Shown in pieces: positions 1 to 64,000 of a stretch of 64,000 nt of DNA. This stretch comes from an uncultured Porphyromonadaceae bacterium (lineage in GTDB: Bacteria; Bacteroidota; Bacteroidia; Bacteroidales; Muribaculaceae). The stretch spans positions 1-64,000 of the forward strand of contig CANPMT010000007.1 of NCBI GenBank assembly GCA_947575235.1, in the 5' to 3' direction. The translations under genes and the position numbers were made by a program. Below the pieces are notes generated by a model. It saw only the letters and a list, made by a program, of their open reading frames with translations, was not told where the DNA came from and searched no databases. Numbering within the stretch: the first letter of the stretch is position 1; every line of letters starts with the position of its first letter.

Positions 1-39
1 TGGTACTGCGAAAGCGGGAGAGTAGGTAATCGCCGCCTT
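1..39 (+). rRNA. 5S rRNA, 3' end only (truncated by window start)
   Basis: tggtactgcgaaagcgggagagtaggtaatcgccgcc resembles the conserved 3' part of bacterial 5S rRNA (GGTACTGC..GGGAGAGTAGG..CGCCGCC) and is followed at once by an intrinsic terminator. Confidence 0.85.
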
Positions 40-44
40 AGGAA

Positions 45-74
45 AGCCTCAGCTAATGTAGCTGAGGCTTTTTT
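45..74 (+). terminator. Intrinsic terminator of the rRNA operon
   Basis: AGCCTCAGCTaatgtAGCTGAGGCT stem followed by a T run. Confidence 0.9.
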
Positions 75-93
75 GTATGTTATACTCGGTGGA

Positions 94-133
94 CGTGTTG
101 CGGCGCGTCCGTACATGTTGCGGTGCGTCCGTA
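94..133 (+). repeat. Two tandem copies of a ~20 bp GC-rich unit
   Basis: cgtgttgcggcgcgtccgta / catgttgcggtgcgtccgta, 18 of 20 identical. Confidence 0.7.
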
Positions 134-162
134 CGTTATTTTTAATTTTTTTTGTTTATAAA

Positions 163-194
163 TTTGTGACTGTGACGCTATTTGACTAACTTTG
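163..194 (+). promoter_or_regulatory. Bacteroidota-type promoter for the RSH gene
   Basis: TTTG (163-166), 20 bp spacer, TAACTTTG (187-194). Confidence 0.7.
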
Positions 195-224
195 CCTTAT
201 CTATCACCATATAATTGTTAAGCT

Positions 225-2099
225 ATGGAGAATGATTACAGTTCAATTATCCGGCAACGCGCTCAGCACGTATTCGATGTTATGAAGCCAAGGGTTTCTG
301 AAGCTGACTTTTTGCGACTACAGGATGCCTTCGAACTGGCTCGTGAAGCGCACGCTCCGCAGGTTAGAAAAACCGGCGAGCCCTATATCCTGCATCCTAT
401 AGCTGTAGCTAATATCGCCGCCGAGGAATTGCATCTCGACGTTAATTCGGTGATAGCAGCTTTCCTTCATGACGTGGTGGAGGATACACCACATCCGCTT
501 GAGGAGATCAGAAGCCGGTTTGGTGATGACGTGGCATTCCTCGTGAATGTGCTCACTAAGCGCGAGAAGAAGAATTATGACCTCAGCAAGCAGGTTGATA
601 ATTTCCGGCAGATTCTTGACTCCATGCAGCATGACATCCGCCCTATAATGGTGAAACTGGCCGACCGTCTGCACAATATGCGTACGCTATCCTCGATGCG
701 GCCTGACAAGCAGATGAAGATAGCCGGTGAAACAGATTATTTCTATGCCCCCCTTGCCAACCGCCTGGGCCTTTATCATGTCAAGACTGAACTCGAGAAT
801 CTGAGTCTCAGGTTCAGATGCCCTCATGAGTTTGAGGAGATCACAACCCTCATCATGAACGACATGGCGCAGCAGCATGACCGCCTTGAGCGTTTCCGCA
901 TCCAGATTGAATGCACCCTCGCCGAGGCAGGAATAGAGGCGTCGGTCAAAGTGGACTACCGTCAGCCTTACAGCGTGTGGCGCAAGATGAGGAAATTCGG
1001 CGATGATTTCAACCATCTCAAATATCGTCATTTCACCGATGTTGTCTTCACCACTCCCCCCGATGTTGATGAGAAGACAATGGCCCTTCACATATATTCA
1101 ATCCTTACTGACCGTTTCAAGGAGAAGCCGGGAGGAATTTCAAATTACATCGACTCTCCGAAGGAGAACGGTTACCAGAGCTTCCACGTGAAACTCCTTG
1201 CCGACTTCGGCCGCTGGCAGGAGGTGCATATAAGCAGCGAGCGCATGTCGCGCAATTCACAGTTGGGCTACCGTGCAGAGAACTCACATGACATCATCGG
1301 CCGCTGGGTTGAGAAATTCCGCCATGTGCTCCGCGACATAGACAGCCATGCCAACGGAATCGATTTCATGGAGCGGGTGACAAGCTCGTTCTATAACGAC
1401 GATATAATGGTGTTCACCCCCAAGGGGAAGGCCGTTATACTTCCGCAGAAGTCATCTCTTCTCGACTTCGCTTACGAAATATCCGACGAGGTTGGCAATC
1501 ACGCGAAATATGGTCGTGTAAACGGCTTCCTCAGTTCAATCAAGGCACAGTTGCGCCGCGGCGATGTGGTGCAGATCTTTACTGACCCTGATGTGGAGCC
1601 GACGCCCGACCGGCTTAACTCAGTTGTCACCTACAAGGCCCGTAATGCCATCAACGCCTTCCTTGACAGCCGTCCCGAACCGAAATTCAACCGTTGTCCG
1701 CATTGCCATCCGATTCCCGGCGAGGAGGTGATAGGTTTCAGGGACAAGAATGGAAAGGTGACGATGCACAAGCGCGACTGCCAGGTGGCCATAAGGATGG
1801 CCTCTCAGTTTGGCGACGATATAGTAAGCGTTGACTACGTCCCCGACGGGCGCCTCTATCCAGTGACAGTGGCAGTGAAGGCTGTCGACCGTTACCATCT
1901 TTTCCTTGACCTTGTTGATTGCATCTCGAACAAACTTAACCTCAACATCGACAATTACAACACCAACACCGTCGACTCAATCGCCACAATCGATATCTCT
2001 TTCGGAGTACACTCATATATGGAACTTCAGAAAATCATGAGTCATATTTCCGGTATAAAGGATGTGGATGAGGTGCGTCTGGTGTCGTGCAACGTCTAA
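225..2099 (+). CDS. RSH-family (p)ppGpp hydrolase/synthetase (HD domain, degenerate synthetase, TGS and ACT-like regions)
   Basis: VRKTGEPYILHP, FLHDVVEDT, KLADRLHNMRTL, KENGYQSFH motifs; TGS-like VFTPKGKAVILPQKSSLLDFAYEI. Confidence 0.9.
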   Translation: MENDYSSIIRQRAQHVFDVMKPRVSEADFLRLQDAFELAREAHAPQVRKTGEPYILHPIAVANIAAEELHLDVNSVIAAFLHDVVEDTPHPLEEIRSRFGDDVAFLVNVLTKREKKNYDLSKQVDNFRQILDSMQHDIRPIMVKLADRLHNMRTLSSMRPDKQMKIAGETDYFYAPLANRLGLYHVKTELENLSLRFRCPHEFEEITTLIMNDMAQQHDRLERFRIQIECTLAEAGIEASVKVDYRQPYSVWRKMRKFGDDFNHLKYRHFTDVVFTTPPDVDEKTMALHIYSILTDRFKEKPGGISNYIDSPKENGYQSFHVKLLADFGRWQEVHISSERMSRNSQLGYRAENSHDIIGRWVEKFRHVLRDIDSHANGIDFMERVTSSFYNDDIMVFTPKGKAVILPQKSSLLDFAYEISDEVGNHAKYGRVNGFLSSIKAQLRRGDVVQIFTDPDVEPTPDRLNSVVTYKARNAINAFLDSRPEPKFNRCPHCHPIPGEEVIGFRDKNGKVTMHKRDCQVAIRMASQFGDDIVSVDYVPDGRLYPVTVAVKAVDRYHLFLDLVDCISNKLNLNIDNYNTNTVDSIATIDISFGVHSYMELQKIMSHISGIKDVDEVRLVSCNV

Positions 2100-2130
2100 A
2101 GAGATTTTTTTCAATTTCCAGGTAAACAAA

Positions 2131-3627
2131 ATGCGTTACATCAATCTATATAATCTTTTCCCAACATACTTTCCAGTGAAACATCTTAAATCATTTCTCT
2201 TAATTATCGCCCTCGTTATCCCCACAATGGTGTGCCATGCCATAGGCACTCAGGAGATTGCAGACAGCCTCAAGGTGAGACTCGCTGTGGCAAAAACGCA
2301 ATCCGACAGTTTACGCCTTCTCTATGACATATTTGATGCCAGCGACCAGGGCCGCAAGGAACCTGTGGGTTGGGAACTGCTTGACCTGGCAGTGAGGATG
2401 AATCATCAGGTGGCCCTCATAGATATGGTGCCCCAGATGGCAAGTCTCACACGCAAACAACTGAAAAATGACCGTAAGCTCCTCTACTACGCCTCTAATA
2501 TCGAGGACAGGGACCACCGTAAGGCATGCGAGCTCTTCGTGCATGTGCAGCGGGCCATGGATGAGGCCTCCTACATACCGGAAGAGGATCTCCGCGATGC
2601 GATATTGCGATACGCCAAGGAGGACATGACGCCAAAGAACGACCTGTTCGAGGATATCCTCGACCTCTACCGTATGGTGGTGTTCGTTGGAGCCGGCGCG
2701 AGAGGCAATCTATATCTTGAATATCTGAACCGTCTGGAGAAGATGATATCCCGTCTCCCGCCCGACTGCTACTATATCCGCAATCTCTTCTACACCACCT
2801 CGGCGATATGCCATAGCCAGAATGGGAATTACCGCAAGGCCATAGAGGCCGACCAGGCCCTGATCGATGTCATCTCACATCTGGAGGAGAGATACCATTC
2901 AATGGGACGCACTTACCGCAACTACGACCGTTACTATTATATCTGCTACCGGCGGATGCTCAGCAACTACAAGGGGCTGACAAAAGAGGAAATCAAGGAT
3001 TACTACGCCAAATGTGCCCTTCTGGCCGAGGAGAACCGCGAGGTGGCCGACGATTTCTATGGAGAGGGACGCCCCACAATCTACCGTCTGATGGCCGAGA
3101 AGGACTATGCCGCCCTTGTGCCCCGTCTTAAGAAAGCTATCCAGATGATGAAGGATAAGTCGACGGCCAACAGCAATATCTACCGCGACCTTCTCGGAAT
3201 GCTCGTCATCGCTTCTGACTCAATAGGCGACAGCGCCACCACACTGACAGCCCTGAAAGAATATAACATGGAGCTGGAGCAGCAGCTGAAGTCGAATTCC
3301 GAAGAGGCCTACCGTGAGCTGCAGACACGCTACGACGTGGAGACGCTTAAGGCTGAACGCAACGAGTCAGAGATGCTGCGACGCGATTCGGAGCTGATGG
3401 CGGGGCAGAAAGTGATAACAGTGGCTCTTGTGGCTTTGCTCATATTCGTGATTCTGCTGATGGTGATATACCGCAAGAACTTCACCCTCAAGCAGAGAGT
3501 GCGCGACCTTAAGAAAGAGACCACCCAACTTCACAAGACAGTCGAGAGGCTTCTTCACGACGGAAAACCCGCCGGAACTGTCGAAGTGAAAGGGTTGCGC
3601 TCCACATCCCCCGACGATAAGAGATAA
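2131..3627 (+). CDS. TPR-like membrane-anchored protein with C-terminal TM helix and coiled coil
   Basis: ORF 2062..3627 with likely start at M 2131; N-terminal signal/TM, alpha-helical repeat-like body, VALVALLIFVILLMVIYRKN TM then coiled coil. Confidence 0.65.
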   Translation: MRYINLYNLFPTYFPVKHLKSFLLIIALVIPTMVCHAIGTQEIADSLKVRLAVAKTQSDSLRLLYDIFDASDQGRKEPVGWELLDLAVRMNHQVALIDMVPQMASLTRKQLKNDRKLLYYASNIEDRDHRKACELFVHVQRAMDEASYIPEEDLRDAILRYAKEDMTPKNDLFEDILDLYRMVVFVGAGARGNLYLEYLNRLEKMISRLPPDCYYIRNLFYTTSAICHSQNGNYRKAIEADQALIDVISHLEERYHSMGRTYRNYDRYYYICYRRMLSNYKGLTKEEIKDYYAKCALLAEENREVADDFYGEGRPTIYRLMAEKDYAALVPRLKKAIQMMKDKSTANSNIYRDLLGMLVIASDSIGDSATTLTALKEYNMELEQQLKSNSEEAYRELQTRYDVETLKAERNESEMLRRDSELMAGQKVITVALVALLIFVILLMVIYRKNFTLKQRVRDLKKETTQLHKTVERLLHDGKPAGTVEVKGLRSTSPDDKR

Positions 3628-3651
3628 CATACCTGCAAAATGATAGAATTG

Positions 3652-3687
3652 GCCGGGAGTGATTGTCAGCCGACAATCACTCCCGGC
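3652..3687. terminator. Perfect 16-bp hairpin after the TPR-like gene (probable terminator)
   Basis: GCCGGGAGTGATTGTC-agcc-GACAATCACTCCCGGC. Confidence 0.65.
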
Positions 3688-3749
3688 TTCGCTATATAAA
3701 AATATTCGCATCCTTTTTTTAACTATTTTCAAATTTTATGGTTATAATG

Positions 3750-3780
3750 TTTGATAAATAGATTATTATTCCTAACTTTG
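3750..3780 (+). promoter_or_regulatory. Promoter of gltB
   Basis: TTTG (3750-3753), 19 bp, TAACTTTG (3773-3780). Confidence 0.7.
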
Positions 3781-3824
3781 TCAAGTTTTTATTTGATATA
3801 GGTTTCTACAGTAAATTTAAGTAT

Positions 3825-6800
3825 ATGATTTCACGACAAAACTATTCACCTGATAGATCCATTGGTCTATATTCGCCCGACTATGAGCACGACGCCTGCG
3901 GCGTGGGTCTTGTAGTGAAGATTGACGGCAGCAAACATCATTCGATAGTCGACCAGGGATTGTCGGAGCTCGAGCATATGGCCCACCGCGGAGCCGAGGG
4001 AGCCGATGACAAGACGGGAGACGGCGCCGGGATAATGGTGCAGATCCCACATGAGTATATACTTCTGAACGGCATACCCGTGCCCGAAAAGGGGAGATAC
4101 GGCGTGGGTATGGTGTTCCTCCCCAAGAATGACTCTGACAGGGAACAGTTCGAGAAGATTATCGACCGTGAGATCAAGGCGCAGGGGCTCTTCCTGATGC
4201 ACACCCGCGACGTGCCTGTGGATTCATCCGTATTAGGCCACGACGCACTCGTCACCGAACCGGTGATACGTCAGCTCTTCATCGTGGGGTGTGACAACCG
4301 CGAGCGGCTTGAGGGGTTGCTCTATGTGATACGCAAACGTGTTGAGCAGGCTGTGTTAGGATGCGACGCCATAGCCGACAAGGAATCATGTTACATAGTG
4401 AGCCTCTCCACGCGCACACTCATATATAAAGGTATGCTCTCGTCGCTCCAGCTGCGGGCATATTTCAAAGACCTTCAGAGCCCTTACTTCACAAGCGCCA
4501 TCGCTCTTGTGCATTCACGGTTCTCCACCAACACCTTCCCCACCTGGCGCCTGGCCCAGCCCTTCCGTCTGATAGGGCATAACGGCGAGATCAACACCAT
4601 ACGCGGCAACCGCTTCTGGATGTCTACGCGCGAGGCCGTGATACAGCCCGAGAATTTAGGTGAGATGAAAAACATAGGTGAGGTGATACAGCCCGGCATG
4701 AGCGACAGCGCCTCGTTTGACAACGCCCTCGAATTCTTTGTGCGTTCAGGTATGAGTCTCCCGCACGCGCTGGCCATGCTTGTGCCCGAGAGCTGCAACG
4801 ACCAGAACCCCCTCTCACGGCGGCTCCTCGCCTTCTATGAATACCACTCGATATTCATGGCCCCCTGGGATGGCCCGGCTGCGATAATATTCTCCGACGG
4901 CCGCTACGCCGGGGGGATGCTCGACCGCAACGGTCTGCGTCCGGCACGCGTGCTGATCACCAAGAGCGGCGAGATGGTGGTGGCCTCAGAGACAGGCGTG
5001 CTCCCCGTAGACCCTGCCGATATCGAGCATAAATCGAGGCTCAAGCCCGGCAAGATACTAATGGTAGATACGGAGGAGGGTAAGATTCTCGTTGACCGCG
5101 ACATAAAACGAGAGCTCGCCAACGAGCATCCATATTATGAATGGATCGACCAGAACCGTATCGTGCTCAGCGACATCAGCAGCGGGCGCAAGGTAAAGCA
5201 TGAGGTGCCCGACCGTGAGCGTACCATGGTGGCTTTCGGCTACGACTACGAGGATATCGAGCGTATCATAAAACCGATGGCCGTCACCTCGCAGGAGCCA
5301 CTCGCGTCGATGGGGAACGACACCCCTCCGGCCGTGCTCTCGAAGATGCCGCAACGCTTCTTCAACTATTTCCGTCAGCAGTTCGCACAGGTCACCAATC
5401 CCCCGATCGACCCGATACGTGAGGAACTCGTGATGTCGCTCACCAGCTACGTCGGGGCCGTCAGGAAAAACATCCTCCAGCCCTCGGCAGAACTCTGCAA
5501 TGTGGTGAGGATGCCGTCGCCGATTGTCTCGGACAGCGAGCTCGACAAACTGCGTCATCTGCAATACAAAGGGTTCAACACAATCACCCTCTCGATGGCC
5601 TTTGAGGCCGAAGGGGGAGTGAAGGCCATGGAGAGCGCCATCGAGCGCCTCTGCACCGAAGCCGAGGAGGCCGTCGACAACGGCTATAATTACATGGTGA
5701 TATCCGACCGTGGAGTCGACGCCCGTCATGCCGCCATACCCTCCCTGTTGGCATTGTCGGCCGTGCACCACCATCTCGTGGCACGCCACAAACGTTCGCA
5801 GATAGCCATCATAGTTGAGACGGGCGAAGTCTGCGAGGTGATGCACGTGGCCCTTATGATGGGATACGGCGCAAGCGCGGTGAATCCCTACATGGCATTC
5901 GCCATCCTGCAGGACCTTGTGGATAAGAAAGAACTGCAGCTCGACTACGAAGGTGCCGAGAAGCATTATATCAAAGCCGTCAACAAAGGTATTCTCAAGA
6001 TAATGTCGAAGATGGGCATAAGCACCATCCGCAGTTACCGTGGCTGCGCCCTCTTCGAGGCGCTCGGTGTGAGTTCCCGTCTGCTGAGCCGCTATATGGG
6101 TGGGGCACCGTCGCCTATCGAGGGTATCGGTATTGATGAGGTGTGTGCCGACGTGCTCCATAACCATAGTCTCGCCTTTGGGGAGGAGGAGGCTAAACTC
6201 ATAGACTTCGGCAACTATTCATTCCGTAAGAATGGTGAGCAGCATGCCTGGAATCCACCGGTGGTACGCGCCCTCCAGGCTGCCACGATGAAGGGTGACT
6301 ACGACAAGTTCAAGGAATACGTGTCGCTTGTCGAGGATAAGCCCGACCCGATTTTCCTGCGCGACATAATGGAGGTGAGAAGCGACCGCCAGCCCATACC
6401 TGTAGAGGAGGTTGAGAGCGAGGAGAGCCTCATGCGCAGGTTCTGCACGGAGGCGATGTCGTTCGGAGCCATAAGCAAGGAGGCCCATGAGGCGCTTGCC
6501 ATAGCCATGAACAGCATCGGAGGTATGAGCAACACCGGAGAGGGTGGCGAGGATCCCGAACGCAACAAGGTGCGCGAGGATGGCACCTGGGCACGCAGCA
6601 GCGTGAAGCAGGTGGCCTCGGGACGCTTCGGAGTGGATGCCGAATATCTTGTGAATGCCGACGAGATACAGATCAAGGTGGCGCAGGGTGCCAAACCCGG
6701 TGAGGGTGGACAGCTCCCCGGATTCAAGGTGGATGAGGTGATTGCGCGCACGCGCCGCTCACTGCCCGGCATAACCCTGATCTCACCCCCGCCACATCAC

Positions 6801-8318
6801 GACATATACTCGATTGAAGACCTGGCCCAACTTATTTTCGACCTCAAGAATATAAATCCCGAGGCCCTGATAAGCGTCAAGCTTGTGGCCGAGAGCGGAG
6901 TCGGCACAATAGCCGCAGGTGTGGCCAAGGCCAAAGCCGACAAAATCCTTATAAGCGGCTGCGACGGAGGCACCGGAGCAAGCCCGGCCAGCTCAATGAA
7001 ACATGCCGGAGTCCCCGCCGAGATCGGTCTGGCGGAGATTCAGCAGACTCTCGTGATGAATAATCTGCGCGGAAAGGTGCGTCTGCAGGTAGATGGCCAG
7101 CTGAAGAGTCCGCACGATGTCATTGTCACCGCCCTGTTGGGAGCAGAGGAATACGGTTTCGGAACAGCCGCTCTCGTTGTGCTCGGCTGTTGCATGATAC
7201 GCCAATGCCACACCAACACCTGCCCGAAGGGTGTGGCCACACAGAATCCTGAGCTGCGACGTAAATTCATAGGGCGCTACGAGTATGTGGTGAATTATTT
7301 CCGGTTCATGGCCAGAAGCATCAGGGAGCGTCTCGCCTCAATGGGCTACCGCAATCTCGACGAGATTGTGGGACGCGCCGACATGCTCTGCAAGAGGGAA
7401 CTTGATCCCGCCTCGAAGGGGTCGAAGGTCGACTTCTCGCGTCTCTTCCATATGCCCGTGAGCGGACCCGACGCCACACTTCACTACACGTCGCCGCAAG
7501 ACCATAAACTCGACGGAGTGAAAGACAAGGCCCTGCTGCAGCTTATCAGCAACGCCATCGATGCCCGTCAGCCCATATCGTTGGGTATGCCGATTGTCAA
7601 CACCGACCGTTCGGTAGGGGCTATGCTGAGCGGTTACATCACGAAACGTTTCGGTGGCGACGGACTTCCTGAGAACAGCGTGGAACTGACCTTCTCGGGC
7701 TCGGCCGGACAGAGTTTCGGTGCCTTCCTTTGCAGCGGTGTCACCTTACGTCTGGAGGGGGATGCCAACGACTACCTTGGCAAGGGACTTTCCGGCGGAC
7801 GCATAATAGTGGTGCCACCCCGCGATGCCACTTTCGAGGCCGAGAACAACACCATCGCAGGGAACACCCTTCTCTATGGAGCCACATCAGGCGAACTGTG
7901 GGTGAACGGCCGTGTAGGTGAGCGTTTCGCGGTGCGCAACAGCGGCGCTGTTGCCGTGGTGGAGGGTGTGGGCGACCATGCCTGCGAATATATGACCGAC
8001 GGCCGGGTTGTCGTGCTCGGAAAGATCGGGCGCAACTTCGCCGCCGGAATGAGCGGAGGCATAGCCTATATCTGGAACCGCCGTGGCGATGTCGACAACT
8101 ACATCAACATGGAAATGGTAGAGCTCACCCTTCTCACCGGAGAGGATGAGAAAGATGAGCTCAGAACTCTTATAGAACGTCATTACCGCCACACGAGGAG
8201 TGCCCTGGCCAAGAGGATGCTCGATGACTGGGAGGCCTACGTGCCGCAGTTCCTCAAGGTAACGCCTGTTGAATACAAGCGTCTCTTCCTCGAGAAGGAA
8301 GCCGGCGATAAAGCATGA
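3825..8318 (+). CDS. gltB: Glutamate synthase large subunit
   Basis: 1497 aa; N-terminal class II amidotransferase (HDACGVG), Glu_synthase FMN region (SAGQSFGAFL, GGTGASPASSMKHAG), C-terminal GXGXG. Confidence 0.97.
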   Translation: MISRQNYSPDRSIGLYSPDYEHDACGVGLVVKIDGSKHHSIVDQGLSELEHMAHRGAEGADDKTGDGAGIMVQIPHEYILLNGIPVPEKGRYGVGMVFLPKNDSDREQFEKIIDREIKAQGLFLMHTRDVPVDSSVLGHDALVTEPVIRQLFIVGCDNRERLEGLLYVIRKRVEQAVLGCDAIADKESCYIVSLSTRTLIYKGMLSSLQLRAYFKDLQSPYFTSAIALVHSRFSTNTFPTWRLAQPFRLIGHNGEINTIRGNRFWMSTREAVIQPENLGEMKNIGEVIQPGMSDSASFDNALEFFVRSGMSLPHALAMLVPESCNDQNPLSRRLLAFYEYHSIFMAPWDGPAAIIFSDGRYAGGMLDRNGLRPARVLITKSGEMVVASETGVLPVDPADIEHKSRLKPGKILMVDTEEGKILVDRDIKRELANEHPYYEWIDQNRIVLSDISSGRKVKHEVPDRERTMVAFGYDYEDIERIIKPMAVTSQEPLASMGNDTPPAVLSKMPQRFFNYFRQQFAQVTNPPIDPIREELVMSLTSYVGAVRKNILQPSAELCNVVRMPSPIVSDSELDKLRHLQYKGFNTITLSMAFEAEGGVKAMESAIERLCTEAEEAVDNGYNYMVISDRGVDARHAAIPSLLALSAVHHHLVARHKRSQIAIIVETGEVCEVMHVALMMGYGASAVNPYMAFAILQDLVDKKELQLDYEGAEKHYIKAVNKGILKIMSKMGISTIRSYRGCALFEALGVSSRLLSRYMGGAPSPIEGIGIDEVCADVLHNHSLAFGEEEAKLIDFGNYSFRKNGEQHAWNPPVVRALQAATMKGDYDKFKEYVSLVEDKPDPIFLRDIMEVRSDRQPIPVEEVESEESLMRRFCTEAMSFGAISKEAHEALAIAMNSIGGMSNTGEGGEDPERNKVREDGTWARSSVKQVASGRFGVDAEYLVNADEIQIKVAQGAKPGEGGQLPGFKVDEVIARTRRSLPGITLISPPPHHDIYSIEDLAQLIFDLKNINPEALISVKLVAESGVGTIAAGVAKAKADKILISGCDGGTGASPASSMKHAGVPAEIGLAEIQQTLVMNNLRGKVRLQVDGQLKSPHDVIVTALLGAEEYGFGTAALVVLGCCMIRQCHTNTCPKGVATQNPELRRKFIGRYEYVVNYFRFMARSIRERLASMGYRNLDEIVGRADMLCKRELDPASKGSKVDFSRLFHMPVSGPDATLHYTSPQDHKLDGVKDKALLQLISNAIDARQPISLGMPIVNTDRSVGAMLSGYITKRFGGDGLPENSVELTFSGSAGQSFGAFLCSGVTLRLEGDANDYLGKGLSGGRIIVVPPRDATFEAENNTIAGNTLLYGATSGELWVNGRVGERFAVRNSGAVAVVEGVGDHACEYMTDGRVVVLGKIGRNFAAGMSGGIAYIWNRRGDVDNYINMEMVELTLLTGEDEKDELRTLIERHYRHTRSALAKRMLDDWEAYVPQFLKVTPVEYKRLFLEKEAGDKA

Positions 8319-8324
8319 TATGTG

Positions 8325-9899
8325 TCATGATGGAATCACACCGCGCATACGGTCATCCACAAGCGAGAGGGCAGCCTTTGCTCCCTCGCCCATTGATATT
8401 ACAATCTGTTTGTAGGGAACGTCGGTGACATCTCCGGCGGCATATACGCCGGTCAGGGATGTGCGTCCGGCATTGTCGGTCTCAATCTCGCCACGTTTGT
8501 TCACAGGCACCTCCTCAGAGAAGGGGGCACTGTTTGGCGTGAGGCCGATCTGTACGAACACACCCTGGACGGGATAATCCTTCACCTCCTCAGTCTTGCG
8601 GTCTTTCACCTTCACGGAGGTGACACTCTTACCGTCGCCCACCACTTCAGTCAGAGCCGAAGAGAGGTGGATATCCACGTTATTGAAAGTGGCGAGTTTC
8701 TTCTGGAGCACCTCGTCAGCCTTCAGTTCATCAAGAAATTCGAAGACATCAACATGACGGCATATGGCTGCAAGGTCGATGGCAGCCTCGATTCCCGAGT
8801 TGCCGCCACCAACGACAGCCACATCCTTGCCGGCATAGAAAGGAGCGTCGCAGTGGGTACAGAAAGCCACGCCACGGCCGATATAGTCATCCTCGCCGGG
8901 CACGTTGAGGTGTCGCCAGGATGCGCCTGTGGCAATCACAACGGCAGGTGCCTCGAAAGTCTCGCCACCCTCCACCTTTATCCGCTTCGGGAAATCCTTA
9001 AGCTCGACAGAGGTGATTTTACGGTTGTCGAAGAGAGTTATGTCATACGCCTGCAGATGGGTGCGGATATCGGCGGCAAGTTTAGTTCCGGTGGTGAGCG
9101 GCACAGATATCAGATTCTCGATATCAGTCGTGTCAGACACCTGGCCTCCGATACGACCTGCCACGACAGCCGTGCGCATACCCTTTCGGGCAAGGTAGAT
9201 GGCAGCGGCCGCTCCGGCGGGGCCACCACCGGCCACGATGGCGTCGAAGCCAATCGGGGTCATGTCATCCAGTCCCGGGGTGGGGGATGAGCCGAAAGCC
9301 TTCTCCAGTTTACCCACCAGGTCACCGAGGTCGCTTCGTCCCACGGCAAGGAGCTCGCCGTTGGCGTAGACGGTAGGCACCGATTGGATGTTATACTCCT
9401 TCACCATATCCGGGGCCACGCCACCATCCACCATCATATTCTTGAACCTCGGGTTGAGGAGCGAGATCACATTCATGGCCTGCACCACGTCAGGGCAGTT
9501 GGTGCAGGTTAGCGACACGAAAGTGAAGACGTCGGCCGGACCCTGGAGGTTCTCGATGCGTCGGCGCATGGCCTCATCGGGAAGATTCTTCCCCAGTCCG
9601 GCAGCATTCAGCACCGCAAGGATGAGCGATGTGAACTCATGGCCGTTGGGGATTCCGCAGAACGACACCCCGGTGGGGTTGCCGTCGCGCCATATCTGCA
9701 TCACCGGGGCGTTCTCCTCGGTGGGCGCGTCAATCTCCTTGACGGAGAGAGCGTCGGAAACCGAAGCGAAATCACGGGCAAACTCAAGCATCTGCTGTGT
9801 CTCATTACGAGAAGAGACCCCGGTCACCACGAGAGTGACCGAAGTCTCCAGATTTGAGAAGATGCTCTTGAGTTGATCCAATATATCTTTCTCAAGCAT
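8325..9899 (-). CDS. ahpF: Alkyl hydroperoxide reductase subunit F
   Basis: 524 aa; N-terminal thioredoxin-fold (CTNCPDVVQA), FAD/NAD domains, CTHCDAPFYAGK redox motif. Confidence 0.97.
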   Translation of the reverse strand: MLEKDILDQLKSIFSNLETSVTLVVTGVSSRNETQQMLEFARDFASVSDALSVKEIDAPTEENAPVMQIWRDGNPTGVSFCGIPNGHEFTSLILAVLNAAGLGKNLPDEAMRRRIENLQGPADVFTFVSLTCTNCPDVVQAMNVISLLNPRFKNMMVDGGVAPDMVKEYNIQSVPTVYANGELLAVGRSDLGDLVGKLEKAFGSSPTPGLDDMTPIGFDAIVAGGGPAGAAAAIYLARKGMRTAVVAGRIGGQVSDTTDIENLISVPLTTGTKLAADIRTHLQAYDITLFDNRKITSVELKDFPKRIKVEGGETFEAPAVVIATGASWRHLNVPGEDDYIGRGVAFCTHCDAPFYAGKDVAVVGGGNSGIEAAIDLAAICRHVDVFEFLDELKADEVLQKKLATFNNVDIHLSSALTEVVGDGKSVTSVKVKDRKTEEVKDYPVQGVFVQIGLTPNSAPFSEEVPVNKRGEIETDNAGRTSLTGVYAAGDVTDVPYKQIVISMGEGAKAALSLVDDRMRGVIPS

Positions 9900-9923
9900 A
9901 CTTATACGGTCTTAGGGTCAATA

Positions 9924-10490
9924 TTAAATTTTACCTACGAGGTCGATACTGGGCTTCAGTGTAGCAGAACCCTCTTTCCACTTGGCGGGGCAAACCTCAC
10001 CGGGGTGAGCAGCTACGAACTGAGCGGCCTCAACTTTACGGAGGAGCTCATCGGCGTTACGGCCAATGTTATTATCCTGAATCTCAACGAGCTTGATAAG
10101 GCCCTCGGGGTCGCTTACGAATGTTCCGCGCACTGCCATACCCGAAGCTTCATCCATGACACCGAAAGCGCGCGACAGAAGACCTGTGGGGTCGGCGAGC
10201 ATGGGATAGTTGATTTTCTTGATGCTCTCTGACGCATCGTGCCAAGCTTTGTGCACGAAATGCGAGTCTGTGCTTACTGAGAATACCTCTACACCCATCG
10301 ATTTGAGTTTGTCATATTTCTCGGCGAGGTCAACAAGTTCGGTAGGGCATACGAAAGTGAAGTCGGCGGGATAGAAGAAGAATACCGCCCACTTGCCAAG
10401 GACGTCCTTATCTGTGACGGTCTCGAACTGACCGTTGTGGTATGCCTGAACTGAGAACTCGGGGATGTGGGTGTTAATGATAGTTTCCAT
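9924..10490 (-). CDS. ahpC: Alkyl hydroperoxide reductase subunit C (peroxiredoxin)
   Basis: 188 aa; FFYPADFTFVCPTEL and HPGEVCPAKW motifs; directly upstream of ahpF. Confidence 0.97.
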   Translation of the reverse strand: METIINTHIPEFSVQAYHNGQFETVTDKDVLGKWAVFFFYPADFTFVCPTELVDLAEKYDKLKSMGVEVFSVSTDSHFVHKAWHDASESIKKINYPMLADPTGLLSRAFGVMDEASGMAVRGTFVSDPEGLIKLVEIQDNNIGRNADELLRKVEAAQFVAAHPGEVCPAKWKEGSATLKPSIDLVGKI

Positions 10491-10662
10491 TTCTTATTTA
10501 CGTGTTTTTAGTTTTGTTAATAAAATATCCTTGACGACTCCTCCATCTCCGGGGGTAGCCGTCTATAGAACGTTTCTTATATACAGAACCCCGAACCCGA
10601 CGTTAAGGTTTGCCCTACGACACTTAAAAAAACTAAAAACCGACCGTACATACCGGCTGTGC

Positions 10663-10716
10663 CGATATTGCTTGACTTCCCGATATTGCTTGACTTCCCG
10701 ATATTGCTTGACTTCC
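10663..10716. repeat. Three perfect tandem copies of an 18-bp unit
   Basis: (CGATATTGCTTGACTTCC)x3 in the intergenic region upstream of ahpC. Confidence 0.95.
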
Positions 10717-10745
10717 CGGGTTAGGCGTACTGCGCTTCAGGGAGA

Positions 10746-10925
10746 TCAGTCATTGTAAACAATTTTTTCAGCCTCTTCAGCACTTATGACAATAGGATTC
10801 CCTTCGCTGTCGCTTGTGACTATCGGTTGTCCTAATTTTTTCTTCAGCTCAATCATTTTTCTGAATGATTCCTTCAGAGCTTCATTCAAAATATTCCGTT
10901 GGTTTAATATATCTTTATCTGACAT
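10746..10925 (-). CDS. Small hypothetical protein, 59 aa (MSDKDILNQRNILNEALKES...)
   Basis: ORF 10746..10961 trimmed to ATG 10925, which overlaps the end of the upstream mini-ORF. Confidence 0.55.
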   Translation of the reverse strand: MSDKDILNQRNILNEALKESFRKMIELKKKLGQPIVTSDSEGNPIVISAEEAEKIVYND

Positions 10926-11016
10926 AATTCTCTTTAATCTTGTTATATAACACTTCGTCAATGACGTTTTTACTATCTGCTATCAAACGTGTTTGAAGAT
11001 TGTTGTCATAAAGCAT
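10915..11016 (-). CDS. 33-aa mini-ORF MLYDNNLQTRLIADSKNVIDEVLYNKIKENYVR, overlapping the next ORF by 11 nt
   Basis: manual reverse-strand translation; below the size cut-off of the ORF track. Confidence 0.4.
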   Translation of the reverse strand: MLYDNNLQTRLIADSKNVIDEVLYNKIKENYVR

Positions 11017-11085
11017 CTTTCTCTTACAAAATTACGTATTTTATTTGAGGAAGACAAGGCGTTGAGGAAGAAAAGAGGATATTGA

Positions 11086-11123
11086 GTTATAAAAAGAGGG
11101 CGGTCTGAAACATCAGGCCGCCC
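11086..11123 (-). terminator. Intrinsic terminator of the 11146 gene
   Basis: minus strand GGGCGGCCTGA-tgtt-TCAGACCGCCC followed by tctttttat. Confidence 0.75.
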
Positions 11124-11145
11124 TTCGATTTATGTTTAATCAGGT

Positions 11146-12990
11146 TTATTTGTTAAATATTTTCTCCGTGTAGAAAGTGCCGTCGGTATAGCGTGTCAGG
11201 CGTATGCAGATACCTTTGCAAGGTTGGTCAATAATCTTTCCATCGCAACTCATCCACACATATTCCTTGACTTCGCGGGGGGCTGAGTCTATAAGCCCCA
11301 CACTGCTTTGTCCGATTTTTACCTTATTAGCGTTGGCTATATGCCCGTCAGAAGTGTCGATCAGCAAGGCTACCACGCTGAGGTTTGACGTGTTCTGTAT
11401 AATAGATTCGTTGAATACATTGGTAGCATTAACAACCTCCGGGAAGATATATTCGTGGGTTATAGGGATGTCTGTATTTACAAATTCAACACTTCCATCC
11501 ACACCCATTATATCAGGAGCCATAACTACCACTTCATTGAACACCATGTCTACTACATAGGAATTGCCATTGCAGAAGCGCTCCATCTCCGGGATATACT
11601 TTTCAGAATTAGAACCGCTGTAATAGTTTGATTGAGACCATCTCGGGCCTGTACCTGACATGTTATCCTCAAGAAGGGCATATCCCAGTTTATATTTTGA
11701 GCCGGGAATCTCCACAAAAGAGACAGTCGTTGAAACGCTTATATTGAAATTCTCGTCGATATCGGCATGGATATCGATATCGGCCGGAGCTGGAATGGCC
11801 TTTTGCTCAAGGAAAGTTTTTTCCATTCCGAAAAATTCCTCTCCATGCAGCCCATCGTAAGGGTCGCAGTCGAAGGCCCGGTCAATCCAGCAGTGAGGAT
11901 AGCCGGGTACGGAATTGGGGAATGTCTCAAGCGCCCACATTGGGTCGCTGCTGCCCCCGTGAAGCACCAATGGTATGAAATCGTCAGGATATAGGCTTAC
12001 CATGTGTTCAACTGCTGCGGCTGCTTTGACGCAGAATCCGCACCAGGTACCAGTGTATTCCTCCATTACCACTCGTTTACGAGCGGTGTGGGAGATAATG
12101 TTAACAGCCCCTATGGCCGTGGGTGAGCCGTCGGCATTGTTTGCATCGTTGACTTTTGTAATTGTCACTTCCAATTCATGGTTATTACGTTCGGTACATT
12201 CTGCGAAAGGTAGATCCACATTAAGACGACGACCGTATATGGCTGGAACCGGAGTAGGGAGAACGTAATGCGTTGAGCCCTCCACGCTGCCGAAACTATA
12301 TTCAAAATCGATTGAGGATACCTCCTGATAACCATGGGTTTCAAGTATGGCAGGCACAGTAAAGGGTTCGCCATAGTTGGCTCTTACAGTACCTACTGAC
12401 ACAAGCTCCACTGCATCAGGTTTGAAATCATAATCAATATCGAACTCTAATTCTGTAGCTATTCCGAATTCTGTTGAGAAGTTATTCCATTCTCTGTAAG
12501 AGCGTGACGAACGGAAATAGAATCCCTCTTCAGATGAAGATTTGGAGACGAAAAGAGGCCATTTTGTCTCATTTGTAAGGGTCTCCACATCAAACGAATA
12601 TCCTACATATATGCCCTCCGGTGGTATTGGGCATGGCGCATCAAGGGTGGCGCTTGCTATTCCATCGTTGTTGATTGTTGCGGGGAGTTCGAGTATGTCT
12701 GGTACGGTGATATTCTTTCCATCCACTAATTCAACTTTAAGTTCGCGCGAGAGCCATAATTTAACCCCCGATATATCGGCATTGCGCACAGGCACACGGA
12801 TGCCTGTGATTTTACCTCCCTCAAATTCACCGGGCGTGATTCTTAACGCCACCTCGTACATCTCCTTCTTCTGAGTTCCAAATTCAAGATTCTCCCCTTG
12901 GCCGAAAGAGACGGGCAATATGGTAGCCAAAGCTGTCTCTGACCCTGCGAACAGGGCCAGAGCAGCTATTGTTATATTAGCTGTTTTTGT
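11146..12990 (-). CDS. Secreted protein with thioredoxin-like/Omp28-like region and C-terminal sorting-type tail
   Basis: signal peptide MTKTANITIAALALFAG; EEYTGTWCGFCVKAAAAVEHM; C-terminal WMSCDGKIID..GICIRL..EKIFNK. Confidence 0.7.
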   Translation of the reverse strand, partial: TKTANITIAALALFAGSETALATILPVSFGQGENLEFGTQKKEMYEVALRITPGEFEGGKITGIRVPVRNADISGVKLWLSRELKVELVDGKNITVPDILELPATINNDGIASATLDAPCPIPPEGIYVGYSFDVETLTNETKWPLFVSKSSSEEGFYFRSSRSYREWNNFSTEFGIATELEFDIDYDFKPDAVELVSVGTVRANYGEPFTVPAILETHGYQEVSSIDFEYSFGSVEGSTHYVLPTPVPAIYGRRLNVDLPFAECTERNNHELEVTITKVNDANNADGSPTAIGAVNIISHTARKRVVMEEYTGTWCGFCVKAAAAVEHMVSLYPDDFIPLVLHGGSSDPMWALETFPNSVPGYPHCWIDRAFDCDPYDGLHGEEFFGMEKTFLEQKAIPAPADIDIHADIDENFNISVSTTVSFVEIPGSKYKLGYALLEDNMSGTGPRWSQSNYYSGSNSEKYIPEMERFCNGNSYVVDMVFNEVVVMAPDIMGVDGSVEFVNTDIPITHEYIFPEVVNATNVFNESIIQNTSNLSVVALLIDTSDGHIANANKVKIGQSSVGLIDSAPREVKEYVWMSCDGKIIDQPCKGICIRLTRYTDGTFYTEKIFNK

Positions 12991-13022
12991 CATAAAAAGC
13001 AATGTTGGATTATACAGCTCAA

Positions 13023-14684
13023 TTATTTCACCCTTACTTTCTCAACGTTGACAGAGCCATCATTAAGAATAGTTCTGTGTATGAATATACCAGATTCGGG
13101 ACGTTTGATTCTTCTTCCGTCGAGAGAATACCATTCCTCAGCCATTACTTGCGCATTTGCGCGGATGGATTTTATATCGGTTGTGACTTCCCCCGTCGCC
13201 AGATCAAGAATGGTCATCGGAGATGAGTAAACCACCCCATCTACCTTATTGCACAATGTGAACCCGGCAGTTTTCACACCTCGTGAATAATAATAGAGCA
13301 CATGAACCGTGCCGAGTGCATAGAAATTCCAGCCATCGCCGAAGGTATAGGGTATATCTGTCATGTCATACTCCAGACGGGTATACTCGTCAGTGTAGAA
13401 TGTTTCAAGAGCACCGTCGAAATAGACGTTGTAGTACATATTTTTGTCGTTGAGCAGATAGCCGTCTTTGTTTGTAATCGGCAGGTTGATTCTGAAGAAT
13501 CCCTGTCCCTCCTCGTCGGAGAATGCCTTGTATTCTACGATAGATGGCGCAAGCGGTGTATGATCGATATCGACAGGCTGCATGCGGAACATCGTATTTC
13601 TCCACATTTTTATAACGGAAAGAGCATCCGGCACGCGGCTGTAAGCAATCGCATGATTATCGTCAAGAGAGATGGTGTTGGTCTGCCTATCATATTTGAA
13701 TACCAGTTGGTCTACATATGAAGGATTATTCTCTGCATCATATTCCACACCTGCCACATATGTATAGGTGTCGGAATTGTATATGCCGATATATTGGCCG
13801 GAGGAGATTAAAATCTTATCTCCGTCAATATCACCTTTGAAAACACCCTCAGGCATAGCAGGGAGGATACCCTTCACATACACACTATCTTCTGTGAACC
13901 CGAGTTTCACGAACTGCCCACCGTCGGAAGTGGTCATGGCCCAGTCTTCAAACTGGAGATCTTCGGGAGTCTCAACCGGTTTACCTTCAAAAGGTGTCCA
14001 GGTCTGTAGGGCTTCCCCCTCCGACATCCAAATTCCTTCATCGGTCACAAGTCCGAGAATATAGTATGGATATTGCCAACCTCCCCATGGGTCCTGCTGA
14101 GGTATGTAGCCCAGGTCGAGGGTGATCTTGTCCCCATCCACGGTATAGGTCAGTTCTGTCTGGTCAGTCACCATGTAATAGTCGCTTCCGACATACTCCT
14201 CAACCATTATTACGGCATAATAGGTGTTGGTCTTCCCCGGCTCAGTAAGATTTGGTTCCTGATAGATTGGCTGTGGGAGGGTAACCTTGATTTTGTTATC
14301 CTCACGTTTCCCCTTCAGGTAAGTGTCACTCACGAAGTTGGAATAGGGATTCTTGATGTAGGTGAAACCGTCATCTCCTTCCACCATCTCAGCGCAGGTA
14401 TTCGACTTGTAGTCGAACATCATGTATCCCCAGTAAGGATACCAATAATATCCGTCTCGGACATACTGTTTAGTCTCTCCGGCAGGTGCCTCGGTGATTA
14501 TGGCGGTAGGATCGCCAAATTCAGGCATTCTTTCCGGCATACGGGCATTCTCCACTATTCTGGGAATAAGTGCTTTGGGAGTTGTTGGCTGCAGAGTGGC
14601 GGCGTCATTGGTAGAGAATGCCATTACTGGCATGGCCAATGATCCAAGCACACCTGCCAATACTACAGAGTAAAAATTATTCAT
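13023..14684 (-). CDS. Secreted hypothetical protein with C-terminal sorting-type tail
   Basis: signal peptide MNNFYSVVLAGVLGSLAMPVMAFS; C-terminal EWYSLDGRRIKRPESGIFIHR..VEKVRVK. Confidence 0.7.
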   Translation of the reverse strand: MNNFYSVVLAGVLGSLAMPVMAFSTNDAATLQPTTPKALIPRIVENARMPERMPEFGDPTAIITEAPAGETKQYVRDGYYWYPYWGYMMFDYKSNTCAEMVEGDDGFTYIKNPYSNFVSDTYLKGKREDNKIKVTLPQPIYQEPNLTEPGKTNTYYAVIMVEEYVGSDYYMVTDQTELTYTVDGDKITLDLGYIPQQDPWGGWQYPYYILGLVTDEGIWMSEGEALQTWTPFEGKPVETPEDLQFEDWAMTTSDGGQFVKLGFTEDSVYVKGILPAMPEGVFKGDIDGDKILISSGQYIGIYNSDTYTYVAGVEYDAENNPSYVDQLVFKYDRQTNTISLDDNHAIAYSRVPDALSVIKMWRNTMFRMQPVDIDHTPLAPSIVEYKAFSDEEGQGFFRINLPITNKDGYLLNDKNMYYNVYFDGALETFYTDEYTRLEYDMTDIPYTFGDGWNFYALGTVHVLYYYSRGVKTAGFTLCNKVDGVVYSSPMTILDLATGEVTTDIKSIRANAQVMAEEWYSLDGRRIKRPESGIFIHRTILNDGSVNVEKVRVK

Positions 14685-14932
14685 GTAATTAGTATTAAAA
14701 GGTTATGAATGAAATATTTTTTTTCAAAGATATGTATTTCAGATAAATAATAAAAATATCATGTTAAATTTAATTATAATTAACATAAATTGTATTAAGG
14801 ATTTATAAATTAAGAATATAAAGAATGACCCGGAGATGATATTGATTATCGTTACCGTATGTGAAAATCGGGGTGAAGGCTTCTTTTTAATGGATGAGGG
14901 GGTGGATTTTTGGTGGATTTTGATGGTTTGGT

Positions 14933-14963
14933 TTTGCAGATTTGGAAATTATGTGTAATTTTA
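14933..14963 (+). promoter_or_regulatory. Putative promoter for the 15042 small membrane protein
   Basis: TTTG (14933-14936), 19 bp, TAATTTTA (14956-14963). Confidence 0.45.
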
Positions 14964-15041
14964 CGGGCACTATGACAAGAGACGTCGTAGGTATCTACAT
15001 TGAAATTTAATTACCTGTAATCATTAACTACCTGTAACATT

Positions 15042-15221
15042 ATGGATCTCCAGACTATAAGCATGTTTTTGCCTTTTCTTGGAGTCGTATATGGAGTCTC
15101 GGCGGGCGCGTATATAAGAAGTGAAAAGAAAACCCCCAAGAAAAGAGTGGCGATATGGTCGGGAGGCATTCTGCTCCTGCTCATGTGCGCCACTGTCCTC
15201 ACAATCGCCTTCATGAAATAG
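15042..15221 (+). CDS. 59-aa small protein with two predicted TM segments
   Basis: manual translation MDLQTISMFLPFLGVVYGVSAGAYIRSEKKTPKKRVAIWSGGILLLLMCATVLTIAFMK*; just under the ORF-track cut-off. Confidence 0.6.
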   Translation: MDLQTISMFLPFLGVVYGVSAGAYIRSEKKTPKKRVAIWSGGILLLLMCATVLTIAFMK

Positions 15222-15268
15222 GGAAAAAAGGAAATTTGAGGGATAGGAAGCGATTATTTTAATTAAAA

Positions 15269-15300
15269 TTTGGATAATTAAATATATTTTGTTAATTTCG
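15269..15300 (+). promoter_or_regulatory. Promoter of a short non-coding unit
   Basis: TTTG (15269-15272), 20 bp, TAATTTCG (15293-15300). Confidence 0.5.
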
Positions 15301-15304
15301 TCGC

Positions 15305-15405
15305 ATAGATTTAGAGAACGCTTCATGGCAGATAAAAAGGAATAAACAACCTAAACGTCATGATACAAAAAGCGGAGAAGTCGTGAGACCCCTCCGCTTT
15401 TTTTT
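15305..15405 (+). ncRNA. Candidate ~100-nt small RNA
   Basis: lies between the 15269-15300 promoter and a strong intrinsic terminator, with no meaningful ORF (only ATGGCAGATAAAAAGGAATAA, 6 codons). Confidence 0.45.
15369..15405 (+). terminator. Intrinsic terminator
   Basis: AAGCGGAG-aagtcgtgagacccc-CTCCGCTT followed by a T run. Confidence 0.8.
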
Positions 15406-15423
15406 ATGTCATTGATTATGACC

Positions 15424-17451
15424 TCAGAACATCGATTTTACCTGGTTGTAGACGTTGTCAGCAGTGAAGCCGAGTTTCTCGTCGAGCACCTTGTAAGGTG
15501 CTGAGAAACCGAATGACTCCAGACCCCAGATCTTGCCGTCGGTGCCCACAAGACCGAGAAGGTTTACAGGAAGACCGGCTGTGAGTCCGAATTTCTTCAC
15601 ATCCTTGGGAAGAACCTCCTCCTGGTATGCTGAGGGCTGTGAACGGAAAAGTCCCTCTGAAGGAACCGACACGATGCGCACCTTCAGACCATCCTCACGG
15701 AGCTTCTTTGCACCGTCGACGAGTGTCGACACCTCAGAACCGGTGGCAACCAGCACAACATCAGGATTGGCATCAGAACCTGCAACAATGTAACCACCCT
15801 TCTCAACGAGCGAATAGTCGTTGCCGGCGGGGAGATTGTTGATGTTCTGGCGCGAGAGGATGAGGGCTGTCGGGGTGTAGACATTCTCCATAGCCAATTT
15901 CCAGGCCTCGGTGGTCTCAAGCGCGTCGGCCGGACGGAGCACGAGTACCGAGTTGCGGCCATGGTGATTCTTCAGCTTCTCCATAAGACGGATCTGTGCC
16001 TCCTGCTCAACGGGCTCGTGAGTGGGGCCGTCCTCACCTACGCGGAATGCGTCGTGAGTCCAGATGAACTTCACGGGAAGTTCCATCAGGGCAGCCATAC
16101 GGATGGCGGGCTTCATATAATCGGAGAATACGAAGAATGTGGCGCAGGCAGCGATGACACCACCATGCAGAGCCATGCCTATGCAGCAGCAAGCCATTGT
16201 GAGCTCAGCCACACCTGCCTGGAAGAACGCGCCTGAGAAGTCGCCCTTCTCAAGAGCCTTGGTCTGCTTGAGGAATGAGATGGTCTTGTCTGACTCTGAG
16301 AGGTCGGCCGAAGAGCAGATCATATTGGGAACCTGCTGGGCGAGCTGAGCCAGTACAGCGCCTGAGGCGTTACGGGTGGCATCGTTCTCCTTCTGCTCGA
16401 CTTTGCTCCAGTCGATCTTCGGGGCCTTGTTCTCAAACCAGTCGTTGAGAGCCTCAGCCTTCTCGGGATTGGCGTCAGCCCATGCCTTCTCCTCTGCCTT
16501 GCGCTCAGCCACGATACCCTCGAGAGCCTTCGCACGGTCGGCATAGAGAGCCTTCACCTCGTCGAAGATCACGAACGGATCATCGGGGTTGCCGCCGAGA
16601 TTGATGATAGTGTTGCGGTAAGCGTCGCCGCCGAGAGGTGCGCCATGAGTCTTGCAGTTGCACTCATAAGATGAGTTGTCGGCCTTACGGGCACCTTTGC
16701 CCATGATGCACTTGCCGATGATGAGTGTGGGACGCTCGCGCTCAGCCTTGGCGGCATTGAGAGCCATGCGGATCTCCTCTACGTCGTGGCCGTTGATCTC
16801 CATTACGTTCCATCCCCATGCGCGATATTTCATCGCGGTGTCTTCTGTTGTTACCTCGGCAGTAGTGGTTGAGAGCTGGATGTCGTTGGAGTCGTAGAAC
16901 ATCACGAGGTTGCCCAGACCGAGATGGCCGGCGATACGTCCTGCGCCCTGCGAGATCTCCTCCTGTATGCCACCGTCAGAGATATAGGCATAGATAGTCT
17001 CCTTCTCAAAGCCGGGATCGCCTGTGCGCGCGCCTAAGAATTTGGCGGCGATGGCAGCGCCTACGGCGAAGGTGTGACCCTGACCGAGGGGGCCGGAGGT
17101 GTTCTCAACACCGCGGGCGATGTCAAACTCCGGGTGGCCGGTTGTGGGGCTTCCCCACTGACGGAGCTCCTTGAGTTCGTCGATAGAGTACTTGCCGAAC
17201 ATAGCGAGCTGGGCATAGAGCATGGGTGCCATATGGCCCGGGTCAAGGTAGAAACGGTCGCGCGTTTTCCAGTTGGGGTCCTTGGGGTCGAAGATCAGGT
17301 ATTCGCTGAAAAGCACGTTGATGAAGTCAGCTCCACCCATCGCACCACCGGGATGGCCGGATTTCGCTTTTTCCACCATGGAAGCAGCCAGGATACGGAT
17401 ATTATCGGCTGCGCGGTTGAGAATTTCCTTTTTCATTTCAATATTTTTCAT
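15424..17451 (-). CDS. tkt: Transketolase
   Basis: thiamine-PP enzyme with KSGHPGGAMGGAD, GHPE, TTGHPEF, GEDGPTHEPVEQ motifs; ORF extends to 17535 but the likely start is M 17451 or 17436. Confidence 0.96.
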   Translation of the reverse strand: MKNIEMKKEILNRAADNIRILAASMVEKAKSGHPGGAMGGADFINVLFSEYLIFDPKDPNWKTRDRFYLDPGHMAPMLYAQLAMFGKYSIDELKELRQWGSPTTGHPEFDIARGVENTSGPLGQGHTFAVGAAIAAKFLGARTGDPGFEKETIYAYISDGGIQEEISQGAGRIAGHLGLGNLVMFYDSNDIQLSTTTAEVTTEDTAMKYRAWGWNVMEINGHDVEEIRMALNAAKAERERPTLIIGKCIMGKGARKADNSSYECNCKTHGAPLGGDAYRNTIINLGGNPDDPFVIFDEVKALYADRAKALEGIVAERKAEEKAWADANPEKAEALNDWFENKAPKIDWSKVEQKENDATRNASGAVLAQLAQQVPNMICSSADLSESDKTISFLKQTKALEKGDFSGAFFQAGVAELTMACCCIGMALHGGVIAACATFFVFSDYMKPAIRMAALMELPVKFIWTHDAFRVGEDGPTHEPVEQEAQIRLMEKLKNHHGRNSVLVLRPADALETTEAWKLAMENVYTPTALILSRQNINNLPAGNDYSLVEKGGYIVAGSDANPDVVLVATGSEVSTLVDGAKKLREDGLKVRIVSVPSEGLFRSQPSAYQEEVLPKDVKKFGLTAGLPVNLLGLVGTDGKIWGLESFGFSAPYKVLDEKLGFTADNVYNQVKSMF

Positions 17452-17627
17452 GTTGATTCTAAGCCGGACACCAGGCAAATGTTGCCATGCGCCCGGCGCC
17501 ATGAGTTGATTCGTGATGCAAAGATACAAAATCAAAATTAAAAATCGGTGGATTTTTTGACAGATATGAGGTTTAAAAAACTAAAAATAGCGGATAATCC
17601 ACCATAAATGTCAGTTTTTACAACAGA

Positions 17628-17659
17628 AAAGCCGTTTCCCCCGGTTGGGAAACGGCTTT
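17628..17659 (-). terminator. Intrinsic terminator of the 17685 gene
   Basis: AAAGCCGTTTCCC..GGGAAACGGCTTT; minus strand continues into a T run. Confidence 0.8.
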
Positions 17660-17684
17660 AATATCTTGCTGAAAAATTGCTTTG

Positions 17685-18275
17685 TCACACATTGGCCTGA
17701 GTGGCTGCGGCCTTCTCGGTGGCTGCGCGCTTCACTGCTTTTGCGTTCTTGTAGGCTTTCTTGCCGTTATGACGCATGGCTGTCTTCTTGTGTGCGGGTT
17801 TGGCAGTTGCCTTGTTCTCAAGAAACTTGGTGTACTGCTCCGGGGTAAGGATTGACTTCACACCCTCGAGATATTTCTTCTCGGCATCCTGACGCATGGC
17901 TTTCTTCTCGGCCTGCATCTGTTTTCTCTGCTCGGCGGTGAGTTTCTCCTTCACCTCTTTCTTGGCATCCTTTGTCTTGTTAGGACGGAGGGTCTCACGG
18001 AGCTCCTTGAGCTTGGTCTGCTGCTCGGCGGTGAGGTTGAGGCCTTCGAATGCCTTGTTGGGACAGTCGGCTCTGTTTGCCTTGTCACCTTTCTTCACCT
18101 TATCGCATTTCTTGGCTTTGGCGCAAGTGCCGGCTTTCTCGCCAGACTTGGTGCACTCGGTCTGCGCTGTGCAAGTGGGGGTAGCGCAGGTTGAGGTGGT
18201 GTTGTTGTCGGTGGCGGCGAATGCGCCGGAGGCAGAGATTGCGAGGATTGCGAGGCTCAAAAATACTTTCTTCAT
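17685..18275 (-). CDS. Secreted Spy/CpxP-like (LTAEQ) protein with Cys-rich N-terminal segment
   Basis: signal peptide MKKVFLSLAILAISASGAFA; NLTAEQQTKLKELRETLRP, KLTAEQRKQMQAEKK, ILTPEQYTKFLENK; six Cys within ~45 residues. Confidence 0.65.
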   Translation of the reverse strand: MKKVFLSLAILAISASGAFAATDNNTTSTCATPTCTAQTECTKSGEKAGTCAKAKKCDKVKKGDKANRADCPNKAFEGLNLTAEQQTKLKELRETLRPNKTKDAKKEVKEKLTAEQRKQMQAEKKAMRQDAEKKYLEGVKSILTPEQYTKFLENKATAKPAHKKTAMRHNGKKAYKNAKAVKRAATEKAAATQANV

Positions 18276-18418
18276 ATCGTTTCTGTTTTATTATTTTCTT
18301 ACTGTTTTTGTATTGGTTTTGTCTCTTTGACCGACACAATGTGATATGGTTTAACCCAAATATGGAGATTAACGCATATTAACCAAAACGGCATGAAGTG
18401 TAATAATATGTATAAGAA

Positions 18419-19320
18419 TCAGAGCCACGCATTCTGCCGGGCTCGCACTGAGAGCGATCCGCTCAGAATCTTCACAAATTCCTGCATGGAGCGTTTTCGG
18501 TAGCTATCCTTGAGAATATGCACGCAGCCATCCATCTCAGCATCCTCCTCCTTGAGGGGGATGCTGAGATGCCTGTCTCGTTAAGGGTGGTGGCTTCGGC
18601 AAGCACGGAGGCCAGTCCCCCCTGACGTATCAGTTTGAGGAGGATGTTCACCTCGTTGAGTTCTATCTTCACCCGCAGCTCGTCGATACGTTTCCCTACA
18701 ATACGGTCGAAGAGATTACGGGCCTGCAGTCCGCGTGAGGGGAGGGCGAGGTCAAAGCGCCGCAGCATATCGAACGTCACCGCCTTCTCGCGGGCAAGGG
18801 GATGCGACTCATCCACAATCACGGCAAGGAAATTCTGGAAAAGGAAATGCGACTCGATTCCCGGAATCGGTTTGGTGGGTTTGAAAGCCAACACGAAGTC
18901 GAGTTTACGGTCGCTGAGCAGCTCCATCAGCTCCGCCATAGGTTTGTAGAGGATATTGAGCTTGACTTTGGGGAATTTCTCCTTGAATTCAAAGAGTGAT
19001 TCGGTGAGTATGGGGCTGAAGGAGTAGGTCACCCCGATGTCGAGGCGACCGCCGAGTCCGGCGTCGAGGTCGACGATACGCTGGCGGCATTGCTCGGCGT
19101 CGCGCAGGGTGAGGCGCGCATAAGGGAGGAGCTCGGTGCCCGCCTCGGTAAGAGCCACCGAATGGCTGGTGCGCACGAGTAGCTGTGTGCCGAGACTCTC
19201 CTCGAGCTGGCGCACCTGTTGCGAGAGAGTACTCTGTGTTATGAAGAGTTCGCGCGAGGCTTCGGAGAAATTCAGAGTCTCCGCCACCTTCACAAAATAT
19301 CTTAGCTGGCGCAATTCCAT
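18419..19320 (-). pseudogene. LysR-type transcriptional regulator with a C-terminal frameshift (annotatable ORF is 18472..19320, 282 aa)
   Basis: N-terminal LysR HTH MELRQLRYFVKVAETLNFSEASRELFITQSTLSQQVRQLEE; the family-like C-terminus IPLKEEDAEMDGCVHILKDSYRKRSMQEFVKILSGSL lies in another frame and ends at 18419. Confidence 0.8.
18533..18571. repeat. Perfect 13-bp inverted repeat inside the LysR gene at the frameshift site
   Basis: CATCTCAGCATCC (18533-18545) / GGATGCTGAGATG (18559-18571), 13-nt loop. Confidence 0.95.
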
Positions 19321-19327
19321 AATAATC

Positions 19328-19810
19328 TTAACGTGTGGCGGTGAAAGCTTTCCCCTTGAACATGAATATCGGGAGAGTGGCGGCTATGACCATGGCGAAA
19401 ATGATGGCCACGCATATGAGTCCGTTCTCGGCAAACTGGTAGAAATAGAAATTGAATTTCTCCTGCGAGCTTCCCAACAGACACATCACGAGGCCACCAA
19501 ACGAGCGGTAGGCATACATGCCCGGAATCATCGGCAGTAGCGACGGGAAGAGGTAAGCCTCGGCGGGAGTCTTGGCCAGCGGGGAGGCGAAGACAGCCAG
19601 AACGCCTATCACGAAAGATGCCGTGAAAGTGGCTATTATGATATGCATGTCAAGAAGGTCCTTATTCATGAGGATGAAGCGTGTGGAGTGGCCGATGGCG
19701 GCGATAAGTCCGCACCAGAGATAGGCGCGTCGGGGAATCCGGCTGATGGAGCCGAAGCCTATGGCAGCCATAGCCGCGAAGAGAGCGTCTTTTAATACTT
19801 CGAATAGCAT
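19328..19810 (-). CDS. Threonine/serine exporter family, small (ThrE_2-like) subunit
   Basis: MLFEVLKDALFAAMAAIGFG..FPSLLPMIPGMYAYRSF; multiple TM helices; paired with the large subunit. Confidence 0.8.
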   Translation of the reverse strand: MLFEVLKDALFAAMAAIGFGSISRIPRRAYLWCGLIAAIGHSTRFILMNKDLLDMHIIIATFTASFVIGVLAVFASPLAKTPAEAYLFPSLLPMIPGMYAYRSFGGLVMCLLGSSQEKFNFYFYQFAENGLICVAIIFAMVIAATLPIFMFKGKAFTATR

Positions 19811-19839
19811 TGCGGGTGGGGGAGTAGGGGGATAAATGG

Positions 19840-20670
19840 TCAGAACATGCCCACCTTCATCAGTTTCATACCTAAGCAGAGACCACCGGAGAGACAAGCG
19901 GTAAGCACAGTGGCGTCGGTGAAACGGCTGAATGAGCAGATATAGTGGTGGTAGAGGAGGTCGCTGAAAGAGTTCAGGAACGGTATTCCCGGCACGAGAT
20001 AGAGCACGCTTGTGCCTACGGCTATGGCCGGGGTGGTGCTGGTGGGGAATAGATAGTCGGTGGCTCCGATCACAGATGATACGAATGCGCATATGAAGAA
20101 CACCACACGGGTGTCGACATGGCGACGCACCAGCATCTGCTTTAGGTTGAATCCGGCCGCAGTGGCGATAAAGACGATAGCCATGGCCACGGGGTCACCC
20201 CCGAATATGCCGCAGAACGAGGCGTTGGCCAGCGAGGCCAGAAGGAGTGTCAGCCAGGGTTTCTCGGAGTCGGAGCTTGCGATGGCGTCATAGCGGGCGC
20301 GTGCCGTGTGCAGGGAGAGCCCCTCATCCTTGACCTGCCAGCTGAGCTGGCTGAGACGGGTGTTGAGGCTGAAACTGATGGGGGCCGATTTGACAGATGA
20401 TATCGATGTGAACCGGTCGTCATCCTCCTCATCCCATACGGTCATATGTATATGGCGCGGCATGATTGTGAGTTCCACCTTCTTGCCGAATGCCTTTGCC
20501 ATACGGTTGATGTTCTTCTCCAGACGTATGCAGGTGGCGCCGCACCCCAGCAACGTTACGGAATATTCAGCCAGGAAGAGACAGACCTCCTTGGATGAAA
20601 GGCGTGACGTAGACTTCAGATATGGATTTGGCTCATGCAGCTCGATCCTCTCAATTGATGTTTGAGTCAT
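19840..20670 (-). CDS. Threonine/serine exporter family, large (DUF1212/ThrE-like) subunit
   Basis: YSVTLLGCGATCIRLEKNINRMAKAFGKKVELTIMPRHI; VLYLVPGIPFLNSFSDLL. Confidence 0.85.
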   Translation of the reverse strand: MTQTSIERIELHEPNPYLKSTSRLSSKEVCLFLAEYSVTLLGCGATCIRLEKNINRMAKAFGKKVELTIMPRHIHMTVWDEEDDDRFTSISSVKSAPISFSLNTRLSQLSWQVKDEGLSLHTARARYDAIASSDSEKPWLTLLLASLANASFCGIFGGDPVAMAIVFIATAAGFNLKQMLVRRHVDTRVVFFICAFVSSVIGATDYLFPTSTTPAIAVGTSVLYLVPGIPFLNSFSDLLYHHYICSFSRFTDATVLTACLSGGLCLGMKLMKVGMF

Positions 20671-20884
20671 AGAGATCATTGAAAGATGACTCGAAGTTAT
20701 CGCCCGGTATAAAGAATTCCTCATCCTCCTTGCCGAGTTCCACAAGGCGGAATCTGCGGGGAGATTTAGCGGCATTCATTTCAGAATGTGTGTTGGAAGA
20801 TGAAATTTCGCTTATCACTCTTACGATAATAAGGAGTGAGAGGATGACGGCAACTGCGAGCCAGATGATTAAAGAGGTTGTCAT
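20651..20884 (-). CDS. Small single-TM protein, 77 aa, overlapping the ThrE-like start
   Basis: MTTSLIIWLAVAVILSLLIIVRV TM helix; 20-nt overlap with the next gene. Confidence 0.5.
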   Translation of the reverse strand: MTTSLIIWLAVAVILSLLIIVRVISEISSSNTHSEMNAAKSPRRFRLVELGKEDEEFFIPGDNFESSFNDLYDSNIN

Positions 20885-20956
20885 AACTTTACATTTTTTA
20901 AATTCGATGCAAAGTTAACAACCGGCTTAGGGAAAAGATGAGGCTTTTCGATAGAT

Positions 20957-20998
20957 TATATCAATAGCGGCATTCAGAGTGATGCCGCTATTGATATA
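20957..20998 (-). terminator. 17-bp perfect hairpin downstream of purT
   Basis: TATATCAATAGCGGCAT-tcagagtg-ATGCCGCTATTGATATA. Confidence 0.65.
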
Positions 20999-21004
20999 GT
21001 ATGG

Positions 21005-22189
21005 TCAGTCGAGTGAGACTTTGAGTTTGTCATAAGCGCGCGAAGCCTTCTCGCGGGCCTCCTCGACAGTGTCGGCCGTGGCGAGAATCACACCCATGCG
21101 GCGGTGACCGTGCACTTCAGGTTTGCCGAATATCCGGAGCTGCGTACCCGGTTCGGCGAGCACCTCCTCAAGATTGTCAAACTCAACACAATCCGTGTCG
21201 CCCTCCACCACGATGGCGCGCGATGCCGAGGGTGCGTAGAATCTGATTGAGGGTACGGGGAGTCCGAGCAGCGCGCGTGCATGCAGGGCGAACTCAGAGA
21301 GGTCCTGCGAGATCATTGTCACCATGCCGGTGTCATGCGGGCGCGGCGACACCTCGCTGAAGATAACCTTGTCACCCTTGATGAAGAGCTCCACGCCGAA
21401 TATTCCGTATCCGCCCAAGGCATCGGTGACTTTACGGGCAATCTCTTTGGCAGATTCGATAGCAGCGTTCGACATTGGCTGTGGCTGCCATGAATAACGG
21501 TAGTCGCCGTTGACCTGGATGTGGCCCACAGGTTCGCAGAAAGTGGTGCCCGACACGCTTCTTACTGTGAGGAGTGTGATTTCATAATCGAAATCCACGA
21601 AACCCTCCACGATTACACGTCCGGCACCTGCGCGGCCACCCTCCTGGGCCTCTTTCCAGGCAGCCTCGATATCCTCGCGGCGGCGGATTGTGCTCTGTCC
21701 GTGGCCCGATGAGCTCATTACAGGTTTCACAACGCAAGGGAGTCCGATAGTGTCGATGGCCTGTTCGAATTCCTCGCGGGTAGAAGCAAACATATACGGA
21801 GAGGTAGTGATGCCCAGTTCCTCGGCTGCGAGGCGTCGGATACCCTCACGGTTCATGGTGAGCCAAGCGGCGCGAGCGGTGGGGGTTACGTTGAAACCCT
21901 CCTTCTCAAGCTCAACGAGAGTGGGGGTGGCGATAGCCTCGATTTCAGGTATGATATGGTCAGGGCGTTCGAGTTCCACGATTCTGCGCAGTTCGTCGCC
22001 GTCGAGCATATTGAACACATGAGAGCGGTGGGCCACCTGCATAGCCGGTGCGCCGGGATACTTGTCGCATGCCACGACCTCCACGCCGAGGCGCTGCAGC
22101 TCAAGAGCCACCTCCTTACCGAGTTCGCCGCTTCCGAGCAGAAGGGCCTTCCGCCCCTTGGGGGTCATCACACTTCCTATTTTAGCCAT
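21005..22189 (-). CDS. purT: Formate-dependent phosphoribosylglycinamide formyltransferase (GAR transformylase 2)
   Basis: 394 aa ATP-grasp; [47 protein letters not shown]. Confidence 0.97.
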
Positions 22190-22223
22190 AGTGGATAAGT
22201 TATTATGGAATATTTAAATGAAT

Positions 22224-22259
22224 AGAGTGTGCAAAATTACAAAAAATTCCGCACACTCT
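22224..22259 (-). terminator. Possible terminator between gltD and purT
   Basis: AGAGTGTGC..GCACACTCT with AT-rich loop. Confidence 0.4.
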
Positions 22260-22286
22260 TTACACACTCCTCTGAAGAAGTTATGG

Positions 22287-23597
22287 TCAGCCTATTATAT
22301 CCATAAGGCGGACGGCATCTATATACTGGGCTATCCCCTCGGCCACAAGCTGGGCGTCGCGCATGGCATGCACCACGGTGGCAGGCTGGTTTGCCACGTC
22401 GCCACCGGCGAACACCCCTTTGCGGGTGGTCATTCCGTAGGGGGTGTCGCGGGTAAGCACATATCCCTTGTCATCAACGTCGATACCCTCGGTAGTGGAT
22501 ACGATACGCGAGGCCGGGGCGCTTCCCACGGCCAGCACGAGCCAGTCGGCCTGCAGCGAGAGCTTCTCGCCGTCGCAATCCACCTCAATTGAGGAGAGAC
22601 GGCCATTGTCGGCGCCATGCACACGTGTCACTGAAGACTTCCACATGAATTTCACACCCTCGGCCACCGCCTCGTCATACTCAGCCCGCAGGGCCTTCAT
22701 CTCATTTATGGTGCGGTGATATATCACCGTCACCTCGGCTGCACCCATACGCACGGCGGTGCGTGCGGCATCCATCGCCGTATTGCCGCAGCCTATCACA
22801 AACACCTTGTCACCCTCGTTGATAAGCACCTCGTTGCGGTTGAGGTAGCCGCTGTTGAAGAGGCTGACGCGGCGCAGGAACCATATGGCCTGGCGCACGC
22901 CATGATGATTTATGCCCGGGATATCCAGTTTCTTGGGACGCCCTGTGCCGGTGCCCATGAATATGGCGTCGAATCCCTGCGCGAAGAGGTCGTCTACGGT
23001 GAAATGTTCGCCGATAGTGGTGTTGAGATGGAACGGCACACCGAGGTTCTCGATTTTCTGGATCTCATGGCGCACCACCTCCTTGGGTAGGCGGTATTCC
23101 GGTATGCCGAACATCAGCACGCCACCCGGCTCAGGCTCCATCTCGAAAATCTCGACATAGAATCCCTTTCGCGATAAGTCGCCCGCGATGGTGAGTCCTG
23201 CGGGTCCGCTTCCGATTACGGCCACGCGTCCGCGGTTCTTCTCCGGAATATTCTCATGCGAGAGGTTGGCCTCGGAGTCGAAGTCGGAGACGAAACTTTC
23301 AAGTTTGCCGATATGGATAGGGTCGTTCTTCTTATTCAGCACACAGTTACCCTCGCACTGTCGTTCATGGGCGCACACGCGTCCGCACACAGCCGGGAGA
23401 TTGCTTTTGCGGTGAATGATTTTCATGGCATTTCCGAAATTACCCTTGGCGAGTTCGGAAATCCATTCCGGTATGTCATTGCTTACAGGGCATCCTCTCT
23501 GGCAGAGCGGCACCTTGCAGTTAAGACAGCGCTGCGCCTCCCGGATAGCTTCCGGGAGGGTGTATCTTTCAGATACTTCCTTAAAATCATTAGGCAT
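22287..23597 (-). CDS. gltD: Glutamate synthase small subunit / NAD(P)-dependent oxidoreductase
   Basis: 436 aa; CLNCKVPLCQRGCPVSNDIPEWI, VCGRVCAHERQCEGNCV, AVIGSGPAGLTIAGDL. Confidence 0.93.
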   Translation of the reverse strand: MPNDFKEVSERYTLPEAIREAQRCLNCKVPLCQRGCPVSNDIPEWISELAKGNFGNAMKIIHRKSNLPAVCGRVCAHERQCEGNCVLNKKNDPIHIGKLESFVSDFDSEANLSHENIPEKNRGRVAVIGSGPAGLTIAGDLSRKGFYVEIFEMEPEPGGVLMFGIPEYRLPKEVVRHEIQKIENLGVPFHLNTTIGEHFTVDDLFAQGFDAIFMGTGTGRPKKLDIPGINHHGVRQAIWFLRRVSLFNSGYLNRNEVLINEGDKVFVIGCGNTAMDAARTAVRMGAAEVTVIYHRTINEMKALRAEYDEAVAEGVKFMWKSSVTRVHGADNGRLSSIEVDCDGEKLSLQADWLVLAVGSAPASRIVSTTEGIDVDDKGYVLTRDTPYGMTTRKGVFAGGDVANQPATVVHAMRDAQLVAEGIAQYIDAVRLMDIIG

Positions 23598-23696
23598 AGG
23601 TTATTTCTATAAATGTTTCAACTTACAAAATTACAACAATAATAATGAATAATACGAATGAATATATTTGAATACACAAAAATATAAGGTTCGGTT

Positions 23697-23742
23697 CACT
23701 AAGAAACTGTCTAAAATTTATTTTAAACAGTTTCTTAGAGTG
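23697..23742. repeat. AT-rich imperfect inverted repeat (possible terminator)
   Basis: CTAAGAAACTGTCTAAAA-tttat-TTTTAAACAGTTTCTTAG. Confidence 0.7.
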
Positions 23743-23893
23743 GATGGCCGGTGAGGGGTGTGGGCTTTACATCTTGACGGCTATCTCAGGTAAATAATTT
23801 CATGAGAGAGTGAGGTGTGTGGTGTCATTTAAGAAAATAATTGTTAATTTTAATGATTGTAATGAGAGAAATATTGGATAACGTGGTTGAAAG

Positions 23894-23924
23894 TTTGATT
23901 TTATAAAAAGAAATGTTAACTTTG
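23894..23924 (+). promoter_or_regulatory. Promoter of the 23970 gene
   Basis: TTTG (23894-23897), 19 bp, TAACTTTG (23917-23924). Confidence 0.7.
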
Positions 23925-23969
23925 CGTCATTATCACTGAAGTTATTTAATTCAAACAAACTAATATCGT

Positions 23970-26900
23970 ATGAGAAAATTCTACAACTCATTGTTGATGG
24001 CGACAATGGTCATGGTTCCGTTGTCGGCTCAGGCTGCTCCACCGGGAGCAGGGAGGCCGTCAGGTTTCAGCCTTGAAAAATTCAGATACAAGGCAAAAAG
24101 TCCCGCCTCACGTATGAAAGTTTCTCCCTCTGTTACGCTTCCGGGCTCAGATTCGTTCGAGTATATCGACGCTCCGGATGGGAGCACATGGTTCTACACC
24201 GTGAAGTATGAATATGAACAGAGAGAGGCTGAGAGTTACACCTATGAGGCACTGGCCTCCTATAGGTTTGATATCTATGATTCCGACCTTCAGTATTACG
24301 GGTCGGTGAGCGACAAGGTGCATCTGCGCGAAGGTGAGATAAAGGCAGTTGACGTCAGCCTCGTGCCTCAGCTCACAAAGAAGTTTTTCAACTTTGACGA
24401 CAAATATGAGGTGATGGTGGCCTATGCCTGCAACACACCCAACTATGTCAACAACTACCGCACACTTGTCTATTCGCTCGGAGGCGCTCAGGATGAAGAG
24501 GGCAACGACAAGGTAGTTCTGGAGATGGATGGTCTGCTGAGTGATGTGCTCAACGCCTCCAGGGATGTATGGTCGGAAGAGTTCTACATGACTTTCGCCT
24601 ATGAATATCAGGTGGAGCCTGTGGATGACACATTACAGGCCATACGCGATTCGTATATGTCGAAAATCGAGGTCTACTCAAAGGCTTCCTATGGCTCCGA
24701 CGGTCCGAAGCTTGTGCTTGAGAAAGACCTCTCCCTGTCGCGTTATCAGGGCGACCAGCAGTATGTGGCGCCCGTTATGTCGCTATTCAGCGACAGCACT
24801 CCCTATTATGTGATATGCGAATATGAGAAGCCATTCGTCCAGGTTGAGGAGCCGGAGATATCTGATGACTTCAGCTTCAATATCGTGGAGACCCAGACAG
24901 AGGATAACAATCTCATTGTATCCATCTACAAACTGGGTCAGTCTGTGGTGACCGACCCTGTGCAGGTGACATCCATACCGGTTGTCAAGGATACTGACCC
25001 TGACGTCTATTTCTCATATTACAGTGTGGGCGCGCTCGGCTACCGCGATGATGTGGTGTTTGCCAAGGATGGCACCGCTTCATTCGTCGTCACCAAGTGG
25101 AACTACCTCATATCAGACGATGATAACTACGCCAACTATTATTACAAATATGACAGCCGTGGCGAACGTGAGTTCACCATCTTCGAACTTGCAGATTCCT
25201 CACTTGCAATGACCGACGTTGAGGGATTCGCTCCGCAATATATGTTTGTGAAGGCACAGGGTGGCGATTATGATTTCTGTTTCGTGAACATGACCAACGG
25301 CGAGATCGAGAGCCAATTCAATTATCAGATAGATGAGAACGGTAAGAAACAGGCGCTCCTTGCCAACCTCGACCGTGTGGCATACGGCGATTCATACTGC
25401 TATGTGGCCGAAATGCGCACTCCCGGTCTGGATGCCGACGGCAACGACATAATGCGTATAGCCTGGATCAATCCCGACGGCACCCTCAATCATGTGGATG
25501 AGGTGAACATGGGCACACGTGTGCAGCTTGCCCAGTGCTATATCGATGCCGGAGTTCTCTCCCCCTACCTTTTCAATACGGATGATGCCTACGAGTATAT
25601 GGTGCTTGTGAAACGCACCATCTCCGGCTCACGTGCGCAGGAGGAATTGCTGGTGGCGCAGCCTAAGAATACGCTGAATCCCGACGGCTACACCCTGCTG
25701 CAGTTAGGTCCGGATGCCGAGAAAGGTAGCATCGGGATGATTATGCCGCTCAATCTTGACAGCGACCCACGTCTGTTGGTAGTGTACAGAGGTGATAGTT
25801 ACACACAGGATTTCTATACACTTCCGCTTGAGAGTTTCAAAGGTGGCGACGGCACTCAGGAGAATCCTTATCAGATAGCCAATATCGGAGATTTCCGTGA
25901 GATACGCCGTAACCTCAACGGTTATTACACCGTGGTGAGCGACATTGACGCGTCGGCACTGGAACTTGCCTCTATCGGCAGCTCCACCAAACCCTTCACA
26001 GGGCATATAGATGGCGGTGGCCATACCATCAGCAATCTGAAAGTCAACGACGCCAAGGGTGGCGCGATCTTCGCCACAGTCTCGAATGCGTCGATAAGCA
26101 ATCTCAATTTCCTGAATGCCGAGGTTGTGATGAAGGCAGAGACATCGAATGCGCTCATAGCCCGTTCATTCATGAACTCCATCCTCGACAATGTTCATGT
26201 ACGCGGCCTTCTGGCAGAGGCAGATAGGGAGGATGACACAAAATTCGGAGGTCTTGTAGGAGAGATGGCCATAGGGTCGGTTATCAAAGACTGTTCGGTA
26301 AGCAACGCCCGTATCTCTGTGCCCGGAAGCAGCTCATTCTACGCGGTAGGTGGTCTGGCGGCTGTAGGGAAGACCGGTTCATCAATCGTGTCAAGTTCAT
26401 TCATCGGCAGCATAGAGGCCGGTGAGAATCTTGGCGGCATAATAGGAGAGGCCGACAAAGATGGCGTGTTCACAGATTGTCATGTCGATGCCGACCTCAA
26501 GGCGGCTAATACAGTGGGTGGAATCATCGGCACCAGCGCCCGTGCCACTGTGCGCAACTGCTATGTGGAGGGCACTGTGGAGGTGACTTCCAAGGCCCGC
26601 AAGGGTGGCTACAAGGCTGGTGGTATCGTAGGTTCACTTGCCACTTACTATGGCGAACAGCAGGAGGGTGCGCGTCAGCGCGCGGCAGCCTCTCCGGTAA
26701 TCATTGAGGGTAACTTTGTCAACCTCGAGAAGATGACCGCTCCCGACGATGCGGCGGCACTTGGAGTGATGGAGAACAGCATACACCGTATAGCCGGCTA
26801 TACCTCCTACAACAATGCCGAGATTGACTGGGAGAACACAGAAGACTTCGAGAATCCTGTCTACCTCCCTGTAATTCCGGAGACAGGTCTTGCCAACAAT

Positions 26901-27602
26901 CATGCCATAGCATCGCTTGCCATTCCCGGAGAGGATTATGAGCGTATTCCGGAATCGGTTGACGGAGGTATGGTGACAGACGACGAGCTTAATGCGGAGT
27001 TCTTCGCAGGTCTGGGATTCCGTTACGGCGAGGATAGCGCCAATCCATGGAGAGAGGTTCCGGAGACCGATCCCTCGCTCCATCATGAGCAGGGCGCCCT
27101 CTTCCTTTTGCCTGAGATTACGGCAGTCGAGGGTCAGCAGTTCAACGCCGACCTTCTTGTGATCTCACGTTCAGAAGTAGCCGTTGATGAGGTAGCCGAC
27201 AGTTTCTTCTGCGATTCAGATAATGAGTCGGTAGCCTATATGAACGGAGAGATGGCATATGAGTCAAATCTTCTCACATTAGGTTTCGATGCAGTCAAGG
27301 AGGGTGAGGCCAATATCACGGCCAACGTACTTGGCAATGAGGCCCGATTCAGAGTGAATGTAATCAAGGATGACTCAGGTGTGAAGGGTGTTGAGGATGC
27401 CGCCGGGCAGATGAGGATAGCATATGACGGCTCATCACTGGTGTGCCCCGGCGCGGATCTGACACTCTATTCAATCAATGGTGTGAAGGTGGCAGACGGC
27501 AACGGAGAGGTGAGGGTGAGCTCACTTCAGAAAGGTGTCTACACCGCAGTGGCGGTAAGCGCTGATGGCAACCGCGCCACACTGACTATAATAATCAGAT
27601 AA
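23970..27602 (+). CDS. Large secreted protein with GLUG-like repeats and C-terminal sorting-type tail
   Basis: signal peptide; FGGLVGEMAIGSVIKDCSVSNA, VGGLAAVGKTGSSIVSSSFIGS, LGGIIGEADKDGVFTDCHVDA, VGGIIGTSARATVRNCYVEG repeats; C-terminal LTLYSINGVKVA..KGVYTAVAV. Confidence 0.75.
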   Translation: MRKFYNSLLMATMVMVPLSAQAAPPGAGRPSGFSLEKFRYKAKSPASRMKVSPSVTLPGSDSFEYIDAPDGSTWFYTVKYEYEQREAESYTYEALASYRFDIYDSDLQYYGSVSDKVHLREGEIKAVDVSLVPQLTKKFFNFDDKYEVMVAYACNTPNYVNNYRTLVYSLGGAQDEEGNDKVVLEMDGLLSDVLNASRDVWSEEFYMTFAYEYQVEPVDDTLQAIRDSYMSKIEVYSKASYGSDGPKLVLEKDLSLSRYQGDQQYVAPVMSLFSDSTPYYVICEYEKPFVQVEEPEISDDFSFNIVETQTEDNNLIVSIYKLGQSVVTDPVQVTSIPVVKDTDPDVYFSYYSVGALGYRDDVVFAKDGTASFVVTKWNYLISDDDNYANYYYKYDSRGEREFTIFELADSSLAMTDVEGFAPQYMFVKAQGGDYDFCFVNMTNGEIESQFNYQIDENGKKQALLANLDRVAYGDSYCYVAEMRTPGLDADGNDIMRIAWINPDGTLNHVDEVNMGTRVQLAQCYIDAGVLSPYLFNTDDAYEYMVLVKRTISGSRAQEELLVAQPKNTLNPDGYTLLQLGPDAEKGSIGMIMPLNLDSDPRLLVVYRGDSYTQDFYTLPLESFKGGDGTQENPYQIANIGDFREIRRNLNGYYTVVSDIDASALELASIGSSTKPFTGHIDGGGHTISNLKVNDAKGGAIFATVSNASISNLNFLNAEVVMKAETSNALIARSFMNSILDNVHVRGLLAEADREDDTKFGGLVGEMAIGSVIKDCSVSNARISVPGSSSFYAVGGLAAVGKTGSSIVSSSFIGSIEAGENLGGIIGEADKDGVFTDCHVDADLKAANTVGGIIGTSARATVRNCYVEGTVEVTSKARKGGYKAGGIVGSLATYYGEQQEGARQRAAASPVIIEGNFVNLEKMTAPDDAAALGVMENSIHRIAGYTSYNNAEIDWENTEDFENPVYLPVIPETGLANNHAIASLAIPGEDYERIPESVDGGMVTDDELNAEFFAGLGFRYGEDSANPWREVPETDPSLHHEQGALFLLPEITAVEGQQFNADLLVISRSEVAVDEVADSFFCDSDNESVAYMNGEMAYESNLLTLGFDAVKEGEANITANVLGNEARFRVNVIKDDSGVKGVEDAAGQMRIAYDGSSLVCPGADLTLYSINGVKVADGNGEVRVSSLQKGVYTAVAVSADGNRATLTIIIR

Positions 27603-27628
27603 CCTATACTAACTAAAACCAACTGACT

Positions 27629-29929
27629 ATGACCAGACATCTATTACTGACCATAGCTATCGCAGCCGCAGGCTCGTTGCTTCAGGAAGCCGACGCCCAG
27701 TATCTGCAGGTCAACGGCATGACACCCTCACCGGGTGCCACTGTCAAGAGCCTCTCGACAGTGAAAATCGAATTCGGTCTCAACACCGGCGAGGGTATGG
27801 CAATGCCCATTGTCGATGATTTCTCCGGCATAACCCTCACAAGTGGTGACGGGGCCGCGGTGAGCGCCACAGAGGTGACCTCCGATGTCGACAACTGGCC
27901 CATCAACACTGTCATCATCAATTTCCCGGCAGTGACGGCTCCCGGCACATACACACTCTCGGTTCCGGCCGATGTGTTCGCCGAGTGTGTATGGAGCGAC
28001 GAGGCCGACAACTTCCTGCCCCTTGAGGAACTCACCAATAGTCCGATTTCAGCGGTATATACGGTAAGCGCGGATGCCGCCTCGGTGTTCGACAACTATA
28101 TACTGACACCGGCCGCCGGTTCGAAAGTGGCCCGTATATCGGAGATAGGGTTGAGCTTCCCTGATGCTCCCTATTCTATAGAGCGTAACGACGAACTGGA
28201 GGTGACCATCAGCAACGGCACCACCACATATCCCGGCACAGTGGGAGGCTGGGGTAACGAGAATATCACAATCTTCTTCGAGGAGGGTTATGACGAGGTC
28301 GTGATCAGTGAAGAGGGTATGTGGAAACTGTGTGTTCCCCAGGGTCTCTTCAGTGCCGACGGTGAGGAGAGCCCCGCAATCGAGGCTGAATATGAGGTCA
28401 CGACCAACGTGGATTTCCCCGTTACCTTTGAACCGGCCAACGGCTCGACACAGGAATTGCCCGACGGTCATGCCGTCAATGTCAATTTCATGTTTGACAC
28501 AGCTTCAGAGGTTGACCTCTCACCTTATTATGATGATGCCTTTATCCGTGTGAGCTACAACGGGCAGCCCATAGCCAAGGTGAGCAACGCTCTCAATGAT
28601 TACGGGTGGCAGGCGGTCGACAACTGGGGTGACCCGCTCTACACCGTGCGTCTTAACAAGGATATCTTCACCACGAACGGCGAACTTCTGATAGAGGCCG
28701 ACAAGGGAGCGTTCACAGTCGACGGACTCCCCTCACCAGAGATCACCTACACTCTGAAATTCGGTGAGAACAGGACTTTCGACTACATCCTCACCCCCGA
28801 GGCCGGAGCTTACGACGAACTTCAGTCGTTCTCACTCACATTCCTGGAGTCAAATACAATCGAGTTGGTTGAAGGATCGTATATCGTACTTACAGGAGAG
28901 AGGGTTTATCAGCAGTATAAAGTTGACATTCTCCAGCCCGATTGTTACTGTCCCGAATCAGCTTGGATTACTTTTGATCCGGCTCCATACGTGGCAGGAG
29001 ATTACCGTCTCATCATCGAGGAGGGAGCGTTCATCATAGACGGCACCTATCTGAGTCCGGCCATCACGGTTGACTACACGCTCAACCGTGTCACCGAGAT
29101 TGACATGAGCTGCAATCCTTCGCCCGAGGGAGAGAAAGTGATAGCCGAGGATTACGGCACATATGTGGCCTTTGTATTTGCCGAGGATGAGAAGGTTGTG
29201 CCGCAGGGTGGTTTCGCCGATAAGATTTCGGTTGAATTTGACGGAGTGACTTTGACCCGCGACACCGACTATGCTATCGAGGTAGGTGGAGAGGATGCCT
29301 TCAAGGTGCTTGTCAACATCGAGGGTAACAGTCCCTACGTAGGTAAGGAGGGTGAGCTGAAAGTCACCATCGGAGCCGGCGCGTTCACAATCGGCGGAGA
29401 GGAATTCGAGGGCACAAGCCACACATGGCAGGTGGTACGTCCCAAGACCTACGGGTTTGTACTTGATCCGGAAGCGGGAGCCACTGTCAAGAGTCTGGAG
29501 ACAATTACAGTAAGTTTCCCTGCGGCCGAGACAGCCACACTTTTCCGCAACAACTACATAACGTTGCGTGCGGCCGACTATTCAGGCTACTTCCAGAATC
29601 CGGCCTCTGCCGAGGCTATCGAAGGGTTGGGTTGTCCGGCCTACAAGCTGACATTCGATCCGGCTCCCGATAAGGATGGTGATTATGTGCTTTCGTTCAA
29701 CTACTACGCGTTCCAGTTTGACGGTGTTCAGAATTCGGAGAATTATGACGTTACCTACACACTCGACACCCTCAACAGTGTTGACGAGATAAAGGGAGCG
29801 GCTGAGAATGTGACGGTTTACTCGGTAGATGGGCGCAAGGTGCTCGACAACGCGGCTCCGGAAGCGCTGGAGCAGCTCAGCGACGGCCTCTACATAGTGA
29901 ACGGAAAGAAAGTCCTGGTGAGGAAGTAA
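27629..29929 (+). CDS. Secreted protein made of about six tandem Ig-like/beta-sandwich modules with sorting-type tail
   Basis: repeated [TDS]P.{2}G..V..L..[IV]...F motif; C-terminal TVYSVDGRKV..LSDGLYIVNGKKVLVRK. Confidence 0.75.
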   Translation: MTRHLLLTIAIAAAGSLLQEADAQYLQVNGMTPSPGATVKSLSTVKIEFGLNTGEGMAMPIVDDFSGITLTSGDGAAVSATEVTSDVDNWPINTVIINFPAVTAPGTYTLSVPADVFAECVWSDEADNFLPLEELTNSPISAVYTVSADAASVFDNYILTPAAGSKVARISEIGLSFPDAPYSIERNDELEVTISNGTTTYPGTVGGWGNENITIFFEEGYDEVVISEEGMWKLCVPQGLFSADGEESPAIEAEYEVTTNVDFPVTFEPANGSTQELPDGHAVNVNFMFDTASEVDLSPYYDDAFIRVSYNGQPIAKVSNALNDYGWQAVDNWGDPLYTVRLNKDIFTTNGELLIEADKGAFTVDGLPSPEITYTLKFGENRTFDYILTPEAGAYDELQSFSLTFLESNTIELVEGSYIVLTGERVYQQYKVDILQPDCYCPESAWITFDPAPYVAGDYRLIIEEGAFIIDGTYLSPAITVDYTLNRVTEIDMSCNPSPEGEKVIAEDYGTYVAFVFAEDEKVVPQGGFADKISVEFDGVTLTRDTDYAIEVGGEDAFKVLVNIEGNSPYVGKEGELKVTIGAGAFTIGGEEFEGTSHTWQVVRPKTYGFVLDPEAGATVKSLETITVSFPAAETATLFRNNYITLRAADYSGYFQNPASAEAIEGLGCPAYKLTFDPAPDKDGDYVLSFNYYAFQFDGVQNSENYDVTYTLDTLNSVDEIKGAAENVTVYSVDGRKVLDNAAPEALEQLSDGLYIVNGKKVLVRK

Positions 29930-29991
29930 CCCGAATCAGGCAGTAAGCCAACTGACTTAGTGCCACCACACAAGCACATACTACAAACGCG

Positions 29992-30022
29992 AAGCTCCGG
30001 GCCAACCAGCCCGGAGCTTTTT
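29992..30022 (+). terminator. Intrinsic terminator
   Basis: AAGCTCCGGGC-caacca-GCCCGGAGCTT then T run. Confidence 0.85.
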
Positions 30023-30057
30023 CGTAAGAATATTTATTTGAAAAATTGATAAAAAAT

Positions 30058-30088
30058 TTTGTGGGGATAAAAAATTGAGTTAAATTTG
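30058..30088 (+). promoter_or_regulatory. Promoter of the cobalamin operon
   Basis: TTTG (30058-30061), 19 bp, TAAATTTG (30081-30088). Confidence 0.7.
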
Positions 30089-30119
30089 CGGCAGAATAAC
30101 ATTTTGAAACCAATACAGT

Positions 30120-30306
30120 TCTGGTGTCATGCTTTTACCGGGTATCCCGGTAGAAGATGGCTTAAAAGGGAATCGGGTGAGAATCCCGGACAGTCCCGCT
30201 GCTGTGAGTTCCGAAAAAAGCAGTCACAAATCGTGTCACTGGCAAATCTGCGAAAGATGCCGGGAAGGCCGTGGCTGTGGAACGAGTCAGAAGACCTGCC
30301 AGAATT
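30120..30306 (+). promoter_or_regulatory. Cobalamin (adenosylcobalamin-class) riboswitch aptamer
   Basis: conserved B12-box elements: ttAAAAGGGAAtcgGGTGAgAATCCCGGACAGTCCCGCTGCTGTGA ... GAGTCAGAAGACCTGCC; boundaries approximate. Confidence 0.95.
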
Positions 30307-30380
30307 GCTTTTCAGCAAAAGCTCTCGAGGGTTAGAGCGTGCTGACGATTCTGTGCTTGCCAACAAGACCAGCTCGTTAT

Positions 30381-30459
30381 CATGCGTTAACCTCCGATAG
30401 ACGTCTTCAAAAAGAAGACGTGTTGTAATAAATATCAACTAATTAACCAACAACGCATG
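30381..30459 (+). promoter_or_regulatory. Putative translational expression platform of the riboswitch
   Basis: CATGCGTT (30381-30388) is an exact complement of AACGCATG (30452-30459, includes the ATG); an internal hairpin ACGTCTTC-aaaaa-GAAGACGT lies at 30401-30421. Confidence 0.5.
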
Positions 30460-32016
30460 AAAAGAATTTTATCTTTCGCAGCGGCATTACTCGCTTTCAC
30501 AGCGGTAAATGCAGAGGATTACGAGTTGAGAGTTCTCACTTTTGAGGACTCCGACTACGCAACCAACAATGGTGTATCCGGCTACTGGTCCGGATTGATC
30601 GACGAGCCTCAGTATGGAGGTGAACTTCTCTATGGAGAGGGCGGTGGTGACATGGGTTCAACCGGTCAGGTGCTTGGCTACCGCTGGTTTGACAACAACA
30701 ACACCTTCCTGCAGTCAGCATTCCCGGAAAATTTCGGTGGTCAGCAGATGTATTGGGGTGGCGGGCATGCTATCTCAAACTATTGGGACAGTGAGATTGC
30801 CAATGGTGACTACGAGCATCAGCTTTCAGTATATGCGCGTGGAGAGAGTGGTGACGGTAGAGGTGGTCATGGTCATAATGGCTCAGATAATTTCTGTGTG
30901 CATTATGGGTATAAGGATGATTACTCGGAGTCAATCGGTATGGAGAATCTTCCCTACTTCGAATTCGCAGATGGAGCATACCGAACCATCGACCACATGT
31001 ATGTGAATCTCAATACCTATCTGGCCAACTGCATTGCCAACGGCAATGACCTCACCTCAAGTCTCGGAGAGGGTGAGTATGTGAGAGTGGTAGCAACCGG
31101 TTACAGATCGCGAGGTACAAAAACGGCATTATTTGACCTTGCTTCTGAAGATGGTACTGTTATTGGGGATTGGACAAAATGGGATTTGTCTGGGTTAGGT
31201 GATGTAACGAAGGTAGATTTCAATATTGTCGGAAGCAGTGATAACGGTTATGGATTCTCTCAGCCGGCATATTTCTGCTATGATGATGTGGCTGTGCGTT
31301 TCCCTGCAAGTGGGAATGGGGTTGCTACCCAGCAGAAAGTGGAAGCTCTTTCTGAGGAGGAAGATGGAGAAGATGTGATTTATAAGATGGTTGTGAATCC
31401 GGATTATGATGAACCAAATGACGAATCAATAATTCGATTGAGTGGGGATGTCCCGGAAGGCGTGTTCGGATTATTTGAGACTAATAAGATTTGGGAAACG
31501 TATCTTGAACCTGATGCTTATATTACGGTGACACTTAAAGGAATGCCTGATAATGCTGTCATTACAAAAATAGAATCTAATGTAGGGGTGCCAAGTACTG
31601 GAGGAGCAGGCGTTATAACTTGCTCAAACGATGGTGTGGATTTTGCGAATCTTGCTTTTTGTGGACGTTTCATTCCGGAAGATCATGGTATTGTTGTTCA
31701 TGAAGAGGGAAATTTTGGAGATTCGTTTGCTACCCTTGAACATGAGATATTTGATCCGGAACATGCAAGGTGTAAAGGTGATTTTGTGATATATAGTGAA
31801 AATGTAAATCTGAGTCATCTTGGAAAGCAATACACAACTTACGTTCACATTACTGAGCATACGATTTATTATAAACTTGACAACTCTGTAGGAGTGAACG
31901 GTGTTGAGGCCGAGCAGTATGTTGATGACTCTTACTACACGCTTCAGGGTGTACGTGTTGATAATCCTACGAAGGGTATCTATATCCATAAGGGTAAGAA
32001 GGTAATCCTTAAATAA
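30457..32016 (+). CDS. Secreted DUF4465-like protein with C-terminal sorting-type tail, first gene of the B12 operon
   Basis: FEDSDYATNNGVSGYWSGLIDEPQYGGELLYG..WGGGHAISNYWDS..ENLPYFEFADGAYRTIDHMYVNLNTY; C-terminal YYTLQGVRVDNPTKGIYIHKGKKVILK. Confidence 0.75.
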   Translation: MKRILSFAAALLAFTAVNAEDYELRVLTFEDSDYATNNGVSGYWSGLIDEPQYGGELLYGEGGGDMGSTGQVLGYRWFDNNNTFLQSAFPENFGGQQMYWGGGHAISNYWDSEIANGDYEHQLSVYARGESGDGRGGHGHNGSDNFCVHYGYKDDYSESIGMENLPYFEFADGAYRTIDHMYVNLNTYLANCIANGNDLTSSLGEGEYVRVVATGYRSRGTKTALFDLASEDGTVIGDWTKWDLSGLGDVTKVDFNIVGSSDNGYGFSQPAYFCYDDVAVRFPASGNGVATQQKVEALSEEEDGEDVIYKMVVNPDYDEPNDESIIRLSGDVPEGVFGLFETNKIWETYLEPDAYITVTLKGMPDNAVITKIESNVGVPSTGGAGVITCSNDGVDFANLAFCGRFIPEDHGIVVHEEGNFGDSFATLEHEIFDPEHARCKGDFVIYSENVNLSHLGKQYTTYVHITEHTIYYKLDNSVGVNGVEAEQYVDDSYYTLQGVRVDNPTKGIYIHKGKKVILK

Positions 32017-32061
32017 AGCTAAGATTATCTCATTCAAAACAAACAAATAAAGCAAAAGGGG

Positions 32062-32086
32062 GTGCATCATACAAATCATGATGCAC
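32062..32086 (+). repeat. Intercistronic hairpin between the DUF4465-like gene and the btuB-like gene
   Basis: GTGCATCAT-acaaatc-ATGATGCAC. Confidence 0.7.
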
Positions 32087-32130
32087 TTCCTCTTGCTCGT
32101 ATTATAATCCTTTAGCTAAGTTCATAGCTT

Positions 32131-34176
32131 ATGCCAGTTAACCTCAGCTTCAGTCATCGCCGGATTCTTCTCTTGTTATCATGGCTGTCTTTTATTTTGC
32201 CGGCAAGTGCGGTTGTCAATAAAACTGAAATAATCAATAAAAACGATACGGTCACTGATCTTGAAGAGATAGTGGTGCTTGCCGACGCCCCTTCGCAAGA
32301 TGATATCATATCCGGTCAGACCCTCGATGGCAAGACCCTCGAATGTATGAATGCCCTCAATGTGGCGGATGCCCTGCGCTATTTCGCCGGTGTCCAGCTG
32401 AAGGACTACGGAGGAGTGGGGGGTATCAAGACCATCAACATTCGTTCGATGGGTACAAACCATGTGGGGGTGTTTTACGACGGTATACAACTATCGAATG
32501 CACAGAACGGACAGGTTGACCTTGGCCAGTACTCACTCGACAACATCAGGGAGATATCTCTTTACAATGGGCAGAAGAGCCAGATTTTCCAGTCGGCAAA
32601 AGATTTCAACTCGGCTGGTTCCATATATCTCTGGACACGTCACCCACAGTTTGAAGATGGAAAATCATTCAATCTGCGTGTGAAACTCAAGGCCGGTTCA
32701 AGCGACCTCATCAATCCCTCGGCCCTGATTGATCTCAAACTTTCGGAGAAGGTGGCGGCCACATTGAGTGCCGAGTGGCTATCGAGCAGTGGCAAGTATA
32801 AGTTCCGTTACCGTCGCAAGGCGGTTATGACCGATGAGATAATGTATGACACCACAGCCACACGCCAGAACGGAGACGTACGCGCGACGCGTCTTGAGGG
32901 TGCGCTCTACGGAAAGATTCATCGTGGATCCTGGATGATAAAGGCTTATAACTACACATCTGAGCGGGGAGTGCCGGGTGCCATCGTGAATAACGTATGG
33001 CGCAGAGGTGAACGTATCTGGGATAACAACTCATTCATACAGGGGACATTCCGCAAGGATTTCTCCGACCGTTATCATGCCCGTGCCATGATGAAATATT
33101 CCTATTATCTCACCAAATATGTCAATAAAGACACGACGGTGATGATGATTGACAATGTTTACCGACAGAAAGAGCTCTATTTCTCAACCTCACATCTATA
33201 TAACATAACTGACAACTGGGATGTATCGGGAGCCTACGATGTGCAGTGGAACACAATGGATGCCGACATGTATGGTTTCGTATATCCCACACGCTGGCAC
33301 AATTATATCTCAGTAGCTTCCTCGCTCAGTGTGGGGCGGGTGAAGATGCAGGGGAGTGTGGTGCTCAATCTGGTAAGCGACCATACACGTGATGCCGAAT
33401 CACCCGGCAACAAGACCGAGTGGACCCCGGCGTTCTTCATCGCCTATCATCCATTCCGGCAACACGACCTCAAACTCCACGGCTTCGCCAAGAGAAGTTT
33501 CCGTATGCCCACCTTCAACGACCTTTACTATGCCGAGATGGGTAACTCCCAGTTGCGTCCCGAGTTGGCTACCCAATATGATGTGGGTATCGCCTACAAC
33601 AGTGTCCCTTCCACCGGGTTCTTTACATCCTGGGGGGTGCAGGTCGACGGTTACCGCAATTTTGTCAAGGATAAGATTGTTGCATATCCCAAAGGAGCCC
33701 AGTTCCGATGGACCATGCTCAATCTTGGCAAGGTACACGTCACGGGACTCGATGTGCAGGCTTCGATGATGGTGCAGCCGGTAACGAACCTCATGCTGAC
33801 ACTGAGGTTGCAATACACCTATCAGGAGGCGTATGACGTTACCTCACCTGCCGATACATACTATCGCGACCAGATTCCATACATTCCATGGCATAGCGGC
33901 AGCGGTATTTTTCAGGCTGATTACCGCGGATGGGCATTCAACTGCAGTTTCATCTACACAGGTGAGCGATATAATCAGCAGGAGAACATTGTCTACAATC
34001 ATACCCAGCCATGGTACACCACCGATCTCTCCCTCTCAAAGACCTTCACCATAAAGAACTACACAATGAGGGGGCAGGTGGAGGTGAACAATGTATTCAG
34101 TCAGGACTATGATGTGATACTCAACTATCCGATGCCGAAGCGTAACTACCGTTTCACCTTGTCATTTACAATATAA
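32131..34176 (+). CDS. btuB: BtuB-like TonB-dependent receptor (vitamin B12)
   Basis: plug (LEEIVVLADAPSQDD..GVQLKDYGGVGGIKTINIRSMGTNHVGVFYDGIQLSNAQNGQVDLGQYSLDNI) and barrel; no SusC-type N-terminal extension; downstream of a cobalamin riboswitch. Confidence 0.85.
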   Translation: MPVNLSFSHRRILLLLSWLSFILPASAVVNKTEIINKNDTVTDLEEIVVLADAPSQDDIISGQTLDGKTLECMNALNVADALRYFAGVQLKDYGGVGGIKTINIRSMGTNHVGVFYDGIQLSNAQNGQVDLGQYSLDNIREISLYNGQKSQIFQSAKDFNSAGSIYLWTRHPQFEDGKSFNLRVKLKAGSSDLINPSALIDLKLSEKVAATLSAEWLSSSGKYKFRYRRKAVMTDEIMYDTTATRQNGDVRATRLEGALYGKIHRGSWMIKAYNYTSERGVPGAIVNNVWRRGERIWDNNSFIQGTFRKDFSDRYHARAMMKYSYYLTKYVNKDTTVMMIDNVYRQKELYFSTSHLYNITDNWDVSGAYDVQWNTMDADMYGFVYPTRWHNYISVASSLSVGRVKMQGSVVLNLVSDHTRDAESPGNKTEWTPAFFIAYHPFRQHDLKLHGFAKRSFRMPTFNDLYYAEMGNSQLRPELATQYDVGIAYNSVPSTGFFTSWGVQVDGYRNFVKDKIVAYPKGAQFRWTMLNLGKVHVTGLDVQASMMVQPVTNLMLTLRLQYTYQEAYDVTSPADTYYRDQIPYIPWHSGSGIFQADYRGWAFNCSFIYTGERYNQQENIVYNHTQPWYTTDLSLSKTFTIKNYTMRGQVEVNNVFSQDYDVILNYPMPKRNYRFTLSFTI

Positions 34177-34190
34177 CCTTTCTCCTGTAT

Positions 34191-35441
34191 ATGCTGATAA
34201 AAGAGAATATAATTAAGATCTGCGTGGCAGCGTCAGCTGCCGTAATGGCACTTTCATCATGCCATAATGAGATAGAGATTGTCTCGTTAGGGATAAATGA
34301 TTATTACTATCTCCCCCGGATGAAGAAACTCCGGATGGAGACGGCTTACGAAGGGGAGGCCTTCCGATGGTTTGCCATTGACAAAGAGGGTAACGACTCC
34401 TTGGTGTCGACGGCACGCAGCTACACCTTCCTCAAAGGTGAGGAGGGGGAATATCATCTCCGCTTCGAGATAGATATGGAGGGGCGCACCATGAAACATA
34501 GTTTCCCGATATTCGTGGTGCACGAGGAGGTGGAGTATTCCCCCTATACTGCCAACGTCTATGAATACCGTCCGGCACCGGGGCAGTTTGTCAACACCAT
34601 GCCGATGTATTCACCGGGCGACACCGAGAAGGATATGGTGCGCAAGGCAAAGGACGCACTCCTGAGCGATGAGATGATAACTCTCGGAGCTTACGGAGGG
34701 TACGTGACATTCGGGTTTGACCACACTGTGTGCAACACTCCCGGACAGATGGACTTCATGATAAAGGGTAACGCCTTCTATAGCGACCTCCCTGAATATG
34801 AGGAGCTGCAGGGGGGTAGTTCAGAACCGGGGATTGTGATGGTGAGTGTCGACAGCAACGGAAACGGTGTCCCCGATGATGAATGGTATGAACTGGCAGG
34901 TTCGGAGTATTACAAATCCACCACTCTCAAGAATTACATGATAACCTACAGCCGTCCCCAGGAGGGCAGGGAGCCTGTGCCGGATAAGAAGAACCAGATA
35001 TCCGACCTTTATTACATACCCTGGACTGACAATCATGGCGGGAGCGGCTACGTAGCCAAGAACACCTATCACACGCAGGATTATTTCCCGGCATGGCTTG
35101 ATGATGACACCATGACCTTCTCCGGCTCCCTGCTCCCTCAGAACGGGGTTGACGAGAGCCACCGTGGCACCTACTTCGTGCTTTACGCCTATCCCTGGGG
35201 ATATGTCGATAACCAGCCGAACCGCCTGATGTCGCTCAACTGCTTCAACATTGACTGGGCTGTGGATGGCGATGGAAATCCGGTGCATCTTGACGGAGTT
35301 GACTTTATACGGGTCTACACAGGGGTTAACCAATACTGCGGATGGCTTGGCGAGACCTCAACCGAGGTATTGCGTGCCACCGACCTGCACATTGACAATG
35401 ATGAGTATCTTTTTGACCAGACCGGGGGGAGTAATAATTAA
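34191..35441 (+). CDS. Surface lipoprotein of the B12 locus
   Basis: lipobox MALSSC; PAPGQFVNTMP..LGAYGGYVTFGFDH..VDSNGNGVPDDEWYELAGSEY. Confidence 0.7.
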   Translation: MLIKENIIKICVAASAAVMALSSCHNEIEIVSLGINDYYYLPRMKKLRMETAYEGEAFRWFAIDKEGNDSLVSTARSYTFLKGEEGEYHLRFEIDMEGRTMKHSFPIFVVHEEVEYSPYTANVYEYRPAPGQFVNTMPMYSPGDTEKDMVRKAKDALLSDEMITLGAYGGYVTFGFDHTVCNTPGQMDFMIKGNAFYSDLPEYEELQGGSSEPGIVMVSVDSNGNGVPDDEWYELAGSEYYKSTTLKNYMITYSRPQEGREPVPDKKNQISDLYYIPWTDNHGGSGYVAKNTYHTQDYFPAWLDDDTMTFSGSLLPQNGVDESHRGTYFVLYAYPWGYVDNQPNRLMSLNCFNIDWAVDGDGNPVHLDGVDFIRVYTGVNQYCGWLGETSTEVLRATDLHIDNDEYLFDQTGGSNN

Positions 35442-35445
35442 CTCA

Positions 35446-36609
35446 ATGCTTATGGGAAGAATTATAGTGTTTTTTATAGTCATCATGCTCCTGGCGGCTT
35501 GCCGTGAGGATGAGGTGGTGGTGCCGACAGAGTATGACATATTGCCCGGCACGTTGGCTCCTGTGGAATCTGAGATTGACGGGATGTATCTTGTGAATGA
35601 GGGTAACATGGGGAGTAACAAATGCACGCTCGATTATCTTGATTACCGGCAGGGATATTATGTGCGCAATCTATACGCCGAGCGTAACCCTACGGTGATA
35701 AAGGAGTTGGGGGACGTGGGTAATGACATACAGATTTACAACGGACGCCTGTATGTGGTGGTGAACTGCTCAAACAAGGTAGAGGTGCTTGATGCGGCTA
35801 CCGGAGTAAGGATAGGTCAGGTCAATATTCCCAACTGCCGTTATATCCGTTTCTACCGCAACAAGGCATACGTGACAAGTTATGTAGGCCCTGTCCAGCT
35901 CAACAACCCTGATGCCGTGCCGGGAGCTGTCTACCGTTTCGACACCAGGACTCTTGAAATCGAGGGGCGTGTGGCTGTGGGGTATCAACCCGACGAACTA
36001 TGTGTGTTGGGGCAATATATCTATGTGGCGAATTCCGGAGGCTATATGGCTCCGAATTATGACAACACCGTGTCGCAGATAGAGATAGAGGGATTCAAAC
36101 AGGTACACAAGATTCCTGTGGCAATCAATCTGCACCGTATCCGCTCTGACAGATATGGGAAACTGTGGGTGACGTCGCGAGGTGACTATGAGAGCATAGG
36201 GAGCAATCTCTATGTGCTGGAGAAGAAACAGGGGCGCAACGAGATGGTGGTGACCGACACTCTCAACGTGCCTTGCACCAACCTCACAATCAGTGGCGAC
36301 TCCCTGTATTACTATGCCACGGAATGGAACAACTATACCCAACGCAACACCATCACCTATGGCATAATAGATATACGCACACATCAACGGGTGTCAGACC
36401 ATTTCATTACTGACGGCACTGAGAGTGACATCACAATTCCATACGGAATCGCGATACATCCCGAGAATGGAGATATCTACGTCACAGATGCCAAGAATTA
36501 CGTGTCGAGCGGAGTGCTCAACTGCTATTCACGCGAGGGTGTGCTGAAATGGCGCGTAAGGACAGGAGACATTCCCGCACATATGTGCTTCAGATACAAG
36601 GATGAATAA
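35446..36609 (+). CDS. btuG: BtuG-like surface lipoprotein, beta-propeller (DUF5074/YncE-like)
   Basis: lipobox MLLAAC; GMYLVNEGNMGSNKCTLDYLD; YVANSGGYMAPNYDNTVSQIEI propeller repeats; adjacent to the btuB-like gene. ORF track starts at an upstream 35251. Confidence 0.8.
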   Translation: MLMGRIIVFFIVIMLLAACREDEVVVPTEYDILPGTLAPVESEIDGMYLVNEGNMGSNKCTLDYLDYRQGYYVRNLYAERNPTVIKELGDVGNDIQIYNGRLYVVVNCSNKVEVLDAATGVRIGQVNIPNCRYIRFYRNKAYVTSYVGPVQLNNPDAVPGAVYRFDTRTLEIEGRVAVGYQPDELCVLGQYIYVANSGGYMAPNYDNTVSQIEIEGFKQVHKIPVAINLHRIRSDRYGKLWVTSRGDYESIGSNLYVLEKKQGRNEMVVTDTLNVPCTNLTISGDSLYYYATEWNNYTQRNTITYGIIDIRTHQRVSDHFITDGTESDITIPYGIAIHPENGDIYVTDAKNYVSSGVLNCYSREGVLKWRVRTGDIPAHMCFRYKDE

Positions 36610-36621
36610 AAATAATAGTAT

Positions 36622-38337
36622 ATGATAAAAAAATTCTCGACATTGATTTATCTTGCAGCCGTTATGGCAGGAGGCGTGGGTGTGTCGCCGGCGTCTGCGC
36701 AGGATGGTGATTACACAAAGGGTTTCTTTGTGCTCAACGAGGACTGGTATGGCCATCAGAACTCCACAATCAACTGGATGACAGATGATGGTGAATGGTA
36801 TTACCGTGTTTTCAAATATGAGAATCCCGGTCAGGAACTGGGGTGTACGGCACAGTATGGCACTGTCTATGCCGACCGGTTGTATATAATAGCCAAACAG
36901 GATCGCGATCCCGGGGCGAGTGTCACCGGAGGCCGTGTCACAGTTTGCGACGCCGCAAGCCTTAAATGTATATCACAGATAAGCGGCATAGGGTTGGCTC
37001 CGGCATCAAATGGCAACAGCTATCATGTGGATGGACGTGCCTTTGTGGGTTGGAACAGCGACAAGGGCTACATCAGCACGAGCAACGGAGTGTGGAGCTT
37101 CGACCTCAATTCAAATACCGTGATAGACTCCATACCCGGCACCACACACAACGCCATAGGTTATGACCGCCTTTACACCCATCAGTGCGGATCGATGGTG
37201 CGTGCCGCCGGGAGGATATTTGTGGCTCACCAGCAGAAAGGATTGTTGGTGATAGACCCTGAGACAGACACACTGCTGACAACCATTGTGCCCCCCGACG
37301 AGGTGGCGTATAACAGCGATGGCTCTGAAGAGGAGGTAGGCGGCAGTCTGTTTGAGGGGAACTGGAATCATCAGACCTCTTTCGGTTCGGTAGTGCTGGC
37401 GAAGGATGGCTATCTCTACTGCTCGGTATCCGACAAGGATGGCATGGGTGGAAGGATGAACTATCTGGTACGCATAGATCCCGACACCTACGAGACAAAA
37501 TGTATAGAATTATGGAACCGGTTCGGATGCTACGGCCCGGCCAACTCCTGGTATGCCTGGACTCCGGACGGATTCTGTGCCTCGACCCGGGAGAATGTGC
37601 TCTATTGGAACGGCGGCGAGGACAGCTGGTTCAGCGCGTCTCGCATCTACCGCTATGATATAGATAAGGATGAATGCTCACTCTTCCTTGACTTCACTCC
37701 AACTACAAGACGGTTGTATGGATGCAGTTTCCGCATTGATCCGGTCACAGACCATGCCATACTGACTTTGCAGGAGAAACCCGACGTGAATAATCCGATG
37801 GATTTCTCAAATCCGGTTTTCCTCCTTCAGGAATATGACAACGAAGGAAACCTCGTTGCAGAGCACGACATGATACAGAATTACTGGTTTCCGAGTATTC
37901 CGATTTTCATTGACAGATATGAACCGGAGAATCTGATTGCTGAGGATATACGTCACGATGGAGGGGAGACTTTCTCAATCGATATGTCAACTCTTTTTCG
38001 TGATGCCGACGATATGGTAAGCGCCATGCGGTTCAGCGTGCTGACTGAGTCAAATCCGGGACTTTTCAGCTACCGTTTCAGCCACGGTCAACTTATTTTG
38101 ACTCCTGAAGAGCTGACCGGCACCACCGACCTGACCATAGAGGCCGACAGCCGTGGACGTATCGTGACAGCCAACGTGCGGATTGTGCAGACTGATGACA
38201 GCGGAGTGGATGAGGTGATGAGTGAAAGTCCTGATGAGATTTATTATGACCTTGCAGGGCGACGCCTCAGCAATCCGGAGGGTGCGCATATCGTTGTGGC
38301 ACGAGGAAAGAAAATATTAACCAAAACATCAAAATAA
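36622..38337 (+). CDS. Second BtuG-like (DUF5074-type) propeller protein with C-terminal extension and sorting-type tail
   Basis: GFFVLNEDWYGHQNSTINWM; propeller-like repeats; C-terminal EIYYDLAGRRLSNPEGAHIVVARGKKILTK. Confidence 0.7.
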   Translation: MIKKFSTLIYLAAVMAGGVGVSPASAQDGDYTKGFFVLNEDWYGHQNSTINWMTDDGEWYYRVFKYENPGQELGCTAQYGTVYADRLYIIAKQDRDPGASVTGGRVTVCDAASLKCISQISGIGLAPASNGNSYHVDGRAFVGWNSDKGYISTSNGVWSFDLNSNTVIDSIPGTTHNAIGYDRLYTHQCGSMVRAAGRIFVAHQQKGLLVIDPETDTLLTTIVPPDEVAYNSDGSEEEVGGSLFEGNWNHQTSFGSVVLAKDGYLYCSVSDKDGMGGRMNYLVRIDPDTYETKCIELWNRFGCYGPANSWYAWTPDGFCASTRENVLYWNGGEDSWFSASRIYRYDIDKDECSLFLDFTPTTRRLYGCSFRIDPVTDHAILTLQEKPDVNNPMDFSNPVFLLQEYDNEGNLVAEHDMIQNYWFPSIPIFIDRYEPENLIAEDIRHDGGETFSIDMSTLFRDADDMVSAMRFSVLTESNPGLFSYRFSHGQLILTPEELTGTTDLTIEADSRGRIVTANVRIVQTDDSGVDEVMSESPDEIYYDLAGRRLSNPEGAHIVVARGKKILTKTSK

Positions 38338-38340
38338 ATC

Positions 38341-41300
38341 ATGAAAAGATTATTGACGTTGATAGTGGCTTTGATAAGTTTCTCTGCATGGGCCGGAGAG
38401 AGTTTTGTAGCCAAGGACTATCAGCATGAGGGACTGGTGCAGAAGTTCCGCACCACAGTAAGCATTCCATTTACCGAACTGTTTGATTATCCGGATGCCG
38501 TGCCGACGACAGCTGATTTCAATGACGCGGCATATGGAGTGAGTTATGAATTCGACTTCTTCGAGGAGGACACCCCGCTATCGCTCTATAAATGTGAGTA
38601 TTCAAACAAATCTTTCAGGGCTCACATATATATGGCGTCACGCCGTTATGGCACCTTCAGATTCCGTGTGCGTGTCACCTATAACGGAGAGACAGCCGAA
38701 AGCACAGTCTCAATCAAAACCAGGGCCGTGCTTACGCAAGATGATAAGGCAACTGTGGCTCCCGGTAAAGAGGTGGTGATAGACCCTCTGCTCAACGATA
38801 ATTTTGCCGAGACATCGCAGAAGAAAGACCTTACCCTCCTGTCGCTCGATAAAGTGACGGTTAAGCCGGAGTCAGGTGAATTGGCATTGACGGAGGTTGA
38901 TGGACGTCCCGCTTTCATCTACACCTGCAGCCGTGATGCCATGACTTTCTCAGAGGATAGTTTCAGCTATTATTATGAAGTGGCTTATGGTGATGTAATG
39001 GAACGCGTCGATGCCACATGCCGTATTGACGTACACGGCAAGATGTATGCCACGCGGGTCATAGACTTCCTCCCCGCACCCGGTCAGTTCACCAACACCT
39101 TCAACTTTGGAATGGCCGACCGTGAAACCCAGGAGGCACAGACCTGCAACGGCAAAGGGATGGGTCTTAGTCTCGGTTCGTTCGGAGGCTACATCATCTT
39201 TGGATTTGACCAACCCATCTATAACAATCCGCAGAATCCCTATGGAGTAGACTTCACTGTGCTCGGAAATGCTTTCACAGGTGACCTCTACGGACAATGG
39301 AGCGAGGCAGCCTCGGTGCAGGTGATGGAGGATAAGAATGGCAACGGCATTCCCGACGACGGGGAGTGGTATGAGTTGGCAGGTTCCGACTACTGGCTCT
39401 CATCGACTGTGCGTAACCTTGAGATGACCTATTACAATCCCGGTTACAACCGCCGTTACACTGTACCCTTCACCACCAACACCGACCTTTGTGGCGCGGT
39501 GATGACCAATCACTTCCATGAGCAACCCTATTATCCCGATCCCTTTGAATTCGGGTGTGACCGCGACAAGATCACTTTCAGCGGCAACATGATACAGTCT
39601 TGCCCCGACAAGAGGGCGCCATCGTATATCGAATTCTATCGATGCCCGGCATTCGGCTATGCAGACAATCACCCCTCTTCGAGCGCCGACCCCACCATCC
39701 CCTCCAATCCCTATTACGCAGATGATAGGGGTGCTGTGCAGGATGGATTCGACCTGTCATGGGCAGTAGATAAAGATGGAAATCATGTGGATCTCGAGAA
39801 GGTGGACTTTGTGAAGGTCTATAATGCCGGTTGGGCAAATTTAGGCTGGTTGGGTGAATGGAGCGCTGAATGTCTCGGTGTTGCGATATCCCGTCCGGAT
39901 CCGGAATATGTGGCTGAAGACTATTACCTGAATTACATAGGAATCACGCAACTCCTTGTGCCGACAGGTAAGGAGGTGAGATTTGAAGGCTTGGCTTTCC
40001 GCAACGGCCGGCCAATAGATGATGGTGTAAAGGAATGGTGGGTGCCGGAGGAATATGCCGGAATCATAAGTGTGGATGCCGATGGCGTAGTGAAGGGTCT
40101 GCAGCCGGGTGAGGCTAAGCTCTGCTTCCGGCAGACAGATAAGGCGCCGGCCGACACCATCGACCTTCAGGTATGTGACATCAACAAGGTGATAATCGAC
40201 CAGGAAGGTAACACCGGTGTGGCAAGCAACACAAGGACCGAACTCATAGTCGGAGAGATGGTATATATAAATGCCGAGGATGAGTTTGCCACAGATGAGG
40301 TGCTGAATGGTCAACGTCGCAACCGTTACGCCTACGAACAATATGATTGGGAGAGCTCAGACCCCGGGGTGGGAACCATCAACAACGGTCTTTTCACCGG
40401 ATTGAAGGAGGGTGAGACCATGGTGACGGTGCGTTCACGTATCAAACCGGAGCTTTACGCCGAGATGCTGATGGTGGTCAATCCTGTGCCGGAGGTGGTG
40501 CAGGGTGCCGAGAGTTTCGGAGTGGCTGCGAATGAGCCGAAGGGCAGTTTCAGCAATGCCGAACTTTTTGAGACCGGTATAGATGCCACTGTCTATATCA
40601 CCTCAGTGCGTCCGACGACTGTTTCGCCGGAATGGATTTATCAGGATGGGAATGCTTTGGGTTATAGTTTCATGCCGGATGAATTCACAGCAGACGATGT
40701 AGTGGTGGGCTGGGAATTCCGAGGCACAGAGGGGGAGTTCACCTACAAGGTGAGATATGATTCAGACATCACCCAGAGCGGAGCTGACGGCCAGATGAAC
40801 ATGGCTGTCCGTGAGGGTGAATGGAGCACACTCTGTCTGCCATATACAATTTCAGGTGTACGCAACATCACCATGTATTCGGTAATGGGACATGATCCAT
40901 CGTATACCAGACTGTTATTGGAGCCGATAGGGGATACACTTGAGGCCGGCCGACCCTGCATATATTATGCGAATGCCTCGACTATGCGTGCCGCTATTGG
41001 AGAAGACACCGTTGATGAGGCAACTGATGAGAATGGACTTCACGGCACTTTTGCCGATGTGACCTTGCCGTCAGGGGCATGCAGGGTAGCCGCCGGAATT
41101 GTGACCGACTCTCCCGGCTGGGTTGTGAAGAGTGGACTGGCCTACGTCCAGATTTCAGAAGTGCCAGAGGTGGCTGATTATAATCCATCAATGCCATACA
41201 TGGATCTGAAGACCACAGCATCCGTTGGAGATGTGATTTACGACATTCCTGAGGACGCCATCTATTACGACATGATGGGGCGCCGTCTTGATGCTCCGCA

Positions 41301-41361
41301 GAAAGGTGTGAATATTATCCGCCTACCCAACGGTGTCACCAGAAAGGTATATGTGAGATAA
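38341..41361 (+). CDS. Large multidomain secreted protein of the B12 locus (WYELAGS module, Ig-like region, sorting-type tail)
   Basis: LPAPGQFTNTFNF..LGSFGGYIIFGFDQPI..DKNGNGIPDDGEWYELAGSDYW shared with the 34191 product; C-terminal AIYYDMMGRRLDAPQKGVNIIRLPNG. Confidence 0.7.
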   Translation: MKRLLTLIVALISFSAWAGESFVAKDYQHEGLVQKFRTTVSIPFTELFDYPDAVPTTADFNDAAYGVSYEFDFFEEDTPLSLYKCEYSNKSFRAHIYMASRRYGTFRFRVRVTYNGETAESTVSIKTRAVLTQDDKATVAPGKEVVIDPLLNDNFAETSQKKDLTLLSLDKVTVKPESGELALTEVDGRPAFIYTCSRDAMTFSEDSFSYYYEVAYGDVMERVDATCRIDVHGKMYATRVIDFLPAPGQFTNTFNFGMADRETQEAQTCNGKGMGLSLGSFGGYIIFGFDQPIYNNPQNPYGVDFTVLGNAFTGDLYGQWSEAASVQVMEDKNGNGIPDDGEWYELAGSDYWLSSTVRNLEMTYYNPGYNRRYTVPFTTNTDLCGAVMTNHFHEQPYYPDPFEFGCDRDKITFSGNMIQSCPDKRAPSYIEFYRCPAFGYADNHPSSSADPTIPSNPYYADDRGAVQDGFDLSWAVDKDGNHVDLEKVDFVKVYNAGWANLGWLGEWSAECLGVAISRPDPEYVAEDYYLNYIGITQLLVPTGKEVRFEGLAFRNGRPIDDGVKEWWVPEEYAGIISVDADGVVKGLQPGEAKLCFRQTDKAPADTIDLQVCDINKVIIDQEGNTGVASNTRTELIVGEMVYINAEDEFATDEVLNGQRRNRYAYEQYDWESSDPGVGTINNGLFTGLKEGETMVTVRSRIKPELYAEMLMVVNPVPEVVQGAESFGVAANEPKGSFSNAELFETGIDATVYITSVRPTTVSPEWIYQDGNALGYSFMPDEFTADDVVVGWEFRGTEGEFTYKVRYDSDITQSGADGQMNMAVREGEWSTLCLPYTISGVRNITMYSVMGHDPSYTRLLLEPIGDTLEAGRPCIYYANASTMRAAIGEDTVDEATDENGLHGTFADVTLPSGACRVAAGIVTDSPGWVVKSGLAYVQISEVPEVADYNPSMPYMDLKTTASVGDVIYDIPEDAIYYDMMGRRLDAPQKGVNIIRLPNGVTRKVYVR

Positions 41362-41399
41362 GTTGCGGCTCATTGCACCAAGGAACTGATAAAATTGTT

Positions 41400-41435
41400 A
41401 AAACCACGGAAAGGAATTTTTCTTTCCGTGGTTTT
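41400..41435. terminator. Bidirectional terminator between the B12 operon (+) and HTCS gene (-)
   Basis: AAAACCACGGAAAG-gaattttt-CTTTCCGTGGTTTT, 14-bp perfect stem with A/T tracts on both sides. Confidence 0.85.
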
Positions 41436-41485
41436 AATTTTAATAACGATTTAAGCATACATGTTGATGATGGCCTATAAGAACA

Positions 41486-44400
41486 TCATGAGCCGTGTTT
41501 TGCGACATACTCACTTGGAGTCATGCCATAGAGTTTCTTGAAAGCGGTAGAGAAATTATTCGGACTTGAGAAACCAACCTGATCGCTTATTTGCGCCACA
41601 TTTATCTTGTGTTCTACCAGAAGTTCTGCTGCACGGTTCAGACGATAGTTCCTGATAAATTCCTTAGGCGACTGGTTGGTGATCTCCTTTATCTTGCGAT
41701 ATAGATGCACACGGCTCAGTCCTACTTTGTCTGCAATCCTTTCGACGGTGAGTTCAGGATCCGAGAGATTCTCGTTGATGATTTTCATCATTCTCTCCAT
41801 CAGTTTGTCATCGTTTGAGACTGTCTCTATCTTCTGGACATGTTTCTCCTGGGTCTGACTCCCGTCGAAAGCTTTCTTCAGACGTGAATAATTATCAATC
41901 AAAGTAGCCACTCTTTTCAGCAGTACGTCGATATTGAACGGTTTGCTGATGTATGCATCCGCTCCGGCATCGAGCCCGGCGATATTATCTTCATTCCGGG
42001 TTTTGGCAGTAAGCAGAATCACCGGCAGGGTGTTGAGCTTCACATTACGTTTGATTGTTCTGGTGAGTTCAATGCCATCCATGACAGGCATCATGACATC
42101 GCTGATTATAAGGTCAGGTTGGTTTTTGTAAATAGCTTCGAGAGCCTCCTTCCCATTCGGGTGACATTCAACATTGTAGGTTTTCCCAAGTTCTATGCCG
42201 AGGTAATTCTGTATCTCCACATCATCCTCTACAATGAATACAGTCTTGCGGCTTTTGAGACGCTTCTCTTTCATAGGGATATTCTCAAAAGGAGGCATCT
42301 CAATCTCGTTGGCCACGGGATGTGAGATTGTCTCGCGGCTATTGCCGTCAGGAAGATTTTGGGGTGGATTAGCAGGGAGTGTCACAGTGAATACAGTTCC
42401 TTTACCCGCCTCTTTATTCTCCTTTACAGATATACCGCCTCCATGAAGTTTCACCAACGCGTTGGTGATATGAAGTCCCACCCCGGTGCCCCCTGTCATA
42501 TGGTTCGGAGCCTGATAGAAGCGGTCGAAAATCTTCTCACGTTCACTTGCAGGCACGCCTACTCCGGTGTCAGACACTGCAATATTTATTGAGTCGCCTG
42601 ATTTATACAGTGAAACGTGGATGTTTCCCCCTTTGGGGGTATATTTTATTGCATTCGAGAGGAGGTTCATCATCACCTTGTCGAAATTCTCACAGTCAAC
42701 CCACATCGGGATATCGTCGCAGCCGGGATGCGAGAAAGAGAGGTCGATATCCTTGTTATTGGCAACCGGACGGAAGAGTTCCACAAGTTCGTTGATAAAC
42801 TCAGCGGCTCTTACCTCGCGTATAGTCATCTGCATTTTCCCTTTCTCAATTTTCCTGAAATCCATCACCTCATTCACAAGGTGCATTATGCGGTTGGCGT
42901 TACGAAGCATGAGATTATACACCTTGGTGTGTTCCCCGTCTTTGTTTTCGGCTATGAGACGGCGCAAAGGATCGATGATGAGCGACATAGGGGTTCTTAT
43001 ATCGTGAGATATATTCACCAGGAACTGAATTCTTGATTCATTCATCTGTGCCACGTGGTCAAGTTCCATCTCCTTCTGTTTTCTGCGCTGTTCCTGAATG
43101 TAAGCTATCGCTATAGTGGTAAATACCAATATAATCAGTAGGAGATAGAGAATCTTAGCCCAGATTGTCTGATACCAGGCCGGACGCACATCGATGCTGA
43201 GTGTGCGTATGTCAGACTCAACGCCGTTGTCAATCACTTTGATGCGGAGTTTATGTTTGCCGTATGGGATATCCGAGAAGTTGAGAAGAGCTTTCCCTAT
43301 GGAGGGGCGTGGACTTCCGGCTTCCGTCTTTATCCATTCGTCATTGTCGAAAGCATACCAATATTCCACCTGGGAGGTGCCCATCGGGTCGGAGGTGGTG
43401 AATTCGATGGCGAAAGAATTGTCATGATGAGACAGGGAGAAATTATCGGTCTCAAATATCGGACGGTCAATGATTTGTTTCCCTCCGGAGAGTGTCTCTG
43501 TCCTGACCGGGATTCCATTCAGATAGAAGTCGGAAATCCTTACGTCACGTTTACGTCCGGTAGGGTTGATATTCCGGGGATTAAAGTAAGTTAGTCCGTT
43601 TATGCCACCGAAATATAGTGTGCTGTCATGCCCCATAGCCACAGCGTTTCTTGAGAATTCGTTGCACTGGAGTCCGTCATCCACAGTGTAGTTCTGAATG
43701 GTGCCGTTACCGGGGGTGATTTTAGAGATGCCCATACTCGAGCCTGCCCAGATTGCACCGTCGGCCTCAGCCACAGAGTATATTGTTGAGGATGGCAGCC
43801 AATCGGCGGTGTTGAAAATTCTCATCAGGTTTCCATCGGCGTCCAGCTGGGCGAGCCCTTCGGAAGTGCCTATCCAATGATTTCCGTCGGTAGATTCAGT
43901 CACTGCATATACTATACGGGCAGGGAGTATGGCCTTCTCAGTGCCGGTGGTGAGATTCACGATATGCAACCCGGCATAAGAGCCCAGGAAAAGAAGGTTC
44001 CCCCTCTCGGAATAATGTATTGTCGGAATCCATAGAATATCATCTTCTGTGAGTTGCTGTGAGGTTATGATGTCTGTTTTTCCATCCATCTTGAAAAGTC
44101 CGCTTCCCATGGTTGAGATCCAGAGGTTGCCGTCGTGGTCTTTCACCATGCCGAACGAGTGTTTCACGTCATTGTGTGCTTTGTCGATAAGCCTGACAGG
44201 GTGATATTGTCCGGTTGCCTTGTCAATGGTGCCGACACCGTCGCCATATGATGTAATCCATAGACGCCCTGAGGAATCTTCCATAATTCCTGTTACGATA
44301 GGGGGGACGTTCCGGGTGAGGTGAAGCAATGGATTGCGGTTGTGGTCGAACTTATATATGCCGTCGTTATCCGTGCCAATCCATAATGTCCCGTCACAGT

Positions 44401-45475
44401 CTTCAAAGATAGCGTTGACGCAAGTGCTGTTGAGAGAGTAGAATCCGGGGTTATCGCTTGTGAGACGCTTGAATTCCACCGAAGAGGGTGGAATCAGAAG
44501 CAATCCTTTCTGGAAAATTCCCATCCAGCGGTTGCCGAATTTATCATAGGCTATAGAATGCACCTTCGCTTTTTTTGAATTCATATACGGTATGGAGACA
44601 AGCGAGGTCTCTCCCGTGGCAGGGTCATATTCATATAGACCATCCTTGTCTGTGCCTACCATTATTTTCCCCTCAGGTGATTTGCTGAGGTGCTTTATTG
44701 AGATTCCTTTGAGTTCGTCAGATATGTGTATGAATCTCTCCCTCTCTCTGTCAAAACGGTAAAGTCCGGAATTTATGCATCCGGCATATATATTGCCATC
44801 GTTGTCAAGTGTCACGGATATGATTACAGGGTCGCCCGGTTTACCAAGATATTTTTTGAAGATGCCGTTCCTGTCGCGGTAGAAGATACCCTCTGAACTT
44901 TTTGTCATCCATATTCCGCCGTCACGGTCGACAACAGCTTTGCTTATGAGATTGATATCTTTGGGTAAATTGAGCTTATGCAGCAGAATATGCCTGTCGG
45001 GAGTTATCTCCAGCCTCATAGGGGTGCGTCCGAGGGCCCATAACTGGCCGTCGGGGAGTTCTATCAGTGAGGTTATGTTTCCATCTACGGGCTTTCCGTC
45101 GGCAGTCCGTCCGATTGGTGAGAATTTATCTTTTCCATAGTCGTAAAGTTGTACTCCATTGAATGAGCTTACAAACAGGTTCCCCTTTGAGTCTTCGAAA
45201 ATGCAGTCAAGTATATTGCTTGCCACGGAAAGGGAGTCATTTTTATTGTTGCGGTAGATCGTGAATTTTGATCCGTCAAATCTGTTGAGACCATCTTCAG
45301 TAGCCACCCACAGCATATCTTTGCTGTCGATAAAGAGTTGCTTTATGAGACTGCTTGATATGTCATTGTCCGACCGGAACCAGAGAGGTGCCTGGCCCGA
45401 GATATCAAGCGGAGAGATTATGACAGAGAGCAATGCCAGGATTATGCCGGTTATGCCAGATAAAGGATTATTCAT
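41486..45475 (-). CDS. Hybrid two-component system (HTCS) sensor kinase/response regulator/AraC HTH
   Basis: 1329 aa; two-component propeller repeats (LWIGTDNDGIYKFD), Y_Y_Y, HATPase (NISHDIRTPMSLI), receiver (DLIISDVMMPVMDG), AraC HTH at the C-terminus. Confidence 0.96.
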   Translation of the reverse strand: MNNPLSGITGIILALLSVIISPLDISGQAPLWFRSDNDISSSLIKQLFIDSKDMLWVATEDGLNRFDGSKFTIYRNNKNDSLSVASNILDCIFEDSKGNLFVSSFNGVQLYDYGKDKFSPIGRTADGKPVDGNITSLIELPDGQLWALGRTPMRLEITPDRHILLHKLNLPKDINLISKAVVDRDGGIWMTKSSEGIFYRDRNGIFKKYLGKPGDPVIISVTLDNDGNIYAGCINSGLYRFDRERERFIHISDELKGISIKHLSKSPEGKIMVGTDKDGLYEYDPATGETSLVSIPYMNSKKAKVHSIAYDKFGNRWMGIFQKGLLLIPPSSVEFKRLTSDNPGFYSLNSTCVNAIFEDCDGTLWIGTDNDGIYKFDHNRNPLLHLTRNVPPIVTGIMEDSSGRLWITSYGDGVGTIDKATGQYHPVRLIDKAHNDVKHSFGMVKDHDGNLWISTMGSGLFKMDGKTDIITSQQLTEDDILWIPTIHYSERGNLLFLGSYAGLHIVNLTTGTEKAILPARIVYAVTESTDGNHWIGTSEGLAQLDADGNLMRIFNTADWLPSSTIYSVAEADGAIWAGSSMGISKITPGNGTIQNYTVDDGLQCNEFSRNAVAMGHDSTLYFGGINGLTYFNPRNINPTGRKRDVRISDFYLNGIPVRTETLSGGKQIIDRPIFETDNFSLSHHDNSFAIEFTTSDPMGTSQVEYWYAFDNDEWIKTEAGSPRPSIGKALLNFSDIPYGKHKLRIKVIDNGVESDIRTLSIDVRPAWYQTIWAKILYLLLIILVFTTIAIAYIQEQRRKQKEMELDHVAQMNESRIQFLVNISHDIRTPMSLIIDPLRRLIAENKDGEHTKVYNLMLRNANRIMHLVNEVMDFRKIEKGKMQMTIREVRAAEFINELVELFRPVANNKDIDLSFSHPGCDDIPMWVDCENFDKVMMNLLSNAIKYTPKGGNIHVSLYKSGDSINIAVSDTGVGVPASEREKIFDRFYQAPNHMTGGTGVGLHITNALVKLHGGGISVKENKEAGKGTVFTVTLPANPPQNLPDGNSRETISHPVANEIEMPPFENIPMKEKRLKSRKTVFIVEDDVEIQNYLGIELGKTYNVECHPNGKEALEAIYKNQPDLIISDVMMPVMDGIELTRTIKRNVKLNTLPVILLTAKTRNEDNIAGLDAGADAYISKPFNIDVLLKRVATLIDNYSRLKKAFDGSQTQEKHVQKIETVSNDDKLMERMMKIINENLSDPELTVERIADKVGLSRVHLYRKIKEITNQSPKEFIRNYRLNRAAELLVEHKINVAQISDQVGFSSPNNFSTAFKKLYGMTPSEYVAKHGS

Positions 45476-45601
45476 GAGTCGGGTGCGATATATTTTTCAG
45501 ATGGATTGAGTTATTCAGATATTTGATACAAAATTATATAAAAAACAGAATATGACAAAATATATAATCGCCATTATTTCAACAATGGCGACTATAATAA
45601 G

Positions 45602-45640
45602 AAAAACGCCGGGGAGAGCGGGTGTCCGGCTCTCTCCGGC
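45602..45640 (-). terminator. Intrinsic terminator of the xylan operon
   Basis: minus strand GCCGGAGAGAGC-cggacaccc-GCTCTCCCCGGC followed by gtttttc. Confidence 0.75.
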
Positions 45641-45668
45641 TAACCAAAATCAAATATTATGAGTATAA

Positions 45669-47885
45669 TCACTCCGTTATTACAGAGCCTTCGCCACGAA
45701 GACCGTCGGCGAATCCTCCATAGGTGGGTTTGCGCTTGAAGTTGAGGTCCCAGAGTCCGACGGGTTCTCCGCCACGCCATCCTGAACCTTCAGGACTGTC
45801 AGTGATACACCACTGAGTTATGCCGAACTGCTGGCTTGTGGGAACAATCTCGAAGTATTTCTCGATTACCCAACGGTAGAGTTCTGCCATCTCCTTCGAC
45901 TGTTCGAATGTGAGGTCAGTGGTCTTGACTGAAGAGCCGTCGTTGCCGACATAACCCATGTCAAGTTCAGAAATCTTCACAAGTTTGCCGGTGGCCGCCA
46001 TGAGACGTAGCATCTCCTCGATACCTCTTTTCTTGCCTGCCAATATCTCAGGATCCGCGTAGCAGCTTATGTGCATCTGGCTGGCGATACCATCAATCCT
46101 TGTGACACCGTCACTCTCCCAGTATTCAATCCAATGGATAAGGCTCTTCACTTTACGGTTGTCATCCCAGTCGCTTTCGAGGTTATAGTCGTTGATGAAA
46201 AGTTTGATATCCTCAGGACCATATTTACGGGCAAGCTCAACCACTTTACGTGGGTAATCCTTGCCATAGTTGTCGCCCCAGATAAACCAGTTGGCCTGAT
46301 CTTCGGCAGAACAGTTGTCGGCCGACCATAGGTCGTAGAATCCATCACCGTCGCGGTCGCTTCCGGATATAGGCTCGTTGACGGCATCCCAGGCCTTCAC
46401 TCTTCCGTCGCAGGCAGCCATCATTGCAGAGATCTCACGCTCAAGCTCAGCAGCTAAAATCTCGGTTTTCTCCTCCGGAGTATACTCGTTGCTGGTTTGA
46501 TATATCTCAAACTTGACATCGTCGAAATAATAAGTATTGGCAGATGCATCGACATTGAGGTTGAAAGCGATTGTCTGCATGTAACCTCCAGCTGCATGGT
46601 CGGCGCCGACTGTGAATTCCCATGTATTCTCCTGCCAATCGGTAGTGAATGAAGGAGTGGGTACGAGCATCTGCCAGTGATTGTAGGTGCCCGGCTCCTT
46701 ATGGGCCTGGGTCTCACACTCGGCTGCATGGTCGGCACGGTATTTGAATGATACGCGCACCTTGTCGTCGACATTCAGCTGACGGTTAGTCTTGATGAAG
46801 AACTGGGTATCCCAGGTGTTTGCGGGATTGTCGCCCGACTTCACTACGAAAGCATGACCCTGACCGTCAGCGCCGGTGCCCGCTCCCCCGATAATACATG
46901 GATTCGGTCCGACTGTCTTCTCGGTTGAATAGAAACATGAGAGGTCTTCGGCTGTCTCAGCGTCACCGTTTGAGATAATGCTGACATATTTTCCACTCTC
47001 AACCACTTCACTGTGGAGCACCTTCACAGATTCAATCCAGATGTCGCCGTCGAAAGTGCCCGGCTGCACAATCACGAAACTGCTGTTTGCTGTCACCTGA
47101 GAACCATCCATAGGAATGGTATATTCGTTTGCACCCTCCTTGAACATAAGCACTTTTGTCTGCATCCCTGACCAGTCACCAAACTGTACATTCATCTCAC
47201 CCTCTTTGGAGGCTTCCATATTGATGACTACCTTGTAGGTTTCGCCGGGGATGGTCGTTATGCCGTCAGCTATGAAATATTGGTGCCATTCGGTAGGATT
47301 GCAGGAATGTAGACGGCCATCCACAATTTCCGGCTCGTAGCCCATGACATAGAACGGGAACTTGGTGTAGTCAGCGAAATCGGTGCCACCCACCTCGACA
47401 TCCTGAGCCTCGGCAGGTGTGTCGGGGACTGCAGGCTTAAGCAGGGATTCAAGCCATTTCTTGGGTGCCTGGCTCTGCCATGCGATGGTGTGTCCGAATA
47501 CGTCGATACCTTTCTCTGAAGCTGCGTCAAGGAAAGTCGAGATTTTTTCGAAACTCATTGTGCCGTCGTCCGCGATAAAAGAGGCGGGTTTCATGGCATT
47601 GCCGCAAGTCACGGCATCGAAATTTGCATTGGCGAGACGATACACTGAGGCATACTTCAGATAGTCATCAACGCTCAGAGCAATACCGAGTTTGAATTCA
47701 GGGTTTATATCGGCACGTGTGCTGTGGATATAATCTTTCAGATTGCCATAAGCGTTGAGATACTCATATTGAGATAGCTCCTCAGGCTTATCGACATTGT
47801 ATATGTCGATGGTCTGGTCGGCACACCCTGTCGCCGTCGACAACAGGGCAAGTGCCATACCTGATAATATGATATTTGATTTCAT
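45669..47885 (-). CDS. Endo-1,4-beta-xylanase, GH10, with CBM-like modules inserted in the catalytic domain; lipoprotein
   Basis: GHTIAWQSQAP, KAWDAVNEPISG, LFINDYNLES, IDGIASQMH, KISELDMGYVG; lipobox ATGC. ORF track uses TTG 47891; likely ATG 47885. Confidence 0.93.
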   Translation of the reverse strand: MKSNIILSGMALALLSTATGCADQTIDIYNVDKPEELSQYEYLNAYGNLKDYIHSTRADINPEFKLGIALSVDDYLKYASVYRLANANFDAVTCGNAMKPASFIADDGTMSFEKISTFLDAASEKGIDVFGHTIAWQSQAPKKWLESLLKPAVPDTPAEAQDVEVGGTDFADYTKFPFYVMGYEPEIVDGRLHSCNPTEWHQYFIADGITTIPGETYKVVINMEASKEGEMNVQFGDWSGMQTKVLMFKEGANEYTIPMDGSQVTANSSFVIVQPGTFDGDIWIESVKVLHSEVVESGKYVSIISNGDAETAEDLSCFYSTEKTVGPNPCIIGGAGTGADGQGHAFVVKSGDNPANTWDTQFFIKTNRQLNVDDKVRVSFKYRADHAAECETQAHKEPGTYNHWQMLVPTPSFTTDWQENTWEFTVGADHAAGGYMQTIAFNLNVDASANTYYFDDVKFEIYQTSNEYTPEEKTEILAAELEREISAMMAACDGRVKAWDAVNEPISGSDRDGDGFYDLWSADNCSAEDQANWFIWGDNYGKDYPRKVVELARKYGPEDIKLFINDYNLESDWDDNRKVKSLIHWIEYWESDGVTRIDGIASQMHISCYADPEILAGKKRGIEEMLRLMAATGKLVKISELDMGYVGNDGSSVKTTDLTFEQSKEMAELYRWVIEKYFEIVPTSQQFGITQWCITDSPEGSGWRGGEPVGLWDLNFKRKPTYGGFADGLRGEGSVITE

Positions 47886-47920
47886 GATCAAGTATTGTTT
47901 TATTTATGATCAAGTCTGAG

Positions 47921-48934
47921 TTATTTATAAGAGAAAGAGAATTCCGTAAGCGAATTCTGGCGGTCGCGCATCACGAGATTATCCTCCAGAGTCACTTTGC
48001 AAGAGCCTTTAGCTCCGGTGGCCTCATCAGCCACATAGCTGATTTCGTATGAGGCATTGAGCTGGATATTGTCGCGATCCTTGCTTCCCCAGGCGTTGAG
48101 TGCTCCATGGTAGGTGTATTTACCGGAGCCGGAGGCAGTGCAGTCCGGGGAGTCAGTCGTTATTTTGACGCCGCCGTCATCCGAGAAATTCAGAAGGAGT
48201 GTGCAGGTCAGGGTTTTCTCAATCGTATTGCCCGACGCATTCACCACATCGACATTATGTGAGAACTCATACGCACACTGAGTGAGCGAGCGAGTGGTGA
48301 GATAACGGAGGTCAGCTTTCTCCCAGTTGGTGGCCGTACACTGGTAGGTGGATAAATTACCATTTACGTCAATGGTCTGTTTCCCACGGCTCAGCCAGCA
48401 TCCTGCCCATTGGTTCTTGTAGTCAATGGCATAGAGGGTGTAGTCTTTCTCCTCAAGGATATCAGTTGAGGCAGAGGCAATCTTCACCGGAAGCACGTAG
48501 TGCAGTCCGGTTGACTTCGGGTCAGCGAAGAAAGCATCCTCGAGATGTACAGGGAGATAGCCGAGCAGCTCACCCTTCTTGATTGTCACACGGGTGTCGC
48601 CGAGTGTGTAATAGTTCTCCGGAAGAATCTCCACTTTCTCTCCGTTTGAGTAATAAGCACCGTCAAGGAGGGTGGGGTCAATCTCTAATTGCACCCAGCG
48701 GTTTGATTTGTTGGTGTTGACACCACCCAGCACGGGACATATGTTCACAATGTGCTGGTTGTCAAGGGTAGTGTCAAATTCGCCATCCTCTCCTAAGGTG
48801 ACAGTGCGTATTGGCGACTGTTTGGCAAAGTAGATTGCCTGACGGTCAAAGTCAGGAAAGTCCTGATTGCCGTTCTGGCAGCCTGTGAACATGGCTGCCA
48901 CGCCCAATGTATATATTAAAAAGTTATGTTTCAT
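47921..48934 (-). CDS. DUF1735/DUF4361-like surface lipoprotein (putative glycan-binding, XusE-like position)
   Basis: lipobox AMFTGC; position between susD and the GH10 gene; beta-rich. Confidence 0.7.
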   Translation of the reverse strand: MKHNFLIYTLGVAAMFTGCQNGNQDFPDFDRQAIYFAKQSPIRTVTLGEDGEFDTTLDNQHIVNICPVLGGVNTNKSNRWVQLEIDPTLLDGAYYSNGEKVEILPENYYTLGDTRVTIKKGELLGYLPVHLEDAFFADPKSTGLHYVLPVKIASASTDILEEKDYTLYAIDYKNQWAGCWLSRGKQTIDVNGNLSTYQCTATNWEKADLRYLTTRSLTQCAYEFSHNVDVVNASGNTIEKTLTCTLLLNFSDDGGVKITTDSPDCTASGSGKYTYHGALNAWGSKDRDNIQLNASYEISYVADEATGAKGSCKVTLEDNLVMRDRQNSLTEFSFSYK

Positions 48935-48986
48935 TTTTTTAAGTGATTTTAGATTGTATCGGAAGCCGACACATCAATGAGGATTA

Positions 48987-50753
48987 TTACCAACCTGCGT
49001 TCTGTTTAAGCTCGCTGAATTTGATGATCTCACTGTTTGGAATCGGACCGAAGAACATGTGATCCTGATAATTACGGGTATCCACGTCAAAGATTTTGTA
49101 GGTCATTCCGGTGATTTCCATACCTTTGGCAGTCTCGTTGAGATTTGCCTTCCAGCGGCGGAGGTCCCAGAAGCGGTGACCCTCGAACGAAAGTTCGATT
49201 CTGCGTTCATTGCGGATAAGATCGCGCATCGCGTCTTTGCTTGCTTTGGCTTGTTCAAGATAGGGATCTCCATTTTCCAGTCCGATTCCGGCACGCTGGC
49301 GTATGGCCTTTATGACATCGTAGGCGGAATAGCTGTGGCTACCGTTTCCGGTCGGTCCCCAGGCTTCGTTGGCAGCCTCGGCATATATGAGGAACATCTC
49401 GGTGTAACGGATTCGGGGCGTTATATGATATTCTTCGCTCTGTCCGTTGGGGTCGAGAGATATGTCCTGACGAAGAAGCTTGCGCAGATAGTAGCCTGTT
49501 CTTGTAGATGAACCCTGAAGCATATTGAGCGCATCATTGTTAGTGCCGTCGGCAGCTGTGGTGATCACAGTGTTGGTAATGGCAGAAGTCATGCCGTTGT
49601 AAGTGACGTATGCTGCGAGACGCGGGTCACGACCGGTGTAGGGATCCTGAGGATTGTAACCGGAGTTGCCGTCAGAGATGGGATAGCCGTTAACCATAGG
49701 GAAGGCATCTACAAAATTCTGGGTCGGGTTGACACGTCCCTTACCATATACTGTCGGGGGATAATTATCCTCCTCAAGGCTCCTGCTTTTGGCACGGGAA
49801 CCGGTCCAGAGATATTCAGCCGGCATATGTGTCTGCGAGAAAGAGGCGATGTCATCAGTGTTGCAATACCATGTGAAGCCGGTAGGGTCGATACCGTTCA
49901 CGCCATTGATATGGTCAAGAACCACGGCAGCCGCGTCAGCAGCCTCTGTCCATGATATTCCGGAAGCAGAGTTGAAAGCAGGACTTGCCCCGAGAAGGTT
50001 GAGCTTTGCGAGGAAAGCCTCCACAACACGACCCGAGATACGTCCTACGAAATTGGATCCGAACACACGGTTCACCTGAGCTGCCTGTGCACCTGGGTAA
50101 TGCCCCTGTATGCGCTGCATCTCGGAAGCATCGCCATATTCCCAAGGAAGAATCTCGAGAGCTTTCCCGGCATCCTCGCGAATCTGCCTCACACAATCCT
50201 GGAATGATGCTCGGGGGAGATTGAAATTGCTGTTTTCAGTGGCGAAGTCGGTCACTATGGGAGCACCGAGCAGTTCACCGTCGGCTGTGAAACCGGCGTG
50301 TCCCTGCAGCAGGTAGAAATTATACATTGCACGTAGTGCGTATGCCTCGGCAGTCTCACGGTCGCGGAACATCTCTGATACCATCTCGTCAGACGACCAT
50401 TTCACGTCGTTCACTTTCGAGAGGAAGAGATTGATGTAAAGGATAGCCGAGCGGCATCCGGTCCACTGGTCAACGGGATTGTTGTCTGAGGTCCAGCTTC
50501 CGGCCGCCATCTTGCGGTAGGAATTGTCGTTGTCATTGCTCACTGCGTCGTCAGTGGCGACCTCGCTGAAGCTATAGTCCCCGCAAGGGATACGTGTATA
50601 GGCGTTGGCCAGTATGCCATCGGCATAAGGGGCGTTGTTGTCTGCCTGGTCAAGGTCCTGATTGTTCTCGATTGCCGGTTCAAACAGGTCATCACAAGAT
50701 GACATACCTATTGTCATTGCGGCCGCACAGGCGAGATATATGAATTTTTTCAT
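48987..50753 (-). CDS. SusD-like (RagB/SusD) lipoprotein
   Basis: lipobox GMSSC; MRDLIRNERRIELSFEGHRFWDLRRWK. Confidence 0.95.
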   Translation of the reverse strand: MKKFIYLACAAAMTIGMSSCDDLFEPAIENNQDLDQADNNAPYADGILANAYTRIPCGDYSFSEVATDDAVSNDNDNSYRKMAAGSWTSDNNPVDQWTGCRSAILYINLFLSKVNDVKWSSDEMVSEMFRDRETAEAYALRAMYNFYLLQGHAGFTADGELLGAPIVTDFATENSNFNLPRASFQDCVRQIREDAGKALEILPWEYGDASEMQRIQGHYPGAQAAQVNRVFGSNFVGRISGRVVEAFLAKLNLLGASPAFNSASGISWTEAADAAAVVLDHINGVNGIDPTGFTWYCNTDDIASFSQTHMPAEYLWTGSRAKSRSLEEDNYPPTVYGKGRVNPTQNFVDAFPMVNGYPISDGNSGYNPQDPYTGRDPRLAAYVTYNGMTSAITNTVITTAADGTNNDALNMLQGSSTRTGYYLRKLLRQDISLDPNGQSEEYHITPRIRYTEMFLIYAEAANEAWGPTGNGSHSYSAYDVIKAIRQRAGIGLENGDPYLEQAKASKDAMRDLIRNERRIELSFEGHRFWDLRRWKANLNETAKGMEITGMTYKIFDVDTRNYQDHMFFGPIPNSEIIKFSELKQNAGW

Positions 50754-50774
50754 TGTATTCTTCCGATTTTTAGT

Positions 50775-53597
50775 TTAGAAATCAATGCGAACACCAAGAT
50801 TGTAGGAGCGGCACTGAGGAACACCCCCTACATTCATCTCAAGGTATTTGCGCTCCTTGCTGATAGTGGCGAGATCGTTGGCATCGACAAAAATCTGCAG
50901 CCCTTTCACAAACTTATCCGCAAACATCTTTGAGGGGAACTCGTAGGTGAGCTGAATCTTGTTGAGATAGAATGCGGATGTGGAATAGGTCCAGAAATCC
51001 GAGTCAACGAAATTCAGTTCGCCACCTTGGGTGGTGAGACGAGGGTAAGTGGCGGTCTCGGCTGTCTCGGGAGTCCAGCGGCCACGCACAACCTCTGAAT
51101 ACTTCCGGTTGCCATACACCCACATATATTTCCCTTTTGCATCAGAATCGTCGTTGCTGCCCTTGATACCCATCCCTCCGGTAGAGCCAGAACCTGCGGC
51201 GAAGAGGGTGAATCCTTTCCATCCGAGAGTAAGGTTTATGCCGTAACAGAAAGGAGCGTTCCATTTTCCGAGCTGCACTTTGTCACGCTCATCAATAATA
51301 CCGTCGTTGTTCTGGTCCTTGTATTTGAGGTCGCCCGGACGGGTATTGTTGTTGATTTTGGCAGAAGATGCCACATCCTCCTCATCTTTGAAGAATCCGA
51401 GACATTGATATCCGCGCAGAGCGTCAATAGGGGCTCCCTCGGTCTTGAGCCAGTCATATTCAGCAATCTCCGAGATGCGGGTGTTCTTTGAAGTGTAATA
51501 CATTCCGTTGAATCCCACGCCTACATTGAAATCACCAAACTCTTTTTTAAGGTTGAGGCTGAAGTCAAAACCGGTGCGTCGCTGGTTGTTGTAGTTGATG
51601 TAAGGACGCAGATCACTCACAGGCCACCATGTCTGGAAATAGTTGGGATAGAGGCTTGCCGGAATTGTGAGCTGGTCATTGAGGTTTATGTTGAAGAAAT
51701 TGGCGCTGAAATTTACCAGATTGTCAAGCAATACAGCATCCAGACCAACTGTGAATTCCTTGCGGGTGACAAACTTGAGGTCGAGATTCTCACCACGGGT
51801 GGCATCAGTGGTGTGGATGGCGTCGTTAGTCTCGCTCCATCCCCACCATGTGGCCTGGTCGGTGAAAATACCCTGATACATATAGTAGCTCTGTATATCC
51901 AGGTCCTCTTTCACGGCTCCGAGGCTTGTGGTGAGTCTCAGCTGGTTGACCCATGAGCTATCCTTGAGCCAGTTCTCGTTAGAGATCATCCAGGCAAGAG
52001 TCCCCACAGGGGAGAAACCATTGCGGTGTCCCGGTGCGAGTTTTGAGGAATGCACGCCAACTCCGGTGAACTCAGCGAAATAACGGTTGTCGTAGTTATA
52101 GTTGAGGTTTATGCCGAGATTCACGTTTGAGGTGCGGTGGTATTCACCTGCAGTAGACTGCTGCCAGCCATTTACAAGAGCCATCGCACTCACATTATGC
52201 ACACTGTTGAAGGTGTTCTTATAGTCGAAATGCGCGTTCCAGAGCATAGTCTGTGCCTCCTTGCTCTCACTCACATTCTGTGTGGCAGTCTTTTTATCCT
52301 GACCGAATTTGGTGAGATCCACGATAGCCGGATAGCCGAGCGCGTCATCCCATGTAGCCTGGTAGGTGGCATATTCATTATTGATAGATGTCACGTATGA
52401 AGTGGCATAGTCAACAGCAAACTGTGTATGGAATGAGAGCCCCTTCAACACACGGGCCAGATCCATGTCGATACCGATATTGAACTGGAAGAAGCGGCTT
52501 GTGGCTGTGTTATGACCGGCGGCATACATGGCGGCAAAGGGGTTGGTCATGTTGTTCTGTGTGCCACCGAGGATATACTTTCCGTCAACTATATAGTTTG
52601 AATTGTTGACGTAAGTCATGGCATTCTTGCAGCTCGGGTCAATCATCGAAATCGGGATTAGCGGCACAAGGGGGGAGGCTCCGGGGTTGGTGGGACGCAG
52701 TGTCGCTGATTCCACCCAGTAATTGGCATTGTCACGGCGCACATCGCTGAATGAAGCAGCCGTGTTGACGTAGCCTGACAGCCAATCGTTGATGCGCAGG
52801 TCAATATTGCCGCGCACGCTCAGGCGGTTATCCTTGTTCTTTTTACCCTCGCCGAAATTAGTGAGGTCATCGTTATGATTGAAAGAGACATTGGCATAGA
52901 ACTTTGCGAACTGTCCACCCCCGCGGAACTCCGCTGTTGCGTCATAGCTCATATAGTTCTTCTTCAGATAATCGCTTGAGAAGAAGTTGGTGTCGGGATA
53001 ACGGTAGATGTTGTTGCCGGTCGAGTAGTTGTAGATGTCGCTCTGAGAGAAAGCCGGAGAGAGTCCGTCGTTGCGGAGAGCTTCGTTATAGAGGGTCATA
53101 TACTCGGCGGAACCGAGATATTTGGGATAGCTTTTCGGCACATTGAGAGTGGCGCCACCATGCACGCTCACCTGCAGACCGTCATTGTTGCCACGTTTGG
53201 TTGTGATGAGAATCACGCCATGGGATGCACGGCTTCCGTACAAGGCCACGGCAGCCGCACTCTTCATGAATGTGATTTTTGAAATCTCGGAGGGGCGCAC
53301 CGTCCCGCTTTCGCGTGGCACACCGTCAACCAAGACAAGGGGATCACCCATGTTCCAGAGCTGACCGTTATATCCTGCCACGAGCGAGGCCATGTCGGCG
53401 AGACTGTAGGTCATGCGGTCTTTGTCAAATAGTTTCTCCACATCTATCTCATCCACCCCCGCGGGAAGGTCCATGGCCTCGACGGTGCGGAAAGCCATAT
53501 TAACCTTGGCCGTGTCGGGCAGAACCTCGGCGAAGGTAGCCAGGGGGCATGTCGCGGCAAGAAGCGTGATTATCGTTGATATATATTCGGTTTTCAT
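50775..53597 (-). CDS. SusC-like TonB-dependent receptor lacking the N-terminal carboxypeptidase-regulatory-like domain
   Basis: VLVDGVPRESGTVRPSEISKITFMKSAAAVALYGSRASHGVILITTKRG plug; 940 aa. Confidence 0.93.
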   Translation of the reverse strand: MKTEYISTIITLLAATCPLATFAEVLPDTAKVNMAFRTVEAMDLPAGVDEIDVEKLFDKDRMTYSLADMASLVAGYNGQLWNMGDPLVLVDGVPRESGTVRPSEISKITFMKSAAAVALYGSRASHGVILITTKRGNNDGLQVSVHGGATLNVPKSYPKYLGSAEYMTLYNEALRNDGLSPAFSQSDIYNYSTGNNIYRYPDTNFFSSDYLKKNYMSYDATAEFRGGGQFAKFYANVSFNHNDDLTNFGEGKKNKDNRLSVRGNIDLRINDWLSGYVNTAASFSDVRRDNANYWVESATLRPTNPGASPLVPLIPISMIDPSCKNAMTYVNNSNYIVDGKYILGGTQNNMTNPFAAMYAAGHNTATSRFFQFNIGIDMDLARVLKGLSFHTQFAVDYATSYVTSINNEYATYQATWDDALGYPAIVDLTKFGQDKKTATQNVSESKEAQTMLWNAHFDYKNTFNSVHNVSAMALVNGWQQSTAGEYHRTSNVNLGINLNYNYDNRYFAEFTGVGVHSSKLAPGHRNGFSPVGTLAWMISNENWLKDSSWVNQLRLTTSLGAVKEDLDIQSYYMYQGIFTDQATWWGWSETNDAIHTTDATRGENLDLKFVTRKEFTVGLDAVLLDNLVNFSANFFNINLNDQLTIPASLYPNYFQTWWPVSDLRPYINYNNQRRTGFDFSLNLKKEFGDFNVGVGFNGMYYTSKNTRISEIAEYDWLKTEGAPIDALRGYQCLGFFKDEEDVASSAKINNNTRPGDLKYKDQNNDGIIDERDKVQLGKWNAPFCYGINLTLGWKGFTLFAAGSGSTGGMGIKGSNDDSDAKGKYMWVYGNRKYSEVVRGRWTPETAETATYPRLTTQGGELNFVDSDFWTYSTSAFYLNKIQLTYEFPSKMFADKFVKGLQIFVDANDLATISKERKYLEMNVGGVPQCRSYNLGVRIDF

Positions 53598-53618
53598 GAT
53601 TTAAGTAGCTTTACATTG

Positions 53619-55502
53619 TTACCATCCGGGATTCTGGGGGAAGTCGGCTGAGAGCTCGCAGTCTGATTTCTTGAGGGGGAACCAGTAATGTTTCTCGTCG
53701 TAGTTACGTTTCACGATTACACTCTCATGCAGACCGCTCACCGCGTTGTTTTCGGGGTGTGAGGCATCAAACTCACCGCTGCGGGTAAATTCGAGCGAGG
53801 TCTTCTCGGCATACTCAGGAGCTGTGAGCAGAAGCCATCGGCGAAGGTCGGTCATGCGGTGTCCCTCGAATGAGAGCTCTACGGCACGTTCGCGGCGCAG
53901 TTCGCTCATGAACCCGTCAAGATTGCCTGAATACTTGGCGTTGACCTCAGCGGCTCCGGCACGGTTGCGTATCACGTTGAGGGCATCGAGAGCTGACCGT
54001 GTGAATTTTGCGGAACGTCCGGCAGGTGTGCCGTATCCTTCGGCGGCAGCCTCGGCATACATCAGATATACATCGGCGAGACGCATATAACTTATGCCGA
54101 TTGTGAACTGAGGCGACCATCCCCAGCCATCGTCATATCTGTTGCATGTGGGGTGAAGGAATTTCTTCAGGGCATATCCTGTGCGCGAGCCATGGTTGAC
54201 ATCGCGTGAGGCACCATCGGTGAAGAGTTCTATATTGGGAAGGTCACACTGATAGTTGTCGGTGATAAGGCAACCGTCAAACACGATATCATTGTAGAAA
54301 CGAGGGTCGCGGTCCTTCCATGGATGTGTGGGGTCGTAGCCTGAATCGGGGTCAGTGATCGGAAGACCATTCGCCATGCCGTAGAAATCAACATAATTGG
54401 CGCAAGGGCTGAGATTGAGGCCACCACCGTCAGGATGATAAGGCACAGGCACATACTGAAGAGCCAGTCCATAACGTGTGTTCTGCCATGGCGACCATTC
54501 CGGGGCGCGGAAGATGGCCTCAGTAGAACCCGGGGTAAGACCGTTCTGACCATAGCTGTAAAAAACGTCAGCTATATTATCATATGTCACGAGAGAGTAT
54601 ATGCTCTGCCCACCCTCGACGTATGATAGAGCCTCGCCGAGAGCGTCAGCTGCACGTTTGCAGAAATCCTCGTTATATGAGGCTACCCCTGTCGATACCT
54701 TGTTCATCAGCGGCGAGCCGGCCCAGAGGAGGTTCTTGCCAAGATATGCCAGAGCCATCACTTTATTTATACGGAGCTGATTGTTGCCGTTGGTAATCAC
54801 ACTGATGCCGGCTTTATCCCAGTCAAGAGGGAGAAGGTCGGCGGCGCGTCGGAAATCCTCGGCCGCTTTCTCGGCACATTCGTGATAGCTCAGACGCGGA
54901 CGTGAGAGGTCGCCGCTCGGGTCGAGAGTCTCGTCAAGATAAGGCAGGCCTCCGAAATACTGCATGAGCATGAAATGATACCATCCGCGGAAGAAGAGGA
55001 GCTGACCCTCGATGGCTTTCTTCTGGTCGGCGGTGGCATCGGTGAGCAGGTCAAGATTCTGCAGACCGAGGTTGCATTTGCGGATACCCCACCATGCGCA
55101 TGGCCAGAGCCCTTTGTTGAATCGTATCGCGTCAGCAGCCGTGCCATTGCGTTCGGCACTGAACGCTGCACGGTCAAGCCAGCCGGTGCCCCAGCCGTCA
55201 TGCTCGCTTTGCCATCCCCAGAAATCACCGTTGTCAACCTTATATACCATATGGTAGTTTACATCGGCGCTGATCACCTCGTCGTCACCCCAGTTGAAGG
55301 AGTTGCTCCAATAACCCTTCGCGAAGTTGGGTATATTGTCATAAAGCTCCTCTACGAAACCCTGGAAGTTGGTGAAGTTCTTGTAGGGGTCGACAGCTGA
55401 AATGTCAGACTCCTCTGACTTGTCAAGATAGTCAGAGCAGCTACCGAGTGAGAGAGTGGCAGCTGCGAAGGCCATCAATATATATTTGTTAAGATTCTTC
55501 AT
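53619..55502 (-). CDS. SusD-like (RagB/SusD) lipoprotein
   Basis: lipobox LGSC; FMSELRRERAVELSFEGHRMTDLRRWL. Confidence 0.95.
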   Translation of the reverse strand: MKNLNKYILMAFAAATLSLGSCSDYLDKSEESDISAVDPYKNFTNFQGFVEELYDNIPNFAKGYWSNSFNWGDDEVISADVNYHMVYKVDNGDFWGWQSEHDGWGTGWLDRAAFSAERNGTAADAIRFNKGLWPCAWWGIRKCNLGLQNLDLLTDATADQKKAIEGQLLFFRGWYHFMLMQYFGGLPYLDETLDPSGDLSRPRLSYHECAEKAAEDFRRAADLLPLDWDKAGISVITNGNNQLRINKVMALAYLGKNLLWAGSPLMNKVSTGVASYNEDFCKRAADALGEALSYVEGGQSIYSLVTYDNIADVFYSYGQNGLTPGSTEAIFRAPEWSPWQNTRYGLALQYVPVPYHPDGGGLNLSPCANYVDFYGMANGLPITDPDSGYDPTHPWKDRDPRFYNDIVFDGCLITDNYQCDLPNIELFTDGASRDVNHGSRTGYALKKFLHPTCNRYDDGWGWSPQFTIGISYMRLADVYLMYAEAAAEGYGTPAGRSAKFTRSALDALNVIRNRAGAAEVNAKYSGNLDGFMSELRRERAVELSFEGHRMTDLRRWLLLTAPEYAEKTSLEFTRSGEFDASHPENNAVSGLHESVIVKRNYDEKHYWFPLKKSDCELSADFPQNPGW

Positions 55503-55517
55503 TTTGATATTTCCCTT

Positions 55518-58500
55518 TTAAAGTTCAAACTTAAGACCGAGGTTGAAACGGCGCACAGTAGGATAAGCACCCTGGGTGGCCAGACCGGTACCGGCGAAGT
55601 TCGACTCACGGTCATCCGGCATACGGCTCCATACCCAGAGGTTGTTGCCGTTGAGATAAAGCTTCAAGGAATTGAGACCAATCTTCTTCACCCAGCCCGA
55701 TGTCCATGTGTAGGCAATCTCGGCATTCTTCAGACGAACGTAAGAGCCGTCATAGTGATAGCGGGTACCCTCGTAATAGCTCGGAGTGGAGCTCCAGCGG
55801 GGCATGGGATTGCCGTCAGGATTAGCCGCCGACCAATAGGAACCCTCCTCATACACCGTATTGAGGTGATTTGCAAGAGAGGTGAATCCCACATAACGGC
55901 TCACATTTGTCACGCCATAGAACTGTACGAATGCGCTGAAACCCTTCCACTCGAAACCTACGGTGGCATTATACGTATTCTCAGGACTTCCGGTGAAACT
56001 ATATGGCGCGGAGTCGTTGGTGTCAATCACACCGTCGGCATTATAGTCAGCTATTATAAACTGTCCGGGGAGTTTCTGATTGTCGTTGGTGTTATGGTTG
56101 GTCATGCCGATTACCTGGTCCCAGGTCTGGGCTATGCCGGCGCTGTAGTACGAATGGTCCTGTCCGATTGCGAATCCTGTCTTTTTCTGATAGTCGGGAG
56201 AGAGAGCAGGGTCATCGTAGTGCAGAATCTTGTTCTTGGCATGGGTCATTGCGAAGTTGCCCCATACATACCAGTCGCCGAAACGGTGGTTGAGACGCAG
56301 CTCCAATTCAAAGCCGGTTGACTTCACACGTCCGAGGTTGGCTGTGGGTGCGCTGCCGCCGAGATAGGAGGGTACTGCACGGTCGGAGCCGGTGACGAGG
56401 ATGTCATTACGTTTCTCAGAGAAGAACTCGAAGTTACCTCCGATCTCACCATTGAAGAATGAGTAATCAATACCGAGATTCTGCTTTATGGCCTTCTCCC
56501 AATGCACATCAGGATTCCCCATCGCTTTCTCAAAATACCAGATATATGGACTGAGGATATTGTTGCCCAATCCATGGAACGATTGTCCGCCATAGCCGAG
56601 CTGGTCGGCGTATAGCCATCTGGCCGGGACGTAGTCGTCGCCGACCTCACCGTAAGAATAGCGGATCTTGAGGCTGCTCAATGCCGGGCGTGCCCATGAC
56701 ATGAATTTCTCATTAGATATCATCCATCCCACCGCACCGGAGTTGAAGAATGCGAAGCGATGCTTCACACCGAAACGTTCAGAACCGTTGTAGGCACCGT
56801 TGTATTCAGCAAAATAACGGTCGTCGAAATTATATGTAAGACGGAAAGCCCAGTCCTCACGATAGTTTGTGAAGTCATTTCCGTAGGTGTTCTCAGTGCG
56901 GTTGAACACACCCATAGCGCTCACATCATGTTTGTCGGCGAAATTGTTAGCCCAGTAGAGCTGTGCCTGATAGAAGAGGTTGCGCTGGGTGGCGTAGTTG
57001 TCAACCTCACCGCCGTTGGTGGCCCAATGCACGCCTTCCGTGAAATCGAATCCGGTTTTTGAATCATCCGGCCTGGCGATAGTAACCTCACCGGTGAGAG
57101 GGTCGATCCATTTCATCTGGTAGTTGTTATTCTCGTCATTGATTCCACGGTGACGCTCAATGAAAGTGTTGTCCCATGAAACAAGAGCGGAGACCTTGAG
57201 TCCGGATGTTATGAAACTTAAATCCTGTTCAATTGTGAAGTCGGTATTGATGCGTGTTGTGGTGGTTTTCTCCATACCACGAGTGGCGAGATTGGAGATT
57301 GAGTTTGGTGCGGCCTGAGAATCCTTTGGATAATATCCCCATGTGCCGTCGGAATAACGTGGAAGGAAGGCATCCGGTGGAGCGGAATATGCAGCCTGCC
57401 AGAGCTGTGTGGCCTGGAAGTCAGTGTCTGGGGTGTTCCAGGGACTCTTCTTCTGAGCGTGCATACCGAATAGGTTCACCTTGAAGAGAGTGGTCCGGGT
57501 AATCTGGAAGTCAAGGTTGGAGCGTGCGTTGACACGGTTGTAACCGTATCCTCCCTTGTATCCACGACCGTTATCCCATTCACGGAAAAGGTCGCCCTCA
57601 GAGAGGAAGTCGACAGATGCGAAATATTTCACACTCTTCGTACCGCCTGATATATTCACAGCCGGGTTATAGCTCATGGCAGTGCGTTTGAAGAGTTCAT
57701 TCTCCCAGTCGACGTCGGCATATCGTTCCCATTCGTCACCCGGGTTGCGGTATTTCTGAATCACATCATCAGGATATATGTCAGCCCAGGAGTCGGGAGA
57801 AATGCCGAGTTCGCGTTCGATAGCCTGATTGCGGATCATGATGGCATCAGCCGAGCCCAATTTCTTAGGGAGCTTTGAGGCCACTTTCATAGTCATGTTC
57901 ATCTGGGCGGAAATCTGAGCGCGTCCCTCCTGACCACGTTTTGTAGTAATGAGCACAACACCGTTGGCACCTTTCACGCCATATACGGCAGTGGCAGAGG
58001 CATCTTTAAGCACAGAGATTGACTGTACGGAGCTGATGTCGACCGAGCTCATGGGGCGTTCGATACCATCCACCAGGACAAGAGGAGAGGAACTGTTCCA
58101 GGATGATGTGCCACGGATAACAATCTTCGGATCCTCATCGCCCGGCATACCGGTAGAAGATTCTGTCACAACACCCGGAAGATTACCGGTGAGGGCTGCT
58201 CCCACAGAGGAGACACCACCTGCGCGTGCCAGGGTCTCGCCTGAGGTCTGGGTGATGGCGCCCACAACGGAGGCTTTCTTCTGCTGGCCGTAGCCCACGA
58301 CCACGACTTCTGCAAGTTGCTCGGAATTCTCTTTCATAGTCACGTTTACAAGCGTGCGTCCGTTCACAGTCTCCTCGACAGGCATCATGCCGATGTAAGA
58401 GAAAACTAAGACTGCCGATTTGGCATCGGGCACGTTAATCTCGTAATTGCCATCAATGTCGGTTGAAGTTCCTGTGGAGAGGTTAGACTTCAAACGGACA

Positions 58501-58625
58501 GTGGCACCGATAATCGGTTCACCCGTCTCATCGGTAACGACACCCTTCACTATGGCTGCCAGTCCGCTCACGGAGGAGAGGAGAACCATCAGCACGGGTA
58601 TCAGAATGCGCCTGAATAAATCCAT
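55518..58625 (-). CDS. SusC-like TonB-dependent receptor
   Basis: IVKGVVTDETGEPIIGATVRLK carboxypeptidase-like domain; EVVVVGYGQQKKASVVGAI; SVLKDASATAVYGVKGANGVVLITTKRG. Confidence 0.97.
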   Translation of the reverse strand: MDLFRRILIPVLMVLLSSVSGLAAIVKGVVTDETGEPIIGATVRLKSNLSTGTSTDIDGNYEINVPDAKSAVLVFSYIGMMPVEETVNGRTLVNVTMKENSEQLAEVVVVGYGQQKKASVVGAITQTSGETLARAGGVSSVGAALTGNLPGVVTESSTGMPGDEDPKIVIRGTSSWNSSSPLVLVDGIERPMSSVDISSVQSISVLKDASATAVYGVKGANGVVLITTKRGQEGRAQISAQMNMTMKVASKLPKKLGSADAIMIRNQAIERELGISPDSWADIYPDDVIQKYRNPGDEWERYADVDWENELFKRTAMSYNPAVNISGGTKSVKYFASVDFLSEGDLFREWDNGRGYKGGYGYNRVNARSNLDFQITRTTLFKVNLFGMHAQKKSPWNTPDTDFQATQLWQAAYSAPPDAFLPRYSDGTWGYYPKDSQAAPNSISNLATRGMEKTTTTRINTDFTIEQDLSFITSGLKVSALVSWDNTFIERHRGINDENNNYQMKWIDPLTGEVTIARPDDSKTGFDFTEGVHWATNGGEVDNYATQRNLFYQAQLYWANNFADKHDVSAMGVFNRTENTYGNDFTNYREDWAFRLTYNFDDRYFAEYNGAYNGSERFGVKHRFAFFNSGAVGWMISNEKFMSWARPALSSLKIRYSYGEVGDDYVPARWLYADQLGYGGQSFHGLGNNILSPYIWYFEKAMGNPDVHWEKAIKQNLGIDYSFFNGEIGGNFEFFSEKRNDILVTGSDRAVPSYLGGSAPTANLGRVKSTGFELELRLNHRFGDWYVWGNFAMTHAKNKILHYDDPALSPDYQKKTGFAIGQDHSYYSAGIAQTWDQVIGMTNHNTNDNQKLPGQFIIADYNADGVIDTNDSAPYSFTGSPENTYNATVGFEWKGFSAFVQFYGVTNVSRYVGFTSLANHLNTVYEEGSYWSAANPDGNPMPRWSSTPSYYEGTRYHYDGSYVRLKNAEIAYTWTSGWVKKIGLNSLKLYLNGNNLWVWSRMPDDRESNFAGTGLATQGAYPTVRRFNLGLKFEL

Positions 58626-58661
58626 TTCTTGAGTTAGATTTTAAGTTATTATTAAGGTTAT

Positions 58662-60410
58662 TTATCTCGAAAGGTTAGCGGTAAGGTTAGAATTGGCGCT
58701 ATCGAATCTTTTTGAGGAAGCATAGAGCCCGATGTTTGTGCCTGTAAAGCCACCGGCATTTGCAGTGGAGGTATAGGAGGCGTCAAGATTCCCGGCAAGC
58801 TTTCTCCATTCGCCATTGTTGCCGCATGAAAAGTCGAAGGCGATGCACTCTCCTGTGGAACGTATTCTCAAACCTAAGGTAGCTACATCTGCCGGTATTA
58901 CAGCAGATGCAACCATCTCCATACCGTTGTCGGATACCTGTCCCACCCAGACGGTGTGCCGTCCATTCTCCAGACTGCGGCATATCATATATTGGTGAGT
59001 CTCATCCTTGAACACCACCATCCCGGCATATTCATTCTCATTCTGAGGAATAAAAGCCATTGTGGTGGCAGCTTCATATTCATGATGCTGCACCCTGCGG
59101 CTGACGAAGGCGGGACAACTCTTGTCGCCTGTGTGTACTGGAGCGCAGCAGAGCGAGAGGCATCCGGGGTGTTCCGTGAGGGAGTAGAGGTCGGTTCCGG
59201 GGTGTCGGAGTGTCATCCACTCATCTCCCAATTCTGTAGTGTTGAAGGCAGTGTAGACAGAGAAATTGCCTGAAGTAGTGACATTTCTCGTAACCCCCTC
59301 CCTTTTCACGATGCGAGGGACAAGGGCTCCCTCCTTCACAATCTCAGGCCATCCATCGGGTGTCCATGTGACAGGCACGATATATGTCTCGCGTCCGAGG
59401 TTCTCAAATTTATTTCCGATAGGGCGGCAGGCGAGGAAAACCGCCCACCAGTCACCCTCCTTGGCCTGGATAAGGTCCGCATGTCCGGCGCAGGTGATGG
59501 GGTCTTTGCGGTCTTTAGCCAAAGTGCGCTGTGTGAGTATGGGATTCCCTTCATATGCTTTGAAAGGACCCCATGGAGAATCAGAGCGGTAGATTACCTC
59601 ACTGTGCCAGTCGCCTGTGCCACCTTCGGCAGTCATAAGGTAATAAGTTCCGTTGATATTATACATATGCGGCCCCTCACACCAGATAGGCTTCTCTTCA
59701 GGACGACAACCCTTGTCGATGAGTATTCTTCTTTCACCTACACACTTGTCAGTCGTGACATCATATTCGATCATTCGGACAGTGCGGTGGCCGGGATATT
59801 CGGGGTTGTTGCCAGGGGCATCATCATTGTTTAGGATGTAAGCCTTGCCGTCGGTGTCGAAGAATAAGGAGGGGTCGATTCCTGCCACTTCGGGCAACAT
59901 TATGGGGTCGCTCCAGTCACCGGCGGGATTCTGGGTCTTCACAAGGAAATTACCCGCGCCGACGTTGGTAGTGATCATATAATAGGTCTTGTTTGCAGGA
60001 TTATAGGAGAGACCGGGAGCGAATATGCCGCCGCTGATTTTCTGCCCCTCCATATTCTGGAGCTGAGAAGGACGGTCAAGTACATGTCCGATCTGTTCCC
60101 AGTTCATAAGGTCGCGGCTATGGAATATGGGCACACCCGGGAAATAGGAGAAGGTAGAGGTGGTGAGATAATAGTCACCTTCGCCATTTGTGCAGAGGGC
60201 AGGGTCGGAATACCAACCTGGGAGAATCGGATTGAAAAATTCCGATTCAGAAGATAGCTGGTTGTCGCGGTAGAACTTGTCAGAGCCCGAGTAATTGAAC
60301 TCCGAGAAGTTGGCTCTGCCGGCAACCGGTTGCAAATCAGCTGCCGAGATTTCGGCGTTGGCGCAACTCCCGAGGGATATCAGAGATGTGAGTATAACTA
60401 ATTTATTCAT
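58662..60410 (-). CDS. GH43-family glycosidase (beta-xylosidase/arabinofuranosidase type) with C-terminal beta-sandwich
   Basis: NPILPGWYSDPALCTNGEGDYYLTTSTFSYFPGVPIFHSRDLMNWEQIGHV. Confidence 0.92.
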   Translation of the reverse strand: MNKLVILTSLISLGSCANAEISAADLQPVAGRANFSEFNYSGSDKFYRDNQLSSESEFFNPILPGWYSDPALCTNGEGDYYLTTSTFSYFPGVPIFHSRDLMNWEQIGHVLDRPSQLQNMEGQKISGGIFAPGLSYNPANKTYYMITTNVGAGNFLVKTQNPAGDWSDPIMLPEVAGIDPSLFFDTDGKAYILNNDDAPGNNPEYPGHRTVRMIEYDVTTDKCVGERRILIDKGCRPEEKPIWCEGPHMYNINGTYYLMTAEGGTGDWHSEVIYRSDSPWGPFKAYEGNPILTQRTLAKDRKDPITCAGHADLIQAKEGDWWAVFLACRPIGNKFENLGRETYIVPVTWTPDGWPEIVKEGALVPRIVKREGVTRNVTTSGNFSVYTAFNTTELGDEWMTLRHPGTDLYSLTEHPGCLSLCCAPVHTGDKSCPAFVSRRVQHHEYEAATTMAFIPQNENEYAGMVVFKDETHQYMICRSLENGRHTVWVGQVSDNGMEMVASAVIPADVATLGLRIRSTGECIAFDFSCGNNGEWRKLAGNLDASYTSTANAGGFTGTNIGLYASSKRFDSANSNLTANLSR

Positions 60411-60479
60411 ATACGTTATGTTAGTTTGATCAACAATAAAAGGTATCTCGGACGATCATGCTATTGACTTCCAAGGATA

Positions 60480-60503
60480 GCAGGAGTTCTCACGAACTCC
60501 TGC
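60480..60503. repeat. Intercistronic hairpin between the two GH43 genes
   Basis: GCAGGAGTTC-tcac-GAACTCCTGC, 10-bp perfect stem. Confidence 0.85.
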
Positions 60504-60529
60504 CGGCCCGGAGAGTCAAAACCATATTA

Positions 60530-62143
60530 TCAATCCTTTTTACCATATTCAAAGATGTCGCAATCGATATATCCACCCGCCTTTTCCGTGGCGTAGTTGA
60601 AGATTGCCAGACGAGTTCCCATGAACAGTTTGCGGTAGTCAAACTTCATCTGGAAGGGTAGTCCGAGAGGAGTCCAGTTCGCACCGTCATAACTGTAGCT
60701 GAAGCGGGCCATGTCTTTGCCGAGGTTGAAATCGGCGTCAACCTTAAGATATACGCTGCCGGTTTTGTCGGCTGGAATCTCGGTATATCCGAGTTCCGTG
60801 TTGTGAACACCGCTGATTCTTGTCCCCTCTCTCTCCAGGTTGACCACCTGTGAGTTCATTGTGAGGAAATGACCGTTTTCAGTGCAGTTGACAGTTATGG
60901 CTCCCGTGTGGCCGTTAAAGGCAGCGAGTCCAGCCTTGTCGCCCGGCAGCATGTTGCTTATGTCAAGTTTCACATATCCCTGACAAACGGGCCCCTCCAT
61001 CCGCTGCGTAAGAGTGTTCGGGGCGTGATATAAAGTGCTTACTGAATTACGTGGAGTGGATAGCCGGAGCCAACCCTTGCGGTCGGTGAGCGAGATGCTT
61101 GCGAGTTCAGGATTGTGGTTCCATTCCCACTGGCTTTTCAGTTTCTTACCGTTGAAATCGTCAGAAGTAACTATAGAGTGGTTGAGTGTTGTCCCTTCAG
61201 GTTTGGCAGCGATCTCCGGCACATGGTCAATCATGGGCCAGCCATTTTCCCAGTTCACGGGAGATAGGGTGAGCACGCGTCCCACAGCTCCGCGGTCCTG
61301 GAAAATCATACCCCACCAGTTCCCTTGTGTATCATCGACGATAGTGCCTTGCCCGACATATCCGAATCCGGCGAAATTATCTTCGAGCACCACCTGCTTC
61401 TCGTAGGGGCCGGTAATCTTGTCGGCACGGTAGCATAGCTGACGGCGGGGTTTACCCTGAGGCCAAGAGATTATCATCAGATAATACTTTCCGTCATGCT
61501 TCACCATGCGGCTCCCCTCCAGGAGGTTTGTCTCCTCCTCATCCCTGAGATTGAGGTGAATGTGCACGCCATCCTCTTTTACATCGCTCAGGTCATTCTT
61601 TAACTCTGTTAGGATAATGTCGCCGGAGCCGGAAATAGTGTAGACCCTGTCATCTTCATCAAAGAAGAGAGAGCAGTCGTGGAAATGGGGAGGACGAGAC
61701 ACCAGTTCCCAGCTACCCTCTTTCGAGGGATTCCTTGTTGAGAAGATGTATGAGCGGTAGGGTTCGTCGTTAGGGGAGAAGAGGGCATAGAATTTACCTT
61801 TGTGATATTTGAGAGATGTAGCCCATTGTCCTTTGCCATACACAGTACCGTCATAAAGGTTGTAGCGACCGTTGTCGTCGAGGGTGTTGAAGATGTAGCT
61901 GGCATGTTCCCAGTTGACTAGATCTTTCGATTTCATCACCGGAGCGCCAGGCATCAGGTGCATGGTTGTGCTTACCATATAGTATGTGTCGCCGACGCGG
62001 ATTACGTCAGGGTCAGGGAGGTCAGCCCAGATAACCGGATTGCTGAAAGTGCCGTTGCCGAGGTCTTCGGCAAAGGAGTCCAGACATCCGAGGGAGAGGA
62101 CTGAGATTCCGATGGTACAGAATATGTGGTTAAGTTTCGTCAT
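60530..62143 (-). CDS. GH43-family glycosidase (second)
   Basis: NPVIWADLPDPDVIRVGDTYYMVSTTMHLMPGAPVMKSKDLVNWEHASYIF; likely start ATG 62143 (MTKLNHIF). Confidence 0.92.
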   Translation of the reverse strand: MTKLNHIFCTIGISVLSLGCLDSFAEDLGNGTFSNPVIWADLPDPDVIRVGDTYYMVSTTMHLMPGAPVMKSKDLVNWEHASYIFNTLDDNGRYNLYDGTVYGKGQWATSLKYHKGKFYALFSPNDEPYRSYIFSTRNPSKEGSWELVSRPPHFHDCSLFFDEDDRVYTISGSGDIILTELKNDLSDVKEDGVHIHLNLRDEEETNLLEGSRMVKHDGKYYLMIISWPQGKPRRQLCYRADKITGPYEKQVVLEDNFAGFGYVGQGTIVDDTQGNWWGMIFQDRGAVGRVLTLSPVNWENGWPMIDHVPEIAAKPEGTTLNHSIVTSDDFNGKKLKSQWEWNHNPELASISLTDRKGWLRLSTPRNSVSTLYHAPNTLTQRMEGPVCQGYVKLDISNMLPGDKAGLAAFNGHTGAITVNCTENGHFLTMNSQVVNLEREGTRISGVHNTELGYTEIPADKTGSVYLKVDADFNLGKDMARFSYSYDGANWTPLGLPFQMKFDYRKLFMGTRLAIFNYATEKAGGYIDCDIFEYGKKD

Positions 62144-62171
62144 ACGTTGATAGTGTGGATTAATCACGCCG

Positions 62172-62202
62172 CAAAATTACTTCGGGGCAGAGCAACGTCA
62201 AA
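62172..62202 (-). promoter_or_regulatory. Predicted promoter of the xylan operon (upstream of the second GH43 gene)
   Basis: minus strand TTTG (62202-62199), 19 bp, TAATTTTG (62179-62172). Confidence 0.7.
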
Positions 62203-62210
62203 TTTATGGT

Positions 62211-62268
62211 GTTACAATAACCTATTCGTATGTTACATCACGTTACAAATCCCTTTGCAAATGTTACA
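62211..62268 (-). promoter_or_regulatory. Array of four TGTAAC (GTTACA on +) boxes, candidate activator operator
   Basis: GTTACA at 62211, 62232, 62242 and 62263 (spacings 21/10/21), just upstream of the -33 element. Confidence 0.6.
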
Positions 62269-62336
62269 TGGTTTTGCAAGTGATTGATATATAATAGAAA
62301 ATAGATTCAGTTAAATTAACATAGTTTGATAAAAAT

Positions 62337-64000
62337 TCACCAGTCGTCAGTGCGGAAAGGTGAGGCAAGCAGGCCATCGCGGTTGCGGAGATTGGCATCT
62401 TCGGGGTTGTCGCTCCAGGCGTAACGCACAGCCACAGGCTCCGGCACCTGCGGAGAACTCACCACTACCATATCGCCTTTGATGACGGCATCAGCCCATA
62501 CAAACTTTCCGTCGGCACCGGCAATGGCGAAGTGGCGCAACTTCTCTCCGCCGGAAGAAAGTCCTTTTCCGGTTTGTGAGAATCTGACGAAGACCTTCCC
62601 ATTTTTCACAGTCATGCTCTCATACACCGGACCGGAGGCCTGGATTTTCTCGCCGAATATCAGTTTACGGGCACCGAGCATAAGACGGTGAGCCACAGTT
62701 TTCTTGTCGAGCGGATGAATGTCGTTCCATTCCCCGGAGTCGTATGTCACGGCCAGAGCTGTGTTGGGAATCTCTTTTGATGTCAGGAACTGCGCCTCGC
62801 GGATACGGGCCCAGCCGCTATCGGAGGGGCGGTCTTGCTTCTGCATGAAGTTGGGGAGCTGCACCATCAGGAAAGGAAGGTCGGGGCGACCTGAGAGCTC
62901 GCGCCAGTTTCTGATGAGAGAGGTGAGGTGTGACTTATAAGATGTGGGATAGCTCGCATTGGATTCACCTTGATACCAAATCACACCCTTTACCTTATAG
63001 TCGCGGAGGGGATATATCATACCGTTGTAAAGTCCCGATCCCTTCTTATCAAGGTCGGCGAGGCGCTCACGCATGGCACTCTCCAACTCAGAATCCTTTC
63101 CGACATTATATCTCCATTCACCTGAGAGAGGTATCTCCTCACCTTGTATGCCGACGATGGCATATCTCTTATCCTTGACAAACTCACCGTTGCCATAATT
63201 TGCGGTGAGGCGCACTGCAACGACATTCTCACCTTTACGCAGCACACCCGCAGGGATGGTGTATTTGCGAGGAGGATACTGATATGCTGTGGAACCCACA
63301 GATATGCCGTTTACAAACACCTCATCGGCATCAACAAGCGTTCCCATATATAATGTGGCTGTACGCCCCGCCATTTTGTCAGAGACCGTAACATTCTTAC
63401 GCATCCATACGGTCCCCTTCACGTCAAGGCCATTTTCCCTCCAAGTCCCGGGCATCTCCATCACAGGCCAATTGGAGTCATCAATGGCGGGGAGATGCCA
63501 TTTCCCGGCTCCACGGTCGGCTGATACGATATGCAGACTGTCCAATGCAGCCCGGTCAGCGATGAAACCGGGAAATTCCTTCAGATGCTCCTGGCTTATC
63601 CATCCCTCTATGGCAGAGCCACCGAGACTTGACACCAGCATCCCGACAGGCACCTTATAAGCGTCGTATGCCTCATTGGCAAAGAAATAAGCCAGGGCTG
63701 TCCAGTTGAGCACCTCAGAGGCTGTGGCAGAATGCCATGTGGCCCCTTCAGGAATACTCTCCCTGACACCCTCCGGCGATTTCTGGGTAGGCACCTTGAA
63801 ATGGCGTATCATGTGATTGTTTGATACCTCAATCTCCGGAAATTTCTCAACGAGCCGTGCGATCGGGGTCTCCTGATTGGACTGCCCCGAACAGAGCCAG
63901 ACATCACCCACCAGGACATCACGTATTACCTTGTCGTTAACTGTAAGAATAAACGGACCACCGTAGCTCTGTGGAGGGAGAGTCACATTCCAACGCCCGT
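62337..64000 (-). CDS. Sialate O-acetylesterase-like SGNH esterase (probable acetyl-xylan-type esterase), N-terminus beyond the window
   Basis: VWLCSGQSNQETPIARL, GVIWYQGESNA; reading frame stays open upstream of the ORF-track start to the window edge. Confidence 0.85.
   Translation of the reverse strand, partial: GRWNVTLPPQSYGGPFILTVNDKVIRDVLVGDVWLCSGQSNQETPIARLVEKFPEIEVSNNHMIRHFKVPTQKSPEGVRESIPEGATWHSATASEVLNWTALAYFFANEAYDAYKVPVGMLVSSLGGSAIEGWISQEHLKEFPGFIADRAALDSLHIVSADRGAGKWHLPAIDDSNWPVMEMPGTWRENGLDVKGTVWMRKNVTVSDKMAGRTATLYMGTLVDADEVFVNGISVGSTAYQYPPRKYTIPAGVLRKGENVVAVRLTANYGNGEFVKDKRYAIVGIQGEEIPLSGEWRYNVGKDSELESAMRERLADLDKKGSGLYNGMIYPLRDYKVKGVIWYQGESNASYPTSYKSHLTSLIRNWRELSGRPDLPFLMVQLPNFMQKQDRPSDSGWARIREAQFLTSKEIPNTALAVTYDSGEWNDIHPLDKKTVAHRLMLGARKLIFGEKIQASGPVYESMTVKNGKVFVRFSQTGKGLSSGGEKLRHFAIAGADGKFVWADAVIKGDMVVVSSPQVPEPVAVRYAWSDNPEDANLRNRDGLLASPFRTDDW

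Follow-up and report, generated by a model that had tools for sequence, protein, structure and literature searches.

The closest described relative of the locus analysed here is btu operon 1 of Bacteroides thetaiotaomicron (BT_1486-1491), which reads btuK1-btuK2-btuH1-btuB1-btuGH-btuJ1 (K-K-H-B-GH-J; PMC12751083). B12 binding or import by the families of our operon has been demonstrated experimentally (PMC8941943, PMC10404256, PMC12751083, PMC13398666), and binding by the BtuJ/DUF4465, BtuK and BtuH families was reported in 2022 (PMC8941943), 2025 (PMC12751083) and 2026 (PMC13398666). BtuJ1 binds B12 with sub-nanomolar affinity, and BtuK1 of B. thetaiotaomicron binds it while BtuK2 does not (PMC12751083); divergent DUF4465 members also bound B12 on testing (PMC13398666). 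Among 824 DUF4465 sequences, 38% carried C-terminal extracellular targeting motifs (IPR026444, IPR013424), 33% carried lipoprotein signals and none carried both (PMC12751083). Muribaculaceae were reported in 2016 to have type IX secretion (T9SS) and to be without complete B12 synthesis (PMC4936053).

Here we describe an operon from a Muribaculaceae bacterium of the gut. It lies in a 64-kb window (the whole stretch of DNA analysed), which is contig C7 in a draft genome that totals 3.3 Mb. From sequence homology, it is likely a corrinoid capture and uptake operon built from the family kit of B. thetaiotaomicron operon 1, with three of its predicted binders exported by T9SS. The operon is real and largely explained, and its interest lies in these three binders, which probably take that route.

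A riboswitch-led operon of six genes

A preliminary description of this DNA had proposed a promoter, a cobalamin riboswitch, six co-directional genes and a terminator, a layout that pattern, Rfam, open-reading-frame and folding evidence bears out:

30058-30088, + strand: promoter TTTG-N19-TAAATTTG, a pattern match
30110-30317, + strand: cobalamin riboswitch aptamer RF00174 (97 bits, E 5.8e-23)
30318-30456, + strand: putative expression platform upstream of gene 1, a long imperfect hairpin plus an 8-bp hairpin (about 30401-30421)
30457-32016, + strand: gene 1, BtuJ-type DUF4465 protein, 519 aa
32131-34176, + strand: gene 2, BtuB TonB-dependent corrinoid receptor, 681 aa
34191-35441, + strand: gene 3, BtuH-type surface lipoprotein, 416 aa
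35446-36609 (alternative ATG 35452), + strand: gene 4, BtuG seven-bladed propeller lipoprotein, 387 aa
36622-38337, + strand: gene 5, BtuK-like propeller, 571 aa
38341-41361, + strand: gene 6, long BtuH-domain protein, 1006 aa
41397-41438, + strand: terminator, a symmetric 19-bp hairpin (-25.8 kcal/mol, z -7.4)

Patterns of the TTTG-N19-TAAATTTG type, which we take to be the Bacteroidota (Bacteroidales) promoter consensus, occur only five times across the 64 kb. The aptamer is full length (positions 1-189), scores 97 bits against a gathering score of 31.5 and is the sole Rfam match within the window. The stem between aptamer and gene 1 is highly stable (-44.5 kcal/mol, z -5.1) and could plausibly serve as the expression platform. 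With a riboswitch assigned by homology, the operon would be switched off by intracellular corrinoid. In this genome, a second cobalamin riboswitch (contig C2, 41595-41847; L043:596-848; 89.6 bits) precedes genes for a bifunctional aspartokinase/homoserine dehydrogenase, a phosphoglycerate mutase-like protein and threonine synthase, which suggests B12 control of threonine/homoserine supply, perhaps tied to B12-dependent methionine synthesis.

The spacing is also as first claimed, with 114 nt between gene 1 and btuB and other gaps of 14, 4 (or 10), 12 and 3 nt, and the terminator placed at 41400-41435 coincides with the hairpin that we find. Because this hairpin is symmetric, it probably also terminates the convergent gene (41486-45475, - strand). 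The minus-strand region 41486-58625 encodes a hybrid two-component-like regulator (1329 aa), then two SusC/SusD-like pairs plus lipoproteins, and by sequence resembles a polysaccharide utilisation locus. The 114-nt gap contains a 10-bp hairpin (32061-32087, z -3.3) with no U tract, possibly a processing or partial attenuation site. No second riboswitch or TTTG/TANNTTTG promoter was found in that gap, and we therefore rejected an extra riboswitch or promoter before btuB of the kind seen in B. thetaiotaomicron operon 1.

Known families account for all six genes

The core of the preliminary description, a B12 capture system that is based on BtuB and BtuG and controlled by a riboswitch, is well supported. 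Gene 2, named there as a BtuB-like receptor, encodes a TonB-dependent plug and barrel akin to those of B12 receptors; it matches PF07715 (E 1.5e-14) and TIGR01779 (E 2.6e-29), the latter yet below the proteobacterial equivalog cut-off. Gene 4 was rightly called a BtuG-like propeller lipoprotein: it matches 8blw (E 3.6e-41), 8ptf/8ptd (E 1.5e-40) and 8bmy, and has a lipobox (LLAAC-REDE). It also matches PF16819 (DUF5074), which exceeds its Pfam cut-off in this genome at genes 4 and 5 only. The adjacency of btuB and btuG is conserved in relatives.

Gene 3 had been listed as a surface lipoprotein and gene 6 as a 1006-aa multidomain protein; a BtuH domain common to the two (residues 117-403 and 235-514, respectively) had been missed. 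Gene 3 matches the H-domain of BtuG1 in 8blw at E 6.5e-80 and BtuH2 (7biz) at E 1.9e-50, and the corresponding values for gene 6 are 2.6e-41 and 6.6e-31. When the BtuH2 ligand residues of PMC8941943 (Q333, N399, F401, H476, Y510, W511, W577 and L578) were mapped onto the alignments, gene 3 retained every one except Trp511, which is Phe instead; gene 6 retained six (Gln333, Asn399, Phe401, His476, Trp577 and Leu578), with Tyr510/Trp511 ambiguous in the alignment. A lipid anchor as in B. thetaiotaomicron BtuH is present in gene 3 (lipobox ..LSSC) and absent from gene 6, which has a signal peptide without a lipobox and then, in order, an Ig-like domain, the BtuH domain, an Ig-like/Big_2 part, a C-terminal module and a short T9SS-type tail. 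Its last 200 residues gave no family match, and the structure model was too poor (mean pLDDT 56) to be used for function.

The DUF4465-like leader is confirmed by the match of gene 1 to PF14717 (E 1e-33), with a further match to the BtuJ2 structure 9i2l (E 1.5e-7). Its HI loop, SQPAYF, keeps the PAY and thus the key B12 tyrosine, while the preceding Asn/Thr is not kept. A signal peptide without a lipobox, a C-terminal domain of unknown type and a short tail complete the protein. Gene 5 is a DUF5074-type propeller as proposed (PF16819, E 1.2e-102), but its identity is BtuK-like: BtuK1 (9s6c) is the best solved relative (profile E 3.8e-20; best fold match E 3.3e-15; model pLDDT 77). It, too, has a signal peptide and no lipobox. 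Gene 5 may not bind B12, because BtuK2, of the same fold, does not (PMC12751083).

Since all six genes belong to families known from B. thetaiotaomicron, the products of genes 1, 5 and 6, put forward earlier as candidate new corrinoid-binding or surface-scavenging components, are of known kinds. Corrinoid binding by them is likely, and we rejected them as new binding families because they match BtuJ, BtuK and BtuH.

Sorting-type tails on three of the six proteins

Exactly genes 1, 5 and 6 carry T9SS-type C-terminal tails, of the form YYxLxGxR..P..GIYI....KV..K, a feature absent from the preliminary description of these genes:

31891-32013, + strand: short T9SS-type tail of gene 1 (leave-out profile E 8.5e-12)
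38203-38325, + strand: short T9SS-type tail of gene 5 (leave-out profile E 1.6e-7)
41221-41358, + strand: short T9SS-type tail of gene 6 (leave-out profile E 1.9e-7)

All three fall below the curated TIGR04183/PF18962 cut-offs. A T9SS claim from curated models alone, which fails for these genes, was dropped, and we relied instead on our own profiles, shuffles and leave-out scoring, in which the tails of this contig were excluded before its genes were scored. The leave-out profile found nothing on genes 2-4. Across the genome, the tail profile hit 50 places at E < 1. About 45 copies of the tail are present, and of 30 that were read, 27 finish no more than 6 residues before the stop codon. Aligned with the canonical type-A sorting domains (TIGR04183) of the same genome, the short tails gave an HHalign probability of 94.8% and a score of 41.4, whereas 100 column shuffles reached 12.8 at most. 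The T9SS machinery is encoded in the genome, with SprA (2654 bits), PorU (939 bits) and PorV (410 bits) all over cut-off. In an order-wide sample, SprA was present in 17 of 17 tail-bearing genomes but also in 140 of 149 overall, so the association between tail and SprA is not significant and is uninformative.

The lipobox and the tail were never found together in 77 complete proteins with BtuH or BtuJ domains: tails occur in 0 of 36 with a lipobox and 29 of 41 without (Fisher p 7e-12, among relatives that are not independent and loci chosen by similarity, a sample and not a census). BtuG had a lipobox in 30 of 30 cases and a tail in none of the 30. The transporter lid thus appears to stay lipid-anchored, whereas two export types coexist among the accessory binders.

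On this evidence, genes 1, 5 and 6 probably use type IX secretion. Of the two motifs in the published DUF4465 survey, we take IPR026444 to be the T9SS sorting domain. By that survey (PMC12751083), T9SS-type tails on BtuJ-type proteins are not new. In the open-access literature we found no report of tails on BtuK or BtuH, or of a single operon combining the two types of export; the extension of the tail finding to BtuK and BtuH within one riboswitch operon appears to be new.

Elsewhere in the window, this short C-terminal tail recurs in two more proteins, encoded at 11146-14684 (- strand). Just upstream, in the operon's direction but ahead of its promoter, lie two large genes (23970-29929) whose products, of 1210 and 766 aa, have signal peptides and weak tails of the TIGR04183 type.

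Relatives of the operon

Of 149 family genomes sampled, about 10 encode full-length or nearly full-length homologues of gene 6, and a scan of named genomes turned up relatives of gene 6 in Muribaculaceae from ruminant guts, plus one labelled Paludibacteraceae. Eight homologues lie either in a btu context or on a cut contig. Seven of these have the order riboswitch-btuB-btuG-btuH-K-long H; the contig of the eighth holds the long H only, and a ninth homologue is an orphan. The K and long H proteins of these relatives have no lipobox, and the complete ones end in sorting-domain-like tails; one long H scores 31.5 bits against TIGR04183, above the cut-off of 23.

DUF4465 was found in 96 of the 149 family genomes, partly in proteins of >2000 aa, one of which is encoded immediately downstream of a cobalamin riboswitch (111 bits) and ends in a PF18962 tail over threshold. 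DUF4465 proteins of roughly 2000-2350 aa with sorting-type tails occur at loci L104-L109, L111, L120 and L121, and in several cases a cobalamin riboswitch precedes the gene or the operon. BtuH-domain proteins without a lipobox can also end in dockerin-like repeats (L119:6470-7690, - strand, Dockerin_1 E 4e-9; also L014, L015, L021, L024 and L030), a possible third anchoring mode for B12 binders.

Discussion

We envision the following division of labour. To judge from homologues, when B12 is low the products of genes 2 and 4, BtuB and its lid BtuG, would form the outer-membrane importer, and the lipid-anchored BtuH (gene 3) would trap corrinoid at the cell surface. The products of genes 1, 5 and 6 would exit via Sec and then type IX secretion, their C-terminal tails being recognised and cut off by the PorU sortase, after which each protein would be either joined to surface lipopolysaccharide or released. 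The exported binders could then trap corrinoid farther out and pass it to the lipoproteins BtuH and BtuG and on to BtuB.

This might instead be an ordinary btu operon in which the products of genes 1, 5 and 6 are periplasmic or ordinary surface proteins and the tail is a folding cap rather than a sorting signal. The sub-threshold scores against curated T9SS models fit such a cap, as does the absence of this tail type from 123 of 140 SprA-positive genomes. We nevertheless judge it quite unlikely: the tail sits at the extreme C-terminus of about 45 proteins in one genome, is homologous to canonical sorting domains and excludes the lipobox, the gene 5 and gene 6 orthologues carry fuller sorting domains at their ends, and a periplasmic BtuH or BtuK would be on the wrong side of BtuB. 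Alternatively, genes 5 and 6 may have lost corrinoid binding and serve at the surface in some other way, for instance in adhesion or the formation of vesicles. Such roles have been proposed for BtuK2 and BtuL, neither of which binds (PMC12751083), and gene 6 consists mostly of Ig-like domains besides its unmatched C-terminal end; yet most of the BtuH ligand residues are retained in gene 6 and the operon is conserved under a riboswitch, and we regard this loss as unlikely.

The place of gene 1 in the unit can be questioned separately. In the long-H-operon relatives read, no DUF4465 gene separates the riboswitch from btuB. Gene 1 thus looks as if it had been added at this locus, and the hairpin in the 114-nt gap would suit a recent insertion that is functionally outside the unit. 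That gene 1 is functionally foreign is nonetheless very improbable, given that DUF4465 is a B12-binding family, that riboswitch-led operons with DUF4465 and BtuH are common in Muribaculaceae and that btuB has no second promoter or riboswitch ahead of it.

If, as we favour, the binders leave by T9SS, they would act beyond the membrane, which would alter models of gut B12 competition based on the lipoproteins and vesicles of Bacteroides and would give gut bacteria a second way of deploying B12 traps. More tentatively, B12 starvation in Muribaculaceae might drive the T9SS release or lipopolysaccharide-anchored display of high-affinity corrinoid binders, protein 'corrinophores' that feed BtuBG, a possibility to which we give somewhat less than even weight. 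The set would span the BtuJ, BtuK and BtuH types and the riboswitch-led DUF4465 proteins of >2000 aa and, if true, would be a secretion-based counterpart to the vesicle-borne Bacteroides lipoproteins. The role of accessory Btu proteins also becomes testable in another cellular arrangement.

Overall, the locus shares with B. thetaiotaomicron btu operon 1 the families K, H, B, G and J, a cobalamin riboswitch and surface capture. It differs in its order (J-B-H-G-K-H) and in having no second internal riboswitch; BtuG is unfused to H, one H is 1006 aa long, and J, K and one H have T9SS-type tails rather than lipoboxes. Like the lipoprotein-capped transporters BtuB2G2 and BtuB3G3, it holds btuB and btuG in one operon and has a lipoprotein propeller as BtuG, but here the BtuH gene lies between the two, whereas relatives read btuB-btuG-btuH. 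Gene 1 resembles BtuJ1 and BtuJ2 (DUF4465, IPR027828) in its DUF4465 domain and HI-loop P-A-Y, and departs from them in having no lipobox and an extra C-terminal domain plus tail. BtuK1 (9s6c) is closest to gene 5 in sequence and fold; unlike it, gene 5 has no lipobox and adds a C-terminal Ig-like part and a tail. Finally, gene 6 shares with BtuH2 (7biz) a B12-binding domain with most of the ligand residues, a domain that is C-terminal in BtuH2 and in gene 6 lies mid-protein, in a chain without a lipobox and with a tail.
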